From: an uncultured Candidatus Cenarchaeum sp.
GTDB taxonomy: Archaea; Thermoproteota; Nitrososphaeria; Nitrososphaerales; Nitrosopumilaceae
Length of the DNA stretch: 64,000 nt
Assembly: GCA_958295735.1 (NCBI GenBank)
Contig: OY282369.1
Coordinates: 728,161 to 792,160 of the forward strand
Direction of reading: 5' to 3'
In this document: in pieces, positions 1 to 64,000 of the stretch
How positions within the stretch are numbered: the first letter of the stretch is position 1
How the letters are laid out: the number at the start of each line of letters is the position of its first letter
The notes under the pieces: generated by a model
What the model saw: only the letters and a program-made list of their open reading frames with translations
Database searches by the model: none
Told to the model about the DNA's origin: nothing
Program-made: the position numbers and the translations under genes

Positions 1-1056
1 GGCGGGGTGGTGCTGCACCGGCTCGAGGCGGGCGGGAGGCCGCCGGCCGAGGGGGAGCGGGTGCGCTGCGAGGTGGACCGGGACAGGAGGCTGGCCGTCT
101 CCAGGAACCACACCAGCACCCACGTGCTCAACGCCTCGGCGCGCCGCGTGCTGGGGTCGTGGGTGTGGCAGCACTCGGCGTTCAAGGACGCCGACCACGC
201 CAGGCTGGACATCACCCACCACTCCCCGCTGTCCGCGGAACAGGTGCGGGAGATAGAGGGGGCCGCCAACGAGGCGGTGCGGGCCGACCTGCCCGTGGAG
301 GCCAGGACGTACGCGAGGGGCGAGGCCGAGCGCGCGCACGGCTTCAGGATATACCAGGGCGGCGTGGTCCCCGTGGGCAGGGTCAGGATAGTCACCGTCG
401 GCGACCTGGATGCGGAGGCCTGCGGCGGCACGCACGTGCCGAGCACCGGGAGGATAGGGTCAATAAGCATAACGAGGACCAAGAGGATACAAGACGGCGT
501 GGTCCGGCTGGAGTTCGAGTCGGGGCCGGGGGCCGGCGCGGCCGCGGCGGCCGCGAGGGGCGAGGCGGCGCGGAGGAGCACCGCGGAGGAGGAGGCGGCC
601 GCGGGGCGCGCGGGGAGGAGGGCCGCCGAAAGGGAGGGGGACAGGGAAAAGATCCCCGAGATCCTCGGGATGGTGGCGGCGGTCCCCGCGGGGAGCCGCG
701 CGGACGTGCTGGGGATACGGGTGGATGCGTCCGGCCCCTCGCCGGCCTGCTTTACGGACGATGCGCGGTACGGCGAGAACTTCCACGTCGAGTTCGGGAA
801 GAGGCTCGTGCGCGGCGACCCGGGCGCCTCGTACTGCGGCATGTTCAAGTCGGGCACCTCCGTGATGGTGGTCGCGCACGTGGGGGAAAAGGCGGCCGGC
901 GATGCGGCCGCCGTAGCGCGGGAGGCCGCCGCCGTGCTGGGGGGCTCGGGGGGCGGCACGCGCGCGTTCGCGCGCGGCGGCGGCAGGGACGCGCGGCGCG
1001 CGGCCGAGGCGGCGCGCGCCGCCAGGCGGGCCCTGTTCGGGGAGGGGGCGCCGTGA
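1..1056 (+). CDS. alaS: Alanyl-tRNA synthetase, C-terminal part (5' end outside window)
   Basis: The open frame runs in from base 1 with no start inside the window, so this is the 3' part of the gene. AlaRS charges tRNA-Ala and hydrolyses mischarged Ser/Gly-tRNA-Ala. The visible part holds the editing domain: the zinc-binding histidines sit in NHTSTHVLNA (about bases 106-135), and the partner Cys/His in EACGGTH (about 415-435). An Ala/Arg/Glu-rich helical stretch (about 530-650) follows, then a C-terminal DHHA1-type domain ending in a basic tail. Class assignment is firm because both editing motifs are intact. The stop codon TGA (1054-1056) overlaps the GTG start of leuS as GTGA, so the two synthetases are probably cotranscribed and translationally coupled. 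Confidence 0.93.
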   Translation, partial: GGVVLHRLEAGGRPPAEGERVRCEVDRDRRLAVSRNHTSTHVLNASARRVLGSWVWQHSAFKDADHARLDITHHSPLSAEQVREIEGAANEAVRADLPVEARTYARGEAERAHGFRIYQGGVVPVGRVRIVTVGDLDAEACGGTHVPSTGRIGSISITRTKRIQDGVVRLEFESGPGAGAAAAAARGEAARRSTAEEEAAAGRAGRRAAEREGDREKIPEILGMVAAVPAGSRADVLGIRVDASGPSPACFTDDARYGENFHVEFGKRLVRGDPGASYCGMFKSGTSVMVVAHVGEKAAGDAAAVAREAAAVLGGSGGGTRAFARGGGRDARRAAEAARAARRALFGEGAP

Positions 1057-3989
1057 CGAAGGGCGTGGACTGGGCCGCCGTCGAGGAAAAGTGGCGCCGG
1101 CGCTGGGCCGGGCGGGGCGACTTCGAGGCGGACCCGGACGGCGCGAGGCCGAAAAAATTCATCACCGTGGCGTACCCGTACCCCAACTCGCCGCAGCACG
1201 TGGGGCACGGGAGGACGTACACGCTGGCCGACGTGCACGCGCGGTACTCCAGGATGAGGGGGTTCAACGTCCTGTTCCCGATGGGGTTCCACTACACGGG
1301 GACGCCCATACTGGGGATGGCCAGGAGGGTGCAGGAGAACGATCCGGACACCATGGGGGGCCTGCGGGGGGCGTACGGCGTACCAGAGGAGGAGATCGAG
1401 AAGTTCAAGGAGCCGCTGAACATAGCGCGGTACTTCCACCGCGAGATAAGGGCGGGGATGGTCGAGATGGGCTATTCCATAGACTGGCGCCGCGAGTTCA
1501 CCACGATAGACCCCGCGTACTCCAGGTTCGTGGAGTGGCAGGTGGGGGCGCTGCGCGACAAGGGCCTCATAGTGCAGGGCTCGCATCCCGTGGGGTGGTG
1601 CCCGCGCGACCAGAACCCCGTCTCCCAGCACGACACGCTGGGCGACGTCGAGCCGGACTTTACCGAGTACACCCTGGTGAGGTTCGCCGGGGAGGGGGGC
1701 GAGATCCTGCCGGCCGCGACGCTGCGCCCCGAGACGCTGTTCGGCGCCACGAACCTGTGGGTCAACCCAGGGGCGGAATACGCCAGGGCGGAGGTGGACG
1801 GGGAGGAGTGGGTGGTCTCGCCGGAGTGCGCACGCAAGCTGGAGTTCTTGGGCAGGAAGGTCGAGGTGAAGGGGACCGTGGCGGGGGCCGACCTGGTGGG
1901 CACGCGGGTTGCGGTCCCGGCCGCGGGCGGCGCCGGAGGCAGGAAGGTGCCCGTGCTGCCGGCCGGGTTCGTCGAGCCGGGGACGGGCACGGGGCTGGTG
2001 ATGTCGGTGCCGGCGCACGCCCCGTTCGACTGGCGGGCGCTGGCCGACCTGCGGGAGGCCGGGGACGCGGCCGCCATGAAGCTGCGGCCCGTCCGGGTGA
2101 TAGAGTCCAAGGGCCCCACCGCTGAGGAGGCCTGCCGGAGGGCCGGGGCGCGCAGCCAGGCGGATGCGGGGGCGCTCGAAAAGGCGACCGCCGAGGTGTA
2201 CGGCGCCGAGTTCTACGGCGGGACGATGGCGGCCGGGGGGGCCGTCCCGGTAGAGCTGGCCGGCGCCGCGGCGCGCGGGGCCAGGGAGTCCGCGAAGGCC
2301 GCGCTGGGCGCCGGCCCCGCCGGTGCCGCGACGATGCTCGAGCTCACGAACGCGCCGGTCAGGTGCCGGTGCGGCTCGGAGTGCGTGGTAAAGGTGCTGT
2401 CGGACCAGTGGTTCCTCGACTACGCGAACGGCCCGTGGAAGGAAAAGGCGCGGAGGTGCCTCGGCTCTATGAGCGTGCTGCCGCCCGAGATACGCGGCGA
2501 GTTCGACCACGTGATGGGGTGGCTCAGGGAGAGGGCCTGCGCGAGGCAGCGCGGCATGGGGACGAGGCTGCCGTGGGACGGGGGCTGGATAGTGGAGAGC
2601 CTCTCGGACTCGGTCATATACATGGCGTACTATACGATAGCGAGGTTCGTCAACTCGGGAGCCCTCCCCGCGGGCTGCCTCACCCCGGCGCTCCTGGACC
2701 ACGTGTTCCTGGGCGGCGCGGCGGCGGGCGACGCGGCCGCGGCCGCGGCGGCGGGGGCTGACGCGGCGGCCGTGCGCGCGGCGAGGGAGGAGTTCGAGCA
2801 CTTTTACCCCGTGGACGCGCGCCACTCCGGCAGGGACCTGGTGCCCAACCACCTGTCGTTCTTCGTGCTGAACCACGCGGCGATATTCCCGGAAAGCCGC
2901 TGGCCGCGCCAGATAGTGGTGAACGGGTCTGTGCTGATGGGCGGGAAAAAAATGTCCAAGAGCATGGGCAACGTGATGCCGCTCAGGGACGCCGTGCGCC
3001 GCCACGGGGCCGACCCGATTAGGCTGGCGATAATATCGTCGGCCGAGCTCCTCCAGGACGCCGAGTTCGCACCCGAGTCGGTCGCGGGCGCGGGGGGCAG
3101 GCTGGAGGCCATGCTGGCGGGGTGCTCGAACCTGGGGCCCGGGCCGCTGGCCGGCGGGGCCGCCGAAGCCGAGGACCGCTGGCTCCTCTCCAGGCTGCGC
3201 GGCGCCGCGGCGGATGCGGCCGCCGCCGTGGAGAGGATGAGGCTCCGCGAGGCGCTCCACTCCGTGCTGTTCTCGCTGGACGTCGACCTGCAGTGGCACG
3301 CGAGGCGGGCGGCGGCCAAGGGGAGAAGCGGCGAGGACACCGCCCCCGTGCTGCGCCGCGTGGCGGCGGCCAGGGCCTCCATGCTCTCCCCGTTCGCCCC
3401 GCACGCGGCCGACGAGATGTGGGAGAGGCTGGGGCTGGAGGGGGCCGCGTCGCTGTCCAGCTGGCCCGAGTTCCCCGAGGGCTGGGACGATCCCGCGGCG
3501 GCGCAGGCGGAGGGCCTGCTCAGGAGGACCGTAGAGGACGTGTCGAGGATAACCAGGGTGGCCGGGATCGGGTCCCCCAAGAGGATACTCGTGTACGCGG
3601 CCGGCGACGCGAAGCGCGCGGCGCATCGCGCCATACTGGAGATCGCGGCGGGCGGGGAGGGGGGCGGGAAGGGCGCCATGGGGGCCGCCATGAAGGCCCT
3701 GGCCGCCGACCCGCTGACGGCGGGGCTGCGCAGGGACCCGGGCTTCGTGCAGAAGGCCATCCGGGACGTGCTGTCCGAGACGCCGGCCATGAGGGAGGCC
3801 ATGCGGCGCGCGCCGCCCGGCGGGTTCGACGAGCTGGGGACGCTCGAAAGGGAGCTGGGCGGCCTGGCGGCGGCCGCGTTCGGCGGCGCCGAGGTTGCCG
3901 CGTTCTCCGAGTCGGATCCGGACGCGCCCGATCCCGGGTGCAAGGCGCGCCACGCCAGGCCGTTCAGGCCGGCGATATTCGTGGAGTGA
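1053..3989 (+). CDS. leuS: Leucyl-tRNA synthetase, archaeal type
   Basis: Cytosolic class Ia enzyme that joins leucine to tRNA-Leu using ATP; 978 aa, close to the usual archaeal LeuRS length. The HIGH-type signature is HVGHGR at about residue 49, the KMSKS loop is at residues 633-637 (GGKKMSKSMGN), and a CP1 editing insertion lies between them (TLRPETLFGATNLWV). A short Ala-rich low-complexity insert (about bases 2715-2790) lies before the KMSKS region and probably reflects GC pressure. The frame stays open upstream to base 159, but that part is only a shadow of alaS. I chose GTG at 1053 because the product then starts just before KGVDWAAVEEKW, the typical N-terminus, and the start overlaps the alaS stop by 4 bases. 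Confidence 0.96.
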   Translation: MTKGVDWAAVEEKWRRRWAGRGDFEADPDGARPKKFITVAYPYPNSPQHVGHGRTYTLADVHARYSRMRGFNVLFPMGFHYTGTPILGMARRVQENDPDTMGGLRGAYGVPEEEIEKFKEPLNIARYFHREIRAGMVEMGYSIDWRREFTTIDPAYSRFVEWQVGALRDKGLIVQGSHPVGWCPRDQNPVSQHDTLGDVEPDFTEYTLVRFAGEGGEILPAATLRPETLFGATNLWVNPGAEYARAEVDGEEWVVSPECARKLEFLGRKVEVKGTVAGADLVGTRVAVPAAGGAGGRKVPVLPAGFVEPGTGTGLVMSVPAHAPFDWRALADLREAGDAAAMKLRPVRVIESKGPTAEEACRRAGARSQADAGALEKATAEVYGAEFYGGTMAAGGAVPVELAGAAARGARESAKAALGAGPAGAATMLELTNAPVRCRCGSECVVKVLSDQWFLDYANGPWKEKARRCLGSMSVLPPEIRGEFDHVMGWLRERACARQRGMGTRLPWDGGWIVESLSDSVIYMAYYTIARFVNSGALPAGCLTPALLDHVFLGGAAAGDAAAAAAAGADAAAVRAAREEFEHFYPVDARHSGRDLVPNHLSFFVLNHAAIFPESRWPRQIVVNGSVLMGGKKMSKSMGNVMPLRDAVRRHGADPIRLAIISSAELLQDAEFAPESVAGAGGRLEAMLAGCSNLGPGPLAGGAAEAEDRWLLSRLRGAAADAAAAVERMRLREALHSVLFSLDVDLQWHARRAAAKGRSGEDTAPVLRRVAAARASMLSPFAPHAADEMWERLGLEGAASLSSWPEFPEGWDDPAAAQAEGLLRRTVEDVSRITRVAGIGSPKRILVYAAGDAKRAAHRAILEIAAGGEGGGKGAMGAAMKALAADPLTAGLRRDPGFVQKAIRDVLSETPAMREAMRRAPPGGFDELGTLERELGGLAAAAFGGAEVAAFSESDPDAPDPGCKARHARPFRPAIFVE

Positions 3990-4004
3990 GCGGGAGCCCA
4001 CGCA

Positions 4005-4013
4005 TGTTATAAG
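4005..4013 (+). promoter_or_regulatory. TATA-like promoter of the FN3 surface protein
   Basis: The motif TGTTATAAG lies about 26 bp before ATG 4035. An archaeal start site about 26 bp after the TATA centre would begin the mRNA at or next to that ATG. This favours the second in-frame ATG over ATG 4017. Confidence 0.5.
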
Positions 4014-4034
4014 GGGATGCGGCGAGGCCGTCAC

Positions 4035-6947
4035 ATGCGGGGCGGCGGAAACAGGCGGCGGCCCCGCTTGGCGGCATCCTGCACGGCGGCGGCCTTGGTG
4101 CTCGCGCTCGCGCTGGCGGCCGCGTCCGGCCAGTTTCCCGCGCAGCCGGCCTCCGCCGACGAGCCGGACGAGCCGCTGTTGCTCACCGCCACCGACGTCT
4201 CGCCCACCGAGATAGAGCTGAGGTGGGAGGCGCCCGAGGACGACGGCGGGAGCCCCGTCACGGGGTACAAGATAGAGAGGAAGGAGTTGGGGAAGGGCGT
4301 CTATTCCGTGGTGCAGGCAGACACGGGAAACAAGACGACGTACAAGGACAGGAACCTCAAGACGGGGACGGCCTACGCGTACAGGGTGTACGCCATAAAC
4401 GAGGACGGAACGGGCGAGCGCTCGGTGGAGGACAGCGCGACGCCCACCGCCTCGTCGAAGCCCCTGAAGAGGGAGCCGCCGGCGGCGCCGAGCTCGCTGG
4501 CCGCCAGCGACGTCTCGCCGACGGAGGTGAAGCTGGCGTGGGAGGCGCCCGACGCCGAGGGCATCCTCGCGGTCACCGGCTACAAGATCGAGCAGAAAAA
4601 GGCCGGAAAAGAGTACTCGGTCAAGGTCGAAGACACGGGGAGCGCCGCCACGTCGCACACGGTGTCGGGGCTGAAGACCGGGCAGGCCTACGTGTTCAGG
4701 GTGTACGCGATGAACCCGGCGGGGACGAGCCCCGCATCCGCCGAGGCCGGGGCGACCACGACGGCCGAGTCGGTCAAGAAGCCCGACCGCCTGGCCCCCG
4801 GCGCGCCCAGATCCCCGAAGGCGGCCGCGCTGTCCCCCGTGTCGATCATAGTCACGTGGGAACCCCCCGCCCCCAACGGCGGGCCGTCCCCGTGGTCGTA
4901 CGAGGTGCACGCCAGGAGGAACAGCGGCGAGTTCGAGCGCGCCGGGACGGTGGACGCGCCGGCCACCTCGTACGTGGCCAAGGGGCTTGACGGGAACAGC
5001 CGCTACGCGTACAGGGTGGCCGCCGTGAACGAGGAGGGCCCCGGCCCGCTCTCCTCCCAGGCGGGCCCCGTCCGGCCGGAGCACACGGACGCGCCCACGC
5101 GCCTCGCGGCGGCGGAGGTCTCCCCGACCAGCGCGCGCCTGGAGTGGTTCCCCCCGTCCCAGACGTACGGGATGAAGATACGGGGGTACGAGGTGCTGGA
5201 AATGGTAGCAGACAGAGGAATCAAGGCGGGCAGCACGTCGGGGGCAGGGTCCACGTCGCACCTGCTGACGGGGCTCAAGACCGGCAAGGAGCACGCGTAC
5301 GCGGTCAAGGCGCTGTTCCCGTCCGGCTCGTCCCCCGAATCGGACGTCGTCGAGTTCACGCTCACGAGGGACTCGGGAGGCGCCGCGGCCAAGCCGCCGG
5401 GAAAGCCGATCGGCCTGGCCGCGGAGGCCGCCTCGGCCACCGCGGTCAACCTGACGTGGGCCGAGCCGGCCTCGGACGGCGGCTCTCCGGTCACGGGATA
5501 CAAGGTGGAGGCCAAAAGGTCCGGCGAAAGGTCGTACGGGGTAGTCGTGGCCGACACCGGCAGCGCGCGCAGGGCGTACGCGCATGCTGGCGCATCCCCC
5601 GGCACCGGGTACGAGTACAGGGTGTACGCGATAAACGCGGCGGGGACGGGGGCCGCATCCGATGCCGCCGGGGCGACCACGGGAAAAGCGGGGACGGGGG
5701 CCGCCGAGCCGCAGGACGGGGGCGTGGAGGCCGCGGACGGCGCCGGCGCGGAGCCGCCCTCCCCGCCGCGGGATCTCAGGGCGGAGCGGACGGCGCGCGA
5801 GACCGCGCTCCTCACGTGGGGCGCGCCGGCCTCGGACGGCGGTTCTCCGGTCACGGGATACAGGGTGGAGGCCAGGAAGGATCCCGGATCCTACGCCACG
5901 ATAGCCACGAACGGGGCGGATGCCACGTCGCACCTGCACGGGGGGCTGGACGGGGACTCTTCGTACACGTACAAGGTGTACGCGGTGAACGCGGCGGGGG
6001 AGAGCAGGCAGTCGATCCCCACCACCGCCCGCACCATGGGGCCGGCGGCCGCCGGGCCGGCGGAGCCCGCCGGAGCGGGGGCCGATCCGGCGGCGCTCGT
6101 TCCGGGGTTCCCGGATCCGGGCGTGGATCCGGCCGCATACGTGGAGCGGTACGAGAACGAGATCCCGTTCAGGGAGTGGTTCGATGCGACGTTCCCCGGC
6201 ATGACCATACAAGAGGTGGTGGGCGCCCCGCAGGCGGGCGTCGGGCAGGGCGATCCGGCGGCGCTCGTTCCGGGGTTCCCGGATCCGGGCGTGGATCCGG
6301 CCGCATACGTGGAGCGGTACGAGAACGAGATCCCGTTCAGGGAGTGGTTCGATGCGACGTTCCCCGGCATGACCATACAAGAGGTGGTGGGCGCCCCGCA
6401 GGCGGGCGTCGGGCAGGGCGATCCGGCGGCGCTCGTTCCGGGGTTCCCGGATCCGGGCGTGGACCCCGGCATCTACGCGGAGCTGTACGGGACGGATGCC
6501 GGGTTCAGGGAGTGGTTCGATGCGACGTATCCGGGCATGACCATACAAGAGGTGGTGGGCGCCCCGCAGGCGGGCGGAGGCGGGCTGGTCGATCGGGCGG
6601 CGGTGCTCGCCGAGTTCCCGGATCCGGACGTGGACCCGGCCGTATACGTGGAGCTGTACAGGACGGAGATCGAGTTCAAGGAGTGGTTCGACGCGTCGTA
6701 CCCTGGCCGCACCATACGGGAGGTGGTGGGCGCCCTCGCGGCAGCCCCGCCCGCGCCCCCGGAGGAGAGCTCCCTCGCGCGGTACTACCAGGACAGGTAC
6801 GATGCGGAGCCCCCGTACAAGGAGTGGTTCGACGCGCGCTTTGGGGGGAAGGCGGTGGCCGAGGCGATCCCCGACTCCGCCTCGTTCGGCGAGTGCGGCA
6901 GGGGCACCGAGCTGAAGGACGGCATATGCCAGATCCCGCTGGAGTGA
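4035..6947 (+). CDS. Secreted FN3-array protein with WFD-repeat tail
   Basis: Predicted exported surface protein of about 970 aa (976 if ATG 4017 is used). An Arg-rich n-region and hydrophobic stretch (ALVLALALAAA) form a signal peptide ending near ASADEP. Six fibronectin type III domains follow (each with SPTEIELRW- and GSPVTGYK-type strands, to about base 6040). Then come four 56-57-aa modules starting at 6084, 6252, 6420 and 6591, and a shorter fifth. Each has the core DP-x-x-YV/YA-x-x-Y, then (F/Y)(R/K)EWFDA-x-(F/Y)PG. The tail is a short Cys segment (CGRGTELKDGICQ). FN3 domains usually bind proteins or glycans; the WFD module is recurrent in thaumarchaeal surface proteins from memory, role unknown. 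No membrane anchor is seen at the C-terminus. Confidence 0.85.
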   Translation: MRGGGNRRRPRLAASCTAAALVLALALAAASGQFPAQPASADEPDEPLLLTATDVSPTEIELRWEAPEDDGGSPVTGYKIERKELGKGVYSVVQADTGNKTTYKDRNLKTGTAYAYRVYAINEDGTGERSVEDSATPTASSKPLKREPPAAPSSLAASDVSPTEVKLAWEAPDAEGILAVTGYKIEQKKAGKEYSVKVEDTGSAATSHTVSGLKTGQAYVFRVYAMNPAGTSPASAEAGATTTAESVKKPDRLAPGAPRSPKAAALSPVSIIVTWEPPAPNGGPSPWSYEVHARRNSGEFERAGTVDAPATSYVAKGLDGNSRYAYRVAAVNEEGPGPLSSQAGPVRPEHTDAPTRLAAAEVSPTSARLEWFPPSQTYGMKIRGYEVLEMVADRGIKAGSTSGAGSTSHLLTGLKTGKEHAYAVKALFPSGSSPESDVVEFTLTRDSGGAAAKPPGKPIGLAAEAASATAVNLTWAEPASDGGSPVTGYKVEAKRSGERSYGVVVADTGSARRAYAHAGASPGTGYEYRVYAINAAGTGAASDAAGATTGKAGTGAAEPQDGGVEAADGAGAEPPSPPRDLRAERTARETALLTWGAPASDGGSPVTGYRVEARKDPGSYATIATNGADATSHLHGGLDGDSSYTYKVYAVNAAGESRQSIPTTARTMGPAAAGPAEPAGAGADPAALVPGFPDPGVDPAAYVERYENEIPFREWFDATFPGMTIQEVVGAPQAGVGQGDPAALVPGFPDPGVDPAAYVERYENEIPFREWFDATFPGMTIQEVVGAPQAGVGQGDPAALVPGFPDPGVDPGIYAELYGTDAGFREWFDATYPGMTIQEVVGAPQAGGGGLVDRAAVLAEFPDPDVDPAVYVELYRTEIEFKEWFDASYPGRTIREVVGALAAAPPAPPEESSLARYYQDRYDAEPPYKEWFDARFGGKAVAEAIPDSASFGECGRGTELKDGICQIPLE
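6084..6761 (+). repeat. Tandem 168-bp coding repeats (WFD modules)
   Basis: Four in-frame units begin at 6084, 6252, 6420 and 6591. The first two units (6084-6251 and 6252-6419) read identically base for base, which points to a very recent duplication or gene conversion. Units three and four diverge mostly in the segment before the WFD core. Confidence 0.9.
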
Positions 6948-7017
6948 CGGCGGGCCGGCGGCGGCGCCGCGCCGAGAGCGGCCGCCCCCGGCCCGGGGCG
7001 CCGCGCCCGGCGAGCGC

Positions 7018-8502
7018 TCAGAGGCCCGCCGGCGGCAGCGCCCTGCCGGAGTTGCGCAGGTAGTCCCCCACCAGGATCCTCCCGAGGCCGCTCCCGTCCG
7101 TCGCGTACAGCCTGCCCCCCGCCTCCCTCTCGAACCCCCTCGCGAACTCCAGCAGCTCGGGCTCCCCCCCCACCACGACCGTGTCGATCCTTATCCCCGC
7201 GCGCGCGCACCTGCGCGCCTCGGCGACCGTCCGCTCCCGTATCTTGGGATCCACGGCCCGGTGCCGGTAGCACAGGTACACGAGCCCCGACGCGCAGGCG
7301 GCCGAGTCCCCGTCGGGGGAGAGCCCCAGTTCCGTCCCGACGCGCGAGGCGGCGGCCGCGTCCGGGACGTAGAACGTGGAATACGGCTTGGCGGAGACCA
7401 TGTCGGCCCTCTGCGCCTCGCCGTCCACCATGCAGGCGGTCGGCTGCCCGTCGGTGACCAGCACTATCCGCCGGTTGGCGCCGGCCGCCGCGGCCCGGCC
7501 CCTCCCGAGCAGCCGCGCGGCCAGCCTGATCGCCGCCTGGTAGTTGGTGTAGTGGAACATGCCGTCGCCCGAGCCGTACGTGCGGAGGAACGGCACGCCG
7601 AGCGGGTCGGCGCGCATGGCCAGCGAGGCGAAGCCGACCACCTGGACCGAGTCGGACGGGAAGAACCGCCCGTGCATGACGCACAGCGCCCACAGGGCCC
7701 TCTTGGCCTCCTCCATGCGGCTCCGCCCGGAGCCCAGCATCACGCGCATCGTCGAGCTCATGTCTATGCAGTACACGGCGGCCGAGGCCGCGTCCCGCAG
7801 CGTCTCGTGCTCCTCCAGGTCCTCCGGCTCCACGTCCAGCGGGAACCGCGCGCGGCCCCCCGACCGCGCGATCCTCGCGATGCAGTTGGAGACGGTCGCC
7901 GCGGCGCTGATCCCGGACGCGTCGCCCCCCGGCTCGTACGGCCTCGTGCCCTCGCCGAGCTCGCCGCCGGGCCCGGCCAGCGGCGTCCCGTGCGGCCCCG
8001 ACCCGTGCGGGCCCGCGTCCCTCAGCATGTCGCGCAGCAGCCGGCCGCCCGCCTCGAGGAACCCGCGGCGCGTCAGCCACCGGCGGCCGCCGCCGCCGCG
8101 CAGGTACCCGGCGGCGCGCAGCATCTCCACGATGGGCCTCCCGTCCCCCCCGCCAGGCGGCGCCCCCCCGCCAGGCGGCGCCCCCCCGCCAGGCGGCGCC
8201 CCCCCGCCAGGCGGCGCCCCCCCGCCAGGCGGCGCCCCCCCGCCAGGCGGCGCCCCCCCGCCGGAGCCGGCGGCCCCGGCGCCGAGCGACCGGCGCAGCG
8301 CGCGCTCCATCCCGTCCAGGTCGCCCGGGGGCCTCTCCTTGACCGCCTGCGCGGCCAGCGCGTCGAGGGCGGCGGCCTCCGCCTCCGCGTCCCCGCGCGG
8401 GCCCCGCCCTGCGCCGCCGCCGCCCCTTCCCGCGGGCCCGCCGCCGGCCACGCCGCGGGGCGCAAAGTACTCGAAGCCCCGCGCCCCGTCACGCTGCCGC
8501 AT
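7018..8502 (-). CDS. VWA-domain protein, partner of the adjacent AAA+ ATPase
   Basis: Cytoplasmic 494-aa protein. The N-terminal half holds a Gly/Pro linker of repeated GGGAPP hexapeptides; the C-terminal half is a von Willebrand A domain with the metal-site motif D247-M-S-S-T (consensus DxSxS, last residue Thr) and a later VLVTDGQPTACM strand. VWA proteins paired with MoxR/ChlI-type ATPases act as metal-dependent adaptors in chelatase-like complexes that insert metals or remodel target proteins. ATG 8502 overlaps the end of the upstream ATPase by 14 bp, so the two form an operon. It could be a ChlD/BchD-like chelatase subunit or a CoxE/ViaA-like partner; sequence alone does not decide. The gene converges with the FN3 gene, with 70 bp between the stops. 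Confidence 0.8.
   Translation of the reverse strand: MRQRDGARGFEYFAPRGVAGGGPAGRGGGGAGRGPRGDAEAEAAALDALAAQAVKERPPGDLDGMERALRRSLGAGAAGSGGGAPPGGGAPPGGGAPPGGGAPPGGGAPPGGGAPPGGGDGRPIVEMLRAAGYLRGGGGRRWLTRRGFLEAGGRLLRDMLRDAGPHGSGPHGTPLAGPGGELGEGTRPYEPGGDASGISAAATVSNCIARIARSGGRARFPLDVEPEDLEEHETLRDAASAAVYCIDMSSTMRVMLGSGRSRMEEAKRALWALCVMHGRFFPSDSVQVVGFASLAMRADPLGVPFLRTYGSGDGMFHYTNYQAAIRLAARLLGRGRAAAAGANRRIVLVTDGQPTACMVDGEAQRADMVSAKPYSTFYVPDAAAASRVGTELGLSPDGDSAACASGLVYLCYRHRAVDPKIRERTVAEARRCARAGIRIDTVVVGGEPELLEFARGFEREAGGRLYATDGSGLGRILVGDYLRNSGRALPPAGL
8148..8265. repeat. 18-bp tandem repeat encoding GGGAPP units
   Basis: About six to seven copies of an 18-bp unit (CCAGGCGGCGCCCCCCCG on the plus strand) lie inside the VWA gene. 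The unit length is a multiple of three, so copy-number change only alters linker length. Confidence 0.85.
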
Positions 8503-10159
8503 ATCCCGCGTCCCGCCTGTCCAGCGTGCGGGGCCTCGTCCAGCGGAGGGCCTCCAGGAGCATCTCCGCCACGGCGGAGAGCAGCCCGTCGGACCCGGGG
8601 GCGGCCACCATGGAGGCGTTGGCCATCCCGAGCGAGGCGGCCGCGCCGCGCAGCTCCTTCTGCAGCGCCCCCGCCGCGCGCGCCCCCTCCTCTATGAGGC
8701 CGAGCAGCGACGGGTACCGCTCCGCCTGGGCGCCGTACGAGCCCTCCCCGCCGCCCCCCCACGCGGCCTCCTGCGACACGGTAAACGGGCCGGCCCCGGA
8801 GAACTCGGCGCGCACGGACGCCAGGACGCCGCTCCCCGGGTCGCCCAGCAGGTCCAGGGCCGCGCCTTTCAGGGCCTCGTCCACCGCGCCGCAGAACACG
8901 GCATCGCGGTTCTTCGGCGTGTCGTCAAGCTCGGACAGCTCGAACTTGGCCACCTGGCCCAGCGCGCGCAGGTCGGAGGGCCTCGGGACCGCCGGCGGGC
9001 CGTGCGGCGGGCCCCCCGCCCGCGCGGGCCTGGTGCGCAGCGCCTCGCCGGCCAGCACCTCCAGCCCGTGTATGCCCAGCCTGGTGCTGACGCCCCGCTG
9101 CTGGTCTACCTGCGCGCTGGCCCTCATGGAGGCCAGCACGGAGGCCAGCAGGCGCAGGACGGGCTCGGCCACCGCCGTGCCCGCCGGCAGCCTGGCCTCC
9201 TGCAGCATTATCATCATCTCGTCCCGGACGGAGCGGGGGTACCTGGTGCGGACGTGGCTGCGCAGCCTGTCCAGCAGCGGCTCTATCACCCTGCCCGAGT
9301 GGGTATAGTCGACGGGGTTGGCCGTGGCGAATATCAGGGCGCGCGGCTCGAAGGCCACGGGGTAGGGGCCCGTCGTGAACGTGCCCTCCTGCAGGACGGA
9401 GAGCAGCGAGACCTGCTTGCGCGGGTCCAGCACCGGGAGCTCGTCTATGCACAGCACCCCGTGCTTGGCCTGCATCAGCTTGCCCGGCGAGTACGAGTCT
9501 ATGCGGTGCGCCTCTATCCCCCGCCGCGCCACCCGTATGGCATCGACGTACCCCACGAGGTCCTTCACGGACGTGTCGGGCGTGGCCAGGACGTACCTGT
9601 ACCGGGACAGCCCGTCCCTCCACTCCACGGGGGTCCCCGGCCCCATCTCGCGGATCGTCCCGGCGCTCTCGGGGCTTATATGGAACGCGGGCGGGCCGGC
9701 GGGGGCCCCCTCCCGCGGGTCGTCGCCGCGCATGAGCGCGGCCAGGTCTTCCATGGGCAGGTCCATCGGGCAGTCGTTGGTCACGCTGCCTCGCACCACC
9801 GGCATGGGCGAGAGCAGCTCCCGCGCGACCGTCATGGCGAGGCGCGTCTTGGCCTGCCCGACCTGCCCCACGAGCAGGACGTCGTGGCCGGCCAGCAGCG
9901 CGCGGTCCAGCGCCGGCACCACGTCGCCGCCGAACCCGATTATCCCCCGGTAGACGTCGAGGCCGCGGCGCCGCGCGGACAGGAGGTTGCGGCGCACCTG
10001 CTCCCGCGCGGGGAGCGGCGCGTACCCGGCGCCCACCAGGTCGCCCAGCGTCCCCATCCTCCCGTGCCCCTCGGGCACCCCGGCCGGCAGCCCCTCCACG
10101 TCGGCCGGCTCGGACTCGTAGCACCGCCGGAGGTCCTCCGCCCCGCACTGGCCCGGCAT
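8489..10159 (-). CDS. MoxR/Mg-chelatase-like AAA+ ATPase
   Basis: 556-aa AAA+ ATPase of the MoxR/ChlI helix-2-insert type. A Walker A variant GQVGQAKTR has its Lys at residue 104; Walker B is VLCIDELPVL (Asp about 239); a sensor-1 strand IFATANPVDYT and arginine-rich lid follow. These enzymes form rings that use ATP with a VWA partner to remodel proteins or load metals; the partner gene follows with a 14-bp overlap. The frame is open to 10480, but the upstream part is GC-biased nonsense. A TATA-like element (10181-10187) sits about 25 bp before ATG 10159, which supports this start; ATG 10192 would lie upstream of the inferred transcription start. The exact substrate is unknown. Confidence 0.82.
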   Translation of the reverse strand: MPGQCGAEDLRRCYESEPADVEGLPAGVPEGHGRMGTLGDLVGAGYAPLPAREQVRRNLLSARRRGLDVYRGIIGFGGDVVPALDRALLAGHDVLLVGQVGQAKTRLAMTVARELLSPMPVVRGSVTNDCPMDLPMEDLAALMRGDDPREGAPAGPPAFHISPESAGTIREMGPGTPVEWRDGLSRYRYVLATPDTSVKDLVGYVDAIRVARRGIEAHRIDSYSPGKLMQAKHGVLCIDELPVLDPRKQVSLLSVLQEGTFTTGPYPVAFEPRALIFATANPVDYTHSGRVIEPLLDRLRSHVRTRYPRSVRDEMMIMLQEARLPAGTAVAEPVLRLLASVLASMRASAQVDQQRGVSTRLGIHGLEVLAGEALRTRPARAGGPPHGPPAVPRPSDLRALGQVAKFELSELDDTPKNRDAVFCGAVDEALKGAALDLLGDPGSGVLASVRAEFSGAGPFTVSQEAAWGGGGEGSYGAQAERYPSLLGLIEEGARAAGALQKELRGAAASLGMANASMVAAPGSDGLLSAVAEMLLEALRWTRPRTLDRRDAGYAAA

Positions 10160-10180
10160 CGCGGCGCGGCGCCCTGCCGG

Positions 10181-10187
10181 GCTTAAG
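10181..10187 (-). promoter_or_regulatory. TATA-like promoter for the AAA+/VWA pair
   Basis: The minus strand reads TTCTTAAGC, centred about 25 bp before ATG 10159. It is the only AT-rich stretch nearby and fits a leaderless transcript. Confidence 0.5.
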
Positions 10188-10199
10188 AACATACGTTTT

Positions 10200-10479
10200 T
10201 TCCCGCCGCGGCCGGGCGCGGCCGGCCTCGGCGCGCGGGACGGGCCGGGGGGATCGGGAGGCGCGCATCCGGGAGGGCCGGCGGGGGGCAGGAAGCGGCC
10301 GGCCGGCGCCTCCGCGGCGCGCCCCGCCGCGCCGCGGCGCTCCGCAGAGCACGAGAGCTGGGAGGGAGGGACGCGGAAGGGGCGCCTGGTTTTGACGCGC
10401 GTTCCGGCTCGCCGCGCGCCGAGGGCGCGGCGGCCTGACCAAACGCGGGGCGACGCCCCGCGCCGATGCGCTCGCGCCA
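10200..10479. other. GC-rich intergenic region between divergent promoters
   Basis: About 280 bp of very GC-rich DNA separate the AAA+/VWA operon from the DUF3800 gene. No gene, tRNA or clear repeat is seen in it. The ORFs that cross it do so only because stop codons are rare at this GC content. Confidence 0.5.
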
Positions 10480-10488
10480 AGTTTAAGA
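10480..10488 (+). promoter_or_regulatory. TATA-like promoter of the DUF3800 gene
   Basis: AGTTTAAGA lies about 28 bp before the TTG at 10513. The spacing matches other starts in the window and supports TTG as the initiation codon. Confidence 0.5.
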
Positions 10489-10512
10489 CTCGCGACGCGG
10501 CCGAGGCGGGCG

Positions 10513-11253
10513 TTGTATTGCCTGTTCATAGACGAATCAGGAAACGGTGGAATTGTCTCCAACCTTACGAGCGGCAACTTCGACCGCGAGTGGTTTACAG
10601 CCGGCGGAATAATAGCGGTGGAGGACATTCCGAAGTTTGGGCGCGCGCACGATTCCATCACGCGCAAGTACTTTACGGACAGAGGCACGCCCCTGCCGCC
10701 GAACTTCAAGCTGCACTGCCACGAACTGAGGCGGAATGCGCATCCGCATGATCAGATATCCCGGCAGGAATGCCGCGACTTGGCGGACGTGGTGTTCGGG
10801 GCGATGAGAAGCATAGGCTGCAGTCTCGTGTCAGCCACCGCACACAAGCCAAGTCACACTTCCAAGTACCCGCAATACGGCAGTGCCGGGGCGCGCACGC
10901 TGCTGGTGCGCTTGGAGAGGTTCGGGTATTTTTTAGGAGATCGCGGCGACGGCGGACCGGCGGTTTGCGAGAGGTTCGCTGCCGGCCTGCGGAAAAGGAC
11001 GGGCGGGGAGTCGCGTGTTCTTCGTTCCGCATCGGCATTCCCACACTTTGCCAACCCGGACAAAATCAAAGGCCGCACAGTCGACGGCGATCCTACAATA
11101 CGTGTGGTGCCGCAGTTCTCAGATTTTTTCGCCTATGCGCCCCACATCAAGATGGTCGCCGGGCACGGGTGCAGCTCGCGTTGGGACGAAACAAAGGACA
11201 AGCACTACTGCGTGGACGGTCCGCGGAACAGGCGCGGGTTTGTTGTGATTTGA
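10513..11253 (+). CDS. DUF3800-family protein
   Basis: 246-aa protein beginning YCLFIDESGN, the signature N-terminal strand of the DUF3800 family (RNase H-like fold predicted in the literature; often found in mobile or defence loci). The acidic FIDES motif is the likely metal-binding start of the active site; HCHELRR and SDFFAYAP follow later. The start is TTG 10513, supported by a TATA-like box about 28 bp upstream. The last codons (GTT-GTG-ATT-TGA) are the first bases of a 66-bp tandem repeat array, so the present C-terminus may have been set by that array. GC content is lower than in the core genes, consistent with transfer. The biochemical role is unknown. Confidence 0.75.
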   Translation: MYCLFIDESGNGGIVSNLTSGNFDREWFTAGGIIAVEDIPKFGRAHDSITRKYFTDRGTPLPPNFKLHCHELRRNAHPHDQISRQECRDLADVVFGAMRSIGCSLVSATAHKPSHTSKYPQYGSAGARTLLVRLERFGYFLGDRGDGGPAVCERFAAGLRKRTGGESRVLRSASAFPHFANPDKIKGRTVDGDPTIRVVPQFSDFFAYAPHIKMVAGHGCSSRWDETKDKHYCVDGPRNRRGFVVI

Positions 11254-11516
11254 GATGTCGATTCCTCGGGCTGCTCCCGGGGCGCCCGCAGCTTCTTGCA
11301 AAGCGGAATCGTGATTTGAGATGTCGATTCCTCGGGCTGCTCCCGGGGCGCCCGCAGCTTCTTGCAAAGCGGAATCGTGATTTGAGATGTCGATTCCTCG
11401 GGCTGCTCCCGGGGCGCCCGCAGCTTCTTGCAAAGCGGAATCGTGATTTGAGATGTCGATTCCTCGGGCTGCTCCCGGGGCGCCCGCAGCTTCTTGCAAA
11501 GCGGAATCGTGATTTG
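11245..11516. repeat. 66-bp tandem repeat array with internal palindrome
   Basis: Four full identical units start at 11245, 11311, 11377 and 11443, and a truncated fifth starts at 11509 (GTGATTTG, then divergence). In each unit the arms CGATTCC (11259-11265) and GGAATCG (11305-11311) are inverted, with an inner GCTGC/GCAGC pair (11270-11274 and 11288-11292), so each unit could fold as a hairpin of about 53 nt. There are no variable spacers, so it is not a CRISPR array. The array starts exactly at the end of the DUF3800 gene. A folded 3' UTR, repeated terminator, recombination site or slippage product are all possible. Confidence 0.9.
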
Positions 11517-11983
11517 GGGTAGAACGCAGCAACATATAGTCTTTGCTTATTGACGCGTATTGTGTTGTGCGAGAATTAAGTCACACTAACTTCAGGCGGC
11601 CGGCGGCGGTTTTTAGGCCGTGCCAGCCGCAAGGGCGGGCGGCTGGCTTCCCGGCCCGCAGGCGGATCAAGCACGGGGCATGGGAACGCGGGAAGGGGCG
11701 GAGCGCCCGGAGCGGGACGAGGAATGGGGGCGACAGGGGCGCGCGGAGGTCACCAGCGGGGTGCGTGCCATTCAGCATGCTGTGCGGCCGGCGACCTCCG
11801 GCGCGCATCCCGACGCTGGGGCGGGCGGCGGCCGTCGCGGGGGGCGCGGCCGGCGCCGCATCCCGCCGATCTGCTCCCGCGCAGCACCTGCCCGAAAACG
11901 CGCGCGGATCTGCCAGCCGCGCCCGCCCTAGAGAAAATGCGCGGGCCCGGTCCCGGCGGGGCGGCCCCCGGGCGCCCGGCGTT
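11517..11983. other. Non-coding gap between repeat array and AAA gene
   Basis: No supportable gene is seen. The first 80 bp are AT-richer than the surroundings (around ACATATAGTC and GAATTAAGTC) and could hold a promoter, but nothing obvious follows it. The rest is GC-rich, with only low-complexity frames. Confidence 0.4.
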
Positions 11984-12916
11984 TTACGCGCCCTTCCTTA
12001 TCGCCCGCTTTCTTCTCTTTTGCTCGTTAAAAGCCCATTCCATGTCGCTGTTCAGCACCGTGTCGCGCCCCCTGATCACGCTGAACCTTATCGCATCCTT
12101 GCATATCTGGGCGAGGTCGGCAGGCGAGTACTTGCCGGTGTTCCTCGCCATCCGCTCCAGGTCGCAGTCGGGGTCGTGCCTGGCGTAGCCCAGGTATTTT
12201 TCCAGGATCTCCCTCCGCTGTCCGGGGCCGGGAAGGTCAAAGTGCAAGATCTCGTCGAAGCGCCTCCAGACGGCGCCGTCCAGCAGATGCGGGTGGTTGG
12301 TCGCCGCTATTATGATGCTGTCCCCGTCGTACGTGTCGAGCATCTGCATGAAGTGGTTGACGACCCGCTTGATCTCGCCGTGCTCTGTGGGATCGTCCCG
12401 GCTCTTGCCCACTATGTCGAACTCGTCGAAAAGCGCGACGTACCTGCCTTCCTCCACGAACGAGAAGACCTTGCGCATGTTGGTGGCCGTCTCCCCCAGC
12501 AGCGACGAGACGATCGAGTCGAACAGTATGTAGGCGAACCGGTAGCCGATCATGCTGCTCATGATCCTGGCCGAGAGCGTCTTGCCGGTGCCCGGGGGGC
12601 CGCAGAACAGGATCGTCCGCTTGGGCTTCAGGCCCAGCGCGCGCAGGTCGTCCAACTTTGCGTTCTCGTCGACTATGTACTGGAGGCGCTCCTTCACGTG
12701 GTCGCCCAGGACGAGATCGTCCATCAAGCGGGCCTCGCTGCTCAGCCGCAGCAACGGGAGCCCCCTGTCCGCGTCGTGGGGGATCTCCACGCGGGGCGGC
12801 GGGGCGGGGCGGCGCGCGCTCCCGAGCTTGACCGCTGGCGCCCCGTCCGCTCCCGTCCGCTCACCCAGCGGCAGGCTGGTTCGGCGCGCGCTCCCAAGCC
12901 TGGGCCTTCCGTTCAC
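11984..12916 (-). CDS. Orphan AAA ATPase, IetA-like
   Basis: 310-aa classical AAA ATPase. Walker A GPPGTGKT begins at residue 106, Walker B is ALFDEFD (about 162-168), then AATNHPHLLDGAVWRRFDE with sensor-1 Asn and the arginine-finger pair, and a small C-terminal lid. It is clearly paralogous to the AAA gene at 34174-35025 (shared LPLLR N-terminal motif, LLGETA-N-RKVF, HGEIKRVVN-FMQMLD, and a KRRKR-type end). That family resembles IetA, the ATPase of the two-gene IetAS (AAA plus subtilase) addiction/antiphage systems. Here no subtilase-like partner follows. The start is GTG 12916 with a TATA-like element at 12941-12950. Confidence 0.82.
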   Translation of the reverse strand: MNGRPRLGSARRTSLPLGERTGADGAPAVKLGSARRPAPPPRVEIPHDADRGLPLLRLSSEARLMDDLVLGDHVKERLQYIVDENAKLDDLRALGLKPKRTILFCGPPGTGKTLSARIMSSMIGYRFAYILFDSIVSSLLGETATNMRKVFSFVEEGRYVALFDEFDIVGKSRDDPTEHGEIKRVVNHFMQMLDTYDGDSIIIAATNHPHLLDGAVWRRFDEILHFDLPGPGQRREILEKYLGYARHDPDCDLERMARNTGKYSPADLAQICKDAIRFSVIRGRDTVLNSDMEWAFNEQKRRKRAIRKGA

Positions 12917-12940
12917 GGGCGCGCGGTGCTTTCCGCCTCA

Positions 12941-12950
12941 TGTAAATATT
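12941..12950 (-). promoter_or_regulatory. TATA-like promoter of the orphan AAA gene
   Basis: AATATTTACA on the minus strand lies about 29 bp before GTG 12916 and only 14 bp from the left end of the IS66-type element at 12964. The insertion therefore sits at the upstream edge of this promoter. Confidence 0.5.
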
Positions 12951-13057
12951 CTCGCCCGGCCGCGGTACACACTTACCTCCCCCCCCCTCCCGCCGCGACT
13001 TGGCCGCCCGGGCGGGCCCGCGCGCCGCGCAAGCTTAGGCTGGCCTAAGGGTCGATT

Positions 13058-13067
13058 TGTATAATTG
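13058..13067 (+). promoter_or_regulatory. TATA-like promoter of the IS66-type transposase
   Basis: TTGTATAATT lies about 27 bp before ATG 13090. The frame is open from TTG 13057, but that codon overlaps the box itself, so ATG 13090 is the better start. Confidence 0.5.
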
Positions 13068-13089
13068 TGGCGAGTTTGGGCCTGCCGGC

Positions 13090-14820
13090 ATGGCGGAATC
13101 CGGGGTGGCGCTGCTGCGCAAGGAACTGGCGGCCGCGTTGGAAAAGATCGCCGGGCTGGAAGCCGAGGCCGCGGAGCGGGCGGCCGAGATCGCGATGCTG
13201 AAGGCCAAGTCCACGGAGCAGGCGCTGCTGCGCAAGGAACTTGCGGCCTCGCTCGAAAAGATCGCCGGGCTGGAAGCCGAGGCCGCGGAGCGGGCGGCCG
13301 AGATCGCGATGCTGAAGGCCAAGTCCACGGAGCAGGCGCTGCTGCGCAAGGAACTGGCGGCCGCGTTGGAAAAGATCGCCGGGCTGGAAGCCGAGAACTC
13401 CGGGCTGAAGGCCAAGGCCGCCGAGCAGGCGGTCAGGCTTGCCGTGTGCGACGGCCCGAACGCGCCCTCGTCGTCCCTCACCACGTACGGCCCCCGGCGG
13501 AACGCCTGGCGCAAGGAGCGGGGCTACAAGGGGAGCGACGGGGCCGGGAGCGACGGCAAGCCCGCTCCGGACGGCGGCGCCCCGCGCAAGATGGGCCCGC
13601 CCCAAGGGCACAAGGGCGTCTCGCACTGCAACAAGCCCGAGTTCACCATGAAGTGCGGGATCCTGACGTGCCCCGTGTGCTGCGGCCCCCTGGAGAAGTT
13701 CGACAGGTGGCGAAAGCTGGTCAACGACTTCGATCAGTTCTGGCGCGTGGTCACCGCGATGATCGAGGTGGAGACGGGCTGGTGCGGCAAGTGCGAGAAG
13801 TACTACGAGGCCCAGGCGCCGTTTCCGAAGGGCACCTCGTGCGGCCCGAGGGCGCTCGGCCTCATAATGGCGCTGTTCGAGATGGGCTGCACGGACGCGA
13901 GGATCGCCGGCTTTATCGAGTCCACGTTCTACTTCCGCATCTCGGAGGCGGCCGTGGCGAAGGCCCGGAGGGCCATGGCGGGCGCGTCGAAGAAGCAGCT
14001 GGAGGAGATCAAGTGGGCGTTCAGCGAGAGCATGTTCGTGCACATGGACGAGACCGGGTTCAAGATCGGCGTGCTGGGCAAGACCGGCTGCGCCCGGGTG
14101 GCCGTCGTGGGCAACGCCGTGTGGGTGCACTTCGCGCCCACCCGGGGGGCGGCGGTCCTGAGGGAGCACTTCGGCTGGCTGTCCCGCAGGGCGGTGGTGG
14201 CCGACGGGCTGCCGGCGTACCGCGCGTGGTTCCAGCATCTGCAGAGATGCTGCAGGCACCTGCTCGCCAAGGGCGAGGCCGTCGCCGTGGACGGCGACCC
14301 GGGGGACGAGGCGAGGCACGACTGGATGCAGGGGTACTACCACAAGATACACGGCATCAAGACGCTGGCGCCGTTCACCGTGACGTACCTGGCCAAGGAG
14401 TTCCACGACGCCGTGTCGGCGTACCCCGACGGCAAGCTGAAGACGCACCTCGCCAACGCCGAGCCGCACGTGCTCACGTTCATGGGATTCCGCGGCATGC
14501 CGCCCCACAACAACCCCGCCGAGCTCGCCATACGCGACCTCATAGTGACGCAGCGCAACGCGCACCACAAGATCTCCACGCCGGAGGGGCGCAAGACGTT
14601 CTCCGAGCTGGTCACGATCGGGGGCACCGCCCGCATGAACGGCATGTTCCCGGGCAGGGCCTTCACCGAGATCGCCCGCAATCGCGACTGGAAAATGTTC
14701 GACCCCGGCCCGTGGGCCGGGCCCGACTGGTGCGTCTTCGATGACCCCGCATCCGGGCTGGTGCGCCCGCCCGGCTCCGCGGCGGGGCGGGCGCCGGCTC
14801 CGGCAGCGGCGTCCGCCTGA
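13090..14820 (+). CDS. IS66-family DDE transposase with coiled-coil repeats
   Basis: 576-aa transposase. The N-terminus is a coiled coil built of 38-aa repeats (ALLRKELAA-LEKIAGLEAEAAERAAEI), then a Cys-pair region (CPVCCGP, CGKCEK), then the IS66 DDE core: D320 in HMDETG, D372 in VVADGLPAY, and E478 in HNNPAELAIRD. All three catalytic residues are present and the frame is uninterrupted, so the enzyme may be active. IS66 elements often carry two accessory genes (tnpA/tnpB); none is present here, as in single-gene IS66 relatives. The end of the product is a Pro/Ala-rich tail that may be dispensable. Confidence 0.9.
   Translation: MAESGVALLRKELAAALEKIAGLEAEAAERAAEIAMLKAKSTEQALLRKELAASLEKIAGLEAEAAERAAEIAMLKAKSTEQALLRKELAAALEKIAGLEAENSGLKAKAAEQAVRLAVCDGPNAPSSSLTTYGPRRNAWRKERGYKGSDGAGSDGKPAPDGGAPRKMGPPQGHKGVSHCNKPEFTMKCGILTCPVCCGPLEKFDRWRKLVNDFDQFWRVVTAMIEVETGWCGKCEKYYEAQAPFPKGTSCGPRALGLIMALFEMGCTDARIAGFIESTFYFRISEAAVAKARRAMAGASKKQLEEIKWAFSESMFVHMDETGFKIGVLGKTGCARVAVVGNAVWVHFAPTRGAAVLREHFGWLSRRAVVADGLPAYRAWFQHLQRCCRHLLAKGEAVAVDGDPGDEARHDWMQGYYHKIHGIKTLAPFTVTYLAKEFHDAVSAYPDGKLKTHLANAEPHVLTFMGFRGMPPHNNPAELAIRDLIVTQRNAHHKISTPEGRKTFSELVTIGGTARMNGMFPGRAFTEIARNRDWKMFDPGPWAGPDWCVFDDPASGLVRPPGSAAGRAPAPAAASA
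13111..13410 (+). repeat. 114-bp tandem coding repeats in the transposase
   Basis: Units start at 13111, 13225 and 13339 (the last is partial). Each encodes a 38-aa heptad-rich segment. The near identity of the units indicates recent expansion of the coiled coil. Confidence 0.88.
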
Positions 14821-14930
14821 CCGGCCCCAGCGGATCTGCCGGGCGCGCGCGGGCGGCGTCAGCCCGCGTCAGGCATCGGGACGGAGCGCCGTACCGGGGC
14901 GGCCGCGCGCCGAAAATGCCCCGAACCCTG

Positions 14931-15064
14931 CCGCGATCGCGCGGCGCGCGCCGATCGGGGCAGCCCGGGCGCGCGGGGGGCGGCGCCCGCCCGCCGAAAG
15001 ATCCCCGCTCCGGCCGCGATCGCGCGGCGCGCGCCGATCGGGGCAGCCCGGGCGCGCGGGGGGC
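14931..15064. repeat. Direct repeat of about 50 bp at the IS66 right end
   Basis: A GC-rich block starting CCGCGATCGCGCGGCGCGCG occurs at 14931 and again at 15014 (83 bp apart), inside the non-coding right part of the IS66-type element. No other feature is visible between 14821 and 15068. Confidence 0.75.
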
Positions 15065-15283
15065 GCCGGGAGGGGGGGGGAGGTAAGTGTGTACCGGCCG
15101 CGCGGGGATGCGCATCCTGGCGGGCCCGTGCAGCGCCGCTCCGGTCCCGGGGGCGCCCCCCGCGGCGCGGGGGCGGATCCGGGCGCGGGCGCGCCGCGCG
15201 CGGAGCGAGATCCGGCCGGGAGGCGGCGCGGGCGGTCCGCCCGGGAGGCGGCGCGGGCGGTCCGCCCGGGCCGCCCGGCGGAT

Positions 15284-16702
15284 CTATTCGCGCGGCAGGG
15301 CAACGCCGTCCCGCCCGCGGGAGGGCGCCAGAGCGCCGGCCGCGCGGACTTGGCGCCCGCCCCGGGCCGGGGCGTCGCTCCCGCCGCCGAAGCGCAACCG
15401 GCCGCATATGCAACCCTCCTTTATGGGCGGCGTGCGGTGCTGGGAGAACTCGTTGGCGATGTCGACGTACGAGACGGACTCGCGCCCGCCGCCCCCCTTC
15501 CCGCGCGGGCCCAGCAGCGAGAGGAGCTTGTCCACGGCCAGGCACGCTGCCCACGTGGTGAACGTGACGACGGCCGGCTGCCGCGGCTCGTAGTACCCGA
15601 GGGCGCGCTTTTCCTCCCTCTGCCCTTCCGGAAGGAACTCGTGCCCCAGCCTGCGCGGATCTATCTGCCCCGTGCACCACAGGCACGGCGTGTCCGGCGA
15701 GACGAGCTGCGCGCATATGGTCGCCTCCAGCCCGCCCTCCGCGGTGACGTGGCAGCCCGCGTCCACCAGCGGCTTGTAGTATACGAGCGCCGCCTCGTTG
15801 AGGTAGTCGCGGCTCCTCAGGTTGTCCGTGCAGCACATCACGACGTCGGATCGCGTGACCGTCCAGAGGTTGCGGGGATCGCGCACGTCCCCCCGCACCG
15901 CCCGCACGTCGGCGTCGGAAAACGTTCCAAGATGCTCCGCGACGATCTCTGCCTTGGACCGGCCCACGTCCCCCGGCCTCGAGCCGTGGAGCCTGCTCAC
16001 GTTGCTCTCCTCCAGCCTGTCGTGGTCGACCAGAATTATGCGGCCCGCGCCGAGCCGCGCGAGCTGGACGGCCACCGCCGATCCCACCCCGCCCACCCCC
16101 GCCACGGACACCGCGAGATCCCCCAGCCGCGCCTGCGTCTCGGGGCCGAGCAGCGCCTCCTGCCTCTCGTGCGCGCGGGAGCGCGGCGCGGCGGCGGGCG
16201 GCGGCGGCCGCAGGTAGCGGCGCTCCAGCGTCCTCCCGACCACGTCTATGCTGGCCGGCACGTGGTCCTTCCCTTCGTGCCGGATCGCGGCGTCGGTCAT
16301 CCCCGCGCCGCTCATGACCATGCTGCCCAGCGGCCTGCCGTCCAGCATGGGCGAGACGTCGTCGAAGAACCGCTCGTTGGCGAGCTCGTCCGCGCGGCTG
16401 AACCGCGGCGAGTGCTGCGGGAGCGGGTGCGTGTGCACGAAAAGCAGGCAGGCGCCGGCCGACTCCGCCCCCATGATCGCCCGGTTCAGGTACGCGGACG
16501 ACGCGTCCAGCCTGTGCTCGCCCTGCTCGTTCCAGGATTCCGCATCGGGCGGTATGATCGACCTCGCCAGCAGGTGCGATGGCGCCGACTCGTGCCAGGC
16601 GGCCGTCACGTAGCAACCGTTCTCGCGCGGGTGCGTTGCGGCCAAGAGCCGCGCGAGCCCGTCGTGGAGGCCCCTCGGAAAGACTATCCGCCACAAGGTC
16701 AA
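15284..16702 (-). CDS. JAB protease-E1 (ThiF-like) fusion of a ubiquitin-like system
   Basis: 472-aa two-domain enzyme. The N-terminal JAB/JAMM metallopeptidase has the zinc motif H90-T-H-P followed by SRAD. The C-terminal ThiF/E1-like adenylyltransferase has AGVGGVGS (about 200-207), the VDHD acidic strand, the N-x-x-R nucleotide motif (SNVSRL), CTDN and a CLWC/CICG cysteine set for zinc. E1 enzymes adenylate the C-terminal Gly of a ubiquitin-like protein; JAB domains release or mature it. The best start is TTG 16702, which overlaps the E2 stop as TTGA; ATG 16801 lies deep inside the E2 gene. The last 50 residues are low-complexity and probably unstructured. It is third in the operon after Ubl and E2. 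Confidence 0.85.
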   Translation of the reverse strand: MTLWRIVFPRGLHDGLARLLAATHPRENGCYVTAAWHESAPSHLLARSIIPPDAESWNEQGEHRLDASSAYLNRAIMGAESAGACLLFVHTHPLPQHSPRFSRADELANERFFDDVSPMLDGRPLGSMVMSGAGMTDAAIRHEGKDHVPASIDVVGRTLERRYLRPPPPAAAPRSRAHERQEALLGPETQARLGDLAVSVAGVGGVGSAVAVQLARLGAGRIILVDHDRLEESNVSRLHGSRPGDVGRSKAEIVAEHLGTFSDADVRAVRGDVRDPRNLWTVTRSDVVMCCTDNLRSRDYLNEAALVYYKPLVDAGCHVTAEGGLEATICAQLVSPDTPCLWCTGQIDPRRLGHEFLPEGQREEKRALGYYEPRQPAVVTFTTWAACLAVDKLLSLLGPRGKGGGGRESVSYVDIANEFSQHRTPPIKEGCICGRLRFGGGSDAPARGGRQVRAAGALAPSRGRDGVALPRE

Positions 16703-17154
16703 TCGCCGTTCATGAACCTCTGATCCACGTACGCCATGAAGGTGCCCAGATCGTCCACGGCCGGATCCCACGGGGTCTCCTGGTAGGGGTGGATGCTCCA
16801 CTGCAGCCAGGCGCTGTGGGGGCCCGCGCGCGGCGCGCCCCCCTCCCCGGCGACGTTCCGGGAGTAGAATTCAAAGAGTGCTGGAGGGGGAGGCCAAGAG
16901 GATGTGCCTTTCGGAGCCGCCCCGCCGGCCAGCCTCGTGCTGCCCGGCGTGTAGAACATGTCGAACGCCGTTTTTGGATAGCCCGTTGTGTTGCAGACGG
17001 CCAGATCTGTCGTCCGCACGTCATACCGGTCGGATGGTATGGGATAGTCCACGAATACCGTATAGATCAGCTCGCCGTCCTCGACGCACTTGTAGACGAG
17101 TTTCCGCTCGCGGCCAACGGCTTCCAGATCCCCCGCCAGTTGTGAGGGAATCAT
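16699..17154 (-). CDS. E2-like protein of prokaryotic family E (Prok-E2_E type)
   Basis: 151-aa protein whose pattern (DYPIPSDRYDVRTTDLAV, GYPKTAFDMFYTP, W-x-x-WSIHPYQETPWDPAVDDL) matches, from memory, the predicted E2-like family that accompanies multi-ubiquitin-type Ubl genes. In such systems the E2 accepts the activated Ubl from the E1. Two cysteines are visible (VYKC and LAVC); I cannot tell which, if either, is catalytic, and family members may use His-centred sites. ATG 17154 overlaps the Ubl stop by one base (TGATG), and the gene's own stop overlaps the JAB-E1 start, so the three products should be made together. Confidence 0.75.
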   Translation of the reverse strand: MIPSQLAGDLEAVGRERKLVYKCVEDGELIYTVFVDYPIPSDRYDVRTTDLAVCNTTGYPKTAFDMFYTPGSTRLAGGAAPKGTSSWPPPPALFEFYSRNVAGEGGAPRAGPHSAWLQWSIHPYQETPWDPAVDDLGTFMAYVDQRFMNGD

Positions 17155-17414
17155 CAGCCGTACGGGTTGGATCTTCGCACTGCGTTGAACTTTACGCCGT
17201 CCTCCACGCTTACCGGGCCGTCTGGGTCAAGCCGCTCTGCTGTGCCCCCAGATATGAGGAACAGATCGTAGTCCTCCTTTGGGTATCCAGCCTGCCCCAT
17301 CAGTTCCCCGACGATCACGCCAGCCTGCCCCTCTTTTGCGTCCACAGTTATCTCTTTCTTGTTTACGAGCACCCTGATGGCCTCCCCGTCACTTTTTTCA
17401 TTGACACTGTCCAT
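17154..17414 (-). CDS. Ubiquitin-like protein (multi-ubiquitin-type single domain)
   Basis: 86-aa beta-grasp candidate: IRVLVNKKEITVDA, then a helix, YDLFLISGG, and VSVEDGVKFNAV, ending SNPYG with a terminal glycine. It resembles one unit of the prokaryotic multi-ubiquitin family, which is encoded beside E2_E and JAB-E1 genes. The C-terminal Gly is what an E1 would adenylate without prior trimming. ATG 17414 follows a TATA-like box by about 26 bp, so this is the first, leaderless gene of the operon. Targets of conjugation are unknown. Confidence 0.75.
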   Translation of the reverse strand: MDSVNEKSDGEAIRVLVNKKEITVDAKEGQAGVIVGELMGQAGYPKEDYDLFLISGGTAERLDPDGPVSVEDGVKFNAVRRSNPYG

Positions 17415-17435
17415 GCACTGCGTGATGCCTTCCGG

Positions 17436-17444
17436 CTAATAAAG
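17436..17444 (-). promoter_or_regulatory. TATA-like promoter of the Ubl-E2-JAB/E1 operon
   Basis: The minus strand reads CTTTATTAG about 26 bp before ATG 17414. Confidence 0.55.
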
Positions 17445-17551
17445 ATTGGTTAAGAGTGTCGGTATGAGGTCACGCACCCGTCAGCCGCAGGCGTGAAAAC
17501 GCCTCCGCTGATCCGGATTCGCGCCCGAGGAGCGGGTGCTGCTGACCTCGT

Positions 17552-17953
17552 ACGAGTGTCGAGGCCAGCCGCTCCCCCCCCCCCTCCCCCCGCTAGGCGA
17601 GGACCCGAACAAGCGAGGGCATCTTAGTACCACGCCTACCATGACCACCACGGCGAGGGCCCCGCTAGGCGCGGACCCGAACAAGCGAGGGCATCCAGGC
17701 TCCCGCGGCCAGCAGGTGCGCGGCCCCGTGCGGGGGGGCGCAGTGGGCCAGCCGCTCCCCCCCCCCCTCCCCCGCTAGGCGCGGACCCGAACAAGCGAGG
17801 GCATCCAGGCTCCCGCGGCCAGCAGGTGCGCGGCCCCGTGCGGGGGGGCGCAGTGGGCCAGCCGCTCCCCCCCCCCCCTCCCCCGCTAGGCGCGGACCCG
17901 AACAAGCGAGGGCATCCAGGCTCCCGCGGCCAGCAGGTGCGCGGCCCCGTGCG
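17552..17953. repeat. 110-bp tandem repeats with variable C tracts
   Basis: Units beginning CGCTAGGCGCGGACCCGAAC occur at 17663, 17773 and 17884 (periods 110 and 111 bp); the third unit is cut short at about 17953. A degenerate leading copy lies at 17552-17625. The one-base difference in period falls in the poly-C run, typical of slippage. No convincing gene lies between 17445 and 18417; the frames crossing the repeats are low-complexity. Confidence 0.88.
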
Positions 17954-18417
17954 GAAGTATGCGAGGTTGATGGACGCATGCACGAAAATGCTTGCGATTG
18001 GTGAGTACGTAGACTCGGAGCGGTATGCTTACTATTTGACCCACAAGCACGGATTTGCCGGCATCGCCTGCCGAGAGCCGCCCGTCAAGCGCGTTCCGCC
18101 GGAAAGGAGGCAGTGAAGCCGCGGTGGGCCGCACGACAAACAGTGTGGGCGCCAGTGCCGTGTTTTGGGGAAGAACAGCGAGGCCGTCCAGAACATCACT
18201 CCGCCGCGGAAAGACGGCGAAGCATGGTGGATTAGATTGTAACGGCCGCAACATTTGCGGCAGATGGCCATCCTGCGTGCGCAGGCGGGAAAAAACGCCG
18301 GCCTGCGGCCTTGTAGCACCCCCCATCCCCACCCACAAAAAAGTAGTGGCCGGAAAGCGTACGGCATCAACCATGCAACTTATTAGGAGGGCTCGCCCCG
18401 AGAGGCCGGATCACGCA
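17954..18417. other. Non-coding stretch before the small membrane protein
   Basis: No recognisable gene. The sequence CAACTTATTAGGAGG (18376-18390) could combine a TATA-like box and a purine-rich segment for the next gene, but its spacing to ATG 18418 is longer than for other promoters in the window. Confidence 0.35.
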
Positions 18418-18765
18418 ATGATGCACATCGACTACGGCGCCATACTCGTGAGTTCGGCCATACTGGCGGGCTTTTTGGGGTTTGGATCGCTGGTAAGCCT
18501 TAGATTCAGGCCCATGGTCTACACAGCCGGTAATACATTACTCAAACTGCTATACGCGTGCGTAGTGACTATAATCGGAATCCCGTTGGGGATAATGATC
18601 CTTGCGGTAGCTGGCATTTACTTGCCTTTGGTACACGCCATAGCCTTGGCCGTCATGCTTGCGCTCATAGTGTTCATCGTGGTTTTGATAGTGCGCTTGC
18701 GGGTGGTGGAGAATAGATACTATAGGCAGAGTGTCAAGCAGGACCGGCCCGGTGGCGGCGGTTAG
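18418..18765 (+). CDS. Small membrane protein, unknown function
   Basis: 115-aa protein with a hydrophobic N-terminal segment (AILVSSAILAGFLGFGSLV) and a long hydrophobic middle and C-terminal part that can form two or three further membrane helices (LLYACVVTIIGIPLGIMIL; AIALAVMLALIVFIVVLIV). A basic, soluble tail with RYYRQ follows. GC content is lower than in neighbouring DNA, so it may be acquired. The frame stays open upstream to 18055, but only the part from ATG 18418 (or 18421) looks protein-like. No family was recognised. Confidence 0.55.
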   Translation: MMHIDYGAILVSSAILAGFLGFGSLVSLRFRPMVYTAGNTLLKLLYACVVTIIGIPLGIMILAVAGIYLPLVHAIALAVMLALIVFIVVLIVRLRVVENRYYRQSVKQDRPGGGG

Positions 18766-19393
18766 AGGCCTGCGCAATGCGCCAGAATCGCAGGCAAACC
18801 GACGATTTGCGTGGCGGGATGCGCCGGTTATTGAAGAAATGGGCAGTGTGTGCGACGAGAACTGGACTGTGGAGAATATGCGACCGCCCGCCTGCGTGCA
18901 CGCCCCGCTTTTTGTAGGACAGCAACCGGCGCGGCGGCGGCATTCGTGCTACAGGCGTTCTCCGTTGCGCGGCATAGACGCGCCCGCGCGAGCCGGTCAC
19001 GTTTCTGATTTCTGCCGGACGCATCTCAAGACCAACTAGCCTCGTCGCCACGGCACTTCGCCAGCCTGCTAGCTGTGACTGCCAAAAGCGGTCCTCGCCC
19101 GCCCCCTTCCGATCTGCCGGATCAGGCAGTCCCCGCATCCGCCCCTCGGCAAATCTCGTTGTCGATCACGGACCAGATCGGAGAGCGCCAGCTGGCGCGT
19201 GTGCCGCCATGCAACAGATTAAACTGCCTGTCAGGATTCTACGGCAGTGACATCGTCCGTGCTGCACAGCTCGTCGTCTCCCGTCCAGATTGTGGTTCCC
19301 GCAGGCTTCATACAAGCCCAACATGTGCAAGCCGGCGCACGCCATGTCTTCGCCCTCCCCTTCCCGCCCAGGCATGAAAACGTCCTGTCACCA
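18766..19393. other. Non-coding region before the decayed IS5-type element
   Basis: About 630 bp of moderate GC content. I see no gene, tRNA or repeat that I can support. The short frames here show no family resemblance. Confidence 0.4.
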
Positions 19394-19706
19394 CTAGTCT
19401 ATCTCATAACTATCCTAGACGACGCCCGGGCTCCTCCCCCCCCCCCCGAGTCCCCCCATCCGATCCTCCTCGAGGCCATGCCGACCAGCCTGTTGTGGGG
19501 AGCCGCTTTGAGGTTGACCCCCCGGATTATGTTCTTCCACTTCAGGGCGCGCGCTACTACCAAACATGCACTTGAGGGCCGAAAAGATGGTCTTGATAGT
19601 CCAGCGCCGGCCGTACCTGCTGGTCGCCTTACACGCCTCCACGCTAGCCACCTTTTCCGCGGCAATCAGGTCCAAGACGTACCCCATGCCGAAGCCCAGC
19701 TGCTCC

Positions 19707-19770
19707 CGCCCCGCACCGCCCCGCACCGCCCCGCACCGCCCCGCACCGCCCCGCACCGCCCCGCACCGCC
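19707..19770. repeat. 10-bp tandem repeat in the transposase pseudogene
   Basis: About six copies of CCGCCCCGCA in a row. The run length happens to be a multiple of three, so the frame continues through it. Confidence 0.85.
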
Positions 19771-20315
19771 CTCCGCTCCCACCCTTGTCGGCCGCGGTGG
19801 CGGTCTTGCTCATATTGATGAACGAGACGATCCCGAGCTCCTTGCACGGAGCGACGTTCCTGCACGACGTGTACGCGGCGTCGGCGCAAATGACCCTACC
19901 CGCTTCCGCGGCCGTCGCGGCCACGGCAGCCGAGACGGACGCCTCCGACTCTCGCTCATGGGCCTTCCCGCCCGCGCCGGCGGCCGCCGGCCGCGGCCGC
20001 GATCGCCGCGGCCGCCTCTTCCTCTTCATTCTCCTCCGCCTTCGCCATCTCCGTCTCCGCTTTCGCCGCCTCCCTACCGCCCGACGCATCCCCCGCGGGC
20101 CTAGGCCCTGTCCAGTGCCGCGGCCGCCCCGGTGACGAGGGTCTAGAAGACGGACGGGCGGGCCGCCCGCCCGCTCGTCGGTCACCAGCGCCAGGACATG
20201 GCGCGTGCCCACCCCCGCCAGCATGCGCGCCTTCACGAACCCGCGCCTGAGCTTACACTTTTTCCTTATCCACTCCCTGCGGTTGTGCCACTGCAGGCCG
20301 GACGTGCCGGCGGCC

Positions 20316-20531
20316 GTCCGTATAGCGTGCCAGTTGCCCGGCGCCACGACAGTCCGTATAGCGTGCCAGTTGCCCGGCGCCACGACAGTCCGTATAGCGT
20401 GCCAGTTGCCCGGCGCCACGACAGTCCGTATAGCGTGCCAGTTGCCCGGCGCCACGACAGTCCGTATAGCGTGCCAGTTGCCCGGCGCCACGACAGTCCG
20501 TATAGCGTGCCAGTTGCCCGGCGCCACGACA
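20316..20531. repeat. 36-bp tandem repeat (six copies) in the transposase pseudogene
   Basis: Units start at 20316, 20352, 20388, 20424, 20460 and 20496 and look identical. Each encodes TVVAPGNWHAIR on the minus strand. The expansion lies just before the position of the first DDE aspartate. Confidence 0.92.
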
Positions 20532-20775
20532 GTCCCTCGGAGATGTCCACTCGGAGATCCGTATGCGTCTCTGCACATGCTCTATACCCGGCGCCACGGC
20601 CGTCCCCTTGCAGATGTCCACCCTTGTCCCGTTGATCCTCCTGCACAACTGGGCGTGCCTCGACGCGTCGTCGTCGCCCAGCGCCTCCCGGGCTAGGTCA
20701 TCCGTGGCCTCGTGCGATTCCACGGCCATGCACCTCATGGTCGCCAGGGCCAAGAACGGGGACTCGGGTACTATA

Positions 20776-22071
20776 GCCGCGTAAATAAGTAACTGAGCTA
20801 ATCGCGGGCGTTCATTCGGGTTGTTTTTGCGGACGCGGCGCGCCGGCACGCGCGGGGCCCGACCGCGCGCGGCGCCGTCAGATGATCTTCGCGACGGGCT
20901 CCCTGAACAGAAACCGCGTGACGTCCAGGTGGAACCGGTGCGTCCTCAGGTATTCCATCGACTTCGCGATCCTCGCGTCCACCGTCGGGTAGACCTGGTG
21001 CGCGTGCGGCTGCCGCTTGAGCGTGTTCCAGCAGGATTCGACCGGGTTGAGTTCGGGCCACCCGGTGGGGAAGTACCCGATGCGCACGAGTCCCTCGTTG
21101 TCCTTTACGAACTCGTTCGTGCCGATCGATCGGTGCGGCGTCGCCCTGTCCACGAGCAGCGCCGCCGGGCCGTGCCGTGCCGTCACGCGCCTGAAGAACT
21201 TGATCGTCGTCTCCGTGTCGAACCTCTGCGCGTTCATGAACACCTGGTCGCCGTTCATGGACAGCGCCCCGAAGATCATCCTGCGCGTGTGGTTCCCCGT
21301 GTACCACTCGTAGGCCCGCTTCCCGACCAGCGTCCACAAGCTCCGCCTGGGCTGGTAGTCGTGCAGCAGGCTGCTCTCGTCCACCACGAACGGCAGAAAT
21401 CCGTCGTTTTCCGCCTTTTGGAGCCAATGTTTCAGCCATTTTTGCCACTTTGCTACGTTTTCGACCGACTCCCTCCTGGCGTGCACCGGCTCGGGGACCT
21501 TGGGGGAATAGCCGCCGTCGCGCAGCTTGCGGCGCACCGCCCCCTCGCTGTACGCGATGCCGGTCTTCTCCTTCACCTTCTCCGCGAGCAGCTTCGGGAA
21601 CCTGGACAGCGTGTCCCCCTCTTCCATGAATTCGGTGAGCTTCCGGTTTGTTATCTTGGGCGGGCGGCCGGGGCGGGGGCGATCGCTAAGGCCCTTGAGC
21701 CCTTCCCGCAGGTAGCGCTCGTGCCACGCCCTGATCGTGTTGTACGACTTGTACATGATCCTCGCGACTTCCCTGTAGCTTTCCTTCTCGATCACGATCC
21801 TGCAGATTCCGTGGATCCTCGTCACCTTGCGCGGATCCTTTTCCGTCGCGAGGGCGTGCATGAGCTCCGCGCGGGTCAGCATGCCGTGCCCTCGAAAACA
21901 ATCTAAATGAACGTTCCGGATCGGCCGGGCGTTTTTTCCTAATTATTGCGCAATTTGATCCCTCGCGACTAGGGGCGAGGCACCCGCGAAAAACGGCCCG
22001 AATCAGCCCCCAGACTAGCTCAATTACTTATTCCGCCGCCGAAGACCAGCTCAGTTACTTATTTCCGTGGC
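20776..22071 (-). mobile_element. IS630-type insertion sequence inside the IS5-type copy
   Basis: Inverted ends of about 25 bp: GCCGCGTAAATAAGTAACTG at 20776 and the inverse of GCCACGGAAATAAGTAACTG ending at 22071. Both flanks carry TATA (20772-20775 and 22072-22075), fitting the TA target preference of IS630/Tc1 elements. A second, slightly different copy of the end motif lies 30-40 bp inside the right end (about 22016-22034). The element is 1296 bp with one intact transposase gene. Confidence 0.88.
20878..21882 (-). CDS. IS630-family DDE transposase
   Basis: 334-aa transposase, apparently complete. The N-terminal helix-turn-helix region (YREVARIMYKSYNTIRAWHERY) binds the ends; the GRPPK motif links to the DDE domain with D168 (VVDESSL), D245 (LLVDRATPHR) and E282 (LNPVESCW). 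The 36-residue D-E spacing fits the family. A TATA-like stretch (about 21903-21908) lies 23-24 bp before ATG 21882. Its clean frame and well-matched inverted repeats suggest a recent and possibly active insertion. Confidence 0.92.
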   Translation of the reverse strand: MLTRAELMHALATEKDPRKVTRIHGICRIVIEKESYREVARIMYKSYNTIRAWHERYLREGLKGLSDRPRPGRPPKITNRKLTEFMEEGDTLSRFPKLLAEKVKEKTGIAYSEGAVRRKLRDGGYSPKVPEPVHARRESVENVAKWQKWLKHWLQKAENDGFLPFVVDESSLLHDYQPRRSLWTLVGKRAYEWYTGNHTRRMIFGALSMNGDQVFMNAQRFDTETTIKFFRRVTARHGPAALLVDRATPHRSIGTNEFVKDNEGLVRIGYFPTGWPELNPVESCWNTLKRQPHAHQVYPTVDARIAKSMEYLRTHRFHLDVTRFLFREPVAKII

Positions 22072-22504
22072 TATAGTACGGGGCCCCGGCCTTGCCGCGG
22101 TTCATCTTCTTGGGCTCCTTGCCCGCGTTCGGATCCTTGTGCAGGACGAGCGGCCTACCGCGCGCCACGTACTTGGACTCGGCCACTCCATGGTGTGGCC
22201 GGATGGGTTTTCGGCCTGCAAGGTCAGCAAAGTTGTCCTTCCGCGATCATTATCATAAGCCGGGCGGGTTTTAGGCGCGATTATGATATGCGCTAGTCAC
22301 CACGCTGTTCCACACCGAGGTGAGGCGGCGACCCAGACGCGTGCGCCAAACCGTGGGGGTCACGTACCCGTCAGTCACATGCGTGAAAGCGCCTTCGCTG
22401 ATCTAGATTCATGCCTAAGGGGGGGCGCTGACCTCGTACACCAAACGTACGAGGTCGGCACCCACCACTCCCGCCGGGCGCGGATCCGGGGCGCGGATCC
22501 GAGC

Positions 22505-22845
22505 CTAGATCATCTTGGCCACTTCCGCGGCCACGCTCTTGCTGTGCGCCTTCCAGATCAGGACGCGCGCCACGAAGCTGGACATGCGCCTCACGGCCAC
22601 TAGACTACCCTTGATCTGCCTGCTTATCTTGCAGAGCACCACGGCGTAGCGGAGCGCGCTCCGAGGAGTTGTTGGTCGGCTCCGCCTCCAGATGCTCCAA
22701 GAACGTGAACAGGGCCGGCAGGACCATCCCGATCCGGGCCGCCAGTTTTTCCAGCCGCTCGTCGCCCGATCTCGCGTGCCCGACCAGCGTGCCCGACCAG
22801 CATCACCTCCATGTCCAGGCTCAACCGCGCCGACGCCGCCCCAGT
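22505..22845 (-). pseudogene. IS66-family transposase remnant (C-terminal end)
   Basis: Read on the minus strand with one frameshift, this gives GMVLPALFTFLEHLEAEPTNN, then SSERA, then LRYAVVLCKISRQIKGS and a tail ending VAAEVAKMI-stop (stop at 22505-22507). PTNN-x-x-ERALR is the C-terminal catalytic-Glu block of IS66-type transposases. The shift lies just after SSERA, and a 13-bp duplication lies upstream. The rest of the gene is gone. It differs from the IS66-type element at 12964. Confidence 0.7.
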
Positions 22846-24212
22846 AGTCTATCTCATAACTATCCCGGACGGCGCCGGGGCTCCGCTCCTCCCCCCTCCC
22901 CTTCCCCCTTCCTCCCCCAAAGTCCCCCTATCCGATCCCCCCCGAGGCCATGCCGACCAGCCTGTTGTAGAGGGCCACCTTGAGGCCGACCTCCTGGACT
23001 ATGTTCTTCCACTTCAGGGCGCGCACGCCGCTCCCGAACAGGCGCTTGACGGCCGAAAAGACGATCTTGACCGCCCAGCGCCGGCCGTACCTGCTGGCCG
23101 CCTTCCACGCCCCCGTGCCGGCCGCCTTTTCCGCGGCGGTCAGGTCCGAGACGTACTTGGTGCCGAAGCCCAGCTGCTCCCGCACCACCCCGCCCCGCCC
23201 GTCGCCCTCGCCCTTGCCGGCCGTGGTGGCGTTCTTGCCCATCTTGATGAACGGGACGATTCCGAGCTCCCTGCACAGGGCGACGTTCTTGCGCGACGCG
23301 TACGCGCCGTCGGCGCAGACGACCTTTTCCGCCCCCTCCGCGGCCGCCGCGGTCACGGCGGCAGAGACCGATGCCTCCGGCTCCCGCTCGCGGGCCGTCC
23401 CGCCGTCGTCGGCGGCGACCGCGCGCGCCGCGGCCGCCTCCCCGGGGGCGGAGCACATGGCCTCGGCCGCGATCGCCGCGGCCGCCTCTTCTTTCTCCTC
23501 TTCCGCCTTCGCCGCCGCCTCTTCCGCCTTCGCCGCCGCCTCCTTGCCCCGCGCCTCTCCGCGCGCCGCCGCCCTGTCCAGGGCCGCGACCGCCTCGGTG
23601 ACGAGCGTCTCGAAGACTGGCGCGTCGCCGGTCTTCTCGTCGGTCACCTTCAGCGCCAGGACGTGGTGCGTGTCCACGTCCACCAGCATGTGCACCCTCA
23701 CGAACCCGCGCTTCAGCTTCCACTTCTTCGTTATCCATTCCCCGCGGTCGTTCCGCTGCAGGCCTGACGAGTCGGTGGCCATCCGCACGGCGCACTTGCT
23801 GCTCGACGCGATGACCATCCCCTCGCAGATGTCCACCTTTATCCCGTTGATCCTCCTGCATATCTGGGCGTGCCTCGGCGTGCCGTCGTCGCCCAGCGCC
23901 TGCCGGGCCAGGCCCTCCAGGGCCTCGTACGACGCGCCGGTCAGGCACCTTATGGCCGCCATGGCCAGGAACATGGACTCGGGGTACCGGTACGGGGCCC
24001 CGACCTTCTTCCGGTTCATCTTCTCGAGCTCTTCGCCCTCGTTCGGATCCCTCTGCAGGACGAGCAGCCTGCCGCGCGCCACGTACTTGGATTCTGCCAC
24101 GCCATGGTGTGGCCGGGCGGGTTTTTGGCCCGTGTTGTCAACAAAAGTCGCCCGTTCGCGATCATTGTCTTGAGCTGGATCGGGTTTCAGGCGTGATTAT
24201 GAGATAGACTAC
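22844..24212 (-). mobile_element. IS5-type element, copy 2
   Basis: Perfect 16-bp inverted ends GTAGTCTATCTCATAA at 22844 and its complement at 24197-24212 bound a 1369-bp element with one uninterrupted transposase gene. It is the reference copy for interpreting the decayed one at 19394-22296. It lies directly next to the IS66 remnant. Confidence 0.87.
22928..24100 (-). CDS. IS5-type transposase with catalytic Glu replaced by Lys
   Basis: 390-aa DDE transposase of the IS4/IS5 type with an open frame from GTG 24100. First Asp D110 (ATDSSGLQ) and second Asp D264 (VCADGAYAS) are present. The third block should read Y-2x-R-3x-E-6x-K; here it is YGRRWAVK-IVFSAVK, so residue 345 is Lys where the catalytic Glu is expected. 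A 65-aa Ala/Glu-rich low-complexity insert separates the Asp residues. The enzyme is probably inactive unless another Glu substitutes. The decayed copy has the same Lys. Confidence 0.83.
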   Translation of the reverse strand: MAESKYVARGRLLVLQRDPNEGEELEKMNRKKVGAPYRYPESMFLAMAAIRCLTGASYEALEGLARQALGDDGTPRHAQICRRINGIKVDICEGMVIASSSKCAVRMATDSSGLQRNDRGEWITKKWKLKRGFVRVHMLVDVDTHHVLALKVTDEKTGDAPVFETLVTEAVAALDRAAARGEARGKEAAAKAEEAAAKAEEEKEEAAAAIAAEAMCSAPGEAAAARAVAADDGGTAREREPEASVSAAVTAAAAEGAEKVVCADGAYASRKNVALCRELGIVPFIKMGKNATTAGKGEGDGRGGVVREQLGFGTKYVSDLTAAEKAAGTGAWKAASRYGRRWAVKIVFSAVKRLFGSGVRALKWKNIVQEVGLKVALYNRLVGMASGGIG

Positions 24213-24225
24213 GCCCCAGGGATCA

Positions 24226-24233
24226 TTTTAATA
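24226..24233 (+). promoter_or_regulatory. TATA-like promoter of the small helical protein
   Basis: TTTTAATA centred about 26 bp before ATG 24255, just outside the right end of IS5-type copy 2. Confidence 0.5.
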
Positions 24234-24254
24234 GTCGTAGGCTGGTGGTTTCAT

Positions 24255-24527
24255 ATGCTGTCAGCGATGGATGCGGTCGTGGACGATGCCATGATCGCCC
24301 AGACACTAGAGATCATGCGAGAAGAAAAAGCGAGGCAGAACGGACGCAACGAGCACGCGCACCTGCGAGTGGCGAGGGATGCCCTAGACAGGATCGTCTG
24401 GACCAGAGAATACGCGTTCGGCAAGAAGTTGTTCGCGGAACTCAAAAAGGAGTTCTCGGAGATAAAGTCCGAGCTGGAGGAGATGCGCGATATGTGCGAG
24501 GATCTGCAGCGGTCCGCCAAAAAGTGA
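24255..24527 (+). CDS. Small helical (coiled-coil) protein, unknown
   Basis: 90-aa, charged, almost entirely helical by composition (MIAQTLEIMREEKARQ; FSEIKSELEEMRDMCEDLQ), with heptad-like spacing in the C-terminal half. No signal peptide or membrane segment. GC content is more moderate than that of the core genes. The TATA-like element 26 bp upstream and a codon-like base pattern support a real gene. Nothing in the sequence allows a functional call. Confidence 0.6.
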   Translation: MLSAMDAVVDDAMIAQTLEIMREEKARQNGRNEHAHLRVARDALDRIVWTREYAFGKKLFAELKKEFSEIKSELEEMRDMCEDLQRSAKK

Positions 24528-24845
24528 TTCGGGGGGGGGCCAGCACGCGGGAGGCGCGGCCTCCGCCCGCCCTATCCCGCGCCCGCGCGGCCCGGCAGGC
24601 GGGCGCGCGGCCGCGGGGGTTGCCTCAGAGCGAGCCGGATCCGATCGCCCGCGGCGCGCGGGGGGCGGGCGCGGAAGCGCCGGGGGCCGGATGCCGCGCC
24701 CGCGGGGAACGGCGGCGGCCCCGCCCCGCGGGCCCGCAGTGAGATCGGGCCCTGGCGTGGAAGGGGGCGGCCGTGGCGCGATGCGGCCGCCGTGAGGGGC
24801 GCGGCGGCCCCCGGCGCGCCGGGATCCGCGCCCGTTCCAGCATGG
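24528..24845. other. Very GC-rich intergenic region before rps13
   Basis: About 320 bp, nearly all G/C; no gene or repeat that I can support. Frames crossing it are artefacts of base composition. Confidence 0.5.
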
Positions 24846-24853
24846 TTTTTAAC
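24846..24853 (+). promoter_or_regulatory. TATA-like promoter of the rps13-rps4 unit
   Basis: TTTTTAAC about 28 bp before ATG 24878. Confidence 0.5.
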
Positions 24854-24877
24854 GGGGGCGCCGCGCCGCGTGCGCAC

Positions 24878-25420
24878 ATGGGCTCCCAGGAGTACAAGCA
24901 CATAGTCAGGATAGTCGGCAGCGACATACCGGGGGAGAAGAAGATCCTCATAGGCCTGACGCAGGTGCGGGGGGTCGGGTACAACTTCGCCACGGCCGTC
25001 CTCGACTCGCTGGGGATAAGCCCCGATGCCAACATCGGCTACCTCTCGGACGCGCAGGTGGCCTCCATAGAAAAGGTGCTGCGCGATCCCGGAGCCGCCG
25101 GGTTCCCGGCGTGGTTCCTGAACAGGAGGAAGGACGTCGCGACCGGGAAGGACATGCACCTGCTCACGTCCGACATTGAGTTCACCGTGCGGAACGACGT
25201 GGAGAGGGAGCGCGCGTCCGGGAGCTGGAGGGGGTTCCGCCACATGTTCGGGCTGAAGGTGAGGGGGCAGAGGACGCGCACCACGGGACGCAAGGGCGGG
25301 GCGGTCGGGGTCGCCAAGGGCGGCAAGGTCATGCCGGCCAAGGGCGGGCCGGCCCAGGCCCCCGCGGCGGATGCGGCCCCCGCGGCCGAGGCGGCGGCGC
25401 CGGCGGCGGCGGAAAAGTAG
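24878..25420 (+). CDS. rps13: 30S ribosomal protein S13
   Basis: 180-aa S13 (uS13), a small-subunit head protein that contacts the P-site tRNA and 50S subunit. Typical archaeal blocks are present: [46 protein letters not shown] and the basic [16 protein letters not shown] tail. An Ala-rich extension after the tail is longer than usual. ATG 24878 begins GSQEYKHIV as expected; the longer frame from 24773 includes promoter DNA. rps4 follows directly. Confidence 0.96.
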
Positions 25421-25432
25421 GGGGCGGGCGGG

Positions 25433-25999
25433 ACGGGCGATCCGAAGCTTCCGAGGCGGGCGTGGAAAAAGCCGAAGCGGCCGCTCAACTACGACCTGAT
25501 GATGGAGGAGCTCAGGACGCTCGGGACGTTCGGCCTGAGGACCAAGAGGGAGCTGTGGAAGGCGCACACGGAGCTGTCCAGGGTGAGGAACCAGGCGCGC
25601 TCGCTGCTGGCCCTCGGCCGGGAGGTGAGGCAGGAGAGGGAGCCGGTCCTGCTGAGGTCGCTGGCCAGGATAGGGCTGGTCGGGAAGGGCTCCACCCTCG
25701 ACGACGTGCTCAACCTGCAGGTGACGGATCTCCTGGCGAGGAGGCTGCAGACGGTGGTCTCGAAGAAGCTCGGGTTCAAGACCCCGTACCAGGCGAGGCA
25801 GGCCGTCGTGCACGGGCACGTGATGATAGGCGACAGGGTCGTGACGATCCCGTCGTACACCGTGGACGCGGACGAGGAGGAGCGCGTCAGGCTGTCGCCC
25901 GGCTCCGCGTTCGAGGGGATCCTGAAGGCCGAGGAGGCCGAGGAGCCCGAGGCGGCGGAGCCCGCGGAAGGGGCCGCCGGGCCCCCGCCCGAAAAGTGA
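25433..25999 (+). CDS. rps4: 30S ribosomal protein S4, apparent ACG start
   Basis: S4 (uS4) nucleates 30S assembly by binding 16S rRNA. The conserved blocks GTFGLRTKRELWKAHTELSRVRNQARSLLAL and the S4 RNA-binding domain (DLLARRLQTVVSKKLG; ARQAVVHGHVMIGD) are intact, with an acidic Glu/Ala tail. The normal archaeal N-terminus (GDPKxPRRxWxKPKRPLNYDL) is encoded in frame upstream of the first ATG (25499), but the codon in the Met position is ACG (25433-25435). No ATG, GTG or TTG occurs in frame between the rps13 stop (25420) and that point. So either ACG is used, or a single-base error or mutation changed ATG, or a shortened protein starts at 25499. Length is 188 aa from ACG. Confidence 0.9.
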   Translation, partial: TGDPKLPRRAWKKPKRPLNYDLMMEELRTLGTFGLRTKRELWKAHTELSRVRNQARSLLALGREVRQEREPVLLRSLARIGLVGKGSTLDDVLNLQVTDLLARRLQTVVSKKLGFKTPYQARQAVVHGHVMIGDRVVTIPSYTVDADEEERVRLSPGSAFEGILKAEEAEEPEAAEPAEGAAGPPPEK

Positions 26000-26014
26000 C
26001 GCGGCGCACTACAC

Positions 26015-26022
26015 GCAAATAG
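26015..26022 (+). promoter_or_regulatory. Weak TATA-like promoter of glmS
   Basis: GCAAATAG about 25 bp before GTG 26044; the only AT-rich run in the gap. Confidence 0.4.
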
Positions 26023-26043
26023 GGCGCGGGCGCCCGCGCGCCC

Positions 26044-27831
26044 GTGTGCTCCATAATAGGGTACGCCGGCCCCGCCGGCGCCGCGCCCATACTGGTCAGG
26101 GGGCTCAGGCGCATGGAGTACCGCGGGTACGACAGCGTCGGCGTGGCGACGAGCTCCGGCGGCAAGATGTCGCTGGAGAAGGGCGTGGGCCGCGTCTCCG
26201 AGGTCAACGAGGCGCGCGGGCTGGACGCGCTCCCCGGGACGGTGGGAATAGGCCACACCCGCTGGGCTACCCACGGGGGCGTGACCCGCGCCAACGCGCA
26301 CCCGCACAGCAGCAGTTCCGGCGCCGTGGCGGTGGTGCACAACGGAATAATAGAGAACTTCGCCGAGCTCAGGGAGGCCCTGGAGGCCGGCGGCTTTTCC
26401 TTCTCCAGCGAGACGGACACCGAGGTCATATCGAACCAGCTGCAGAGCGACCTGGAGGCCGGCGGCGGGCCCAAGGAGGCCATGGTCAGGACGCTGGCCC
26501 GGCTGCGGGGGCGCTACGCCTTCGTGGCCATGTTCGGGGACGGCACCCTGGCGGCGGCCCGCTTCCACAGGCCCCTCATAGTGGGGGTGGGGCGCGGCGC
26601 GTACCTGCTGTCCAGCGACGTGCTCGGGTTCGTGGAGCAGACCGACGATGCCATATACGTCGGCAACGGGGACTTTGTGACCGTATCGCCCGGGGCCGGC
26701 GGGGGGGCGGAGCTCCGCGTGTTCGGCTTCGACGGCTCGCCGGCGCGGCGGCAGGTGACCAAGATATCGAAGGAGTTCGCGGACACGTACAAGGGCGAGT
26801 ACGCGCACTTTACCCTAAAGGAGATCTGCGAGCAGCCCGACGCCGTGCTGCGGGTCGGGGCCAACACGCCGGGCGCGGCGGCGGCGGCGGCGGCGCTCGT
26901 GCGGGGCGCGCCGGCCGGCTCCGTGTACGTCACGGGCAGCGGCACGAGCTACAACGCGGCCCTGGTGGCCAAGCACGTCATGCTCAGGCACGGCGGCGTC
27001 AGGGTCGAGCCGATCATGTCCAGCGAGTTCCCGCACTCGCCGGTCAGCATGGACGGCGGGTCGGTGCTGCTCGCCCTCTCGCAGAGCGGCGAGACCGCCG
27101 ACGTCATAGGGGCGGCGGCGGCCGCCAAGGAGGCCGGCGCCCGCGTCGCCTCCGTCGTCAACGTGATGAACTCCTCGCTCGCCCAAGAGTCGGACGTCGT
27201 GATGGGCATGAACTGCGGCCCCGAGATAGGGGTGGCGGCCACGAAGAGCTTCACCGCCCAGCTGCGCGCCATACACGAGGTGACGCGGGAGATCGCGGTC
27301 GGGCGGGGGGGGCATCTCCCGCGGCCGGGCGCCGTCTCGGCGGCGATCTCGGGGATGCTGGAGGGGCAGGCGGGGATAAAGGCCCTGGCGCGCGAGATGC
27401 GCGACGTCTCGGACGTGTACGTGATGGGCAGGGGGGTGCACTATCCTATAGCCGCCGAGGCGGCCCTAAAGCTGAAGGAGCTCGCGTACGTGCACGCCGA
27501 GGGCATCCCGGGCGGCGAGCTCAAGCACGGGCCGCTGGCGCTGATGGACGAGGGCGTGTACGCGGTAATGATCAACCCGACCGACTCTACACACGCGGCC
27601 ACCCTCACGGGGGCCAGGGAGATCAAGGCCCGCGGGGCCAGGATAATAGGGGTCTCGGACGCGCGCAGCGACGTGTACGACCGCTGGGTGCGCATACCAG
27701 GCGGGGACGAGGCGGCCTACCCCGTCACGGAGATCGTCCCCATACAGCTGCTCGCGTACTACCTGGCGCTGGAAAAGGACGCAGACCCCGACTATCCCAG
27801 GAACCTGGCAAAGTCGGTCACCGTCGAGTGA
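26044..27831 (+). CDS. glmS: Glutamine-fructose-6-phosphate aminotransferase
   Basis: 595-aa enzyme that makes glucosamine-6-phosphate from fructose-6-phosphate and glutamine, the entry to amino-sugar and surface-glycan synthesis. The N-terminal glutaminase domain starts with the catalytic Cys directly after the initiator (CSIIGYAG) and has GHTRWATHG and HNGIIEN. Two SIS isomerase domains follow (TGSGTSYNAAL; SQSGETADV; and ELKEL..HAEGIPGGELKHGP). The start GTG 26044 is fixed by the N-terminal Cys. The 3' end overlaps the convergent CobT-like gene by 14 bp. Confidence 0.96.
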   Translation: MCSIIGYAGPAGAAPILVRGLRRMEYRGYDSVGVATSSGGKMSLEKGVGRVSEVNEARGLDALPGTVGIGHTRWATHGGVTRANAHPHSSSSGAVAVVHNGIIENFAELREALEAGGFSFSSETDTEVISNQLQSDLEAGGGPKEAMVRTLARLRGRYAFVAMFGDGTLAAARFHRPLIVGVGRGAYLLSSDVLGFVEQTDDAIYVGNGDFVTVSPGAGGGAELRVFGFDGSPARRQVTKISKEFADTYKGEYAHFTLKEICEQPDAVLRVGANTPGAAAAAAALVRGAPAGSVYVTGSGTSYNAALVAKHVMLRHGGVRVEPIMSSEFPHSPVSMDGGSVLLALSQSGETADVIGAAAAAKEAGARVASVVNVMNSSLAQESDVVMGMNCGPEIGVAATKSFTAQLRAIHEVTREIAVGRGGHLPRPGAVSAAISGMLEGQAGIKALAREMRDVSDVYVMGRGVHYPIAAEAALKLKELAYVHAEGIPGGELKHGPLALMDEGVYAVMINPTDSTHAATLTGAREIKARGARIIGVSDARSDVYDRWVRIPGGDEAAYPVTEIVPIQLLAYYLALEKDADPDYPRNLAKSVTVE

Positions 27832-28927
27832 CGGCCCGCGCGTACTCGGCCTCTATGAGCCCGCGCAGGCGGCCCGCGCCCGAGCCCGTCTTCAGCAGGG
27901 AAGCGGCCATGCAGCCGCCGGCGCCGGCCCCCTCTTTCGCGAACCCCTCCGAATAGGCGCGGAGCGGAGCCGCGCGGGAGGCGGCCAGGCCCGGATCCAC
28001 GCACATCACGGGAACCCCGCCCGCGGCGCGGCGCACCGCCCCGGCGAGGTCCGCCGAGGGATCGTCGGCGACGTACGAGGTGGTGCAGACGGCCGCCCTG
28101 CCGCCCGCCGCGTCGAATCCGGCCGCCTTGCCCAGGGCCAGGACGGCGGCCATCTGGGTGCCCCCCGCCAGGATGACCCTGCCCGGCCCCGCGGCGGCGC
28201 CGGCCAGCATGCCGGCGGCCACGGGGATCATCGGGTCGCCCGCCTCCGCCGCTACGGCGAAGGGATCGGCGCCGGCCCCCCTCGCGGCGATGCGGCGCAA
28301 CGCGGCGGCGGCCACCCGCTCCTTCAGTTCCACGGGGTTCTCCGGCATGCTGGAGCTGGTGGGCGCCCCCGGCGCGCCGCCCAGCCCGCGCGTTACGGCG
28401 AGCGCGGTCGTGGTCCCGCCCGGCAGGCTCTCGCCTATGACCAGGCAGTCGGCCAGCGACGAGAGCGTCCGGCCCAGTATGCGGCCGCGCTCTATCCCGC
28501 GCACGACGTCGGGCGCTCCCAGGGCGGGGCCGGCCGAGACGTCCCCGCCGGGGGGCATGCCCGTCTCCACGTACGGGAGCTCGGGGGCGACCGCGCTCCC
28601 CGCGTTGACGACCATGTGGGGGATGCTGGCCGACTCCAGCGCCGCCTTCGTGAGCAGTGCCGGGGTGGGCTTGCCGTCGGGGGTCGCCGGGATGCTGCCG
28701 CCCCCCGACAGGCAGTACCCGTAGTGTATTAGTTCCGCATCGCACGGCGGCGTGTACTTGTACGCGCCGGGGCCGGCGCCGGCGCACGTGATCCCCGGGA
28801 TCTCGCACGTGCGCGTGTACGACACCAGCAGGGCGAACAGGAACCGGCGGCCCGCCAGCGCGCCGCAGAACCCGGCGCACGCGCCCTCCCCGCCGGAGAC
28901 GAACCGGATCCCGCCGCTCCCGCTCAG
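27818..28927 (-). CDS. CobT-like nicotinate-nucleotide phosphoribosyltransferase homologue, probable CTG start
   Basis: 369-aa protein of the archaeal CobT-like family (cf. nicotinate-nucleotide-dimethylbenzimidazole phosphoribosyltransferase, lower-ligand step of cobamide synthesis). Visible motifs: VSYTRTCEIPGIT, KYTPPCDAELIHYGYC, IPATPDGKPTPALLT, VVNAGS and GESLPGGTTTALA. The conserved N-terminus begins before any ATG, GTG or TTG in this frame; the first such codon (GTG in LLVSYTRT) lies inside a conserved strand. A CTG at 28927-28925 overlaps the upstream MBL stop as CTGA, so CTG initiation by coupling is the best guess. It is the last gene of the nnrE-MBL-cobT-like operon. Thaumarchaea make cobalamin, which suits this role. 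Confidence 0.82.
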   Translation of the reverse strand: MSGSGGIRFVSGGEGACAGFCGALAGRRFLFALLVSYTRTCEIPGITCAGAGPGAYKYTPPCDAELIHYGYCLSGGGSIPATPDGKPTPALLTKAALESASIPHMVVNAGSAVAPELPYVETGMPPGGDVSAGPALGAPDVVRGIERGRILGRTLSSLADCLVIGESLPGGTTTALAVTRGLGGAPGAPTSSSMPENPVELKERVAAAALRRIAARGAGADPFAVAAEAGDPMIPVAAGMLAGAAAGPGRVILAGGTQMAAVLALGKAAGFDAAGGRAAVCTTSYVADDPSADLAGAVRRAAGGVPVMCVDPGLAASRAAPLRAYSEGFAKEGAGAGGCMAASLLKTGSGAGRLRGLIEAEYARAVTRR

Positions 28928-29550
28928 CCCGCGCCACCCGACATCATGGCCGCGAACCGGTCCTCGCCCGCGATCCTCATGGCGGGGTTCGTCGCGCGCT
29001 CCCTGCCCATGGTGGACACCGGCTCGGGGCCGTAGTCGTGGCCGCAGTACACGGCGCAGGAGTCGTCCAGCCCGCGCATCGCCACGTGCAGGCTGCGGTG
29101 CAGCTCGCGGGCGCTCCCCCCCGGCAGGTCGACCCTGCCGCAGGCGCCCACGAACAGCGTGTCGCCCGTCAGGGCCATCCCGCCGCACACGAAGCATATG
29201 CTGTCCCGCGAGTGCCCCGGCGTGTGCAATACGGCGAGCTCGCTGCCCCCCAGCCGCACCCTGTCGCCGCCGCGCACCTCCACGTCGTGCGGCAGCGGGG
29301 ACTCCGCGTGCTGCACCACCTCCGCCCCCGTCGAGCGGGCCATCTCCTCGTTGCCTATGGTGTGGTCGAAGTGGTGGTGCGTGTTCAGCACGTACTTCAC
29401 GGCGGGCCCCCCCAGCTTATCCAAGGCGGCGCGCACCCTGTCCAGGTCCCACGACGGGTCCACCACGGCCGCCTCTCCCCCGTCGCACAGCACGTAGGTA
29501 AAGTTGCGCATGGCGCCCACCCCCACCTGCGCCACGCGCAGGGCGGTCAT
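28924..29550 (-). CDS. Metallo-beta-lactamase-fold hydrolase, glyoxalase II-like
   Basis: 208-aa MBL-fold protein. The metal motif is HHHFDH (THHHFDHTIG), with later HTPGHSRDS and a YCGHDYGP His; GDTLFVGACGRVDL carries the bridging Asp. The pattern is that of the glyoxalase II / rhodanese-linked MBL branch, which hydrolyses thioesters or persulfides; the exact substrate is unknown. ATG 29550 overlaps the nnrE stop as ATGA, so it is translated as part of that operon. The frame upstream of this ATG is a shadow of nnrE. Confidence 0.87.
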   Translation of the reverse strand: MTALRVAQVGVGAMRNFTYVLCDGGEAAVVDPSWDLDRVRAALDKLGGPAVKYVLNTHHHFDHTIGNEEMARSTGAEVVQHAESPLPHDVEVRGGDRVRLGGSELAVLHTPGHSRDSICFVCGGMALTGDTLFVGACGRVDLPGGSARELHRSLHVAMRGLDDSCAVYCGHDYGPEPVSTMGRERATNPAMRIAGEDRFAAMMSGGAG

Positions 29551-30221
29551 GGCAGGACGCCCTTTTCCGCCTCGGGCGGTATGCCTATGGGCTCCGCGTG
29601 CAGCCGGCCGGTGAGGTCGGGGCGCTTCAGCAGGCCGGCCTTCACCCTGTGGAACGTGACGGTAAAGTCGGCCCTTGCGCACCCGCCGGCCGCCTCCCCG
29701 GTCTGGGGGTCCAGGCCCGACGGCACGTCGACGGACATCTTGGCGCACCCGCGGGCCGAGTTGAACAGCCGCATTGCAGAGGCGTGCGGCTCCCTGACCG
29801 CGCCCCCCTCTATGCCGGTCCCCAGGATCGCGTCTATCGCGGCGTCCGGGGCGAACTTTGCCGCGCCCGGCAGTTCCGCCGGGCCCGCTATGGCCTTCTT
29901 TTCGACGGACGGCATGCGCCCCAGCAGGGACCAGTTCCAGGCGCACTCCTCCGTGCGTATGCCGCCGGGGCTTCCCAGCAGGAACACCCGCACGAGCGCG
30001 CCGCGCCCGGCCAGGTGCCTGGCGGCCACCATCCCGTCGCCGCCGTTGTTCCCGAGGCCGGCGAATACCGTTATGTTCTTCGAGGCCGCATCGCCGCCCA
30101 GCGCATCGGTAAGCAGCCTGGCGGCGGCCGCGCCCGCGTTCTCCATCATGAACTTCTTCTGGAACCCCATCTCGTGGCCGTTGTTCTCTATGCGGTACAT
30201 CTGCTCTACCGTGATCGCCAT
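29547..30221 (-). CDS. nnrE: NAD(P)H-hydrate epimerase (YjeF N-terminal domain)
   Basis: 224-aa YjeF_N-type protein that epimerises damaged NAD(P)H hydrates for repair. Motifs: MENAGAAAARLL, VFAGLGNNGGDGMVAARHLA, DAIDAILGTGI and VDVPSGLDPQTG. Many archaea fuse this domain to the C-terminal dehydratase; here only the epimerase part is present, so the dehydratase should be elsewhere. ATG 30221 follows a TATA-like element (30242-30249) by about 25 bp; the frame upstream of it is not protein-like. First gene of a three-gene operon with an MBL hydrolase and a CobT-like enzyme. Confidence 0.88.
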   Translation of the reverse strand: MAITVEQMYRIENNGHEMGFQKKFMMENAGAAAARLLTDALGGDAASKNITVFAGLGNNGGDGMVAARHLAGRGALVRVFLLGSPGGIRTEECAWNWSLLGRMPSVEKKAIAGPAELPGAAKFAPDAAIDAILGTGIEGGAVREPHASAMRLFNSARGCAKMSVDVPSGLDPQTGEAAGGCARADFTVTFHRVKAGLLKRPDLTGRLHAEPIGIPPEAEKGVLP

Positions 30222-30241
30222 GCGGCGCGGCGCGCGGGGAG

Positions 30242-30249
30242 TAAAATAA
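30242..30249 (-). promoter_or_regulatory. TATA-like promoter of the nnrE operon
   Basis: The minus strand reads TTATTTTA about 25 bp before ATG 30221. Confidence 0.55.
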
Positions 30250-30343
30250 GCGTTGGCGGCGGGTATGGGTGTGGACGTAGGTTCACTTGCCAACCACGCC
30301 TACGAACAGTCGGTCGGCCATCCACGTAGGCACGACCAAAGAG

Positions 30344-30468
30344 TGGACGTAAGTCTACACACCTGCTGGTGCAGACTTACGTCCAAACCGAAACCGCGCC
30401 TAGCAACGGCAAGCCACCTCATGATCTCACGCCCAGATCACGATGGACGTAAGTCTACACACCTGCTG
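30344..30468. repeat. 25-bp direct repeats and a hairpin upstream of the SIR2 gene
   Basis: TGGACGTAAGTCTACACACC plus CTGCTG occurs at 30344 and again exactly 100 bp later at 30444. Between them, AGACTTACGTCC (30373-30384) is the inverse of GGACGTAAGTCT (30345-30356), giving a 12-bp stem with a 16-base loop. Related GTGGACGTAGG and TCCACGTAGG motifs lie at 30271 and 30321. The set could be operator sites, an attachment site, or a structured RNA. Confidence 0.82.
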
Positions 30469-30477
30469 TTGTGATAC

Positions 30478-30486
30478 GTTTATAAA
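30478..30486 (+). promoter_or_regulatory. TATA box of the SIR2 gene
   Basis: GTTTATAAA lies about 27 bp before GTG 30510 and overlaps ATG 30486. A transcript would therefore start after that ATG, which argues for GTG 30510 as the start. Confidence 0.6.
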
Positions 30487-30509
30487 TGGCAAGAACAATA
30501 TGCATCAGC

Positions 30510-31502
30510 GTGAATGTGGCGTTATTTTTGGGTGCCGGAGCATCCGTTCCATATGGTAAGCCCGCCATAAAAGATCTCAACAATGCTCTCTTATCTAAAC
30601 TAAACGATTACAAGGACTTTCTATCATTCCACCCAGATACTGAACACGCTCTGACAGCAATTCAGAACATTGTCAAATTTAATGGTGAAGTGGGGGGAAG
30701 TTACTGGAACAAAGAACGCAGTCACGACCTTGAAGGGTTGCGGGTCTTGGAGAATGAAATCCATGGTAAAATCTACGACATTTATGCGTGGAAACACGAC
30801 TTTGATGGAACCGCATCTACCATATTTTCATCTCTTTTTGACCTCATTCAAGAACGAAGCAAAATTACGATTTTTACTACAAACTACGATAAAAGCGTGG
30901 AAGAGTATTGTGGCCTACCCGAACGCAATCTTAAATGCATAGACGGGTTTGTCCCCCGTGGAGGGTACAATGTTTGGGAAGGACACAATGCAGACTCGAA
31001 TGAGAATGACGGCAAACGTAAGGTATTTCTATACAAACTTCATGGCTCCCTAGACTGGACAATGCACAAAAAGCATGGACCTATAAGAACAGGTGTAGAA
31101 CGAATGTGCACATCAGTTCCCAACCATGACCATGATTTGCTGATATACCCGACATTGTCAAAAAACAACGCCGAATATAACAAATTATTTACTAAAATTT
31201 TTACAGGATTTGAAAATGAGTTGAGAATTCAGGATGTTTGCGTTGTGGTGGGATTCTCATTCCACGACGAAATGATCCGGAATCAATTCATGAAATTCGT
31301 TGAGGCCGGAAAAAAACTCATCATAATAGATCCAAACCCAGACACAAATTTTCGACACGTGATATTGGGGAAATCGCAAGATTGTGACCAAGAACAATCA
31401 AAACAAAACATACATCACATCCAAATGGAGCTAAGTGTCGACTCGGTCGACTCCATTATCAATCAGATTAATGAGTCCGAGTATGTTGACAATTCGTCCT
31501 GA
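30510..31502 (+). CDS. SIR2-like (SIR2_2) protein, AT-rich, likely defence gene
   Basis: 330-aa protein with a SIR2-type NAD-binding core: FLGAGASVPYG at the N-terminus, TTNYDKS with Asn125, KLHGSLDW with His178, and VVVGFSFHDEMIRNQF. Bacterial and archaeal proteins of this type often cleave NAD+ during antiphage defence (for example ThsA, DSR and SIR2-HerA systems), but here it stands alone with no obvious partner. The gene is strikingly AT-rich for the window (bases 30781-30840 hold only 23 G/C), a strong sign of recent transfer. GTG 30510 was preferred to ATG 30486 because of the TATA box position. Confidence 0.85.
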   Translation: MNVALFLGAGASVPYGKPAIKDLNNALLSKLNDYKDFLSFHPDTEHALTAIQNIVKFNGEVGGSYWNKERSHDLEGLRVLENEIHGKIYDIYAWKHDFDGTASTIFSSLFDLIQERSKITIFTTNYDKSVEEYCGLPERNLKCIDGFVPRGGYNVWEGHNADSNENDGKRKVFLYKLHGSLDWTMHKKHGPIRTGVERMCTSVPNHDHDLLIYPTLSKNNAEYNKLFTKIFTGFENELRIQDVCVVVGFSFHDEMIRNQFMKFVEAGKKLIIIDPNPDTNFRHVILGKSQDCDQEQSKQNIHHIQMELSVDSVDSIINQINESEYVDNSS

Positions 31503-32105
31503 TTTTGAAACGAGTTGTGTTTTATCAATAGGAATTGCCGCCAATCGGCCTGCTGGCTGAAATAAGTTGACGCCCAAGTTAAATCCCCTGTGCGCGACAC
31601 GATGGCACGCCAAACTCGTTCAAGCGGCAGAATGCTACACCCCAGAACGAGGCAGAGGGGCCAGAGCTGGAGTTAGAAAACTAGCTAGAGGTTGAAATGC
31701 GCTCCCGCGCCTAGCGCAGGCGCAGACGGCCGAAATGAGCAGGAGTTGTTGAGCGTACGGATCAATTATCACGACGCCGGCGGTTAATGGACGACACTTC
31801 GATCCGCCAGCATGTATCATGACAATAGATGACCGAAGCAGCAACCACTGGTCACTAGAAGCGCGTTTAGCACCTTGCACGCCAGAAGTTAAAAATGCGC
31901 TCCCGCACCGGGCCGCAAGGAATCGCCTGCCACTGTCTGCGTTCGTGGCCATGGTGGTCGGCCTCGCGCTGACGATCACAGAGGCGAACATGGGCGAACA
32001 AGGTTACCATTCTGTGCGTGAAATAGCACACTTTCAACATCTGGCGCGGGGCGTGTTCGTCACCGTACCGGGCCGTCGTCGATGCGATCAGGCGGGGACC
32101 GCCGC
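31503..32105. other. Region without recognisable genes after the SIR2 gene
   Basis: About 600 bp of intermediate GC content. ORFs of 60-130 codons exist on both strands, but none resembles a family. A short repeated motif (AATGCGCTCCCGC at about 31697 and 31892) is the only structure noticed. I found no S8 peptidase motif that could belong to the neighbouring truncated subtilase gene. Confidence 0.45.
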
Positions 32106-32816
32106 TTACACCGGGGGCAACGGCGGTCTGTCCACCGAGGCTACTGCATCGATACGGATCAGCAGATCCAAGAATTCCTGGTTGGCGTCAAGCACCACGA
32201 AGTAGAGGCCCCCATTGCCCCGTTCCCTGTGCACCGCGAAGCCCCGGTCGTACGCCAGCCTCTGTATCAGGGCAAGCGAAGCACTAGGCACAAGCTTGTC
32301 GCGGCCAGGCCGGATCCTAGACAGGCTGACGAATATTTTTTCTGCCTTAGTCCGTTTCAAAGGATTCGCGGCCAGCCGTTTCCCGATCTTGGCCTTCGCC
32401 TCAAACTCGTCAAACCCGTTTATGGCATCCACAAAGCTCGGCTCGTCCTCGTCTGCCCTTTTCCGCAGCCGCTTTTTGAGTTTTGCAAATCCCGCGTCGT
32501 CCGTGGCCATGATCCATTCCGGCTTCCCTCCAGCCACGGGGTCTATCGTGTCGCAACCGGTCCCTTCAAGATCGCGGCGAAAGTCCTCGTCGTCCGCGGG
32601 CCGGTTCGTCTTGATCTTGAAGACCAGCCTCTGATCGTTCCAAGGAAGTTCCGGCATCGGCCCGCGGTTCCCTCCTATCCGGTCAAGGCGCGCCATCTGG
32701 GATTCCGCGAACTCGCGGGGGTCCCGATCAGCCCTGTCGTATCCGCGCCCCTGCGGGATCTTTTTCCCCGGAGGTCCCCCGCGTGGCGTGGTAACTGAAT
32801 TCGAGTCGTCCGCCAT
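32106..32816 (-). CDS. Stand-alone N-terminal domain of an IetS-like subtilase (copy 1)
   Basis: 236-aa protein: RDPREFAESQMARLD, then DQRLVFKIKT, then EWIMATDDAGF and a globular part ending RIDAVASVDRPP. This matches, from memory, the region that precedes the peptidase domain in S8 peptidases encoded beside AAA ATPases (IetAS type). The S8 catalytic domain (D-S/T-G, H-G-T-H, G-T-S-x-A) is absent here and downstream. The frame stops at TAA six codons before the TGA that copy 2 uses. ATG 32816 lies 2 bp after the stop of an AAA remnant. Confidence 0.65.
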   Translation of the reverse strand: MADDSNSVTTPRGGPPGKKIPQGRGYDRADRDPREFAESQMARLDRIGGNRGPMPELPWNDQRLVFKIKTNRPADDEDFRRDLEGTGCDTIDPVAGGKPEWIMATDDAGFAKLKKRLRKRADEDEPSFVDAINGFDEFEAKAKIGKRLAANPLKRTKAEKIFVSLSRIRPGRDKLVPSASLALIQRLAYDRGFAVHRERGNGGLYFVVLDANQEFLDLLIRIDAVASVDRPPLPPV

Positions 32817-32818
32817 GT

Positions 32819-33045
32819 CTACTTTGACTCCATGATTCTCTTCCTGCGCTTCTGTTCTTCCGTGGCCCACAGCATGTCGCTCTTGGACACGGATGCGTGC
32901 TTGTCCATGACGCATTTCCAAAAGTCGTCCTCGCAGACGGCCGCGGAATATCCGGGCGTGCCCTCGGCGAACTCCGATGCTTCCATAGCATCGACTGACA
33001 ATGAGCCCATATATTATTTAGCAGTTCCGCGCGTATGAGAACGGC
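32819..33045 (-). pseudogene. C-terminal remnant of an IetA-like AAA ATPase
   Basis: About 75 codons match the end of the AAA protein at 34174-35025: RAELL, then (after a one-base shift) MGSLSVDAMEASEFAEGTPGYSAA and DMLWATEEQKRRKR, ending ESK. The nucleotide-binding domain is missing, so this AAA is dead. The geometry to the next gene (stop, two bases, start) is the same as in the intact copy, showing that a whole two-gene unit was duplicated and one ATPase was later lost. Confidence 0.78.
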
Positions 33046-33439
33046 ACCCACGCCCGCGCCAAGCGCGGGAGGAAGGGGTTCCGACCCCATGTGCGTTTCA
33101 TACCGCCCACTAACGCTGAACGCAGGATCTTCAATCCAGGAGAGGAAGATTCGCGCCGGTGTGCGGAGTGGCCTTCTGATCCCGCCATCGCTCCAATACG
33201 AACACTTGGCTACACAGATCCCGCGTAACAGGTTGAGTCGCGCCGCATTCAAAATCCACACACGGGAAGTGCCGATGCTGCGCCGTTCTGGCAGCAATCC
33301 AGCCCGCTGGAAGCGTGGTTTTGAGGAGACAGCGGCGAATTAGCGCGGAGCATTTCCCGCTACTCGCCCGCGCCGCGCTGCCGCCGCCGCCGCCGCGCCC
33401 TGCCGCCGCCGCCGCCGCGCCCTGCCGTATGCGATGCGG
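33046..33439. other. Spacer with GCC-triplet runs between the two AAA/subtilase-like units
   Basis: No gene is supported. Bases 33369-33424 hold runs of CCGCCGCCG in two near-identical blocks of about 24 bp each. They lie just downstream of the copy-2 stop codon. Confidence 0.5.
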
Positions 33440-34171
33440 TCAGGCGGGGGCCGCCCCGTCCAGCCTGATCGACGGCGGCCTGTCCACCCAAGCCACCGCA
33501 TCGATGCGGACCAGCAGGTCCAGCAGTGCCCGGTCGGCGTCGAGCAGCACGAGGCAGAGGTTCTTCGCGATCAGCTCGTCGCGCACCGCGAGGCCCCTGC
33601 CGCGCGCCAGTCTGCGTATCAGGGCGAGCGCGGCGTCCAGCGAGTCGTCGCCGCGGTCGGGCCGCGTCCTCGCCAGGCTCACGACCAGCTGTTCCGCCGC
33701 GTTCCGTCCCGGGGGATGCGCGGCCAGTTGTTCCCCCATCCTGTCCCCCGCGCCGAACTCGGCGAACCCGCCTATGGCGTCCACGAAGTTCGCCGTCCTC
33801 CTCCCGGCTCTTTTCCGCAGATGCTCCCTGAGTTTTTCGAATCCCGCGTCGTCCGTGGCCACGATCCATTCCGCCTCCTCGCCCGGCGCGGATGCGATCG
33901 TGTCGCAGCCGGCCCTCTCGAGATCGCGGCGGAAGCGGCCGTCGTCCACGCGCTGGCGCGTCCTGATCTTGAAGACCAGCCTCTGATCGTACCCTTTGAA
34001 TTCCGGCATCGGCCTGTGGTTCTCGCCTATCCCGTCGAGGCGCGCCGCCTGGGATTCCGCGAACTCGCGGGGGTCCCGATCGGCATTCTTGTACCCGCGC
34101 CTCCGCGGGATCTTTCTCTGGAACGGCTCCCCGTACGGCTGGAGACCCAGGTGCTCAAAGTCGCCCGCCAC
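33440..34171 (-). CDS. Stand-alone N-terminal domain of an IetS-like subtilase (copy 2)
   Basis: 243-aa homologue of the protein at 32106-32816: RDPREFAESQAARLDGI, DQRLVFKIRT, CDTIA, EWIVATDDAGFEKLREHL, ending RIDAVAWVDRPPSIRLDGAAPA. Again the S8 peptidase domain is missing. GTG 34171 starts 2 bp after the AAA stop (TAG, two bases, GTG). Sequence around the stop (GGCGG-CCCCGCCTGA-CGCATCG) is still alignable to copy 1, so the truncation came before the duplication. The conserved spacing suggests the ATPase and this domain work as a pair. Role unknown; possible functions are an adaptor for the ATPase or an immunity remnant. Confidence 0.68.
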   Translation of the reverse strand: MAGDFEHLGLQPYGEPFQRKIPRRRGYKNADRDPREFAESQAARLDGIGENHRPMPEFKGYDQRLVFKIRTRQRVDDGRFRRDLERAGCDTIASAPGEEAEWIVATDDAGFEKLREHLRKRAGRRTANFVDAIGGFAEFGAGDRMGEQLAAHPPGRNAAEQLVVSLARTRPDRGDDSLDAALALIRRLARGRGLAVRDELIAKNLCLVLLDADRALLDLLVRIDAVAWVDRPPSIRLDGAAPA

Positions 34172-34173
34172 GC

Positions 34174-35025
34174 CTACTTCGACACCATGATTCCCTTCCT
34201 GTGCCCCTGTTCTTCCAATGCCCACAGCACGTCGCCCTCGGACACGGATGCGTGCCTGTCCATGACGCATTTCCGGAGGGCGTCCACGCAGACGGCCGCG
34301 ACGTCGGCCGCGGAGTATCCGGGCGTGCCCTCGGCGAACTCCGAGGCGTCCACGGCGTCGGACTTCATGGCGCCCATGTATTTTTCGAACAGTTCCGCGC
34401 GCTGCCGGGCGTCCGGCACGCCCAGCTTCACCACCTCGTCGAACCGCCTCCACACGGCCGCATCCAGCAGGCGGTGGTGGTTGGTGGCGGCGATCAGGAT
34501 GCTGTCCCCGCCGTATCCGTCCAGCATCTGCATGAAGTTGTTGACGACGCGCTTGATCTCCCCGTGCTCCTGCGGATCGGCGCGGTCCTTGCCTATCATG
34601 TCGAACTCGTCGAACAGGACCACGTAGCGGCCCTTTTCGACGAAATCGAAGACCTTCCTGAGGTTCGCCGCGGTCTCCCCCAGGAGGGGGGACACCAGCG
34701 CGTCGAACACGACGTGCACGAACGGGCATCCCATGGCGCTGCCGATGATCTTGGCGCTGAGCGTCTTGCCGGTGCCGGGCTCGCCGCAGAGCAGGATCTT
34801 CTGCTTCGGCGCCAGGCCGTGCCGCCTCAGCCTCTTCGCGCTCCTGTTCTCCGCCACGATGCGCGACAGCCTCTGCCGCGTCTTCCCGTCCACCACGATG
34901 TCGTCGAAGGTGTAGCGCTCTTTGGTCATCCTCAGGAGCGGGATCCCCCTCTCGCTGTCGGCGGGTATCGCGACGTCCTTTCGTGGCTCTACCTCGATGC
35001 CGCGCCTGTTGATCGGCATGTCCAT
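34174..35025 (-). CDS. IetA-like AAA ATPase
   Basis: 283-aa AAA ATPase. N-terminal region with IPLLRMTKERYTFDDIVV, Walker A GEPGTGKT from residue 81, Walker B VVLFDEFD (Asp139), AATNHHRLLDAAVWRRFDE (sensor 1 and arginine fingers), and a C-terminal lid PGYSAADVAAVCVDAL. Such ATPases pair with S8 peptidases in IetAS addiction/antiphage systems. ATG 35025 lies about 29 bp after a TATA-like element; the longer frame to 35175 runs through that promoter and is not real. The truncated subtilase-like gene follows 2 bp after its stop. All ATPase motifs are intact, so it should be active. Confidence 0.85.
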   Translation of the reverse strand: MDMPINRRGIEVEPRKDVAIPADSERGIPLLRMTKERYTFDDIVVDGKTRQRLSRIVAENRSAKRLRRHGLAPKQKILLCGEPGTGKTLSAKIIGSAMGCPFVHVVFDALVSPLLGETAANLRKVFDFVEKGRYVVLFDEFDMIGKDRADPQEHGEIKRVVNNFMQMLDGYGGDSILIAATNHHRLLDAAVWRRFDEVVKLGVPDARQRAELFEKYMGAMKSDAVDASEFAEGTPGYSAADVAAVCVDALRKCVMDRHASVSEGDVLWALEEQGHRKGIMVSK

Positions 35026-35050
35026 GCTCGGGCGTGCCGCCCCTTTGCCG

Positions 35051-35057
35051 TTATAAC
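35051..35057 (-). promoter_or_regulatory. TATA-like promoter of the AAA/truncated-subtilase pair
   Basis: GTTATAA on the minus strand about 29 bp before ATG 35025. Confidence 0.5.
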
Positions 35058-35212
35058 GCTTATCCGCGATCCCGCGCGCGGGGCCGGCCGCCCCTTCCGC
35101 CCGGCGCGAGCCGTGAAAGGCGTTTTCGCGCCCGCGGCCGGCGGGCGCGCGGCCCGGTACGATCCCGCCGCGCACGCCCTGATGCCCCGCCGCCGCTACC
35201 GCTTGGAAGCGC

Positions 35213-38200
35213 CTAGCCGCAGTGGGCCGCGTACACCACGAACTGCACGATGCCGTCCCCGCCCGGCGACCCGCCCGGCGGCGCGTCCTGCAGGTTGAGC
35301 CTGAACCGGACGTCGGCCGAGCCTCCAGGCGCGAGGCCCGAGGCGACCGCCATGCCCTGTTCCAGCGGCGCGAATGCGCCGCCCCGCGCCGCAGCCACCT
35401 CGGTGGCCCCCGCCGGCAACGCGGCGGCGCCCACTCCCGAGGCGCCGTCCGGCGGGCCCCACGCGGTCGCGTTCACCGTGACGCGGAGCAGGTCGCCGCT
35501 CCCCTCGTTGCGCACCGACTGGACGAGCTCCCCCGACGCGCCCCCGCGCCGCACGCCGCCGAAGTCCATCACGTGCTCTGATATGGAAGCGCCGCACGCC
35601 GCGGCCCCGCCTTCCAGCACTGCTACCTTTTCCGCCCCCCCGCCGGGCAGCGCGCGCCACATCCCGTACGAGAACGGCCCCTCCGGATCGCCGTCCGGAT
35701 CGAGGCGCGGCGCGCCCAGGGCCCAGTCCCCCGCAACCGCCCCCGCCGCGGCCCGCTCCACCGCGGCGGGCGCGGGGCCCTGCATGGCGAGCGACCTGGC
35801 GGCCAGGAATACCGCGTCGCGCGCGGCGTACGCGTACGCGAGCCCCGCTTCCGCCGGCAGCGCGGGGGAGCGGGGCGGCGGGGACGGCGCGTGCTGCGGC
35901 CCGCTACTCCCGTTCCCGAGGGCCGCGGCGAGCCGTGTATTCGCGGCGTTGGGGGGCGCGTCCAGCGCCAGCGAGACCAGCCCCACGGACCCCGCGAATT
36001 TGGCGGCGTCGGGGCCGGCCTCCTCCCCCGACGAGGCCTGGGCCGCGGCATCCGGCACGTACCACTTTACGCGCCCCAGCATCGGGGCGTCGCGCGCGGC
36101 CTCCGCCAGGCCGGCGAACTGCGCGTCCGTCCCCGCGAACAGCACCGCGAGCCGCGACTCGCCGTGTTCCGCGGCGGCGCGCACCAGCATCTCCTGCGCC
36201 GCCCGCGCCGCGCCGGCCGGCCCCGCGGCGCCCTCCCCGATCACCACGGCATCGGCGAACCGCCCCCCCGACACCGCGGCAAAGTCGCCCCGCACGCGGT
36301 CGGCCATCCAGCGCGAATACGCGTCGCCGCCCAGTATCGGGACGACCAGCGCCGCCCCGCCGCGCTGGACGGCGTCGGCCGCCGGCGCGGAGGCGGCGCC
36401 GGAATGGGGCACGAGCCGGAATATCCCGTCCCGGGCGGCCAGCGCGGGATCCACCGAGGCGGGGGATATCAGCGCGAGGCCGTGCTCCGCCGCGTGCGGG
36501 GCCATCGCGGACAGCGCCGCCGACGAGGACGGCCCCACGTACGCGGAGGGCCCGCTCCCCGCCCCCGCGGCGTGCCCGGCGCCGAAGAGCAGGCCGCCGC
36601 GCCGCACTATCAAGGAGCGCCTCTCCTCCATGTCGCCGCCGGACGAGGCGTTGTGGTCCACCCACGCGCGCTCGCCCTCGCCCGGCAGCCTGGCGAGCGC
36701 GGCAGCGTCGGGGACGAACGGCGCCGGGCCGCCGGCCAATACGGTCCCGTTCGCGTCCAGCACGAACGGGCGGTGGCCGCGCCCGGCGCCCAGCCCGTCG
36801 ACGGCGCCCGGCTCGCCGCCGGCGGCATCGTAGGCCCGCACCGCGGCCGCTACCGAGCGGTTCAGGACGGGCCCCCAGTACGCGTCGTCGGCGCCGCGGT
36901 GGAGGCCCTCCAGCGCGGCCAGCGGGGAGGCCAGCCTGACGTCCGCCACGGCCAGCTCCACGGAGGCGGCAGCGGTGCCGTTCGCGGCGCTGCCGTTCAC
37001 GGTGCCGTTCCCCAGCAGCGCGGAATTGTAGTCCCGCGCCGCGATTCGGGCCGCCGCCAGCATTCCGCCGGCCGGCCCGTCCAGCCCCGGCAGGTCCGTG
37101 AGCGACGCCAGCACCCCCACCAGCCCCGGGCCGCCGCCCGGGGCGGCGGGGCGCCACGCCACGGCGCCGCCGTCGCCGGCCCGGAAGCGCGAGTCGTCCG
37201 GCTCGTAGCCCGGATAGTAGTTGGCCCGCGCGTCCAGCACCCCGGGCGCCTCCGTCGCCACTATATCGGCGGAGGGGGCCGCCGGCCCGTGCAGCACGTT
37301 GTGGTTGAACCTCACCGCCGCGGCCGGCGCGCCGCCCGGCGCGTGCTCCAGCAGGAAGGCCGGCCCCTGCGGCAGGTGCACGCGGTTTCCCGTTGCCGCG
37401 ACGCCCGGCCCCGCCGCCTGCACTGTTATGGCTGCCGGCGCCGGCGAGTTGAATATTGCGTTGCCGGATATCCGGACGTCCCTGGCCCCCTCCACGGACA
37501 CGGCCGGCCCGCGCAGGTCCTCCATGTGGTTGCGCTCTATCGCGGTGCCGCGCGCCCCCGCCAGCACGATCCCCGCCGAGGCGGGGCCGAAGATATGGTT
37601 GGACAGTACGGCGGAGTCCCATATCGGCACCGTGCTCCTGACGGCCGCCGCGCCGGAGGGGGCCCGCCACTCGAACGTGCTGCCGGTCACGGCGAGCCCG
37701 CCCGCGGGGGCGCCCCTCACGAGCACCGCGTCGGCGCACGTGTCCTCGAACCGGCCGTCCCTTACCGCGACGGGGCCGCCTGCCGCCGACCGCACCGTGA
37801 CGGCGCCCGAGCCGTCCGGCATGCAGTCCGTGCCGACGAACGCGAGGCCCTCCAGCACGACGGCCCCCGCGCCCGCCGCGCTCACCACCATCCGGGAGGC
37901 GCCGGCGAACACGGCCCCCCCTTCCGACTCGGCCCTGACCGTCATGGGCCTGCCCACCGCCACGGTGGAGTTCCCGTACACGCCGTCCGGGATCACCGCG
38001 GTGCCGCCCGCCGGCGTGGAGGCGACTATGGCCTCGGGGCTGCCGGGATCGGGCGGGGGGCCCGGCGGCAACGTGGGAGGCGGGGGAGGCGGGGGAGGCG
38101 GGGGAGGCGGGGGCCTGGAGCCGTCCCTGCGCGGCTCCACGACGTACGCCCCGTCCCCCTCGGCCGGCACCGCGTATACGGGGCCCCCGCGGGGCGTGGC

Positions 38201-41200
38201 CGCCACGTCCCGCAGGCCGCCGGCCAGCGGCACTGTAGCGATGCGCCTGTCCAGCGCGGTATCGTACGCCACGAGCTCCGCGTCCGTTACGGCGTAGAGC
38301 GCCCCTCCCGGCGCGTCCAGCGACAGGGCGCGCGGCTCCCCCTCCAGGCGGTCCAGGCGGTACAGCAGGGCGGGGATCCCGGCCTCCCGCCCCGGTTCCG
38401 GGCCGACGCCGTAGACGGACACCGTGCCGTTCCCGTACAGGACGTACAGCTTTTCCCGGATCCCGTCCAGCTCCATGCCTATGGCAGGGGAGGGGGGATC
38501 CGCACCGGGCGGGTCCTCCAGCGCGCCCAAGAGGGTGTAGTTCGGGGTCGTCCCCGCGGGGCCCGGCGCCGCGAACGAGAGCGCCAGCACGCCGCGGCGG
38601 GGCGGGGGATCGCCGGCCCCCGATGCGTTCCCCCACGAGGCGGCCGCGTACGCCGTGGTGCTGTCCCCGGAGACAGCCATCGCCGTCGGCCGCCACGCGT
38701 GGTCGGTATACCGGTATTCCCCCGGCCCCGCGCCGAGGCCCGGCGCCCGCGCGCCCGCGGCATCCGCGGACAGTATGACGCCCTCTGACGGGAGCGGGCC
38801 GGGCCCCCGTAGCGACAGGCCCACGTACGCCGTCCCGTTAATAGCGCGCACGAAGGCGTCCGTCGCGTTGCGCAGCCGCTCCCCGGACGAGCCCGTCCAC
38901 TCCAGGGGGACGGGGGCGCCGGCGCCCCGCTCCAGATCCGCCGCAGTATAGTTGACCCCGTGCCCCGCGCCGCGCAGCGCCACGTGTATAGCTCCCGTGC
39001 TCCCGTCCGCGTCCATGCCCAGCATCCTGACGGCGCCCCCTTCGCCCAGCCGCGCGCGCGCGATCTCCGCGTGGCCGCCGCTCGCGTTGTACGCTATGAC
39101 CTCGGCCGCCCCGGCGGCCTCCCCGGGAAGGAGGGAGGCCGGCTCCCTGGCCGCCCACACTATCTGCGAGCCCGCGGCGTCCCTGCCGACCCCCGCCATG
39201 GTGCCGCCGGGGCCCGAGCCGGCCAGCCTGCCCGGCATCACTTCGTACCCGCACGCGTGGGCGAGCGGCGCGCAGGGCCCCTCGGCAGGAACCTGGCCGG
39301 GCGGCGCCGAGACGGCGCCGAACGCCCCGAGGCCGTACGAGTGCACGGCCTTGCCGGCGGGGCCGCCCGGCCCCGCCGCGTCTATGGCGCACGCGCCCGA
39401 GCCGCCCAGCTGCGCCGCTGCCGCGGCCGCCGAGTCCTCCGCGCACGTGGCGTTGACGAGCCGGACCGTCCCGGCCCGGTCCATCCGGAACGCTTCCATT
39501 CCCGACGCGTTGGGCAGGAATATCCGGGCGGGCCTGTCCAGCGACACGTCGCTGCCGGGATCGCCGATCTCCGTTACGGCGCCCACGGGGCCGCCCCCTA
39601 TCACGGACCTGTCCTGCGGGAAGCGGCCGGCCGGCCCCACGTATATGACCTCGCCGTCCGGCAGGCCGCCGAATGCCGTTCCCGCCTGGAACCGCGCCGA
39701 GGCCTGCGGCGAGCGCACCTCCAGGCCGTACGCGAGCCGCGCCTCGCCGCTGCCGCCGTCCAGCCCCGAAAGGTCGACGCGCGGGGCGGCGCCCGTTATG
39801 ACGCGGGCGAACGAGTCCGGCGTCAGCCTCACCGGCTCGGCGCCCTCCGCCTCCACCTCGGAGGCGCCGGGGGCCACCGGCAGGCCGGCCCTGCCCGGAT
39901 TGGCGTTGCCCGACGCGTCCTCGAACGAGCCGGGCGCGGCATCCAGCGCCCCGCCCCGCCCGGCGGCGAATGCCGGCCCGTCCAGGACGAGCAGCCGCGA
40001 GGACTGGCCGTCCCGCCCCAGCACCCTTTCCACCGCGGCCGTGAGCGGCGCGTCCCCGTCCCGGGGGACGAGCAGCCCCCCAAAGCCGGCCGCATCCACC
40101 CCGCGCACGGGCTCGCTGAACCGCACGTATACGGACGAGGTCCCCGCGGCCGCCGCCCGCACGACGAGGGGCGCCTGCCCGTCCCGCGCTTTTATTCCCG
40201 CGGCCCCCGCGAACTCCCACATCCCGACCCCGTCGGCCGCCGCCGTCCTGTGCGGGGAGGCATCGAGGCGCGCCCCCGCGTCGGGGGCGGCCGGCGGCCC
40301 GCCGAACCTTACCTCGTGGAGCGCGCCGCCCGGCGGCTGCGGCTGCGGCAGGGCCGTCCCCGCCACCGCCCTGGGGCCCCCGGGCTCCAGCACCAGCCCC
40401 GAATAGGAGGCGTTCCCCGGCGCGGGCCCGTCGTACCATACCCGCAGGGCGTCCGGGCCCGACACGGCGGCGCCCGACACCGAGACGGCGCCCACCGGCT
40501 CTATGATCGTCCCCCCCGCATCCGTCATCACGAGCACCCGGCCGTCGGGGGCCGCCGCGATGCCCGTCACGTTGCCGTCCACGCGGACGGAGCCGGCGGC
40601 CTCCTTCGCCCCGCCCGGAAAGGCCGCGTCGTACGCGTCCATGCTGCGCGGGCCGGCCGCGTACAGCACCCCGCGCTCCCCGTCCAGGGCCATGCCCGCA
40701 TACCGGACCCCGCCGTCCAGCACTACGGCGCCCTCGTATGCGGGCGCCGAGATGCCGCCCCGCGGCGCCATCGCGTACGAGACGATGCTCCCGTTCCCGT
40801 ACAGCACGTGCAGCCTCCCCCGCTCGTGGTCGAGCTCCATGCCCCGCGCCAGGAACGATCCCGGGTCCGGCGCGCCCGGCCCCGCGCCGTCGTGGGGCCC
40901 CTGCACGTTTAGGGTGTGCACCCTCGTGTAGTTCGGCGTGAACCGGCCTTCACCGTCCAAGAACGAGACCGTGTGTATCCCGTACGCGTTGGGGCGCCCG
41001 TGCTGTACGGCGGCATCCGCCCCGGCGTGCGCGGAGCCGGCCACGTGCAGCACAGAGCCGTTGGCCGCCATCGCCGTCGGCTGCCACGCCTCCGTACGGT
41101 ACGAGTACGGCGCGCCGCCCCCGCCGAGTTCGGCCAGCAGTGCGGCCGGCGACGCGTACGCGCGCAGCAGCTCGTCCCGTACGGTGTCCACGGCCAGTAT

Positions 41201-44200
41201 GGTCCCCCTGTCGGGATATTCCGCGGCGCCGGCCGGGGCCCCCGTCCCCACGTACGCCCTGCCGCCGGCGGCGTCCAGCTCCACGTCCATGCGGCCCAGC
41301 GAGGCCGGCTCGTCCCCCTCCCAGTCCACGAACCGCAGCGGGACCTGCGAGGAGATCGCGCCCGTCGCCGGCTGCACGGACACCAGCGCGCTCCCCAGGA
41401 CGGATGGCGCGGCCCCCGGCAGGTACTCCGTGACCACCATATACGCCTCCCCCGTCCGCCCGTCCACCTCCACGTCCGAGTCTATCCGCGTGGACCCCTT
41501 CCCCGCCGAGGCCGGGCCGGGCTCGAACGTTATGGCGCGCAGCAGGGAGCCGGCGTGGTCGAACACCAGCAGCTCCGCCGCCCCCGGCGCGCCGGGCGGG
41601 GCGGGGCGGCCCGCCGCGAACGAGAGGCCCCTGGCCTGGTCCGCCGCGATCGCGCCGCCGGCAACGTCCGCGCCGAACCGCGCCGCGGCCGCGTACCTGC
41701 AGCCGGCCGGCGGCGCGGGGCACGTGCCCGGCACTTTGGCATCCGGCGGCGGCACCACGTCCAGCTCCTCCCGGAACTCCCCCGCCGGGTTGCCAGCGGC
41801 GTCGGCCAGCGCCGGCGGGCCCCCCGCCGCGAACGCGAGGAACATCCCCGACGCGCCCCTGTGGCCCGGCGGCAGCGGCGGCAGCCCCGAGGCCGCCGCG
41901 CGCAGCTGGGCGAGCTGGCCGCCGGTCAGTTCCAGCACCACGACGTCCGAGCTGGTCGCGGGCGGGGCGGCCGCGCCGGCCAGGCTCACGTTGCCGCCCG
42001 CGGCCGGCTCCACGGCCATCCTGGAGGCATCGACGGAGGCGCCGTCCGCGTGCTCGTCCAGGTACAGCGTCACCGTCCCCGCCCGCAGGTCGAGGACGGG
42101 GGCGGCGCCCTCCAGCGGCAGGGGGCCGCGCGTGTCCGGCTCCACCGCGGGCCCGTACCCACGTATTCCCGCGAACGCGTTCCCCGACGGGTCGCCCGCC
42201 GCGGCGCCGCTCGCGTTGATCGCCAAGCCGCCCGCCTGCAGCGGCAGCAGCGCCCTCCGCTGCCACTCGGCCAGCCCCAAGTGCAGTATCCCCGGCTCCG
42301 GCTGCGAGGCGGAGGCCGGCGCGGGCGGCCGGACGGCCGCGGCGGGATCCGGGCCGTGGCCGCCCAGCCTTACCGCGATGCCGCCGCCGGGGGCGCCCAC
42401 CGCGATCCCGGAGAGGTCCAGCGAGGCGAGGTCCATCTGCTCCGTGAAGTTGAGCGCCAGGCGCGCCGGGGCGGCCAGGGACAGCACGGAGGCGCCGGCC
42501 AGCTCGGGCGGCGCGCGGTCGTCCGTTACGGTGGGAACTGCCCCGCCCAGCCCCGCGAACGGGTTGCCGGACTGGTCCGCGGCCGCCCCCGCCGCCGCGT
42601 CCACCCGCAGCCCCTCCCCGCCGAGCCGGGCGGCCGCGACGTCGCGGTGCTGCGCCCTCGTGAGATGCATCACGAGGGCGGTGTCCAGGTGGCCGCCGGC
42701 CTCCGGGGGGGAGACCGCGGCGCCCGCCAGGCCCACCACCGCCCCCCCGGGGACGGCCCGCACCGAGAACCCCGCGGGATCGGCGGCGGTCACGTTCACG
42801 AACTCGTCGAACTCCAGCGTTACGGTGGCGGCCCCGAGGTCCAGATCCGGCGTCGGATCGGCCAGCGCGGGGGGCGCCGAGTCGCCGGCCACGTCCAGTT
42901 CCGCGTGGCCGCCGGCGTAGTAGTTCCCCGACAGGTCCTTCACCGCCGCGCCGCCCACCTCCAGCCGCGGCGCGCGGCCCGAGTCCAGCGCCGCCAGGTA
43001 GTCGTACACCATGAACTGGCGCCGCTCCCCGGACAGCACTATGCTGAGCAGCCCCGGCTCGGGCTGCGAGGCCGAGGCCGCGTCCCGCAGGTCCTCGGGG
43101 TACCCGGTCAGGTCCACGGCGATCCCGCGCAGGTCGACCGCGCCCGCGTCTATCCGCTCCGTGAACCGCACGTCGAGGATGCCGGCCGACAGGTCCAGGC
43201 GCGGCGGCATATCTGCCAGCTCCGGCGGCTCCCCCTCCGCCACGAACAGGCTCGCGTTGGAGATCCCCGCGAAGGCGTTCCCCGACAGGTCCGCGACCGC
43301 GCCGGGATCCACGCTCACGCGGGCGGGGCCCGCGCGCGCGTGGAGGTCGGCTATCCTGGAGGCGACCGCCGGGTCCGTTATGGTCACGTTCAGCAAGTCC
43401 GTGTCGGAAGGGGGGACGGATGCGGACGAGGGCGAAAGCACGGTGGCGTTCCCGCCGGACGCGTTGGACACGGATATCCCCGACAGGACGACCGCGCCCG
43501 CATCCACGCGCTCCGAGAACCTCAGCTCCAGCGTGCCCGTGCCCGTGTCGAGCGCGGGCCCGCGGGGGCCCGCGAGGACCGGCGCCGCCCCGTCCGGGAC
43601 GACCTCGAGCGTCACGTTCGAGGCGCCCCCGAACGCGTTCCCCGACGCGTCGCTCGCGGCGCCGGCCCCAATGTCGGCCGCCAGCTGCCCCGGCGAGCCG
43701 GCGAGCGCGGCGTGCTGCCCCGGCCCGAGCCGCACCCTGACGAGCCCCGCCGACGGCTGCCGCGCCTCGGCGTCCGGTTCCAGCGTCGCGGCCGCCGTGC
43801 CGTTCGCGTGCCGCACCGTCACCAGCGACGGGTCGAGCGTCCCGAGATCGACGGCCTCCGCGAAGCGGATTTCCAGCACGGCCGCCCCCAGGTCCAGGCG
43901 CCCCCCCTCCGCGGCCGCCCCCGGGAACGCCGAGTCCGGCGCCGCCGCGACGCGGGCCGCCGCGCTCCCCGCGTAACGGTTCCCCGTGAGATCCTCGACG
44001 GCCGTCCCGGATATCGAGGCGGACAGCGCGTCCCCGTACGCCGCGTGCGCGGCCGCCGCGGCGCGGTGCTGCTCCGCCGTGAGGCGCAGCACGGCGGCCC
44101 CGCCGGGCCCGGCCGCGGCGGACGCGCCCGCCAGCCCGACCCGCCCTTCCTGGACGCCCCCCGCCCCCAGCGAGATCCCGGAGGGGTCGGCGGCCACGGG

Positions 44201-45736
44201 CTCGTCGAAGCGCATCGCGAGGGTGGCCGACGTCAGGTTCAGCAGGAGCGGCGGCCCTTCCCGCCCGCTGTCCAGCTCCGGCGGCGTCTCGCGCGGGGCC
44301 AGCACCAGCACGTCGCTGCCCCGCGCGAGGGCCACGTACACGGTCCCGTTCGGGCCGGCGGCCAGCCCCGCGGGCCGGCGGTCGCCCCCCACCCCGGCGA
44401 TCCCGGCCAGCTTTCCGGACTCCGCGTCGTACGCGCGCACGCCCTGCGGCTCGGCCCGGAACCCGGCCACGTACAGCAGGCCGCGGGGCCCGTCCAGCAT
44501 CACGTCCGTCCGCTCCAGCGTCGACTGGTCGCGCGCGCCGGCCGTCAAGTCCCCCATGCTCGCCTCGAACGCGGGGATGCCCACGGTCCCGTTCCTGCTC
44601 CCCGCCAGATCGTACGAGGCCAGCGTGCCGTTCCTGTGCAGGACGTACAGCTTTTCCCGCTCCTCGTCCACCTCCATGTCGTGCGCGGCGACCATGTTCC
44701 AGCAGTCCCGCCTGGTGGCCTCCGAGTACGTCCCGGATATGGCCCGGTCGGCCAGGCCCGCGAGCGCCCTCCCGGACACCGACGGGTGCTGGCTGAACCG
44801 GCCCGCCGCATCCTCGAACAGCAGCGCGTTCACCCCGTACTCCGCGTCGTGCAGCGGCAGGCCGCCCCCGCACGCGCGCGCGGTCGCGGCGAGGGCCTCC
44901 GAGGCGCCGCCGCGGTCGGGGCCGAGCACCGCCGCGCTGGCGTACAGCGAATTGGAGCCGGCCGTCCCGTTGAGCGCCATGGCGGAAGGCAGGAACGCCC
45001 CCGTCCCCGCGCGCGATGCGCCGGCCGGGAGCAGGGCCGGCGCGCCGCCTGACCAGTCGATGACCGCCACGAGCCCGTCTGCTGGCAGGCCGCCCTGATC
45101 GCCCGGCGCGCTGCGGACCGCCATCACGTACGCGCGGCCGGAATCCTGGTCCACCAGCACGCGGCGCGCCTCGATCCCGCCGCCCCCCGGCGCCCCGTCC
45201 CAGCGCGGGACGCCGCCCAGGTCCACCGATCCCGCCATATTGTGGCCGTCCGCGGGATCCAGCACGGCCACGCCGGCGCCCGCCGCGACGTACACCATCC
45301 CCGTGCCCTCGTGCACGTCGATGCCGCGCACCGCGCTCACGAACGGCACCGACCCTACCAGGGCGTGGCCGCCGCTGCTGTCGTACGCGCGGACGGCCCA
45401 CCCGCCGTCGCCGTCATGGCCCGCCACGTACAGCAGGCCGTTTCCGGGGTTGAACCGCACCGCGAAGTTGCCCCCCGAGGCCGGCTCCCCCGGGCCGCGC
45501 GGGACGGAGAGCGCCACCGGGAACTCGCAGTCCGACACGGTGCCCCCCAGCGGCGGGCACGTCACCTCGGGCGCCTGGGCCAGCGCTGCTGGAAAAAAAG
45601 GGGCCTCCCCGTGCGGCCCGCCGGCAACAAGGGCGGCGGAGCACGCCAGCAACACGCAGAACAGCAGGGGCCGCGGGCCCGCGTCGCGGCTGACGAGGAA
45701 CGGCGCCGCTTCAGCCGGCGGAACGGCGCGGCTCAT
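35213..45736 (-). CDS. Giant secreted protein (3507 aa): propellers, Ig-like repeats, beta-helix, PBP/Cache module
   Basis: Signal peptide (LLFCVLLACSAALVA), then: YVTN/NHL-type beta-propeller (about residues 60-480); seven Ig-like SbsA-type repeats of about 115 aa (480-1325; core LDLxxGxLxxRFxExxD); second propeller (1325-1740); more Ig-like units; third propeller (2150-2530); a 13-Pro tract; right-handed beta-helix (2565-2860); a type I periplasmic-binding-protein fold (2870-3290) that carries a Cache-like segment (WVDHNASSGGDMEERRSLIV); and a C-terminal beta-sandwich ending VVYAAHCG. No membrane anchor is visible. Modular homologue of the 4520-aa protein in the same operon. Likely a cell-surface sensor, adhesin or wall component; ligand unknown. 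ATG 45736 lies 39 bp after the CFI-box gene. Confidence 0.85.
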   Translation of the reverse strand: MSRAVPPAEAAPFLVSRDAGPRPLLFCVLLACSAALVAGGPHGEAPFFPAALAQAPEVTCPPLGGTVSDCEFPVALSVPRGPGEPASGGNFAVRFNPGNGLLYVAGHDGDGGWAVRAYDSSGGHALVGSVPFVSAVRGIDVHEGTGMVYVAAGAGVAVLDPADGHNMAGSVDLGGVPRWDGAPGGGGIEARRVLVDQDSGRAYVMAVRSAPGDQGGLPADGLVAVIDWSGGAPALLPAGASRAGTGAFLPSAMALNGTAGSNSLYASAAVLGPDRGGASEALAATARACGGGLPLHDAEYGVNALLFEDAAGRFSQHPSVSGRALAGLADRAISGTYSEATRRDCWNMVAAHDMEVDEEREKLYVLHRNGTLASYDLAGSRNGTVGIPAFEASMGDLTAGARDQSTLERTDVMLDGPRGLLYVAGFRAEPQGVRAYDAESGKLAGIAGVGGDRRPAGLAAGPNGTVYVALARGSDVLVLAPRETPPELDSGREGPPLLLNLTSATLAMRFDEPVAADPSGISLGAGGVQEGRVGLAGASAAAGPGGAAVLRLTAEQHRAAAAAHAAYGDALSASISGTAVEDLTGNRYAGSAAARVAAAPDSAFPGAAAEGGRLDLGAAVLEIRFAEAVDLGTLDPSLVTVRHANGTAAATLEPDAEARQPSAGLVRVRLGPGQHAALAGSPGQLAADIGAGAASDASGNAFGGASNVTLEVVPDGAAPVLAGPRGPALDTGTGTLELRFSERVDAGAVVLSGISVSNASGGNATVLSPSSASVPPSDTDLLNVTITDPAVASRIADLHARAGPARVSVDPGAVADLSGNAFAGISNASLFVAEGEPPELADMPPRLDLSAGILDVRFTERIDAGAVDLRGIAVDLTGYPEDLRDAASASQPEPGLLSIVLSGERRQFMVYDYLAALDSGRAPRLEVGGAAVKDLSGNYYAGGHAELDVAGDSAPPALADPTPDLDLGAATVTLEFDEFVNVTAADPAGFSVRAVPGGAVVGLAGAAVSPPEAGGHLDTALVMHLTRAQHRDVAAARLGGEGLRVDAAAGAAADQSGNPFAGLGGAVPTVTDDRAPPELAGASVLSLAAPARLALNFTEQMDLASLDLSGIAVGAPGGGIAVRLGGHGPDPAAAVRPPAPASASQPEPGILHLGLAEWQRRALLPLQAGGLAINASGAAAGDPSGNAFAGIRGYGPAVEPDTRGPLPLEGAAPVLDLRAGTVTLYLDEHADGASVDASRMAVEPAAGGNVSLAGAAAPPATSSDVVVLELTGGQLAQLRAAASGLPPLPPGHRGASGMFLAFAAGGPPALADAAGNPAGEFREELDVVPPPDAKVPGTCPAPPAGCRYAAAARFGADVAGGAIAADQARGLSFAAGRPAPPGAPGAAELLVFDHAGSLLRAITFEPGPASAGKGSTRIDSDVEVDGRTGEAYMVVTEYLPGAAPSVLGSALVSVQPATGAISSQVPLRFVDWEGDEPASLGRMDVELDAAGGRAYVGTGAPAGAAEYPDRGTILAVDTVRDELLRAYASPAALLAELGGGGAPYSYRTEAWQPTAMAANGSVLHVAGSAHAGADAAVQHGRPNAYGIHTVSFLDGEGRFTPNYTRVHTLNVQGPHDGAGPGAPDPGSFLARGMELDHERGRLHVLYGNGSIVSYAMAPRGGISAPAYEGAVVLDGGVRYAGMALDGERGVLYAAGPRSMDAYDAAFPGGAKEAAGSVRVDGNVTGIAAAPDGRVLVMTDAGGTIIEPVGAVSVSGAAVSGPDALRVWYDGPAPGNASYSGLVLEPGGPRAVAGTALPQPQPPGGALHEVRFGGPPAAPDAGARLDASPHRTAAADGVGMWEFAGAAGIKARDGQAPLVVRAAAAGTSSVYVRFSEPVRGVDAAGFGGLLVPRDGDAPLTAAVERVLGRDGQSSRLLVLDGPAFAAGRGGALDAAPGSFEDASGNANPGRAGLPVAPGASEVEAEGAEPVRLTPDSFARVITGAAPRVDLSGLDGGSGEARLAYGLEVRSPQASARFQAGTAFGGLPDGEVIYVGPAGRFPQDRSVIGGGPVGAVTEIGDPGSDVSLDRPARIFLPNASGMEAFRMDRAGTVRLVNATCAEDSAAAAAAQLGGSGACAIDAAGPGGPAGKAVHSYGLGAFGAVSAPPGQVPAEGPCAPLAHACGYEVMPGRLAGSGPGGTMAGVGRDAAGSQIVWAAREPASLLPGEAAGAAEVIAYNASGGHAEIARARLGEGGAVRMLGMDADGSTGAIHVALRGAGHGVNYTAADLERGAGAPVPLEWTGSSGERLRNATDAFVRAINGTAYVGLSLRGPGPLPSEGVILSADAAGARAPGLGAGPGEYRYTDHAWRPTAMAVSGDSTTAYAAASWGNASGAGDPPPRRGVLALSFAAPGPAGTTPNYTLLGALEDPPGADPPSPAIGMELDGIREKLYVLYGNGTVSVYGVGPEPGREAGIPALLYRLDRLEGEPRALSLDAPGGALYAVTDAELVAYDTALDRRIATVPLAGGLRDVAATPRGGPVYAVPAEGDGAYVVEPRRDGSRPPPPPPPPPPPPPTLPPGPPPDPGSPEAIVASTPAGGTAVIPDGVYGNSTVAVGRPMTVRAESEGGAVFAGASRMVVSAAGAGAVVLEGLAFVGTDCMPDGSGAVTVRSAAGGPVAVRDGRFEDTCADAVLVRGAPAGGLAVTGSTFEWRAPSGAAAVRSTVPIWDSAVLSNHIFGPASAGIVLAGARGTAIERNHMEDLRGPAVSVEGARDVRISGNAIFNSPAPAAITVQAAGPGVAATGNRVHLPQGPAFLLEHAPGGAPAAAVRFNHNVLHGPAAPSADIVATEAPGVLDARANYYPGYEPDDSRFRAGDGGAVAWRPAAPGGGPGLVGVLASLTDLPGLDGPAGGMLAAARIAARDYNSALLGNGTVNGSAANGTAAASVELAVADVRLASPLAALEGLHRGADDAYWGPVLNRSVAAAVRAYDAAGGEPGAVDGLGAGRGHRPFVLDANGTVLAGGPAPFVPDAAALARLPGEGERAWVDHNASSGGDMEERRSLIVRRGGLLFGAGHAAGAGSGPSAYVGPSSSAALSAMAPHAAEHGLALISPASVDPALAARDGIFRLVPHSGAASAPAADAVQRGGAALVVPILGGDAYSRWMADRVRGDFAAVSGGRFADAVVIGEGAAGPAGAARAAQEMLVRAAAEHGESRLAVLFAGTDAQFAGLAEAARDAPMLGRVKWYVPDAAAQASSGEEAGPDAAKFAGSVGLVSLALDAPPNAANTRLAAALGNGSSGPQHAPSPPPRSPALPAEAGLAYAYAARDAVFLAARSLAMQGPAPAAVERAAAGAVAGDWALGAPRLDPDGDPEGPFSYGMWRALPGGGAEKVAVLEGGAAACGASISEHVMDFGGVRRGGASGELVQSVRNEGSGDLLRVTVNATAWGPPDGASGVGAAALPAGATEVAAARGGAFAPLEQGMAVASGLAPGGSADVRFRLNLQDAPPGGSPGGDGIVQFVVYAAHCG
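38079..38115 (-). repeat. 9-bp repeats encoding a polyproline linker
   Basis: Runs of AGGCGGGGG encode 13 successive prolines that separate the third propeller from the beta-helix. This looks like a rigid spacer between modules. Confidence 0.85.
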
Positions 45737-45775
45737 GCGAGCAACCGCCGATGCCGCCCGCGCGGCAGCGCCGCA

Positions 45776-47725
45776 TCAGGCGCGGCGGCCGAGGTGCCGC
45801 GCGGCCCTGACCACGCGGTGGGCCGCGTACGCCGGCGCCGCGACGTACATGCCGGCCAGGAGCGCCAGCGAGGCCACCCCGTACAGCACCACCGCGTGCT
45901 CGTCGGCCTGCCCGTCCTGGGCGGCCAGCGGCATCACCGCGGAAAGCGTGGCCACCATCGGGGTTATGGCCGCCTGCACCGCCTGGCGGAACAGCGGGTT
46001 CTGGCGCTCCATGTCGGCCACCGCCGGCGAGAAGGCATAGTACGCCGTGTTGAACGCGGACATGAACGCCGTTCCGGATCCGGTAGCCAGCAGGGTGCCG
46101 TCCCTTACCTCCCTGAGAGCCTGCAACTGGGGCGCCAACTCCGTGCCGTACGCGGCGGTCGCTACCAGGCATCCGCTCGCCTCCTCCTCCGCCTCGGGCG
46201 CCGGCTCTTCCGCCTCGGGCTCCTCCGCCTCGGGCGCCGGCTCTTCCGCCTCGGGCTCCTCCGCCTCGGGCGCCGGCTCTTCCGCCTCGGGCTCCTCCGC
46301 CTCGGGCGCCGGCTCTTCCGCCTCGGGCTCCTCCGCCTCGGGCGCCGGCTCTTCCGCCTCCGGTGCCGTCGCGCCTGCCAGCGACGCCTCGTAGCGCTCC
46401 ACGCAACCCTCTGCCAGCCCCACGGCCGCGCATATGGATCCGTACTCTTCGGCATAGTTGGCGTCAAACCAGTCGCGGTACGTCTGGTCGTTGACGTAGC
46501 GCTCCACGTACGAGAGCGGGTCCTTTGTGGGGTCGACGAATGGGGCTATTCCCCTCTGGGCGGGCGGCTCGGGGGCGACCGGCCTGGCCGCGGCCTCGGC
46601 GCCAGGTTTCTCGCCGACGTACTGCGCGAATATCCTCTCGCCCACGCAGACGTCGCCGGACTGGACGGTCTTGGATATGGTCTGGACGCTGCGCCCGTCG
46701 ACGGCGAACAGCCTCAGCGAGAAGAAGTCGTCAATGTACGGCGCCTCGAACACCGTGCGGCCCGGCAGGTCCTGCTCCTCGGCCGGCTGGGCGCTGATCC
46801 TGCCCTGGGCGGAGAACAGCAGGACGTCGTAGTTGGTGCCGCCCTCCGAGGTGACAATCCGCGTCACGTCCTCGTTGCAGTCCCAAGACACGGAGTACAG
46901 CGTGATGTCCGCCACGGCGCCAGGCACGGCGCCGCCTCCGCCGCCCCTGCCTCCGCCGCCTCCGCCGCCCACGGGTATGAGCGGCTGCTGGGACGGGGGC
47001 GACACCGGCACCGTCGGGCCGGTTCCAGGCGCGCCGACGGATGGCAGCATGCTGGCCACGTTCTTCTGCACCTTGCCAACCACGCGGCCCGTTATCGTCT
47101 GGTCGCCGCCCTCGGGATCGACGGGTTCGGGATCGACGGGTTCGGGATCGACGGGTTCGGGATCGACGGGTTCGGGATCGACGGGTTCGGGATCGACGGG
47201 TTCGGGATCGACGGGTTCGGGATCGACGGGCGCCGGCCCTGCTCCTCCCGGGCAGGAAAAATTGTCGCCGACATTAACTGTCCAATTGCCAACATATTGG
47301 ACGACCTGCGAGACATTATACCTACTGAGACGGAATAGAATAGGATACTCGCCGTCAGCGGTTCCGGCAGGGACGCTGACCGGCATGTCCAGTCTGGCGT
47401 CATCTGGAATGGTGTAGGGGGTGTCGGGAAGTTCAAGCCACTCCGCGCCTGTGCCATTGGCAACGACTGAGATTTCGACGCCGCCACTGAAAGACGCGAA
47501 TTTGATCGTGAGGACTTTAGTATCGCAACCCGGGGGCACATTCACGAACCGCGGCGAAAAAATAGTTTCTGTTTCGAGTCCGAATCCAGTCTGCGCCGCA
47601 ACCGGAGGAGCGATCTCGTGGAACGTGGACGCCGCGACGCTCGCCAAGAAGACTAGGAGGGCCGCGCCGGCGAGCGCGGCAACCGGCCTCCGCAACCCCT
47701 GCCGGCCCGCAGTGTTGGAGGACAT
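45776..47725 (-). CDS. CFI-box surface protein with WFD module and C-terminal membrane segment
   Basis: 649-aa protein: signal peptide (AALAGAALLVFLASVAAS), a beta-sandwich (about 45-150), an EPVDP repeat linker, a Gly-rich hinge, a second beta domain, one WFD module (YVERYVNDQTYRDWFDANY, Trp419), a Glu/Ala/Pro repeat linker, then the CFI-box tail starting SGCLVATAAYG (Cys519) with LAPQLQALREVRD, and a final hydrophobic segment (VVLYGVASLALLAGMYVAAP) before a basic end. The tail is a known thaumarchaeal/bacterial surface-protein module; its Cys-containing start suggests processing or anchoring, but this is inference. ATG 47725 overlaps the stop of the 4520-aa gene by one base (TGATG), so expression is coupled. 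Confidence 0.88.
   Translation of the reverse strand: MSSNTAGRQGLRRPVAALAGAALLVFLASVAASTFHEIAPPVAAQTGFGLETETIFSPRFVNVPPGCDTKVLTIKFASFSGGVEISVVANGTGAEWLELPDTPYTIPDDARLDMPVSVPAGTADGEYPILFRLSRYNVSQVVQYVGNWTVNVGDNFSCPGGAGPAPVDPEPVDPEPVDPEPVDPEPVDPEPVDPEPVDPEPVDPEGGDQTITGRVVGKVQKNVASMLPSVGAPGTGPTVPVSPPSQQPLIPVGGGGGGGRGGGGGAVPGAVADITLYSVSWDCNEDVTRIVTSEGGTNYDVLLFSAQGRISAQPAEEQDLPGRTVFEAPYIDDFFSLRLFAVDGRSVQTISKTVQSGDVCVGERIFAQYVGEKPGAEAAARPVAPEPPAQRGIAPFVDPTKDPLSYVERYVNDQTYRDWFDANYAEEYGSICAAVGLAEGCVERYEASLAGATAPEAEEPAPEAEEPEAEEPAPEAEEPEAEEPAPEAEEPEAEEPAPEAEEPEAEEPAPEAEEEASGCLVATAAYGTELAPQLQALREVRDGTLLATGSGTAFMSAFNTAYYAFSPAVADMERQNPLFRQAVQAAITPMVATLSAVMPLAAQDGQADEHAVVLYGVASLALLAGMYVAAPAYAAHRVVRAARHLGRRA
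46179..46360 (-). repeat. 48-bp tandem repeats (Glu/Ala/Pro linker)
   Basis: Between three and four copies of a 48-bp unit encoding EEPEAEEPAPEA. The strongly acidic segment separates the WFD module from the CFI-box tail. Confidence 0.88.
47116..47235 (-). repeat. 15-bp tandem repeats (EPVDP linker, eight copies)
   Basis: Eight copies of GATCGACGGGTTCGG (plus strand) encode repeated VDPEP. A simple in-frame linker. Confidence 0.92.
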
Positions 47726-50700
47726 CAGCAGAACACTCCGTACCTGACGGTCTGCGCGAGCTCCGCCGTGGGAAGGGTCGGGACGGTGGACAGGTTGAGC
47801 CTGAACTTTACCGTCAGATCGTCGGTCGGAGGCAGGCCCGCGCCTATACTAGTCCTGACTTTTGTCATGTCCGTCATGTTTACCAAGGCGTTGAAGCTGT
47901 CCGGCGCCGAGCGGGGCGCCTCGGATATTTCTGTGAGGTTGTATGGCAGGGTGCTGTTTTCGGCAGCCGTCACCATCCAGTCCGTGGCAGTGAGGGATAT
48001 GCCCCTGTCGAGTACGGTCGTGCCGGTGTTCGTGACCACTTGGACGGCCGTGCTTGAGATGCGGCCCGGGACGAGGTTGCCAAGATCCAGGCCGGCGCGC
48101 TCCAGCATGATGCCGCAGTATGTAGGGCCCACCAGTTCCGGTTCCGCGTCAAGGTCAAGCGACCATTCGCGCTCGCTCGTGACGCGCCACAGCTCGTACG
48201 AGTTGGGAAGCGACAGGTCGCCCTTGGCGTCAATGACCGTAGTGCCCAGCGCTCCGGGGCTTACCGAGGCCAGGCCCGGAATGTCTGCCGCGGCCCTCAA
48301 CGGGACGTCGCCGGACGTGGTGATCCCGCGCCCGAGCAGTACGACCGCATCGTAGGCCGAATAGGCGCCTGCCGACGGCCGGACCGAGCCGGTGGCGGTT
48401 GCGACCGCGGTGCGCAACGAGCTTCCCGCCGGGTCGAGTCCGAAGGTGGGCGAGACGACGCTCGCGTCGTAGGCGAATTTGGAGACGACGTCGTCGGAGA
48501 GGATGGCCGAGTGGTTGCCTATGGAGGGAACTATCCAGTCGGCGCGGGTCAGCGCGACGCGGTTGGCCTCACCGGCCGCCAATGCCGCGGAGACAAAGTC
48601 GGCCGCCGAGCCGGCAAATACCACCTTCTGCGCGTCGCTATTCACGTCTAAGACGAGCTGGCCAGAGAGCGACCCCATAGTGGTTACCCACGCCGAGTCG
48701 TCCTGGCCCGGGGCGAACGTGACTTTGGATACTACAGCACTGGATCTCGTGTCAAGTATGCCTTCCAGCTGCTCTATAATCTTTTCGCTGTGCGGATCGT
48801 CCGACTGGAGTATGAATACACTGTCCAATGCTCCACCGTCAACGAGGTGGATGCTGATGGCCTGGGACATGTGGGCATCGTTGGGTGCCAGCCTGATGAG
48901 CCCGTCGCCGGCCTCGGCGAGCGGCGGGACCGTGGAGATCGAGGTCGGGGAGACGAGCACCAAGTCGTTGTCCGTCGCGTACGGCAACAGGGCCGCGGCG
49001 GCCGCATCGGTGGTCGGGCCCACGTAGTACGACGGGCCGTCTCCCGCGTAGTAGCCCGCGCCGTATATGAGGTCGCCGTGCCGCACGAGCAGGGAGCGCT
49101 TCAGCTGATCCTCGCCGGTGAGCGGGTTCGTGAACGAGTACTCCCACCAAGCCTCGCCCTCCGCGGCGATGGTCTCGTTTATCATGTCGACTCCGGCCTG
49201 GCCGCCCGTGAGCACCCTCACGTCAAAGGTGCCGGCGAGGGACGCGTCGGCGCCGTTGGCCTTCACGATGGCATCGTAATAGCCGATGGCGAACGGGTAG
49301 TGGGGCACGTCGCTGTCCAAGGCGTTGATCCTGTCCAAGGAGGCCTGCATGCCCTTGGCCTCGTGGTACTCGATGGAGCGGTCTATGGCGTTGCGGAGTA
49401 TTGGCTTGCTGGCCTCGTCGTCTATCTCCTTGTGGATGCGCGAGAACGCGCTTCTCTGCTCTTCCGGGGTGCCCGGCGGCAGGGTGCCCCTCACCAGTTC
49501 CAGCGAGACGAGGCCGCCGACGGCGACTTGGCGGGCGTTGTAGGCATCCACCGAATAGGCCGCGGCCGAGGCGATCTCGCCGTCCAGCGCGTACGGCGCG
49601 TCGCTCGGCTGGGTCAGGAGGCCCACCTTCACGGGGCCCGTCCCGTTGAAGGCCGGCACGTAGTCCACCTTTGTCCTGTCGTTGACGTACGTGGAGACCG
49701 CATCCGCGTGGCCCGGGAAGAAGTTGTTGCGCGCGTTGAGCATGCCGCCGGCCAAGTTCGCGATGCCCGAGTTGCCGCCGTGCAACATGTTGTGGTTGAA
49801 CGATATCGCCGACGTTATCGTGTGCGGGCCGCCCGCCGTGGACGCGGCCGAGCCGTCCGCCTCCGCGTGGCACGCGCCCTCGCAGACGAGGAAGGCCCCG
49901 CCGGAGCCGCTCTCGTATATGCGGTTCAGGGTGGCGCGGATGCCGTCGGCGCCGGCCCATACCGTGATGGCCGCCTCTGCGGGCTGGCCCGAGTCGTAGA
50001 ACGCGGTCGAGTTGCTGCCGCTTACCCCGGCCAAGTAGTCCATGTCGGGCTCCGAGTCGGCGCGCACGATGGTGTTGCCGCGTATCGTAACGTCGGAGGC
50101 CGTCTGGTATACGAGCACGGCGGGGCCCGGCGTGTCCTCTATGTAGTTGCCGGACACGTCGACGCTGGTGGCGCCGGCGAGCTGCACGCCGGCATAGCTG
50201 GTGCCGAATACGAGGTTAGACGCGATGGTGCCGGCCGCGAGCTGGCCGGCGGAGTCGTGGGAGTCGCCCGTCCTCACGGCGGCGGCGCGCCGCTCGGGGG
50301 CCGAGCCGTCGGCGGGGATGCCTATGTCGCGGAAGGTATTGCCAGTCACGGCGAGGCGGTCCACGCTCGAGGAGGCCGATACGGTGACGGCGTCCCCGCA
50401 TGTGTTCTCGAACGTGCTTCCCGATATGGAGGCGGCGCCGGAGGAGATCGTGACTGCGCTGCCAGCGGGGTTGCCCTGCGAGCAGGCCGTGCCCGAGAAC
50501 GCGATTCCGCTGATGGAAAGCGCGCCCCCTGCCGCGTACGAGCGCACGTACGAGTCGCCTTGGAGCGTCACGGAGCCGTTGCCGCTTACGGTCATCGGGC
50601 GGTCCAGTATTACGGCCCCGATGCCGTCGTACGTGCCTGCCGGGAGCATCACGGTGCCGCCGGACGGCGTGGCATCGATTGCCGTGTGGATCGCGGACTT

Positions 50701-53700
50701 TGGCATGGGGCGGATCTGGAGCATGTGGGCGGCATCAGACGGGACCACCAAGGCGGTGGAGCCGTCGGGGGATATCGCGAGGCTCTGGGGCTGGCTGCCG
50801 GCCGGCAACGGGACCACCGAGAGGCGCTTCTCCTCGTCGGCGCCGGTCGCGTTGTACACGGACACGGCGGCGTGGCTCGCGGCGTACAAGCGGGAGTTGG
50901 CTTCGTCAAGCTCGATCTGGGGAACGGACCGCGCGCCGGAAGCCCAGCCGAACAGCCGCTCGTCCATCATGGAGCGGTGCGCCAGCACGGTTGCATCGGC
51001 CGAGCCGTCGTATTCAATGGAGTACGAGTCCAGCGTGCCGTCCGCGCTGAGGACGTACAGGGAGCCGGTGGCCGCTTCCATGTCCATGGGGGCGCCGGCC
51101 GAGGAAATGGTCTGCTGCACCGTGTAGTTTGCCGTGGTCTCGGAGAAGGCCAAGGCGTGCAGGCCGTCCGCGGCCGCCGCGTATACGGTGGAATTTGCAA
51201 CGACCAAGGCCGCGGCATCGCGGGCCTCGGCCGGATAGCCGTCTCCGGCGGGGGAGGGGGCGTTGGGGGTCGCGGATGCAATGTCGTACGAGAGTACGGG
51301 GCCGCCTGGCGGGGCGGAGACGGCCAGGTACGCCCTGTCGCGGTTCTGGTCTATCGCGAGGCGGATGGGGGTTATGTCCGTGCGCGTGCCGGATGTGGCG
51401 TTCGCGGTGTAGTTCACCGGCGTGCTGTCGGTTACCGCGTGGGGCGCGACGGGATCCACCTGGAGCAACGCGGCCGTCCTCGAGCCAGTCGGGCCGTGGG
51501 TGATGGCGACGTAGGCCGTGTTGGTGGCTTCGTTTATCTGGATGTCGTGTATGGTCGGACTGTCGTACGAGGCGAGGTCGACGTTCGTGGCGTTGGCCGC
51601 GTCGTGCACGGCGAGGGAGCCGGCGCCCGCGACGTACATGAGGCCGTCGTTGGGGTTGGCGCGGGCCAGCGAGACCGCGGCGGCATCGTGCAACGGCATG
51701 GTGCCGTCAATGGCGTACAGGCAGTCGTCTTTCGGCTCGTCGCAACTGGCGTGCACGGCGTATTCCTGTATGATGCGCGCCGTTCCGCCGTAGTCCTCCA
51801 GCAGGGTGGCGCCCGTGTCGTGGTCCGCGACGGCGGCCATCTGGATGGCCACCTGCGCGGAGGCCGCGCCTTGCAGCGAGTCCGTCACGGAAGAGGGCAA
51901 CATCGTGATGACGGGCGAGGCGGTGTCGCGGGGGGGCGGGACGGCTCCCGAGATGCTCATGCCGTTTACCGATATGTCGGAGAGGTCCATCGCGGCGGCG
52001 TTGATGGCGCTAGTAAAGTACAGCGAGAGCGTCCCTGCTGCGACGGAGATCGCCGGATCGGCGCGCACCGACAGGACGTCCGTGTTGAACACGACGGTCG
52101 GGAGCTTGGCAAGCTCGGGCGAGCCCGCGGGCGGAAGCTGGGTGCCGGCCTCCTGCACGGGGTCCGCGCTGTTGAGTATCTTGCCGCCGTTGAGGACCAG
52201 CATGGCGGTGGCATAGTCAGGCATCTTGCCCAGCGCGACCGTGTGGTCGAATGTTATGAACGCGGTGCCGTTGCCGGCCGCAAACGTGGCAGTCTCGCCG
52301 TTGGAGAACACGAGGTACGGCAGTTCCCCGCCGGGAGCCGGAACCACGTCTACCGGGACGTTGAAGGTGATGTTGATGCCCACCATCTCGCCGATCCTGT
52401 AGCCGGAGGCGGGAGGCTCCTCGTCGGCAAGCACGATGCCTACCACGCCCGCCTTTGAGGTGCTGGCGTTGACGGGGCCGGTGCCGCTCAGGTTGGCGGA
52501 CGGGGGAAGCGTGTTGCCGACGGCGCTCAGGTTGCCGGCGGCCAAGTAGTTGACGTGGACGCCGCCGACGCTTTCGTACATGGTGTTGTCGCGTATGGTG
52601 AAGGCGGCAGTGACGTCGTTGGTTGTGTCTACGATGTCGCGGTCTCCGTGCTGTATGAAGCCGTCGGTCTCCACCCCGCAGACGCCGGCGCAGACGACGA
52701 GGCCGCCGCTGCCGCCCGCGATGCGGTTGTCCCGTATGGTGATGTCCGCGGTGTCGTTGTGGGCCCAGACCTTGATGGCCGCGTCGGCGGCGGGTGTGCC
52801 GTCGTACGGCTGGGGGCTGAGCCGCCACCAGACGGTGTCGTCCCTGGGGCCGGGGTCGTCCCACGACTTGTAATAGTGCGAGGGCGAGTCGCTGTTTTCA
52901 ATGTGGTCCAGGTAGTCAAAGTCGGGCTGGTTGTTGGCATTCAGCGCGATGTTGTCCGAGATGGTCGTGTTCGTTGCGGCGGCGGCGAGGCCGATGGCGC
53001 TGTCCGCGGTGTTGCTTATGTTGTTGTGCGACATGGTCACGCCGTCGGGCTTCATTACGCGGATTCCGGCCGCGCTGCTGCCGTTTATGACGTTGCCCGT
53101 TATCAAGGTGTCCGTGACCGCGGCCTGGCCGGTCGGGTGGAACGACAGGCCGATGGCGCCGTGCATGGCGCCGTATTCGTCGACGGAGACGATGTCGGCA
53201 GGTCCCGAGTGGTCGCGCGCGGTCTTTAGGCCGATGTTGGTGAACGTGTTTCCCGATACGGCGGAGCCGGCGAGGCCGTTCTCGCCGACCAGCTGCACGC
53301 CGGCGTTGCACGTGTCGGATACGGAGATCCCGCTTATCGTGACGTTTTCGCGCTGCTCGCCGATGTCGGCTATCAAGGGGGCAACGGGGGCGGCGGCGGT
53401 GCGGCCGTTGAGTATGCTTACGGCGCCGTACGGGTACCCCGGCAGGCACATGCCCTCGAACGAGAGGTCGCGCACTGTGACGTTGTCGGCGATTATCTCC
53501 AGCCTCGAGTTGCCGACGAACGCCGCGTCGTCTGATTTTATGACGGTGAGCGGCTTGTCTACGGTGAGAATGGTATCGCGGTAGTTGCCGTCCGGTATGA
53601 CGACCGTCTCATGTTCGGCGGCATCGTCCAGCATCTGTTGGAGATCTGAGGGGGCCTGCGGCTCCACCACCATGACGTGGGGGACCCAGTCGCGCGTCAG

Positions 53701-56700
53701 GTATGCGGTGCCGCCGGCGCGGCTGCTCACCTCCAAGGCGGAGCGCGTCACCTCGGCGCCTATGCCCGAGGCGGAGATCAGGGGCACGCCGTCCTGGGCG
53801 GCGTCAAACACGCGCAGCTCGGGCGTGTGCCATATGTTGCTCAGCGCGTACAGCAGGCCGCGGTTCTCGTCGACTGCCAAGGCGCGGGTGCCCTCGGCGA
53901 AGTACATGCTCCAGTCGTCGTCCGACCAGCCTTCGGCCATCTTGACCGGCTGTCCCTCGGGGATCCCGTTCCCGTCAAGGGCGAAGCGGTACATGGTGCC
54001 GTTGCCGAAGGTGACGAAGAGGTTCTGGTCGTACTTTGCCATGTCAATGGCCTGGACCGCCGCCGGCTCAAAGCGTATTATGGTCTCGTCGGCATCGTCG
54101 ATCCGTATGTCGACGCCGCCCGCCAGGGTGTAGTTCTGGGTAAAGTCGCCGGCAGCATTGCTTGAAAAGTTGAGCTTGTAGACGCCCTGGTTGTGGCCGG
54201 TGCCGTCGTGCTGCCTGGCCACGACGTACGCCGTGTTGCTGGCGGCATCGATCTCAATGGCGCTGGCGGCCACGGAGTGGCGGAACGGATTCCAGCCGGC
54301 GTTTGCGGCGGGATCGAACTGCGTGGGGTACACGGAGTGGCTGGCACCCGTGTCGACCACCATGACGGGGGCATATCCCTTCCAGTCGTCGGCCGGATCG
54401 TGGGAGGGATCGGCATCTCCCCAGATGCCGGCCACGTACACGCGGTCGTTGACGTGGTCGACGGCGATGTCCCTGACGTCGATCTTCGGCACTTGAACCG
54501 TGTTGCTTCCGTCCTTGTACGTGCGGGCCAGGGAGACCGTGTCGACCATATCAAGGGCGCCGTCCGCGTCGTCCATGCTGTAGGAGACCAATCTGGCGCT
54601 GGCGATCGGGGGCAGGTGATGGTTGGGGTTGCCATAGTGATCGGCGCTGATCGCTGCTGGGTGGCCCTCAAGGTCGGTGGCGGCCACCACGTGCAGCTCG
54701 CGCGTCACGTGGTTTATGCCCATGGCCACTATCTTGGTGTCCTCGAGCACGACCGTCTCCGCCGGCACGGAGGCGCGGTCCGCGTCGTAGATGCGTATGG
54801 TGGAGACGTTGCCTTGGAACGAATAGTGGGGGACGGTGGCCACGTACAGGCGGCCCGTCGCGGTATCCTCGCGGATTATGCTGCCGAGCACCTCCGGCAG
54901 GTACATGGAATCCGTAACGTGGAACGTGCAGGATTTCGAATCCACGTCGCACGCGCCGACGCGCAGATCGTGGCCGAGGTTTTCGTTGCCCGCCGCGTCG
55001 GCAAGGGCGCCCGGCATGAGGCGCACCGAAGGCTGGCGCTCCGAGGCCTCCGCGGCCGCGGCCGCGCCTGCGGGCAGCGTTATCGTGACCGTGTTTCCCT
55101 CCGGAACGGCATCGTCGCCTGGCGAGAGCGTGATGCCGGCTACCGCTATCTTTGAAATGTCAGCAACGGCGGCCGGAGCATCGAGGCGGAGCGCGAGGTT
55201 GCCGCCGTTGATTTCTGGAGCCGAGGCCATGTACGGGCGGACCGAGTCTATATGGATTGGGTCGACGTTGGGCGGGAGCGCGCGGGATGCGGCGCTTGAT
55301 GGGTTCGAGACCGAGACTATGGAACCGCCTACGATGGTAGCCGTCGCCAGGTCCGCCTGGCCGGGCGCGCCCTCCAGCACGGTGTAGGTGAACGTGATCG
55401 AGTCGGCGCCGGCGCTGACGAACGGGGCCACGCCGCCGTCGTCAAAGCGGAGAACCGGGGCGCCCGATACGGTTACGGGCTCGCTGAAGGTGACCGTTAT
55501 GGAAACGGTGTCGTCGATCCCGTGGGGTTCCCCTGGTGTCGCCGGGGGAGTCGTCGACACTGCGTCAACCCCCACCATTGACACCATGTCCAAGATGATG
55601 CCGCCCGTGTTGTTTCCTGTCGCCAGTACGGCTCCTCCCATTACCGTTATGTTGCCCGATGCATCGTTGGCGTACGGGGCGCCGGCGACGGTATCGAATA
55701 TGGTGTTCCCGGTGACGTTGAATACCGCGGAGACGTCGTTGGATGCGTTGACGATGTCGCGGTCTCCGTGCTGTATGAAGCCGTCGGTCTCCACCCCGCA
55801 GACGCCGGCGCAGGCGACGAAGCCGCCGTTGCCGCCGGCGATGTTGTTGTCCCGTATGGTGATGTCCGCGGTGCCGGCATCGGCCCAGACCTTTATGGCC
55901 GCGTCGGCGGCGGGCGTGCCGTTGTACGGCTGGGGGCTGAGCCGCCACCAGACGGTGTCGTCCCTGGGGCCGGGGTCGTCCCACGACTTGTAATAGTGCG
56001 AGGGCGAGTCGCTGTTTTCAATGTGGTCCAGGTAATCAAAGTCGGTCTCGTTGTTGGCGTTGCTTATGGTGTTGTTCGAGATGGTCGTGCTCGTTGCGGC
56101 GGCGGCGAGGCCGATGGCGCTGTCCGCGGTGTTGCTTATCCTGTTGTCCGATATGGTCACGCCGTCGGGCTTCATTACGCGGATTCCGGCCGCGCTGCTG
56201 CCGTCTATGTCGTTGCCCGTTATCATGGTGTCCGTGACCGCGGCCTGGCCGGTTGGGTGGAACGACAGGCCGATGGCGCCGTGCATGGCGCCGTATTCGT
56301 CCACGGCCACGATGTCGGCGGGCCCCGAGTGGTCGCGCGCGGCCTTTAGGCCGATGTTGGTGAACGTGTTTCCCGATACGACGGAGCCGGCGAGGCCGTT
56401 CTCGCCGACCAGCTGCACGCCGGCGTTGCACGTGTCGGATACGGAGATCCCGCTTATCGTGACGTTTTCGCGCGGCTCGCCGATGTCGTCTATCGCGGGG
56501 GCGGCGGCGCCGGCGGCGGTGCGGCCGTTGAGTATGCTTACGGCGCCGTACGGGTACCCCGGCAGGCACATGCCCTCGAACGAGAGGTCGCGCACTGTGA
56601 CGTTGTCGGCGATTATCTCCAGCCTCGAGTTGCCGACGAACGCCGCGTCGTCTGATTCCGATTTTATGGTGAGCGGCTTGTCTATGGTGAGAATGGTATC

Positions 56701-59700
56701 GCGGTAGATGCCGTCCGGTATGACGACCGTCGAGTAATCGGGGGCGTCGTCGATCATTCCCTGGAGATCGGTGGGGGCCTGCGGCTCCACCACCATGACG
56801 TGGGGGACCCAGTCGCGCGTCAGGTATGCGGTGCCGCCGGCGCGGCTGCTCACCTCCAAGGCGGAGCGCGTCACCTCGGCGCCTATGCCCGAGGCGGAGA
56901 TCAGGGGCACGCCGTCCTGGGCGGCGTCAAACACGCGCAGCTCGGGCGTGTGCCATATGTTGCTCAGCGCGTACAGCAGGCCGCGGTTCTCGTCGACTGC
57001 CAAGGCGCGGGTGCCCTCGGCGAAGTACATGCTCCAGTCGTCGTCCGACCAGCCTTCGGCCATCTTGACCGGCTGTCCCTCGGGGATCCCGTTCCCGTCA
57101 AGGGCGAAGCGGTACATGGTGCCGTTGCCGAAGGTGACGAAGAGGTTCTGGTCGTACTTTGCCATGTCAATGGCCTGGACCGCCGCCGGCTCAAAGCGTA
57201 TTATGGTCTCGTCGGAATCTTCGATCCGTATGTCGACGCCGCCCGCCAAGGTGTAGTTCTGGGTAAAGTCGCCGGCGGCGTTGCTTGAAAAGTTGAGCTT
57301 GTAGACGCCCTGGTTGTAGCCGGTACCGCCGTGCTGCCTGGCCACGACGTACGCCGTGTTGCTGGCGGCATCGATCTCGATGGCGCTGGCGGCCACGGAG
57401 TGGCGGAACGGGTTCCAAGCGGCGTTATCGGCGGGATCGAACTGCAGCTCGTGCATGGCGTGGTCGGTGCCTGCCGTGTCGACCACCACGACGGGGGCGT
57501 ATCCCTTCCAGTCGTCGGCCGGAGCGTGGGAGGGATCGGCATCTCCCCAGATGCCGGCCACGTACACGCGGTCGTTGAGGTGGTCGACGGCTATGTCCCT
57601 GACGTCGATCTTCGACACTTGAACCGTGTTGTTTCCGTCCTTGTACGTGTGGGCCAAGGAGACCGTGTCGACCGGTTCAAGGGTGCCGTCCGCGTCGTCC
57701 ATGCTGTAGGAGACCAGGCTGGCGCTGGCGATCGGGGGCAGGTGATGGTTGGGGTTGCCATAGTGATCGGTGCTGAGCGCTGCCGGGTGGCTCTCGAGGT
57801 CGGTGGCGGCCACCACGTGCAACTCGCGCGTCACGTGGTTTATGCCCATGGCCACTATCTTGGTGTCCTCGTGCACGACCGTCTCTGGCACGGAGGCGCG
57901 GTCCGCGTCGTAGATGCGTATGGTTGAGTCGTTGCCTTGGAACGAATAGTGGGGGACGGTGGCCACGTACAGGCGGCCCGTCGTACGGTCCTCGCTGATT
58001 ATGCTGCCGAGCACCTCGGGCATGTACATGGAATCCGTAACGTGGAACGTGCAGGATTTCGAATCCACGTCGCACGCGCCGACGCGCAGATCGTGGCCAA
58101 GGTTTTCGTTGTCCGCCGCGTCGGCAAGGGCGCCCGGCATGAGGCGCACCGAAGGCTGGCGCTCCGAGGCCGCCGCGGCCGCGGCCGCGTCTGCGGGCAG
58201 CGTTATCGTGACCGTGTTTCCCTCCGGAACGGCATCGTCGCCTGGCGAGAGCGTGATGCCGGCTACCGCTATCTTCGACATGTCCGCCACATTGGCAGGG
58301 GCATCGAGGCGGAGCGTGAGGGCACTGTTCTCAATTTCCGGAGCCGAGGCCATGTACGGGCGGACCGAGTCTATCGTGATGGGGTCGACGTCGGGCGGGA
58401 GCGTGCGGGTTGCGTCGAGCGAGCCGTCCGTGGCCGAGACTATGGTGCCGCCGACGATGGCCTCCGGCACCAGGTCCGCCTGGTCGGGCGCGCCCTCCAG
58501 CACGGTGTAGGTGAAGGCGATCGATGCGGTGCTGGCGACGGCGGCGGCGGGCGCGGTCGCGCGACCGTCGGCAAAGCGGAGAACCGGGCCGCCCGTCACG
58601 TTCACGGCCTTGTTGAATTCAACCGTTATCGTGAAATCGCCTATTCCATGTGGTCCTTCGGGCGTCGCCACACTGGTGACTCCCAGCATCGTCACTCCGA
58701 CCGGCAGGATGCCGCCCCTGTTCTCTCCTGTCGCGAGTACGGCGCCTCCCGTTACATTTATGATTCCCGATGCGCCGTTGGCGAACGGGGCGCCCATGAC
58801 ATCCGCGGATATTGTGTTCCCGCTGATGGTGAATGCGGAGGTGACGTCGGTGGTGTTGGGCCGTATGTTGCGGCTCCCGGAATGTATGGCGCCGTCGGTC
58901 TCTACGGCGCAGAGGCCGGCGCAGGCCAGAAAGCCTCCGTTGCCGCCCGCGATGCTGTTGTTCCGCACCGTGATGCCGGTGGTGTCGCCGCCGCTACCGG
59001 AGGTCCAGACCTTGATGGCCGCCTCGCTCGCGTACGGGTCGCCGTCGTACTGCGCGTATTCTGCCCACCACTTGTTCGTTTCTGGCCCGACTAACGGCAC
59101 TGCCCGTTGGTAGTGCGCGGTCCCGTTGCTACCCTCTACGTGGTCCATGTAGTCAAAGTCTGTCTCGTTGTTGGCGTTCGTTATCGTGTTGTCCGCGATC
59201 ACCGTGTTCTTCGAGGCGGCGGCGAGGCCGATGGCGCTGTCTGCCGTGTCGCGTATGGTGTTGCCTGTTATGGTCACGCCGTCGGGCCTCGTCACGCGGA
59301 TGCCGGCCGCGCTGCTGCCGTCTATGGCGTTGTCGGTGATGGCGGTGCCGGTGACCGGCTGCTGGGCGGTCGGGTGGTACGCCATGGCGATGGCGCCGTG
59401 CATGGCCGAATACTCGTCAACGGCCACGATGTCGGCAGGGCCGTCGTGGTCGCGGTGGATCTTGAGGCCGATGTTGGTGAACGCATTGTCCCTTATGTTG
59501 GAGTCGGCGAGGCCGTCCTTGCCGACCAGCTGTATGCCGGCGTTGCACGTGTCCGACACGGAAATGCCGCTTATCGTGACGTTCTGGCGCTGCGCGTTGC
59601 CGATGCCGCCGTTGGCGGGGACCGTGCCGGCGGCGGTGCGGCCGTTGTGTATGCTCACGGCGCCCCCCGAGTACCCCGGCAGGCACATGCCCTCGAACGA

Positions 59701-61287
59701 GAGGCCGCTCACCGTAACGTTGTCCGCTATGATCTCCAGGCGCGAGTTGCCGGTGAACACTGCGTTCTCCGATTCCACGGCGAGCGGCTTGTCCACGGTG
59801 AGAATGGTGTCGTGGTAGGTGCCGCCCGGTATGGTGACTGCTTCGTAGGCATCGGCATCGTCCAGCATCTTTTGGAGATCGGTGCGGGCATGCGGATCCA
59901 CCACCAGAATATGGGGGACCCAGTCGCGCGACAGGTATACGGTGCCGTCGGCGCCCACCGCCGCGTCGGAGTGGCTGGTCTCGGCGCCGATGCTCGATGC
60001 GGAGATCAGCGGCACGTCGGGGTTCGAGGCGTTGAGCACGCGCAGCTCCGGCACGTGCCACACGTTGCTCAGCGCGTACAGGAGGCCGCGCTCCCCGTCC
60101 ACCGCGATGGCCCCGGCGCCGAACAGGTTGGTGGTATCTCCGTAGCCCTTGTCGCCGATGAGCGTTGAATTGACGGGGATGCTACCGTCCAAGGCGATGC
60201 GGGCCAGCGAGCCGTTGACAAAGTAGGCGAACAGCGCGTCCCCGTGTTTGACCATGTCGACGGCCTGCACGTACGACTGGATGTCGGGTATGGCGGGGTC
60301 AATGGAATTGCCAGGGTACGTGTCGTAGCCGCCCATGGCGGTATACTCATGCGTAAAAGCGCCGGCGTCATCGCTTGAAAAGTTGAGCGCGTACACCCCG
60401 TAGTCGGCGTGGCTTTCGTTGTGCTGCCTGGCGGCCACGTACGCGATGTTGCTGGTGCTGGTGACGTCCAGCACGATGGCCGTGGCGGCCACGGAATGGT
60501 TGAACGGGTTCCAGCCCGTGGTGCCGTTGAATGATATCTGGTACATGGAGTGGTTGGTGTCTGCCGTGTTGACCACCATGACGGGGGCGAATCCCTTCCA
60601 AGCGTCGTCCGTGTTGTTGCCGGCCTCGCCCCAGACGCCCGCCACGTACACGCGGTCGTTGAGGTGGTCAATGGCGATGTCCCTGACGTCCAGCTTTGGC
60701 ACGTCGATCGCCGCATCGGTGTCGTTTCCGTACGTGTGCATCAGCTGGACGGTGTCGACCTCCGTAAGGGTGCCGTCAGCGGCAATGTTGTACGAGATCA
60801 GGCTGGAGGTTGCTATCTGGTGCGTTCTGGGGCCGAGTTCCGAGTGGTGGTGCTCCTGGTCGGTCGCTTTCACCAAGTGCAACTCGCGCTCTTCGTGGTT
60901 TATGCCCATGGCCGTTATGTTGGCGTTCTCCAGCGTGACGGTCTGGATGTGGGAGCGGTCCGTGTCGTACACGCGCACTGTGGATTCATGGTCTTGGAAC
61001 GAATAGTGGGGGACCGTGGCCACGTACAGCCGGCCATCGGGGCCCTCGCTGATGAACCTGCCGAGCACCTCGGGCATGTACATGGAGTCGGTGACGTGGA
61101 AGGTGCAGTCGGAGGCATCCGTGGCGGGGCACGCGTCCGGGCTGTCTGCGTACGCGGCAGGCACGATGCCGCCGTAGGCGCCCCCGTCGGCGGACAGGGC
61201 CGGGACGGCGGCAAGCACCAAGGCTACGGCAAGAATTGAGGCGGGCAGTCCGAGGGATGCGGCGCCCTGTGCTCGATTCAACAGCAT
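47725..61287 (-). CDS. Giant secreted protein (4520 aa) with three about 1040-aa tandem units and PBP/Cache end
   Basis: Signal peptide (ILAVALVLAAVPALSA), then three large tandem units, each with a beta-propeller beginning CTFHVTDSMYMPEVLG, a right-handed beta-helix (IIADNVTVSGLSFEGMCLPGY), and Ig-like domains (VNVTGGPVLRFADG; ITLSPGDDAVPEGNTVTI). A fourth, divergent propeller (from about residue 3180) and beta-helix (3530-3790) follow, then a type I periplasmic-binding-protein fold (about 3885-4370) with a Cache-like block EAWWEYSFTNPLTG and RSLLVRHGDLIYGAGYY, and a C-terminal beta-sandwich ending VRYGVFC. First gene of the operon; ATG 61287. Likely a filament- or layer-forming surface protein with a sensing module. 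GC content is visibly lower than in the 3507-aa gene. Confidence 0.87.
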   Translation of the reverse strand: MLLNRAQGAASLGLPASILAVALVLAAVPALSADGGAYGGIVPAAYADSPDACPATDASDCTFHVTDSMYMPEVLGRFISEGPDGRLYVATVPHYSFQDHESTVRVYDTDRSHIQTVTLENANITAMGINHEERELHLVKATDQEHHHSELGPRTHQIATSSLISYNIAADGTLTEVDTVQLMHTYGNDTDAAIDVPKLDVRDIAIDHLNDRVYVAGVWGEAGNNTDDAWKGFAPVMVVNTADTNHSMYQISFNGTTGWNPFNHSVAATAIVLDVTSTSNIAYVAARQHNESHADYGVYALNFSSDDAGAFTHEYTAMGGYDTYPGNSIDPAIPDIQSYVQAVDMVKHGDALFAYFVNGSLARIALDGSIPVNSTLIGDKGYGDTTNLFGAGAIAVDGERGLLYALSNVWHVPELRVLNASNPDVPLISASSIGAETSHSDAAVGADGTVYLSRDWVPHILVVDPHARTDLQKMLDDADAYEAVTIPGGTYHDTILTVDKPLAVESENAVFTGNSRLEIIADNVTVSGLSFEGMCLPGYSGGAVSIHNGRTAAGTVPANGGIGNAQRQNVTISGISVSDTCNAGIQLVGKDGLADSNIRDNAFTNIGLKIHRDHDGPADIVAVDEYSAMHGAIAMAYHPTAQQPVTGTAITDNAIDGSSAAGIRVTRPDGVTITGNTIRDTADSAIGLAAASKNTVIADNTITNANNETDFDYMDHVEGSNGTAHYQRAVPLVGPETNKWWAEYAQYDGDPYASEAAIKVWTSGSGGDTTGITVRNNSIAGGNGGFLACAGLCAVETDGAIHSGSRNIRPNTTDVTSAFTISGNTISADVMGAPFANGASGIINVTGGAVLATGENRGGILPVGVTMLGVTSVATPEGPHGIGDFTITVEFNKAVNVTGGPVLRFADGRATAPAAAVASTASIAFTYTVLEGAPDQADLVPEAIVGGTIVSATDGSLDATRTLPPDVDPITIDSVRPYMASAPEIENSALTLRLDAPANVADMSKIAVAGITLSPGDDAVPEGNTVTITLPADAAAAAAASERQPSVRLMPGALADAADNENLGHDLRVGACDVDSKSCTFHVTDSMYMPEVLGSIISEDRTTGRLYVATVPHYSFQGNDSTIRIYDADRASVPETVVHEDTKIVAMGINHVTRELHVVAATDLESHPAALSTDHYGNPNHHLPPIASASLVSYSMDDADGTLEPVDTVSLAHTYKDGNNTVQVSKIDVRDIAVDHLNDRVYVAGIWGDADPSHAPADDWKGYAPVVVVDTAGTDHAMHELQFDPADNAAWNPFRHSVAASAIEIDAASNTAYVVARQHGGTGYNQGVYKLNFSSNAAGDFTQNYTLAGGVDIRIEDSDETIIRFEPAAVQAIDMAKYDQNLFVTFGNGTMYRFALDGNGIPEGQPVKMAEGWSDDDWSMYFAEGTRALAVDENRGLLYALSNIWHTPELRVFDAAQDGVPLISASGIGAEVTRSALEVSSRAGGTAYLTRDWVPHVMVVEPQAPTDLQGMIDDAPDYSTVVIPDGIYRDTILTIDKPLTIKSESDDAAFVGNSRLEIIADNVTVRDLSFEGMCLPGYPYGAVSILNGRTAAGAAAPAIDDIGEPRENVTISGISVSDTCNAGVQLVGENGLAGSVVSGNTFTNIGLKAARDHSGPADIVAVDEYGAMHGAIGLSFHPTGQAAVTDTMITGNDIDGSSAAGIRVMKPDGVTISDNRISNTADSAIGLAAAATSTTISNNTISNANNETDFDYLDHIENSDSPSHYYKSWDDPGPRDDTVWWRLSPQPYNGTPAADAAIKVWADAGTADITIRDNNIAGGNGGFVACAGVCGVETDGFIQHGDRDIVNASNDVSAVFNVTGNTIFDTVAGAPYANDASGNITVMGGAVLATGNNTGGIILDMVSMVGVDAVSTTPPATPGEPHGIDDTVSITVTFSEPVTVSGAPVLRFDDGGVAPFVSAGADSITFTYTVLEGAPGQADLATATIVGGSIVSVSNPSSAASRALPPNVDPIHIDSVRPYMASAPEINGGNLALRLDAPAAVADISKIAVAGITLSPGDDAVPEGNTVTITLPAGAAAAAEASERQPSVRLMPGALADAAGNENLGHDLRVGACDVDSKSCTFHVTDSMYLPEVLGSIIREDTATGRLYVATVPHYSFQGNVSTIRIYDADRASVPAETVVLEDTKIVAMGINHVTRELHVVAATDLEGHPAAISADHYGNPNHHLPPIASARLVSYSMDDADGALDMVDTVSLARTYKDGSNTVQVPKIDVRDIAVDHVNDRVYVAGIWGDADPSHDPADDWKGYAPVMVVDTGASHSVYPTQFDPAANAGWNPFRHSVAASAIEIDAASNTAYVVARQHDGTGHNQGVYKLNFSSNAAGDFTQNYTLAGGVDIRIDDADETIIRFEPAAVQAIDMAKYDQNLFVTFGNGTMYRFALDGNGIPEGQPVKMAEGWSDDDWSMYFAEGTRALAVDENRGLLYALSNIWHTPELRVFDAAQDGVPLISASGIGAEVTRSALEVSSRAGGTAYLTRDWVPHVMVVEPQAPSDLQQMLDDAAEHETVVIPDGNYRDTILTVDKPLTVIKSDDAAFVGNSRLEIIADNVTVRDLSFEGMCLPGYPYGAVSILNGRTAAAPVAPLIADIGEQRENVTISGISVSDTCNAGVQLVGENGLAGSAVSGNTFTNIGLKTARDHSGPADIVSVDEYGAMHGAIGLSFHPTGQAAVTDTLITGNVINGSSAAGIRVMKPDGVTMSHNNISNTADSAIGLAAAATNTTISDNIALNANNQPDFDYLDHIENSDSPSHYYKSWDDPGPRDDTVWWRLSPQPYDGTPAADAAIKVWAHNDTADITIRDNRIAGGSGGLVVCAGVCGVETDGFIQHGDRDIVDTTNDVTAAFTIRDNTMYESVGGVHVNYLAAGNLSAVGNTLPPSANLSGTGPVNASTSKAGVVGIVLADEEPPASGYRIGEMVGINITFNVPVDVVPAPGGELPYLVFSNGETATFAAGNGTAFITFDHTVALGKMPDYATAMLVLNGGKILNSADPVQEAGTQLPPAGSPELAKLPTVVFNTDVLSVRADPAISVAAGTLSLYFTSAINAAAMDLSDISVNGMSISGAVPPPRDTASPVITMLPSSVTDSLQGAASAQVAIQMAAVADHDTGATLLEDYGGTARIIQEYAVHASCDEPKDDCLYAIDGTMPLHDAAAVSLARANPNDGLMYVAGAGSLAVHDAANATNVDLASYDSPTIHDIQINEATNTAYVAITHGPTGSRTAALLQVDPVAPHAVTDSTPVNYTANATSGTRTDITPIRLAIDQNRDRAYLAVSAPPGGPVLSYDIASATPNAPSPAGDGYPAEARDAAALVVANSTVYAAAADGLHALAFSETTANYTVQQTISSAGAPMDMEAATGSLYVLSADGTLDSYSIEYDGSADATVLAHRSMMDERLFGWASGARSVPQIELDEANSRLYAASHAAVSVYNATGADEEKRLSVVPLPAGSQPQSLAISPDGSTALVVPSDAAHMLQIRPMPKSAIHTAIDATPSGGTVMLPAGTYDGIGAVILDRPMTVSGNGSVTLQGDSYVRSYAAGGALSISGIAFSGTACSQGNPAGSAVTISSGAASISGSTFENTCGDAVTVSASSSVDRLAVTGNTFRDIGIPADGSAPERRAAAVRTGDSHDSAGQLAAGTIASNLVFGTSYAGVQLAGATSVDVSGNYIEDTPGPAVLVYQTASDVTIRGNTIVRADSEPDMDYLAGVSGSNSTAFYDSGQPAEAAITVWAGADGIRATLNRIYESGSGGAFLVCEGACHAEADGSAASTAGGPHTITSAISFNHNMLHGGNSGIANLAGGMLNARNNFFPGHADAVSTYVNDRTKVDYVPAFNGTGPVKVGLLTQPSDAPYALDGEIASAAAYSVDAYNARQVAVGGLVSLELVRGTLPPGTPEEQRSAFSRIHKEIDDEASKPILRNAIDRSIEYHEAKGMQASLDRINALDSDVPHYPFAIGYYDAIVKANGADASLAGTFDVRVLTGGQAGVDMINETIAAEGEAWWEYSFTNPLTGEDQLKRSLLVRHGDLIYGAGYYAGDGPSYYVGPTTDAAAAALLPYATDNDLVLVSPTSISTVPPLAEAGDGLIRLAPNDAHMSQAISIHLVDGGALDSVFILQSDDPHSEKIIEQLEGILDTRSSAVVSKVTFAPGQDDSAWVTTMGSLSGQLVLDVNSDAQKVVFAGSAADFVSAALAAGEANRVALTRADWIVPSIGNHSAILSDDVVSKFAYDASVVSPTFGLDPAGSSLRTAVATATGSVRPSAGAYSAYDAVVLLGRGITTSGDVPLRAAADIPGLASVSPGALGTTVIDAKGDLSLPNSYELWRVTSEREWSLDLDAEPELVGPTYCGIMLERAGLDLGNLVPGRISSTAVQVVTNTGTTVLDRGISLTATDWMVTAAENSTLPYNLTEISEAPRSAPDSFNALVNMTDMTKVRTSIGAGLPPTDDLTVKFRLNLSTVPTLPTAELAQTVRYGVFC
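51800..61110 (-). repeat. About 3.1-kb tandem intragenic repeats
   Basis: The unit boundary motif (GAATCCGTAACGTGGAACGT on the plus strand) occurs at 54908 and 58031 (3123 bp apart), with a diverged version near 61084. Within units two and three the segments 53653-54091 and 56776-57214 read identically over about 440 bp, at the same 3123-bp offset, while other parts differ. This is the pattern left by gene conversion. Confidence 0.85.
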
Positions 61288-61303
61288 GCGCCTGATATTC
61301 GAG

Positions 61304-61320
61304 TATATTAGGGTTATTTT
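61304..61320 (-). promoter_or_regulatory. TATA-like promoter region of the surface-protein operon
   Basis: Two AT-rich boxes on the minus strand (AAAATAA at 61314-61320 and TAATATA at 61304-61310) lie about 30 and 20 bp before ATG 61287. No other promoter is obvious within the three-gene unit, so this probably drives all 26 kb. Confidence 0.5.
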
Positions 61321-62724
61321 TTCCGCCCCGTTTCTGCCTCGAAAGCTGCCTGTTTCGGGCCCGGCGTGGAGCGCCGCCGCGCGCGGCGCGCGGGCTTACC
61401 GTGCCGAACGGCCACGGACCGCCGGCCCGCCCGCCGCGCGCGGCCTCGGGCGCCGTCGCGTTGCGGATGCGGGCGGATCCGGATGCCCGCCCAACCAGTT
61501 CGGGATCTGCCCGGAAGGCATTCGGGCGGCATCGCGGATGCGGGCGGATCCGGATGCCCGGCCCGCGCGCGGCGGCTCAATGCGGGGCGCGCGCGGCGGC
61601 GGGAAGGGCAGGCCGCGCGGCCCGCGCGCCCGTTCCCCGCAACCGCTTCCCCGTGCCGCGAGGCGGCCGCGCCGCTCCAGGTCCGGGCGAGGCCGCGCCG
61701 CTCCGGCGCGGGCGCCGCGCGGATGCCGGCGCGCGCGCCGCGGGGCGGCGGGCCGATGCGCGGACGCGCGCGCCGTCCTTTTATTCCGCACCCCGCGGGA
61801 GGGCGCGGGGTAGCGGCGGATCCCGGGGCGGGGGGGCCCGGCCGCGCGGCGGCCCCCGGCGCCCCGCTCCGGCACGCGGCGGGGGAGGGCGGCGCCGGGA
61901 AGGGTTGCGCGGACGAACCCCGGGCGGGGCGACACGGTGCGCAATTGGTCCGCCGCGGCGCGGCGGGACCGGGTACTGCCGGGGCCGCTGCCGCGCGCGG
62001 GGCGGAAGCGGCTGCAGCGGGCGCGCGCCGGGCGGCGCGGGAAGCCGGAGGCTGCAGCGCGCATCCGGGGATCGGCCTAGCGCCGCCGCCGCGGGGGGGC
62101 GCGGCGGGACGCATCCGCGGGGGGGCGCGGTCCGGAGCGCGCCGGCGCGCGGCCTGCGCGGGATCCGCCGCGGGCGGCGGGGCGAACCCGCGATCCGCCC
62201 CGGCCGGAGCGGGCGGGATCGGGCGCGCGGGCGGGCCCGCTCCCCCGCGGATGCCGCCGCCTGGGCGGCGCGCCCCGCCGCGCGGCCGGCTGCGCCCCGG
62301 CGCGCGGCGCGCGGTCCCCGCTGCCGGGCGCCGGCCCCCGCGGAAAGGAGCGCCCCGCGCGCGGCCGCCCCGGGCGGGCGCGGCGCCCCCGCGCGCGCCC
62401 CCGCGCGCGGCCCCGCGCCGGCGGCCGCGAAAGCGCCCCGCAGGTCCGGGATCCGCGCGGGACGGGGCGGCCGAACCGCGCCGCGCGGACTCGCGTCCGC
62501 CGCGGCCGGGCGCGGTTTCGGTCATGGCGCGGGCCCGCGCCGCGCGGACTCGCGTCCGCCGCGGCCGGGCGCGGTTTCGGTCATGGCGCGGGCCCGCGCC
62601 GCGCGGGGCCGGCAGCCCCCGACCCGCTGGCGCGGATCCGGATCGGCGGGACCGTTTCCGCGCCCGCGCCCGCGGCCGGCCGGCCGGCCGGCGCGCGTCC
62701 CCGCGCCGGCCGCCTTCCGCCATC
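61321..62724. other. 1.4-kb extremely GC-rich non-coding region
   Basis: Frames run across this whole stretch on both strands, but all read as Arg/Ala/Gly/Pro-rich nonsense. I see no gene or tRNA. Direct repeats: GCGGATGCGGGCGGATCCGG at about 61463 and 61534, and a 59-bp block starting CCGCGCGGACTCGCGTCCGC at 62481 and 62540. It lies between divergent promoters (surface operon and radA). Confidence 0.55.
62478..62598. repeat. 59-bp direct repeat (two copies) upstream of radA
   Basis: Two adjacent, nearly identical 59-bp blocks end in GCGGTTTCGGTCATGGCGCG. They lie about 130-270 bp before the radA start. Confidence 0.88.
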
Positions 62725-62735
62725 TTTATATTATA
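62725..62735 (+). promoter_or_regulatory. TATA box of radA
   Basis: TTTATATTATA about 25 bp before ATG 62755; the clearest TATA-like element in the window, consistent with a leaderless mRNA. Confidence 0.65.
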
Positions 62736-62754
62736 CCGTACAGTACGTCCCCCG

Positions 62755-63867
62755 ATGAGCGCAGAGACATTCGACCTGTCCGACCTCGAAGGGGTCGGGC
62801 CGGTCACGAAAAAGAGGCTCCAGGACTCGGGCGTCCACAACCTGATGGATCTCGTCGTGAGGGGCCCCGTGGAACTGGGCGACATAACCAGCATGGCCGA
62901 CGACACGTGCGAGAAGATAGTCACCCTGGCCAGGAGGCGCCTCGCCGAGACGGGCGCCATAACGAAGGACTTCGCCTCCGGCACCGAGATATACGAGCGG
63001 CGCAAGAGGATAGGCAAGATAACCACCGGGACGGAGTCCCTCGACGGGCTGCTCGGCGGCGGCGTGGAGACGCAGGCCATAACGGAGGTCTACGGCGAGT
63101 TCGGATCGGGCAAGACGCAGTTCTGCCACACCCTGTGCGTGATGGCCCAGCGCCCGAAAGAGGAGGGCGGCTTGGGGGCCGGCGTGCTGTACATAGACAC
63201 CGAGGGCACGTTCAGGCCAGAGAGGATAGTCACCATAGCAAAGGCGCACCGCATGGATCCCGCGGCCGTGCTGGACGGCATAATAGTGGCCCGCGCGTAC
63301 AACAGTTCCCACCAGGTCCTCATACTGGAGGAGGCCGGCAAGACCATCAAGGAAGAGAACGTCGGGCTGATAATCTCCGACTCCACGACGGGCCTGTTCA
63401 GGGCGGAGTACCTCGGAAGGGGGACGCTGGCCAGCAGGCAGCAAAAGCTGGGCCGCTACATACGGCTCCTGTCCCGCATAGCGGAGACGTACAACTGCGC
63501 GGTCCTGGCCACCAACCAGGTCTCGTCCAGCCCCGACTCGTTCTTCGGGGACCCGACCAGGCCGGTCGGGGGCAACGTGATCGGCCACGCGAGCACGTAC
63601 AGGATATACTTCAGGAAGGGCAGCAAGAGCAAGAGGATCGCCAAGATCATAGACAGCCCGCACCACCCCAACTCGGAGCAGGTCTTCGAGCTCGGCGAGC
63701 GCGGCGTGCAGGACAGCGAGGAGTACCTGAAGCAGCTCGAGAAGGAGTCCCGGAAGAAGGCCAAGGCCAAGGAGCAGGCCGAGGATGCCGCTTCCGCGGC
63801 GGGGCCCGAGGACGGCGGCGATGCCGCCACGGTCGAGGACGGCGGCAACCCCCAGGGCGGCGAATAG
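62755..63867 (+). CDS. radA: DNA repair and recombination protein RadA
   Basis: 370-aa archaeal recombinase that forms filaments on single-stranded DNA and drives strand exchange. N-terminal helix-hairpin-helix domain (LEGVGPVTKKRLQDSG), linker, then the RecA core with Walker A GEFGSGKTQ, EAGKTI, Walker B GLIISDSTTGLFR, and L1/L2 region (RGTLASRQQKLGRY; NQVSSSPDSFFGD). The C-terminal 40 residues are an acidic Glu/Asp/Ala/Gly extension beyond the usual end. ATG 62755 is preferred because the frame upstream is GC-rich nonsense and the TATA box is correctly placed. Confidence 0.97.
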   Translation: MSAETFDLSDLEGVGPVTKKRLQDSGVHNLMDLVVRGPVELGDITSMADDTCEKIVTLARRRLAETGAITKDFASGTEIYERRKRIGKITTGTESLDGLLGGGVETQAITEVYGEFGSGKTQFCHTLCVMAQRPKEEGGLGAGVLYIDTEGTFRPERIVTIAKAHRMDPAAVLDGIIVARAYNSSHQVLILEEAGKTIKEENVGLIISDSTTGLFRAEYLGRGTLASRQQKLGRYIRLLSRIAETYNCAVLATNQVSSSPDSFFGDPTRPVGGNVIGHASTYRIYFRKGSKSKRIAKIIDSPHHPNSEQVFELGERGVQDSEEYLKQLEKESRKKAKAKEQAEDAASAAGPEDGGDAATVEDGGNPQGGE

Positions 63868-63876
63868 CCGCACCCG

Positions 63877-63893
63877 TTTTTTCTTTATTTTCC
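63877..63893 (+). terminator. Poly-T terminator after radA
   Basis: The T-rich run GTTTTTTCTTTATTTTCCC lies 10 bp after the radA stop, typical of archaeal intrinsic termination. The final 105 bases beyond it are GC-rich with no feature seen. Confidence 0.7.
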
Positions 63894-64000
63894 CGCGCCT
63901 TCGGCGGCAGCCCGCGCTGCCGCCCCCGCGCTGCCGCCCCCGCGCGGGCCGCCCCCCGGGCGGCGGCCGGGGCGCGCGGGCCGCCCCCGGCGCCGGCCCG

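What the first reader, a model, noticed from the sequence alone, without database searches (positions are those of the whole stretch)
32106..35057. Duplicated AAA ATPase plus stand-alone subtilase N-domain: a peptidase-less IetAS-like system
Two neighbouring units pair an IetA-like AAA ATPase with a protein that matches only the region before the S8 peptidase domain of IetS-type subtilases. Both start two bases after the ATPase stop. Both lack the Asp/His/Ser peptidase blocks. Sequence around the terminal TGA is still alignable between copies, so the truncation existed before duplication, yet both short ORFs remain open. A conserved, separately encoded domain suggests a working two-component system without protease, or one using a peptidase in trans. 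Family match is from memory; function is inference.
Basis: partly seen in the sequence, partly recalled or inferred. Interest (0 to 1): 0.8.

Follow-up and report, generated by a model that had tools for sequence, protein, structure and literature searches.

The report
Toxin-less remnant of an IetAS module
A sponge-type archaeon carries a toxin-antitoxin/phage-defence gene pair (IetAS) whose toxic protease half was lost, followed by a partial, decaying duplicate; the first copy could still make the harmless half, but most evidence points to a disarmed relic rather than a new working system.

Summary
The short proteins are genuine IetS N-terminal domains. Both align to residues ~10-240 of full-length IetS (761-775 aa) from related archaea and stop in the linker just before the S8 peptidase. 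No S8 remnant lies nearby, and the genome's only two subtilases look secreted and are not IetS-like. "Two units, each with an ATPase" is wrong. Unit A (33440-35025) has an intact IetA. Unit B (32106-33010) keeps only the last ~63 residues of IetA, with no ATPase motifs. A third, solitary IetA lies at 11984-12916. The partners keep one ungapped register and share an in-frame TGA, so truncation probably preceded duplication. Selection is weak: omega 0.46 (GY94; 0.72 by NG86), no different from 0.51 for the dead ATPase tail beside it; N_B is the more eroded copy. No other archaeal genome searched has a stand-alone copy paired with IetA, but IetA plus truncated IetS has arisen independently on bacterial plasmids through IS21 insertion or frameshift. 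Best reading: an IetAS module that lost its toxin; A may still express IetA plus the N-domain (TATA-like box, coupled start), B is decaying. A working peptidase-less system is possible but unsupported.

The parts
34174..35025 (-). IetA AAA+ ATPase of unit A (283 aa), intact: Walker A GEPGTGKT, Walker B VVLFDEFD, sensor-1 AATN, arginine-finger region WRRFDE
   Evidence: Pfam AAA 4.4e-27; PADLOC IetA 5.9e-81; alignment A4 with five other IetA
35051..35056 (-). TATA-like box TTATAA about 30 nt upstream of the IetA_A ATG; putative archaeal promoter
   Evidence: One of only 3 TTATAA in the 64-kb window; promoter role is inference
33440..34171 (-). N_A: stand-alone IetS N-terminal domain (243 aa, GTG start 2 nt after the IetA stop), no S8 peptidase; ends 10 codons after the VDRPP motif
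   Evidence: predicted as two tandem ferredoxin-like units
32819..33010 (-). IetA remnant of unit B: last ~63 codons of the ATPase with a 12-nt deletion; no ATPase motifs
32106..32816 (-). N_B: second stand-alone IetS N-domain (236 aa, ATG 2 nt after the remnant's stop); more eroded copy, N-terminal HLxL motif lost
32072..32105 (-). 3' flank still homologous between copies; contains the in-frame TGA that aligns with the N_A stop
11984..12916 (-). Third IetA (solitary, no IetS domain nearby), 53-55% identical to IetA_A
30486..31502 (+). Neighbouring SIR2-like protein, tail-to-tail with unit B, 40% G+C; part of the same accessory island, not shown to work with it
   Evidence: Pfam SIR2_2 1e-11, PADLOC SIR2 6e-26, composition, island boundary by synteny

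Best explanation
The locus descends from an ordinary IetAS module (IetA AAA+ ATPase = antitoxin/regulator, IetS subtilase = toxin/effector). A deletion or rearrangement removed the S8 peptidase and everything after it, leaving IetS as its N-terminal domain (two predicted ferredoxin-like units). The 3' part of this disarmed operon (IetA tail + N-domain + flank) was then duplicated in tandem. Unit A still encodes an intact IetA and the N-domain behind a TATA-like box and is probably expressible; by the toxin-antitoxin logic of the family it is harmless and could at most bind or neutralise an incoming IetS. Unit B has no ATPase and is decaying. Shown: homology, truncation point, absence of S8, remnant ATPase, divergence pattern. 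Inferred: order of events, expression, residual neutralising activity.
For: N-domain homology to full-length IetS with the same IetA-IetS gene order in three relatives. No S8 trace in the 8-kb region or window; PF00082 detects real IetS at 98-112 bits, yet in the whole genome it finds only two secreted-type subtilases. Unit B ATPase is a 63-aa stub. Ungapped register over ~700 nt and a shared in-frame TGA. omega 0.456 for N_A/N_B versus 0.508 for AAA_A/dead AAA_B tail and 0.031 for AAA_A/AAA_3; substitutions spread evenly over codon positions, 53/57/59. N_B is the faster-eroding copy: where archaeal IetS agree, A keeps the ancestral residue 18 times and B 7; profile bits 117 vs 80. The same state arises independently on plasmids: intact IetA + IetS cut at residue ~286 (pNGR234a) or ~256 (P. 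zucineum) by IS21, frameshifted in Rhizobium CC1099. Solitary IetA recurs in other thaumarchaea. Literature: AAA is antitoxin and S8 protein toxin (PMC8562856); a minimal mycoplasma with the toxin deleted and the AAA gene kept grows without noticeable impairment (PMC6755753).
Against: Both short frames stayed open with no net frameshift through ~26% nucleotide divergence; by simulation a neutral frame stays open with probability ~0.3 against stops alone and ~0.02 or less once assumed indel rates are included. GY94 rejects omega = 1 (2dlnL 11.6), so part of the history was under selection. Coupling of IetA_A to N_A is preserved.
Confidence: 0.66

Rival explanations
1. Retained anti-toxin ('anti-addiction') pair: IetA_A plus the free N-domain is kept by selection because it sequesters or inactivates IetS proteases brought in by plasmids or other elements, making the cell immune to IetAS-based incompatibility.
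For: IetA is the antitoxin in this family (PMC8562856, PMC6755753); the last N-domain unit (beta-alpha-beta-beta-alpha-beta running straight into S8) has the topology and position of a subtilisin propeptide; frames open; TATA-like box; IetAS is common on conjugative plasmids.
Against: No Pfam I9 match, no propeptide among listed Foldseek hits; weak constraint on the N-domains; not found as an established gene in other genomes.
Confidence: 0.17
2. A working peptidase-less two-component defence system in which IetA remodels targets with the N-domain as adaptor.
For: Intact ATPase motifs, preserved operon layout, omega below 1.
Against: Unit B lacks the ATPase; constraint no stronger than on the dead ATPase tail; no recurrence with sequence conservation elsewhere; IetA C-termini show no proteasome-docking HbYX ending (direct reading).
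Confidence: 0.08
3. The N-domain proteins recruit an S8 peptidase encoded elsewhere (in trans).
For: Two S8 genes exist in the genome, at 699 kb and 889 kb.
Against: Both look secreted and lack the IetS-type N-domain (reading); no IetS-type S8 anywhere in the assembly (96.75% complete).
Confidence: 0.03
4. Assembly or sequencing artefact.
For: Reads were not available, so the order could not be verified.
Against: Copies differ at ~26% of sites and lie in one 3.17-Mb contig; both frames end in the same linker.
Confidence: 0.04

Closest known systems
IetAS (ietA/ietS) of Agrobacterium pTiC58 and anti-phage IetAS (PADLOC; NCBIfam NF042959)
   Same: IetA AAA+ ATPase followed directly by the IetS N-terminal region; same gene order and spacing
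   Different: S8 peptidase and C-terminal half of IetS are missing; unit B also lacks the ATPase; NF042959 equivalog cut-off not reached (221 vs 510 bits)
AAA-ATPase/subtilisin-like protease toxin-antitoxin modules of mycoplasmas (A132/T133)
   Same: Antitoxin AAA gene upstream of toxin gene
   Different: Here the toxin's catalytic half is gone, like the viable toxin-deleted, AAA-retained strain of PMC6755753
IetA + IS21-truncated IetS of Sinorhizobium fredii pNGR234a and a Phenylobacterium zucineum plasmid
   Same: Intact IetA with IetS cut just after the N-domain
   Different: There an IS21 element sits at the break; here no IS was recognised and the truncated part was duplicated

Membership tests
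IetAS | IetA-type AAA+ ATPase with intact Walker A/B | tested here: met
   Unit A: PADLOC IetA 5.9e-81, motifs intact. Unit B fails: 63-aa stub
IetAS | Adjacent IetS with S8 peptidase (Asp/His/Ser) | tested here: not met
   No S8 match to either partner, none in window, no IetS-type S8 in genome
IetAS | IetS N-terminal domain directly downstream of IetA | tested here: met
   Profile and pairwise matches to N-domains of archaeal and plasmid-borne IetS
IetAS | Anti-phage or plasmid-stability/incompatibility activity | not testable with these tools
   Needs bench assay
Type II toxin-antitoxin pair | Toxin and neutralising antitoxin both encoded | tested here: not met
   The catalytic (toxic) part is absent
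Subtilisin propeptide / I9 inhibitor | I9 sequence family match | tested here: not met
   No I9 match in Pfam at E<=10 for any of 9 N-domains
Subtilisin propeptide / I9 inhibitor | Ferredoxin-like fold immediately before S8 | tested here: inconclusive
   AF2 model pLDDT 71: tandem beta-alpha-beta-beta-alpha-beta units; Foldseek hits only generic ACT/RRM-type tandems, none at E<=0.001

The most novel reading that the evidence does not exclude
IetA_A and the free IetS N-domain are a selected, protease-free immunity pair that neutralises IetS toxins of invading elements, the N-domain acting as a trans-acting propeptide-like inhibitor delivered or tightened by the IetA ring; truncation of the toxin would then have turned a killer module into protection against its own kind.
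Probability: 0.17. Interest if true: 0.62.

Novelty: new variant of a known kind. Interest (0 to 1): 0.32.

Why it matters
It delimits the IetS N-terminal region as a separable domain of about 235 residues, shared by archaeal and plasmid-borne IetS and absent from Pfam, and shows that IetAS modules repeatedly lose the peptidase while keeping IetA. If unit A proved to protect against an intact IetS, it would show how a toxin-defence module becomes an immunity gene and would point to the N-domain as the inhibitory element of IetS.

Tried and rejected
S8 remnants by low-stringency tblastn around both units and in the whole window: none. S8 in trans: two secreted-type subtilases only. Stand-alone N-domains elsewhere in archaea: none paired with IetA in 400 Nitrososphaeria genomes, all 250 held of the family or 398 of the phylum; one distant 281-aa truncated IetS-like frame without IetA. 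First scan of genome contigs with P0002 found nothing; the alignment scan found two relatives with full-length IetS. Viral-contig scans: none. PDB by sequence: nothing for IetS or the N-domain. Full-length IetS fold failed (pLDDT 43), so the N-domain/S8 interface could not be read. I9 propeptide homology not supported by sequence. NG86 dN/dS (0.72, 0.48-1.07) was supplemented by GY94 with F3x4 because of the G+C bias. Rfam: nothing in 28-36 kb.

Full report
SETTING. The window is G000:C1:728161-792160 of a 3.17-Mb single-contig genome, 96.75% complete. The congener G089 is 2,045,086 bp, which matches Cenarchaeum symbiosum by size (my recollection). Gene order around 24.7-30.3 kb is shared with G089 up to the gene ending at 30299 and was not found to continue beyond it in the stretch fetched. 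The stretch 30.3-35.2 kb has lower G+C (0.39-0.72) than its 0.70-0.80 surroundings. It looks like an accessory island holding a SIR2-like gene and the two units.

WHAT IS THERE. Unit A: IetA_A, 34174-35025(-), 283 aa, is IetA by PADLOC (5.9e-81) and has all AAA+ motifs. N_A, 33440-34171(-), starts with GTG two bases after the IetA stop. Unit B: N_B, 32106-32816(-), starts with ATG two bases after the stop of a 63-aa frame (32819-33010) that matches only residues 214-283 of IetA_A. The finding's 'duplicated ATPase' is therefore wrong: B has a stub. A further solitary IetA lies at 11984-12916(-), with no IetS homology around it.

FAMILY. Pfam, PADLOC and NCBIfam give nothing for N_A or N_B. A search of relatives does: in G104, G070 and G260 the N-domain is the first ~240 residues of a 761-775-aa protein lying immediately behind an IetA gene. 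PADLOC calls these proteins IetS (down to 2e-103), and Pfam finds S8 from residue ~256-260 on. The same domain heads IetS on rhizobial and other plasmids. N_A and N_B end 10 and 5 codons after the start of the linker that follows the conserved VDRPP closing the domain; the S8 domain would start about 25 residues later. AlphaFold2 on four sequences (pLDDT 71) gives two successive beta-alpha-beta-beta-alpha-beta units. Foldseek finds only generic ferredoxin-like tandems, none at E<=0.001.

WHERE THE PEPTIDASE WENT. No S8 homology remains in the 8 kb around the units or in the window. PF00082 recognises true IetS at 98-112 bits, but in this genome it finds only two subtilases, at 699 kb and 889 kb. 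By inspection both have hydrophobic leader-like stretches and lack the IetS N-domain.

HISTORY. N_A and N_B keep one register (spacing 1352) from 32058 to 32754, and homology continues through the stop into the flank. The N_A stop TGA is present in frame in B, six codons after B's own TAA. The simplest order is truncation, then duplication of IetA tail + N-domain + flank, then an earlier stop in B. A-to-B differences at third positions are mostly GC in A and AT in B (39 vs 7), consistent with relaxed selection on B but also with uneven amelioration.

SELECTION. NG86: dN/dS 0.72 (0.48-1.07), differences at codon positions 53/57/59. GY94 with F3x4: omega 0.456, 2dlnL 11.6 against omega 1. The internal control matters: the IetA_A tail against the dead B stub gives 0.508, although that stub cannot be an ATPase, while IetA_A against IetA_3 gives 0.031. 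The N-domain value is thus about what one constrained plus one decaying copy would give. B is the more eroded: 7 versus 18 ancestral residues kept, profile bits 80 versus 117, N-terminal HLxL motif lost. Against pure neutrality, both frames stayed open without net frameshift; simulated neutral drift leaves ~0.3 probability from stops alone and much less with assumed indel rates. I read this as N_A still or until recently constrained and N_B more recently released; the data do not settle it.

IS IT A RECURRENT ARRANGEMENT? Among Nitrososphaeria (400 genomes), the family (250) and the phylum (398), this genome is the only one with a stand-alone N-domain paired with IetA. One distant archaeon, G555, has a 281-aa truncated IetS-like frame without IetA. 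On plasmids the arrangement recurs as visible damage: pNGR234a (IetS 1-286, then IS21), Phenylobacterium zucineum (to ~256, then IS21), Rhizobium sp. CC1099 (two frameshifts, truncated), all with intact IetA. Solitary IetA also occurs in G177 and G260 (an assembly gap lies ~1.7 kb downstream in G177). Losing the protease while keeping IetA is thus a repeated outcome.

MECHANISM. In this family the AAA protein is the antitoxin and the subtilase the toxin (PMC8562856, citing Yamamoto et al. 2009 for pTiC58). Deleting the toxin while keeping the ATPase caused no noticeable growth impairment in JCVI-syn3A (PMC6755753). A truncated toxin is therefore easily tolerated. Unit A has a TATA-like TTATAA about 30 nt before the IetA ATG, one of three in 64 kb, so the pair is probably expressible. 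The last N-domain unit sits where subtilisin propeptides sit and has a compatible strand-helix order (established knowledge of subtilases), so a residual role as inhibitor of incoming IetS is a fair hypothesis. Pfam I9 does not match and the full-length IetS model failed, so it stays a hypothesis.

VERDICT. The domain observation is real and precise; the 'two ATPase units' and 'working system' parts are not supported. This is an IetAS module that lost its peptidase, with an intact IetA + N-domain pair and a decaying partial duplicate.

Noticed in passing
window 30369-30460: A ~92-bp element with 17-bp terminal inverted repeats (GTGCAGACTTACGTCCA / TGGACGTAAGTCTACAC) occurs about 40 times in the genome at 78-98% identity: a MITE-like family. 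One copy sits just upstream of the SIR2-like gene; another adjoins a SIR2 paralogue near 1111.7 kb.
   Followed up: partly
window 30486-31502; G000:C1:1107948-1108779 and 1110741-1111758: SIR2-like gene of 40% G+C in a ~70% G+C region, with two paralogues (65-68% DNA identity) about 350 kb away.
   Followed up: partly
window 13057-14820: IS66-like transposase frame with near-identical copies at about 694 kb and 883 kb of the genome (L023 1990-3768, L024 941-2719), next to the solitary IetA at 12 kb. IS66 naming is from memory.
   Followed up: no
window 10770-11535: Four near-identical tandem copies of a short repeat (DLRCRFLGLLPGRPQLLAKRNR in one frame) run into the end of the 10513-11253 frame.
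   Followed up: no
L057 2501-6872; L058 2440-6693: On pNGR234a and a Phenylobacterium plasmid an IS21 element has cut IetS just after its N-domain while IetA stays intact: natural peptidase-less IetAS alleles.
   Followed up: yes
window 35213-45736 and 47725-61287: Giant proteins of 3507 and 4520 aa with right-handed beta-helix and ANF-receptor-like regions, in the same orientation nearly side by side.
   Followed up: no
L069 4892-5737: In distant archaeon G555 a 281-aa frame resembles the IetS N-domain and stops just after the S8 Asp motif (VAVLDSGV), without an IetA nearby.
   Followed up: partly
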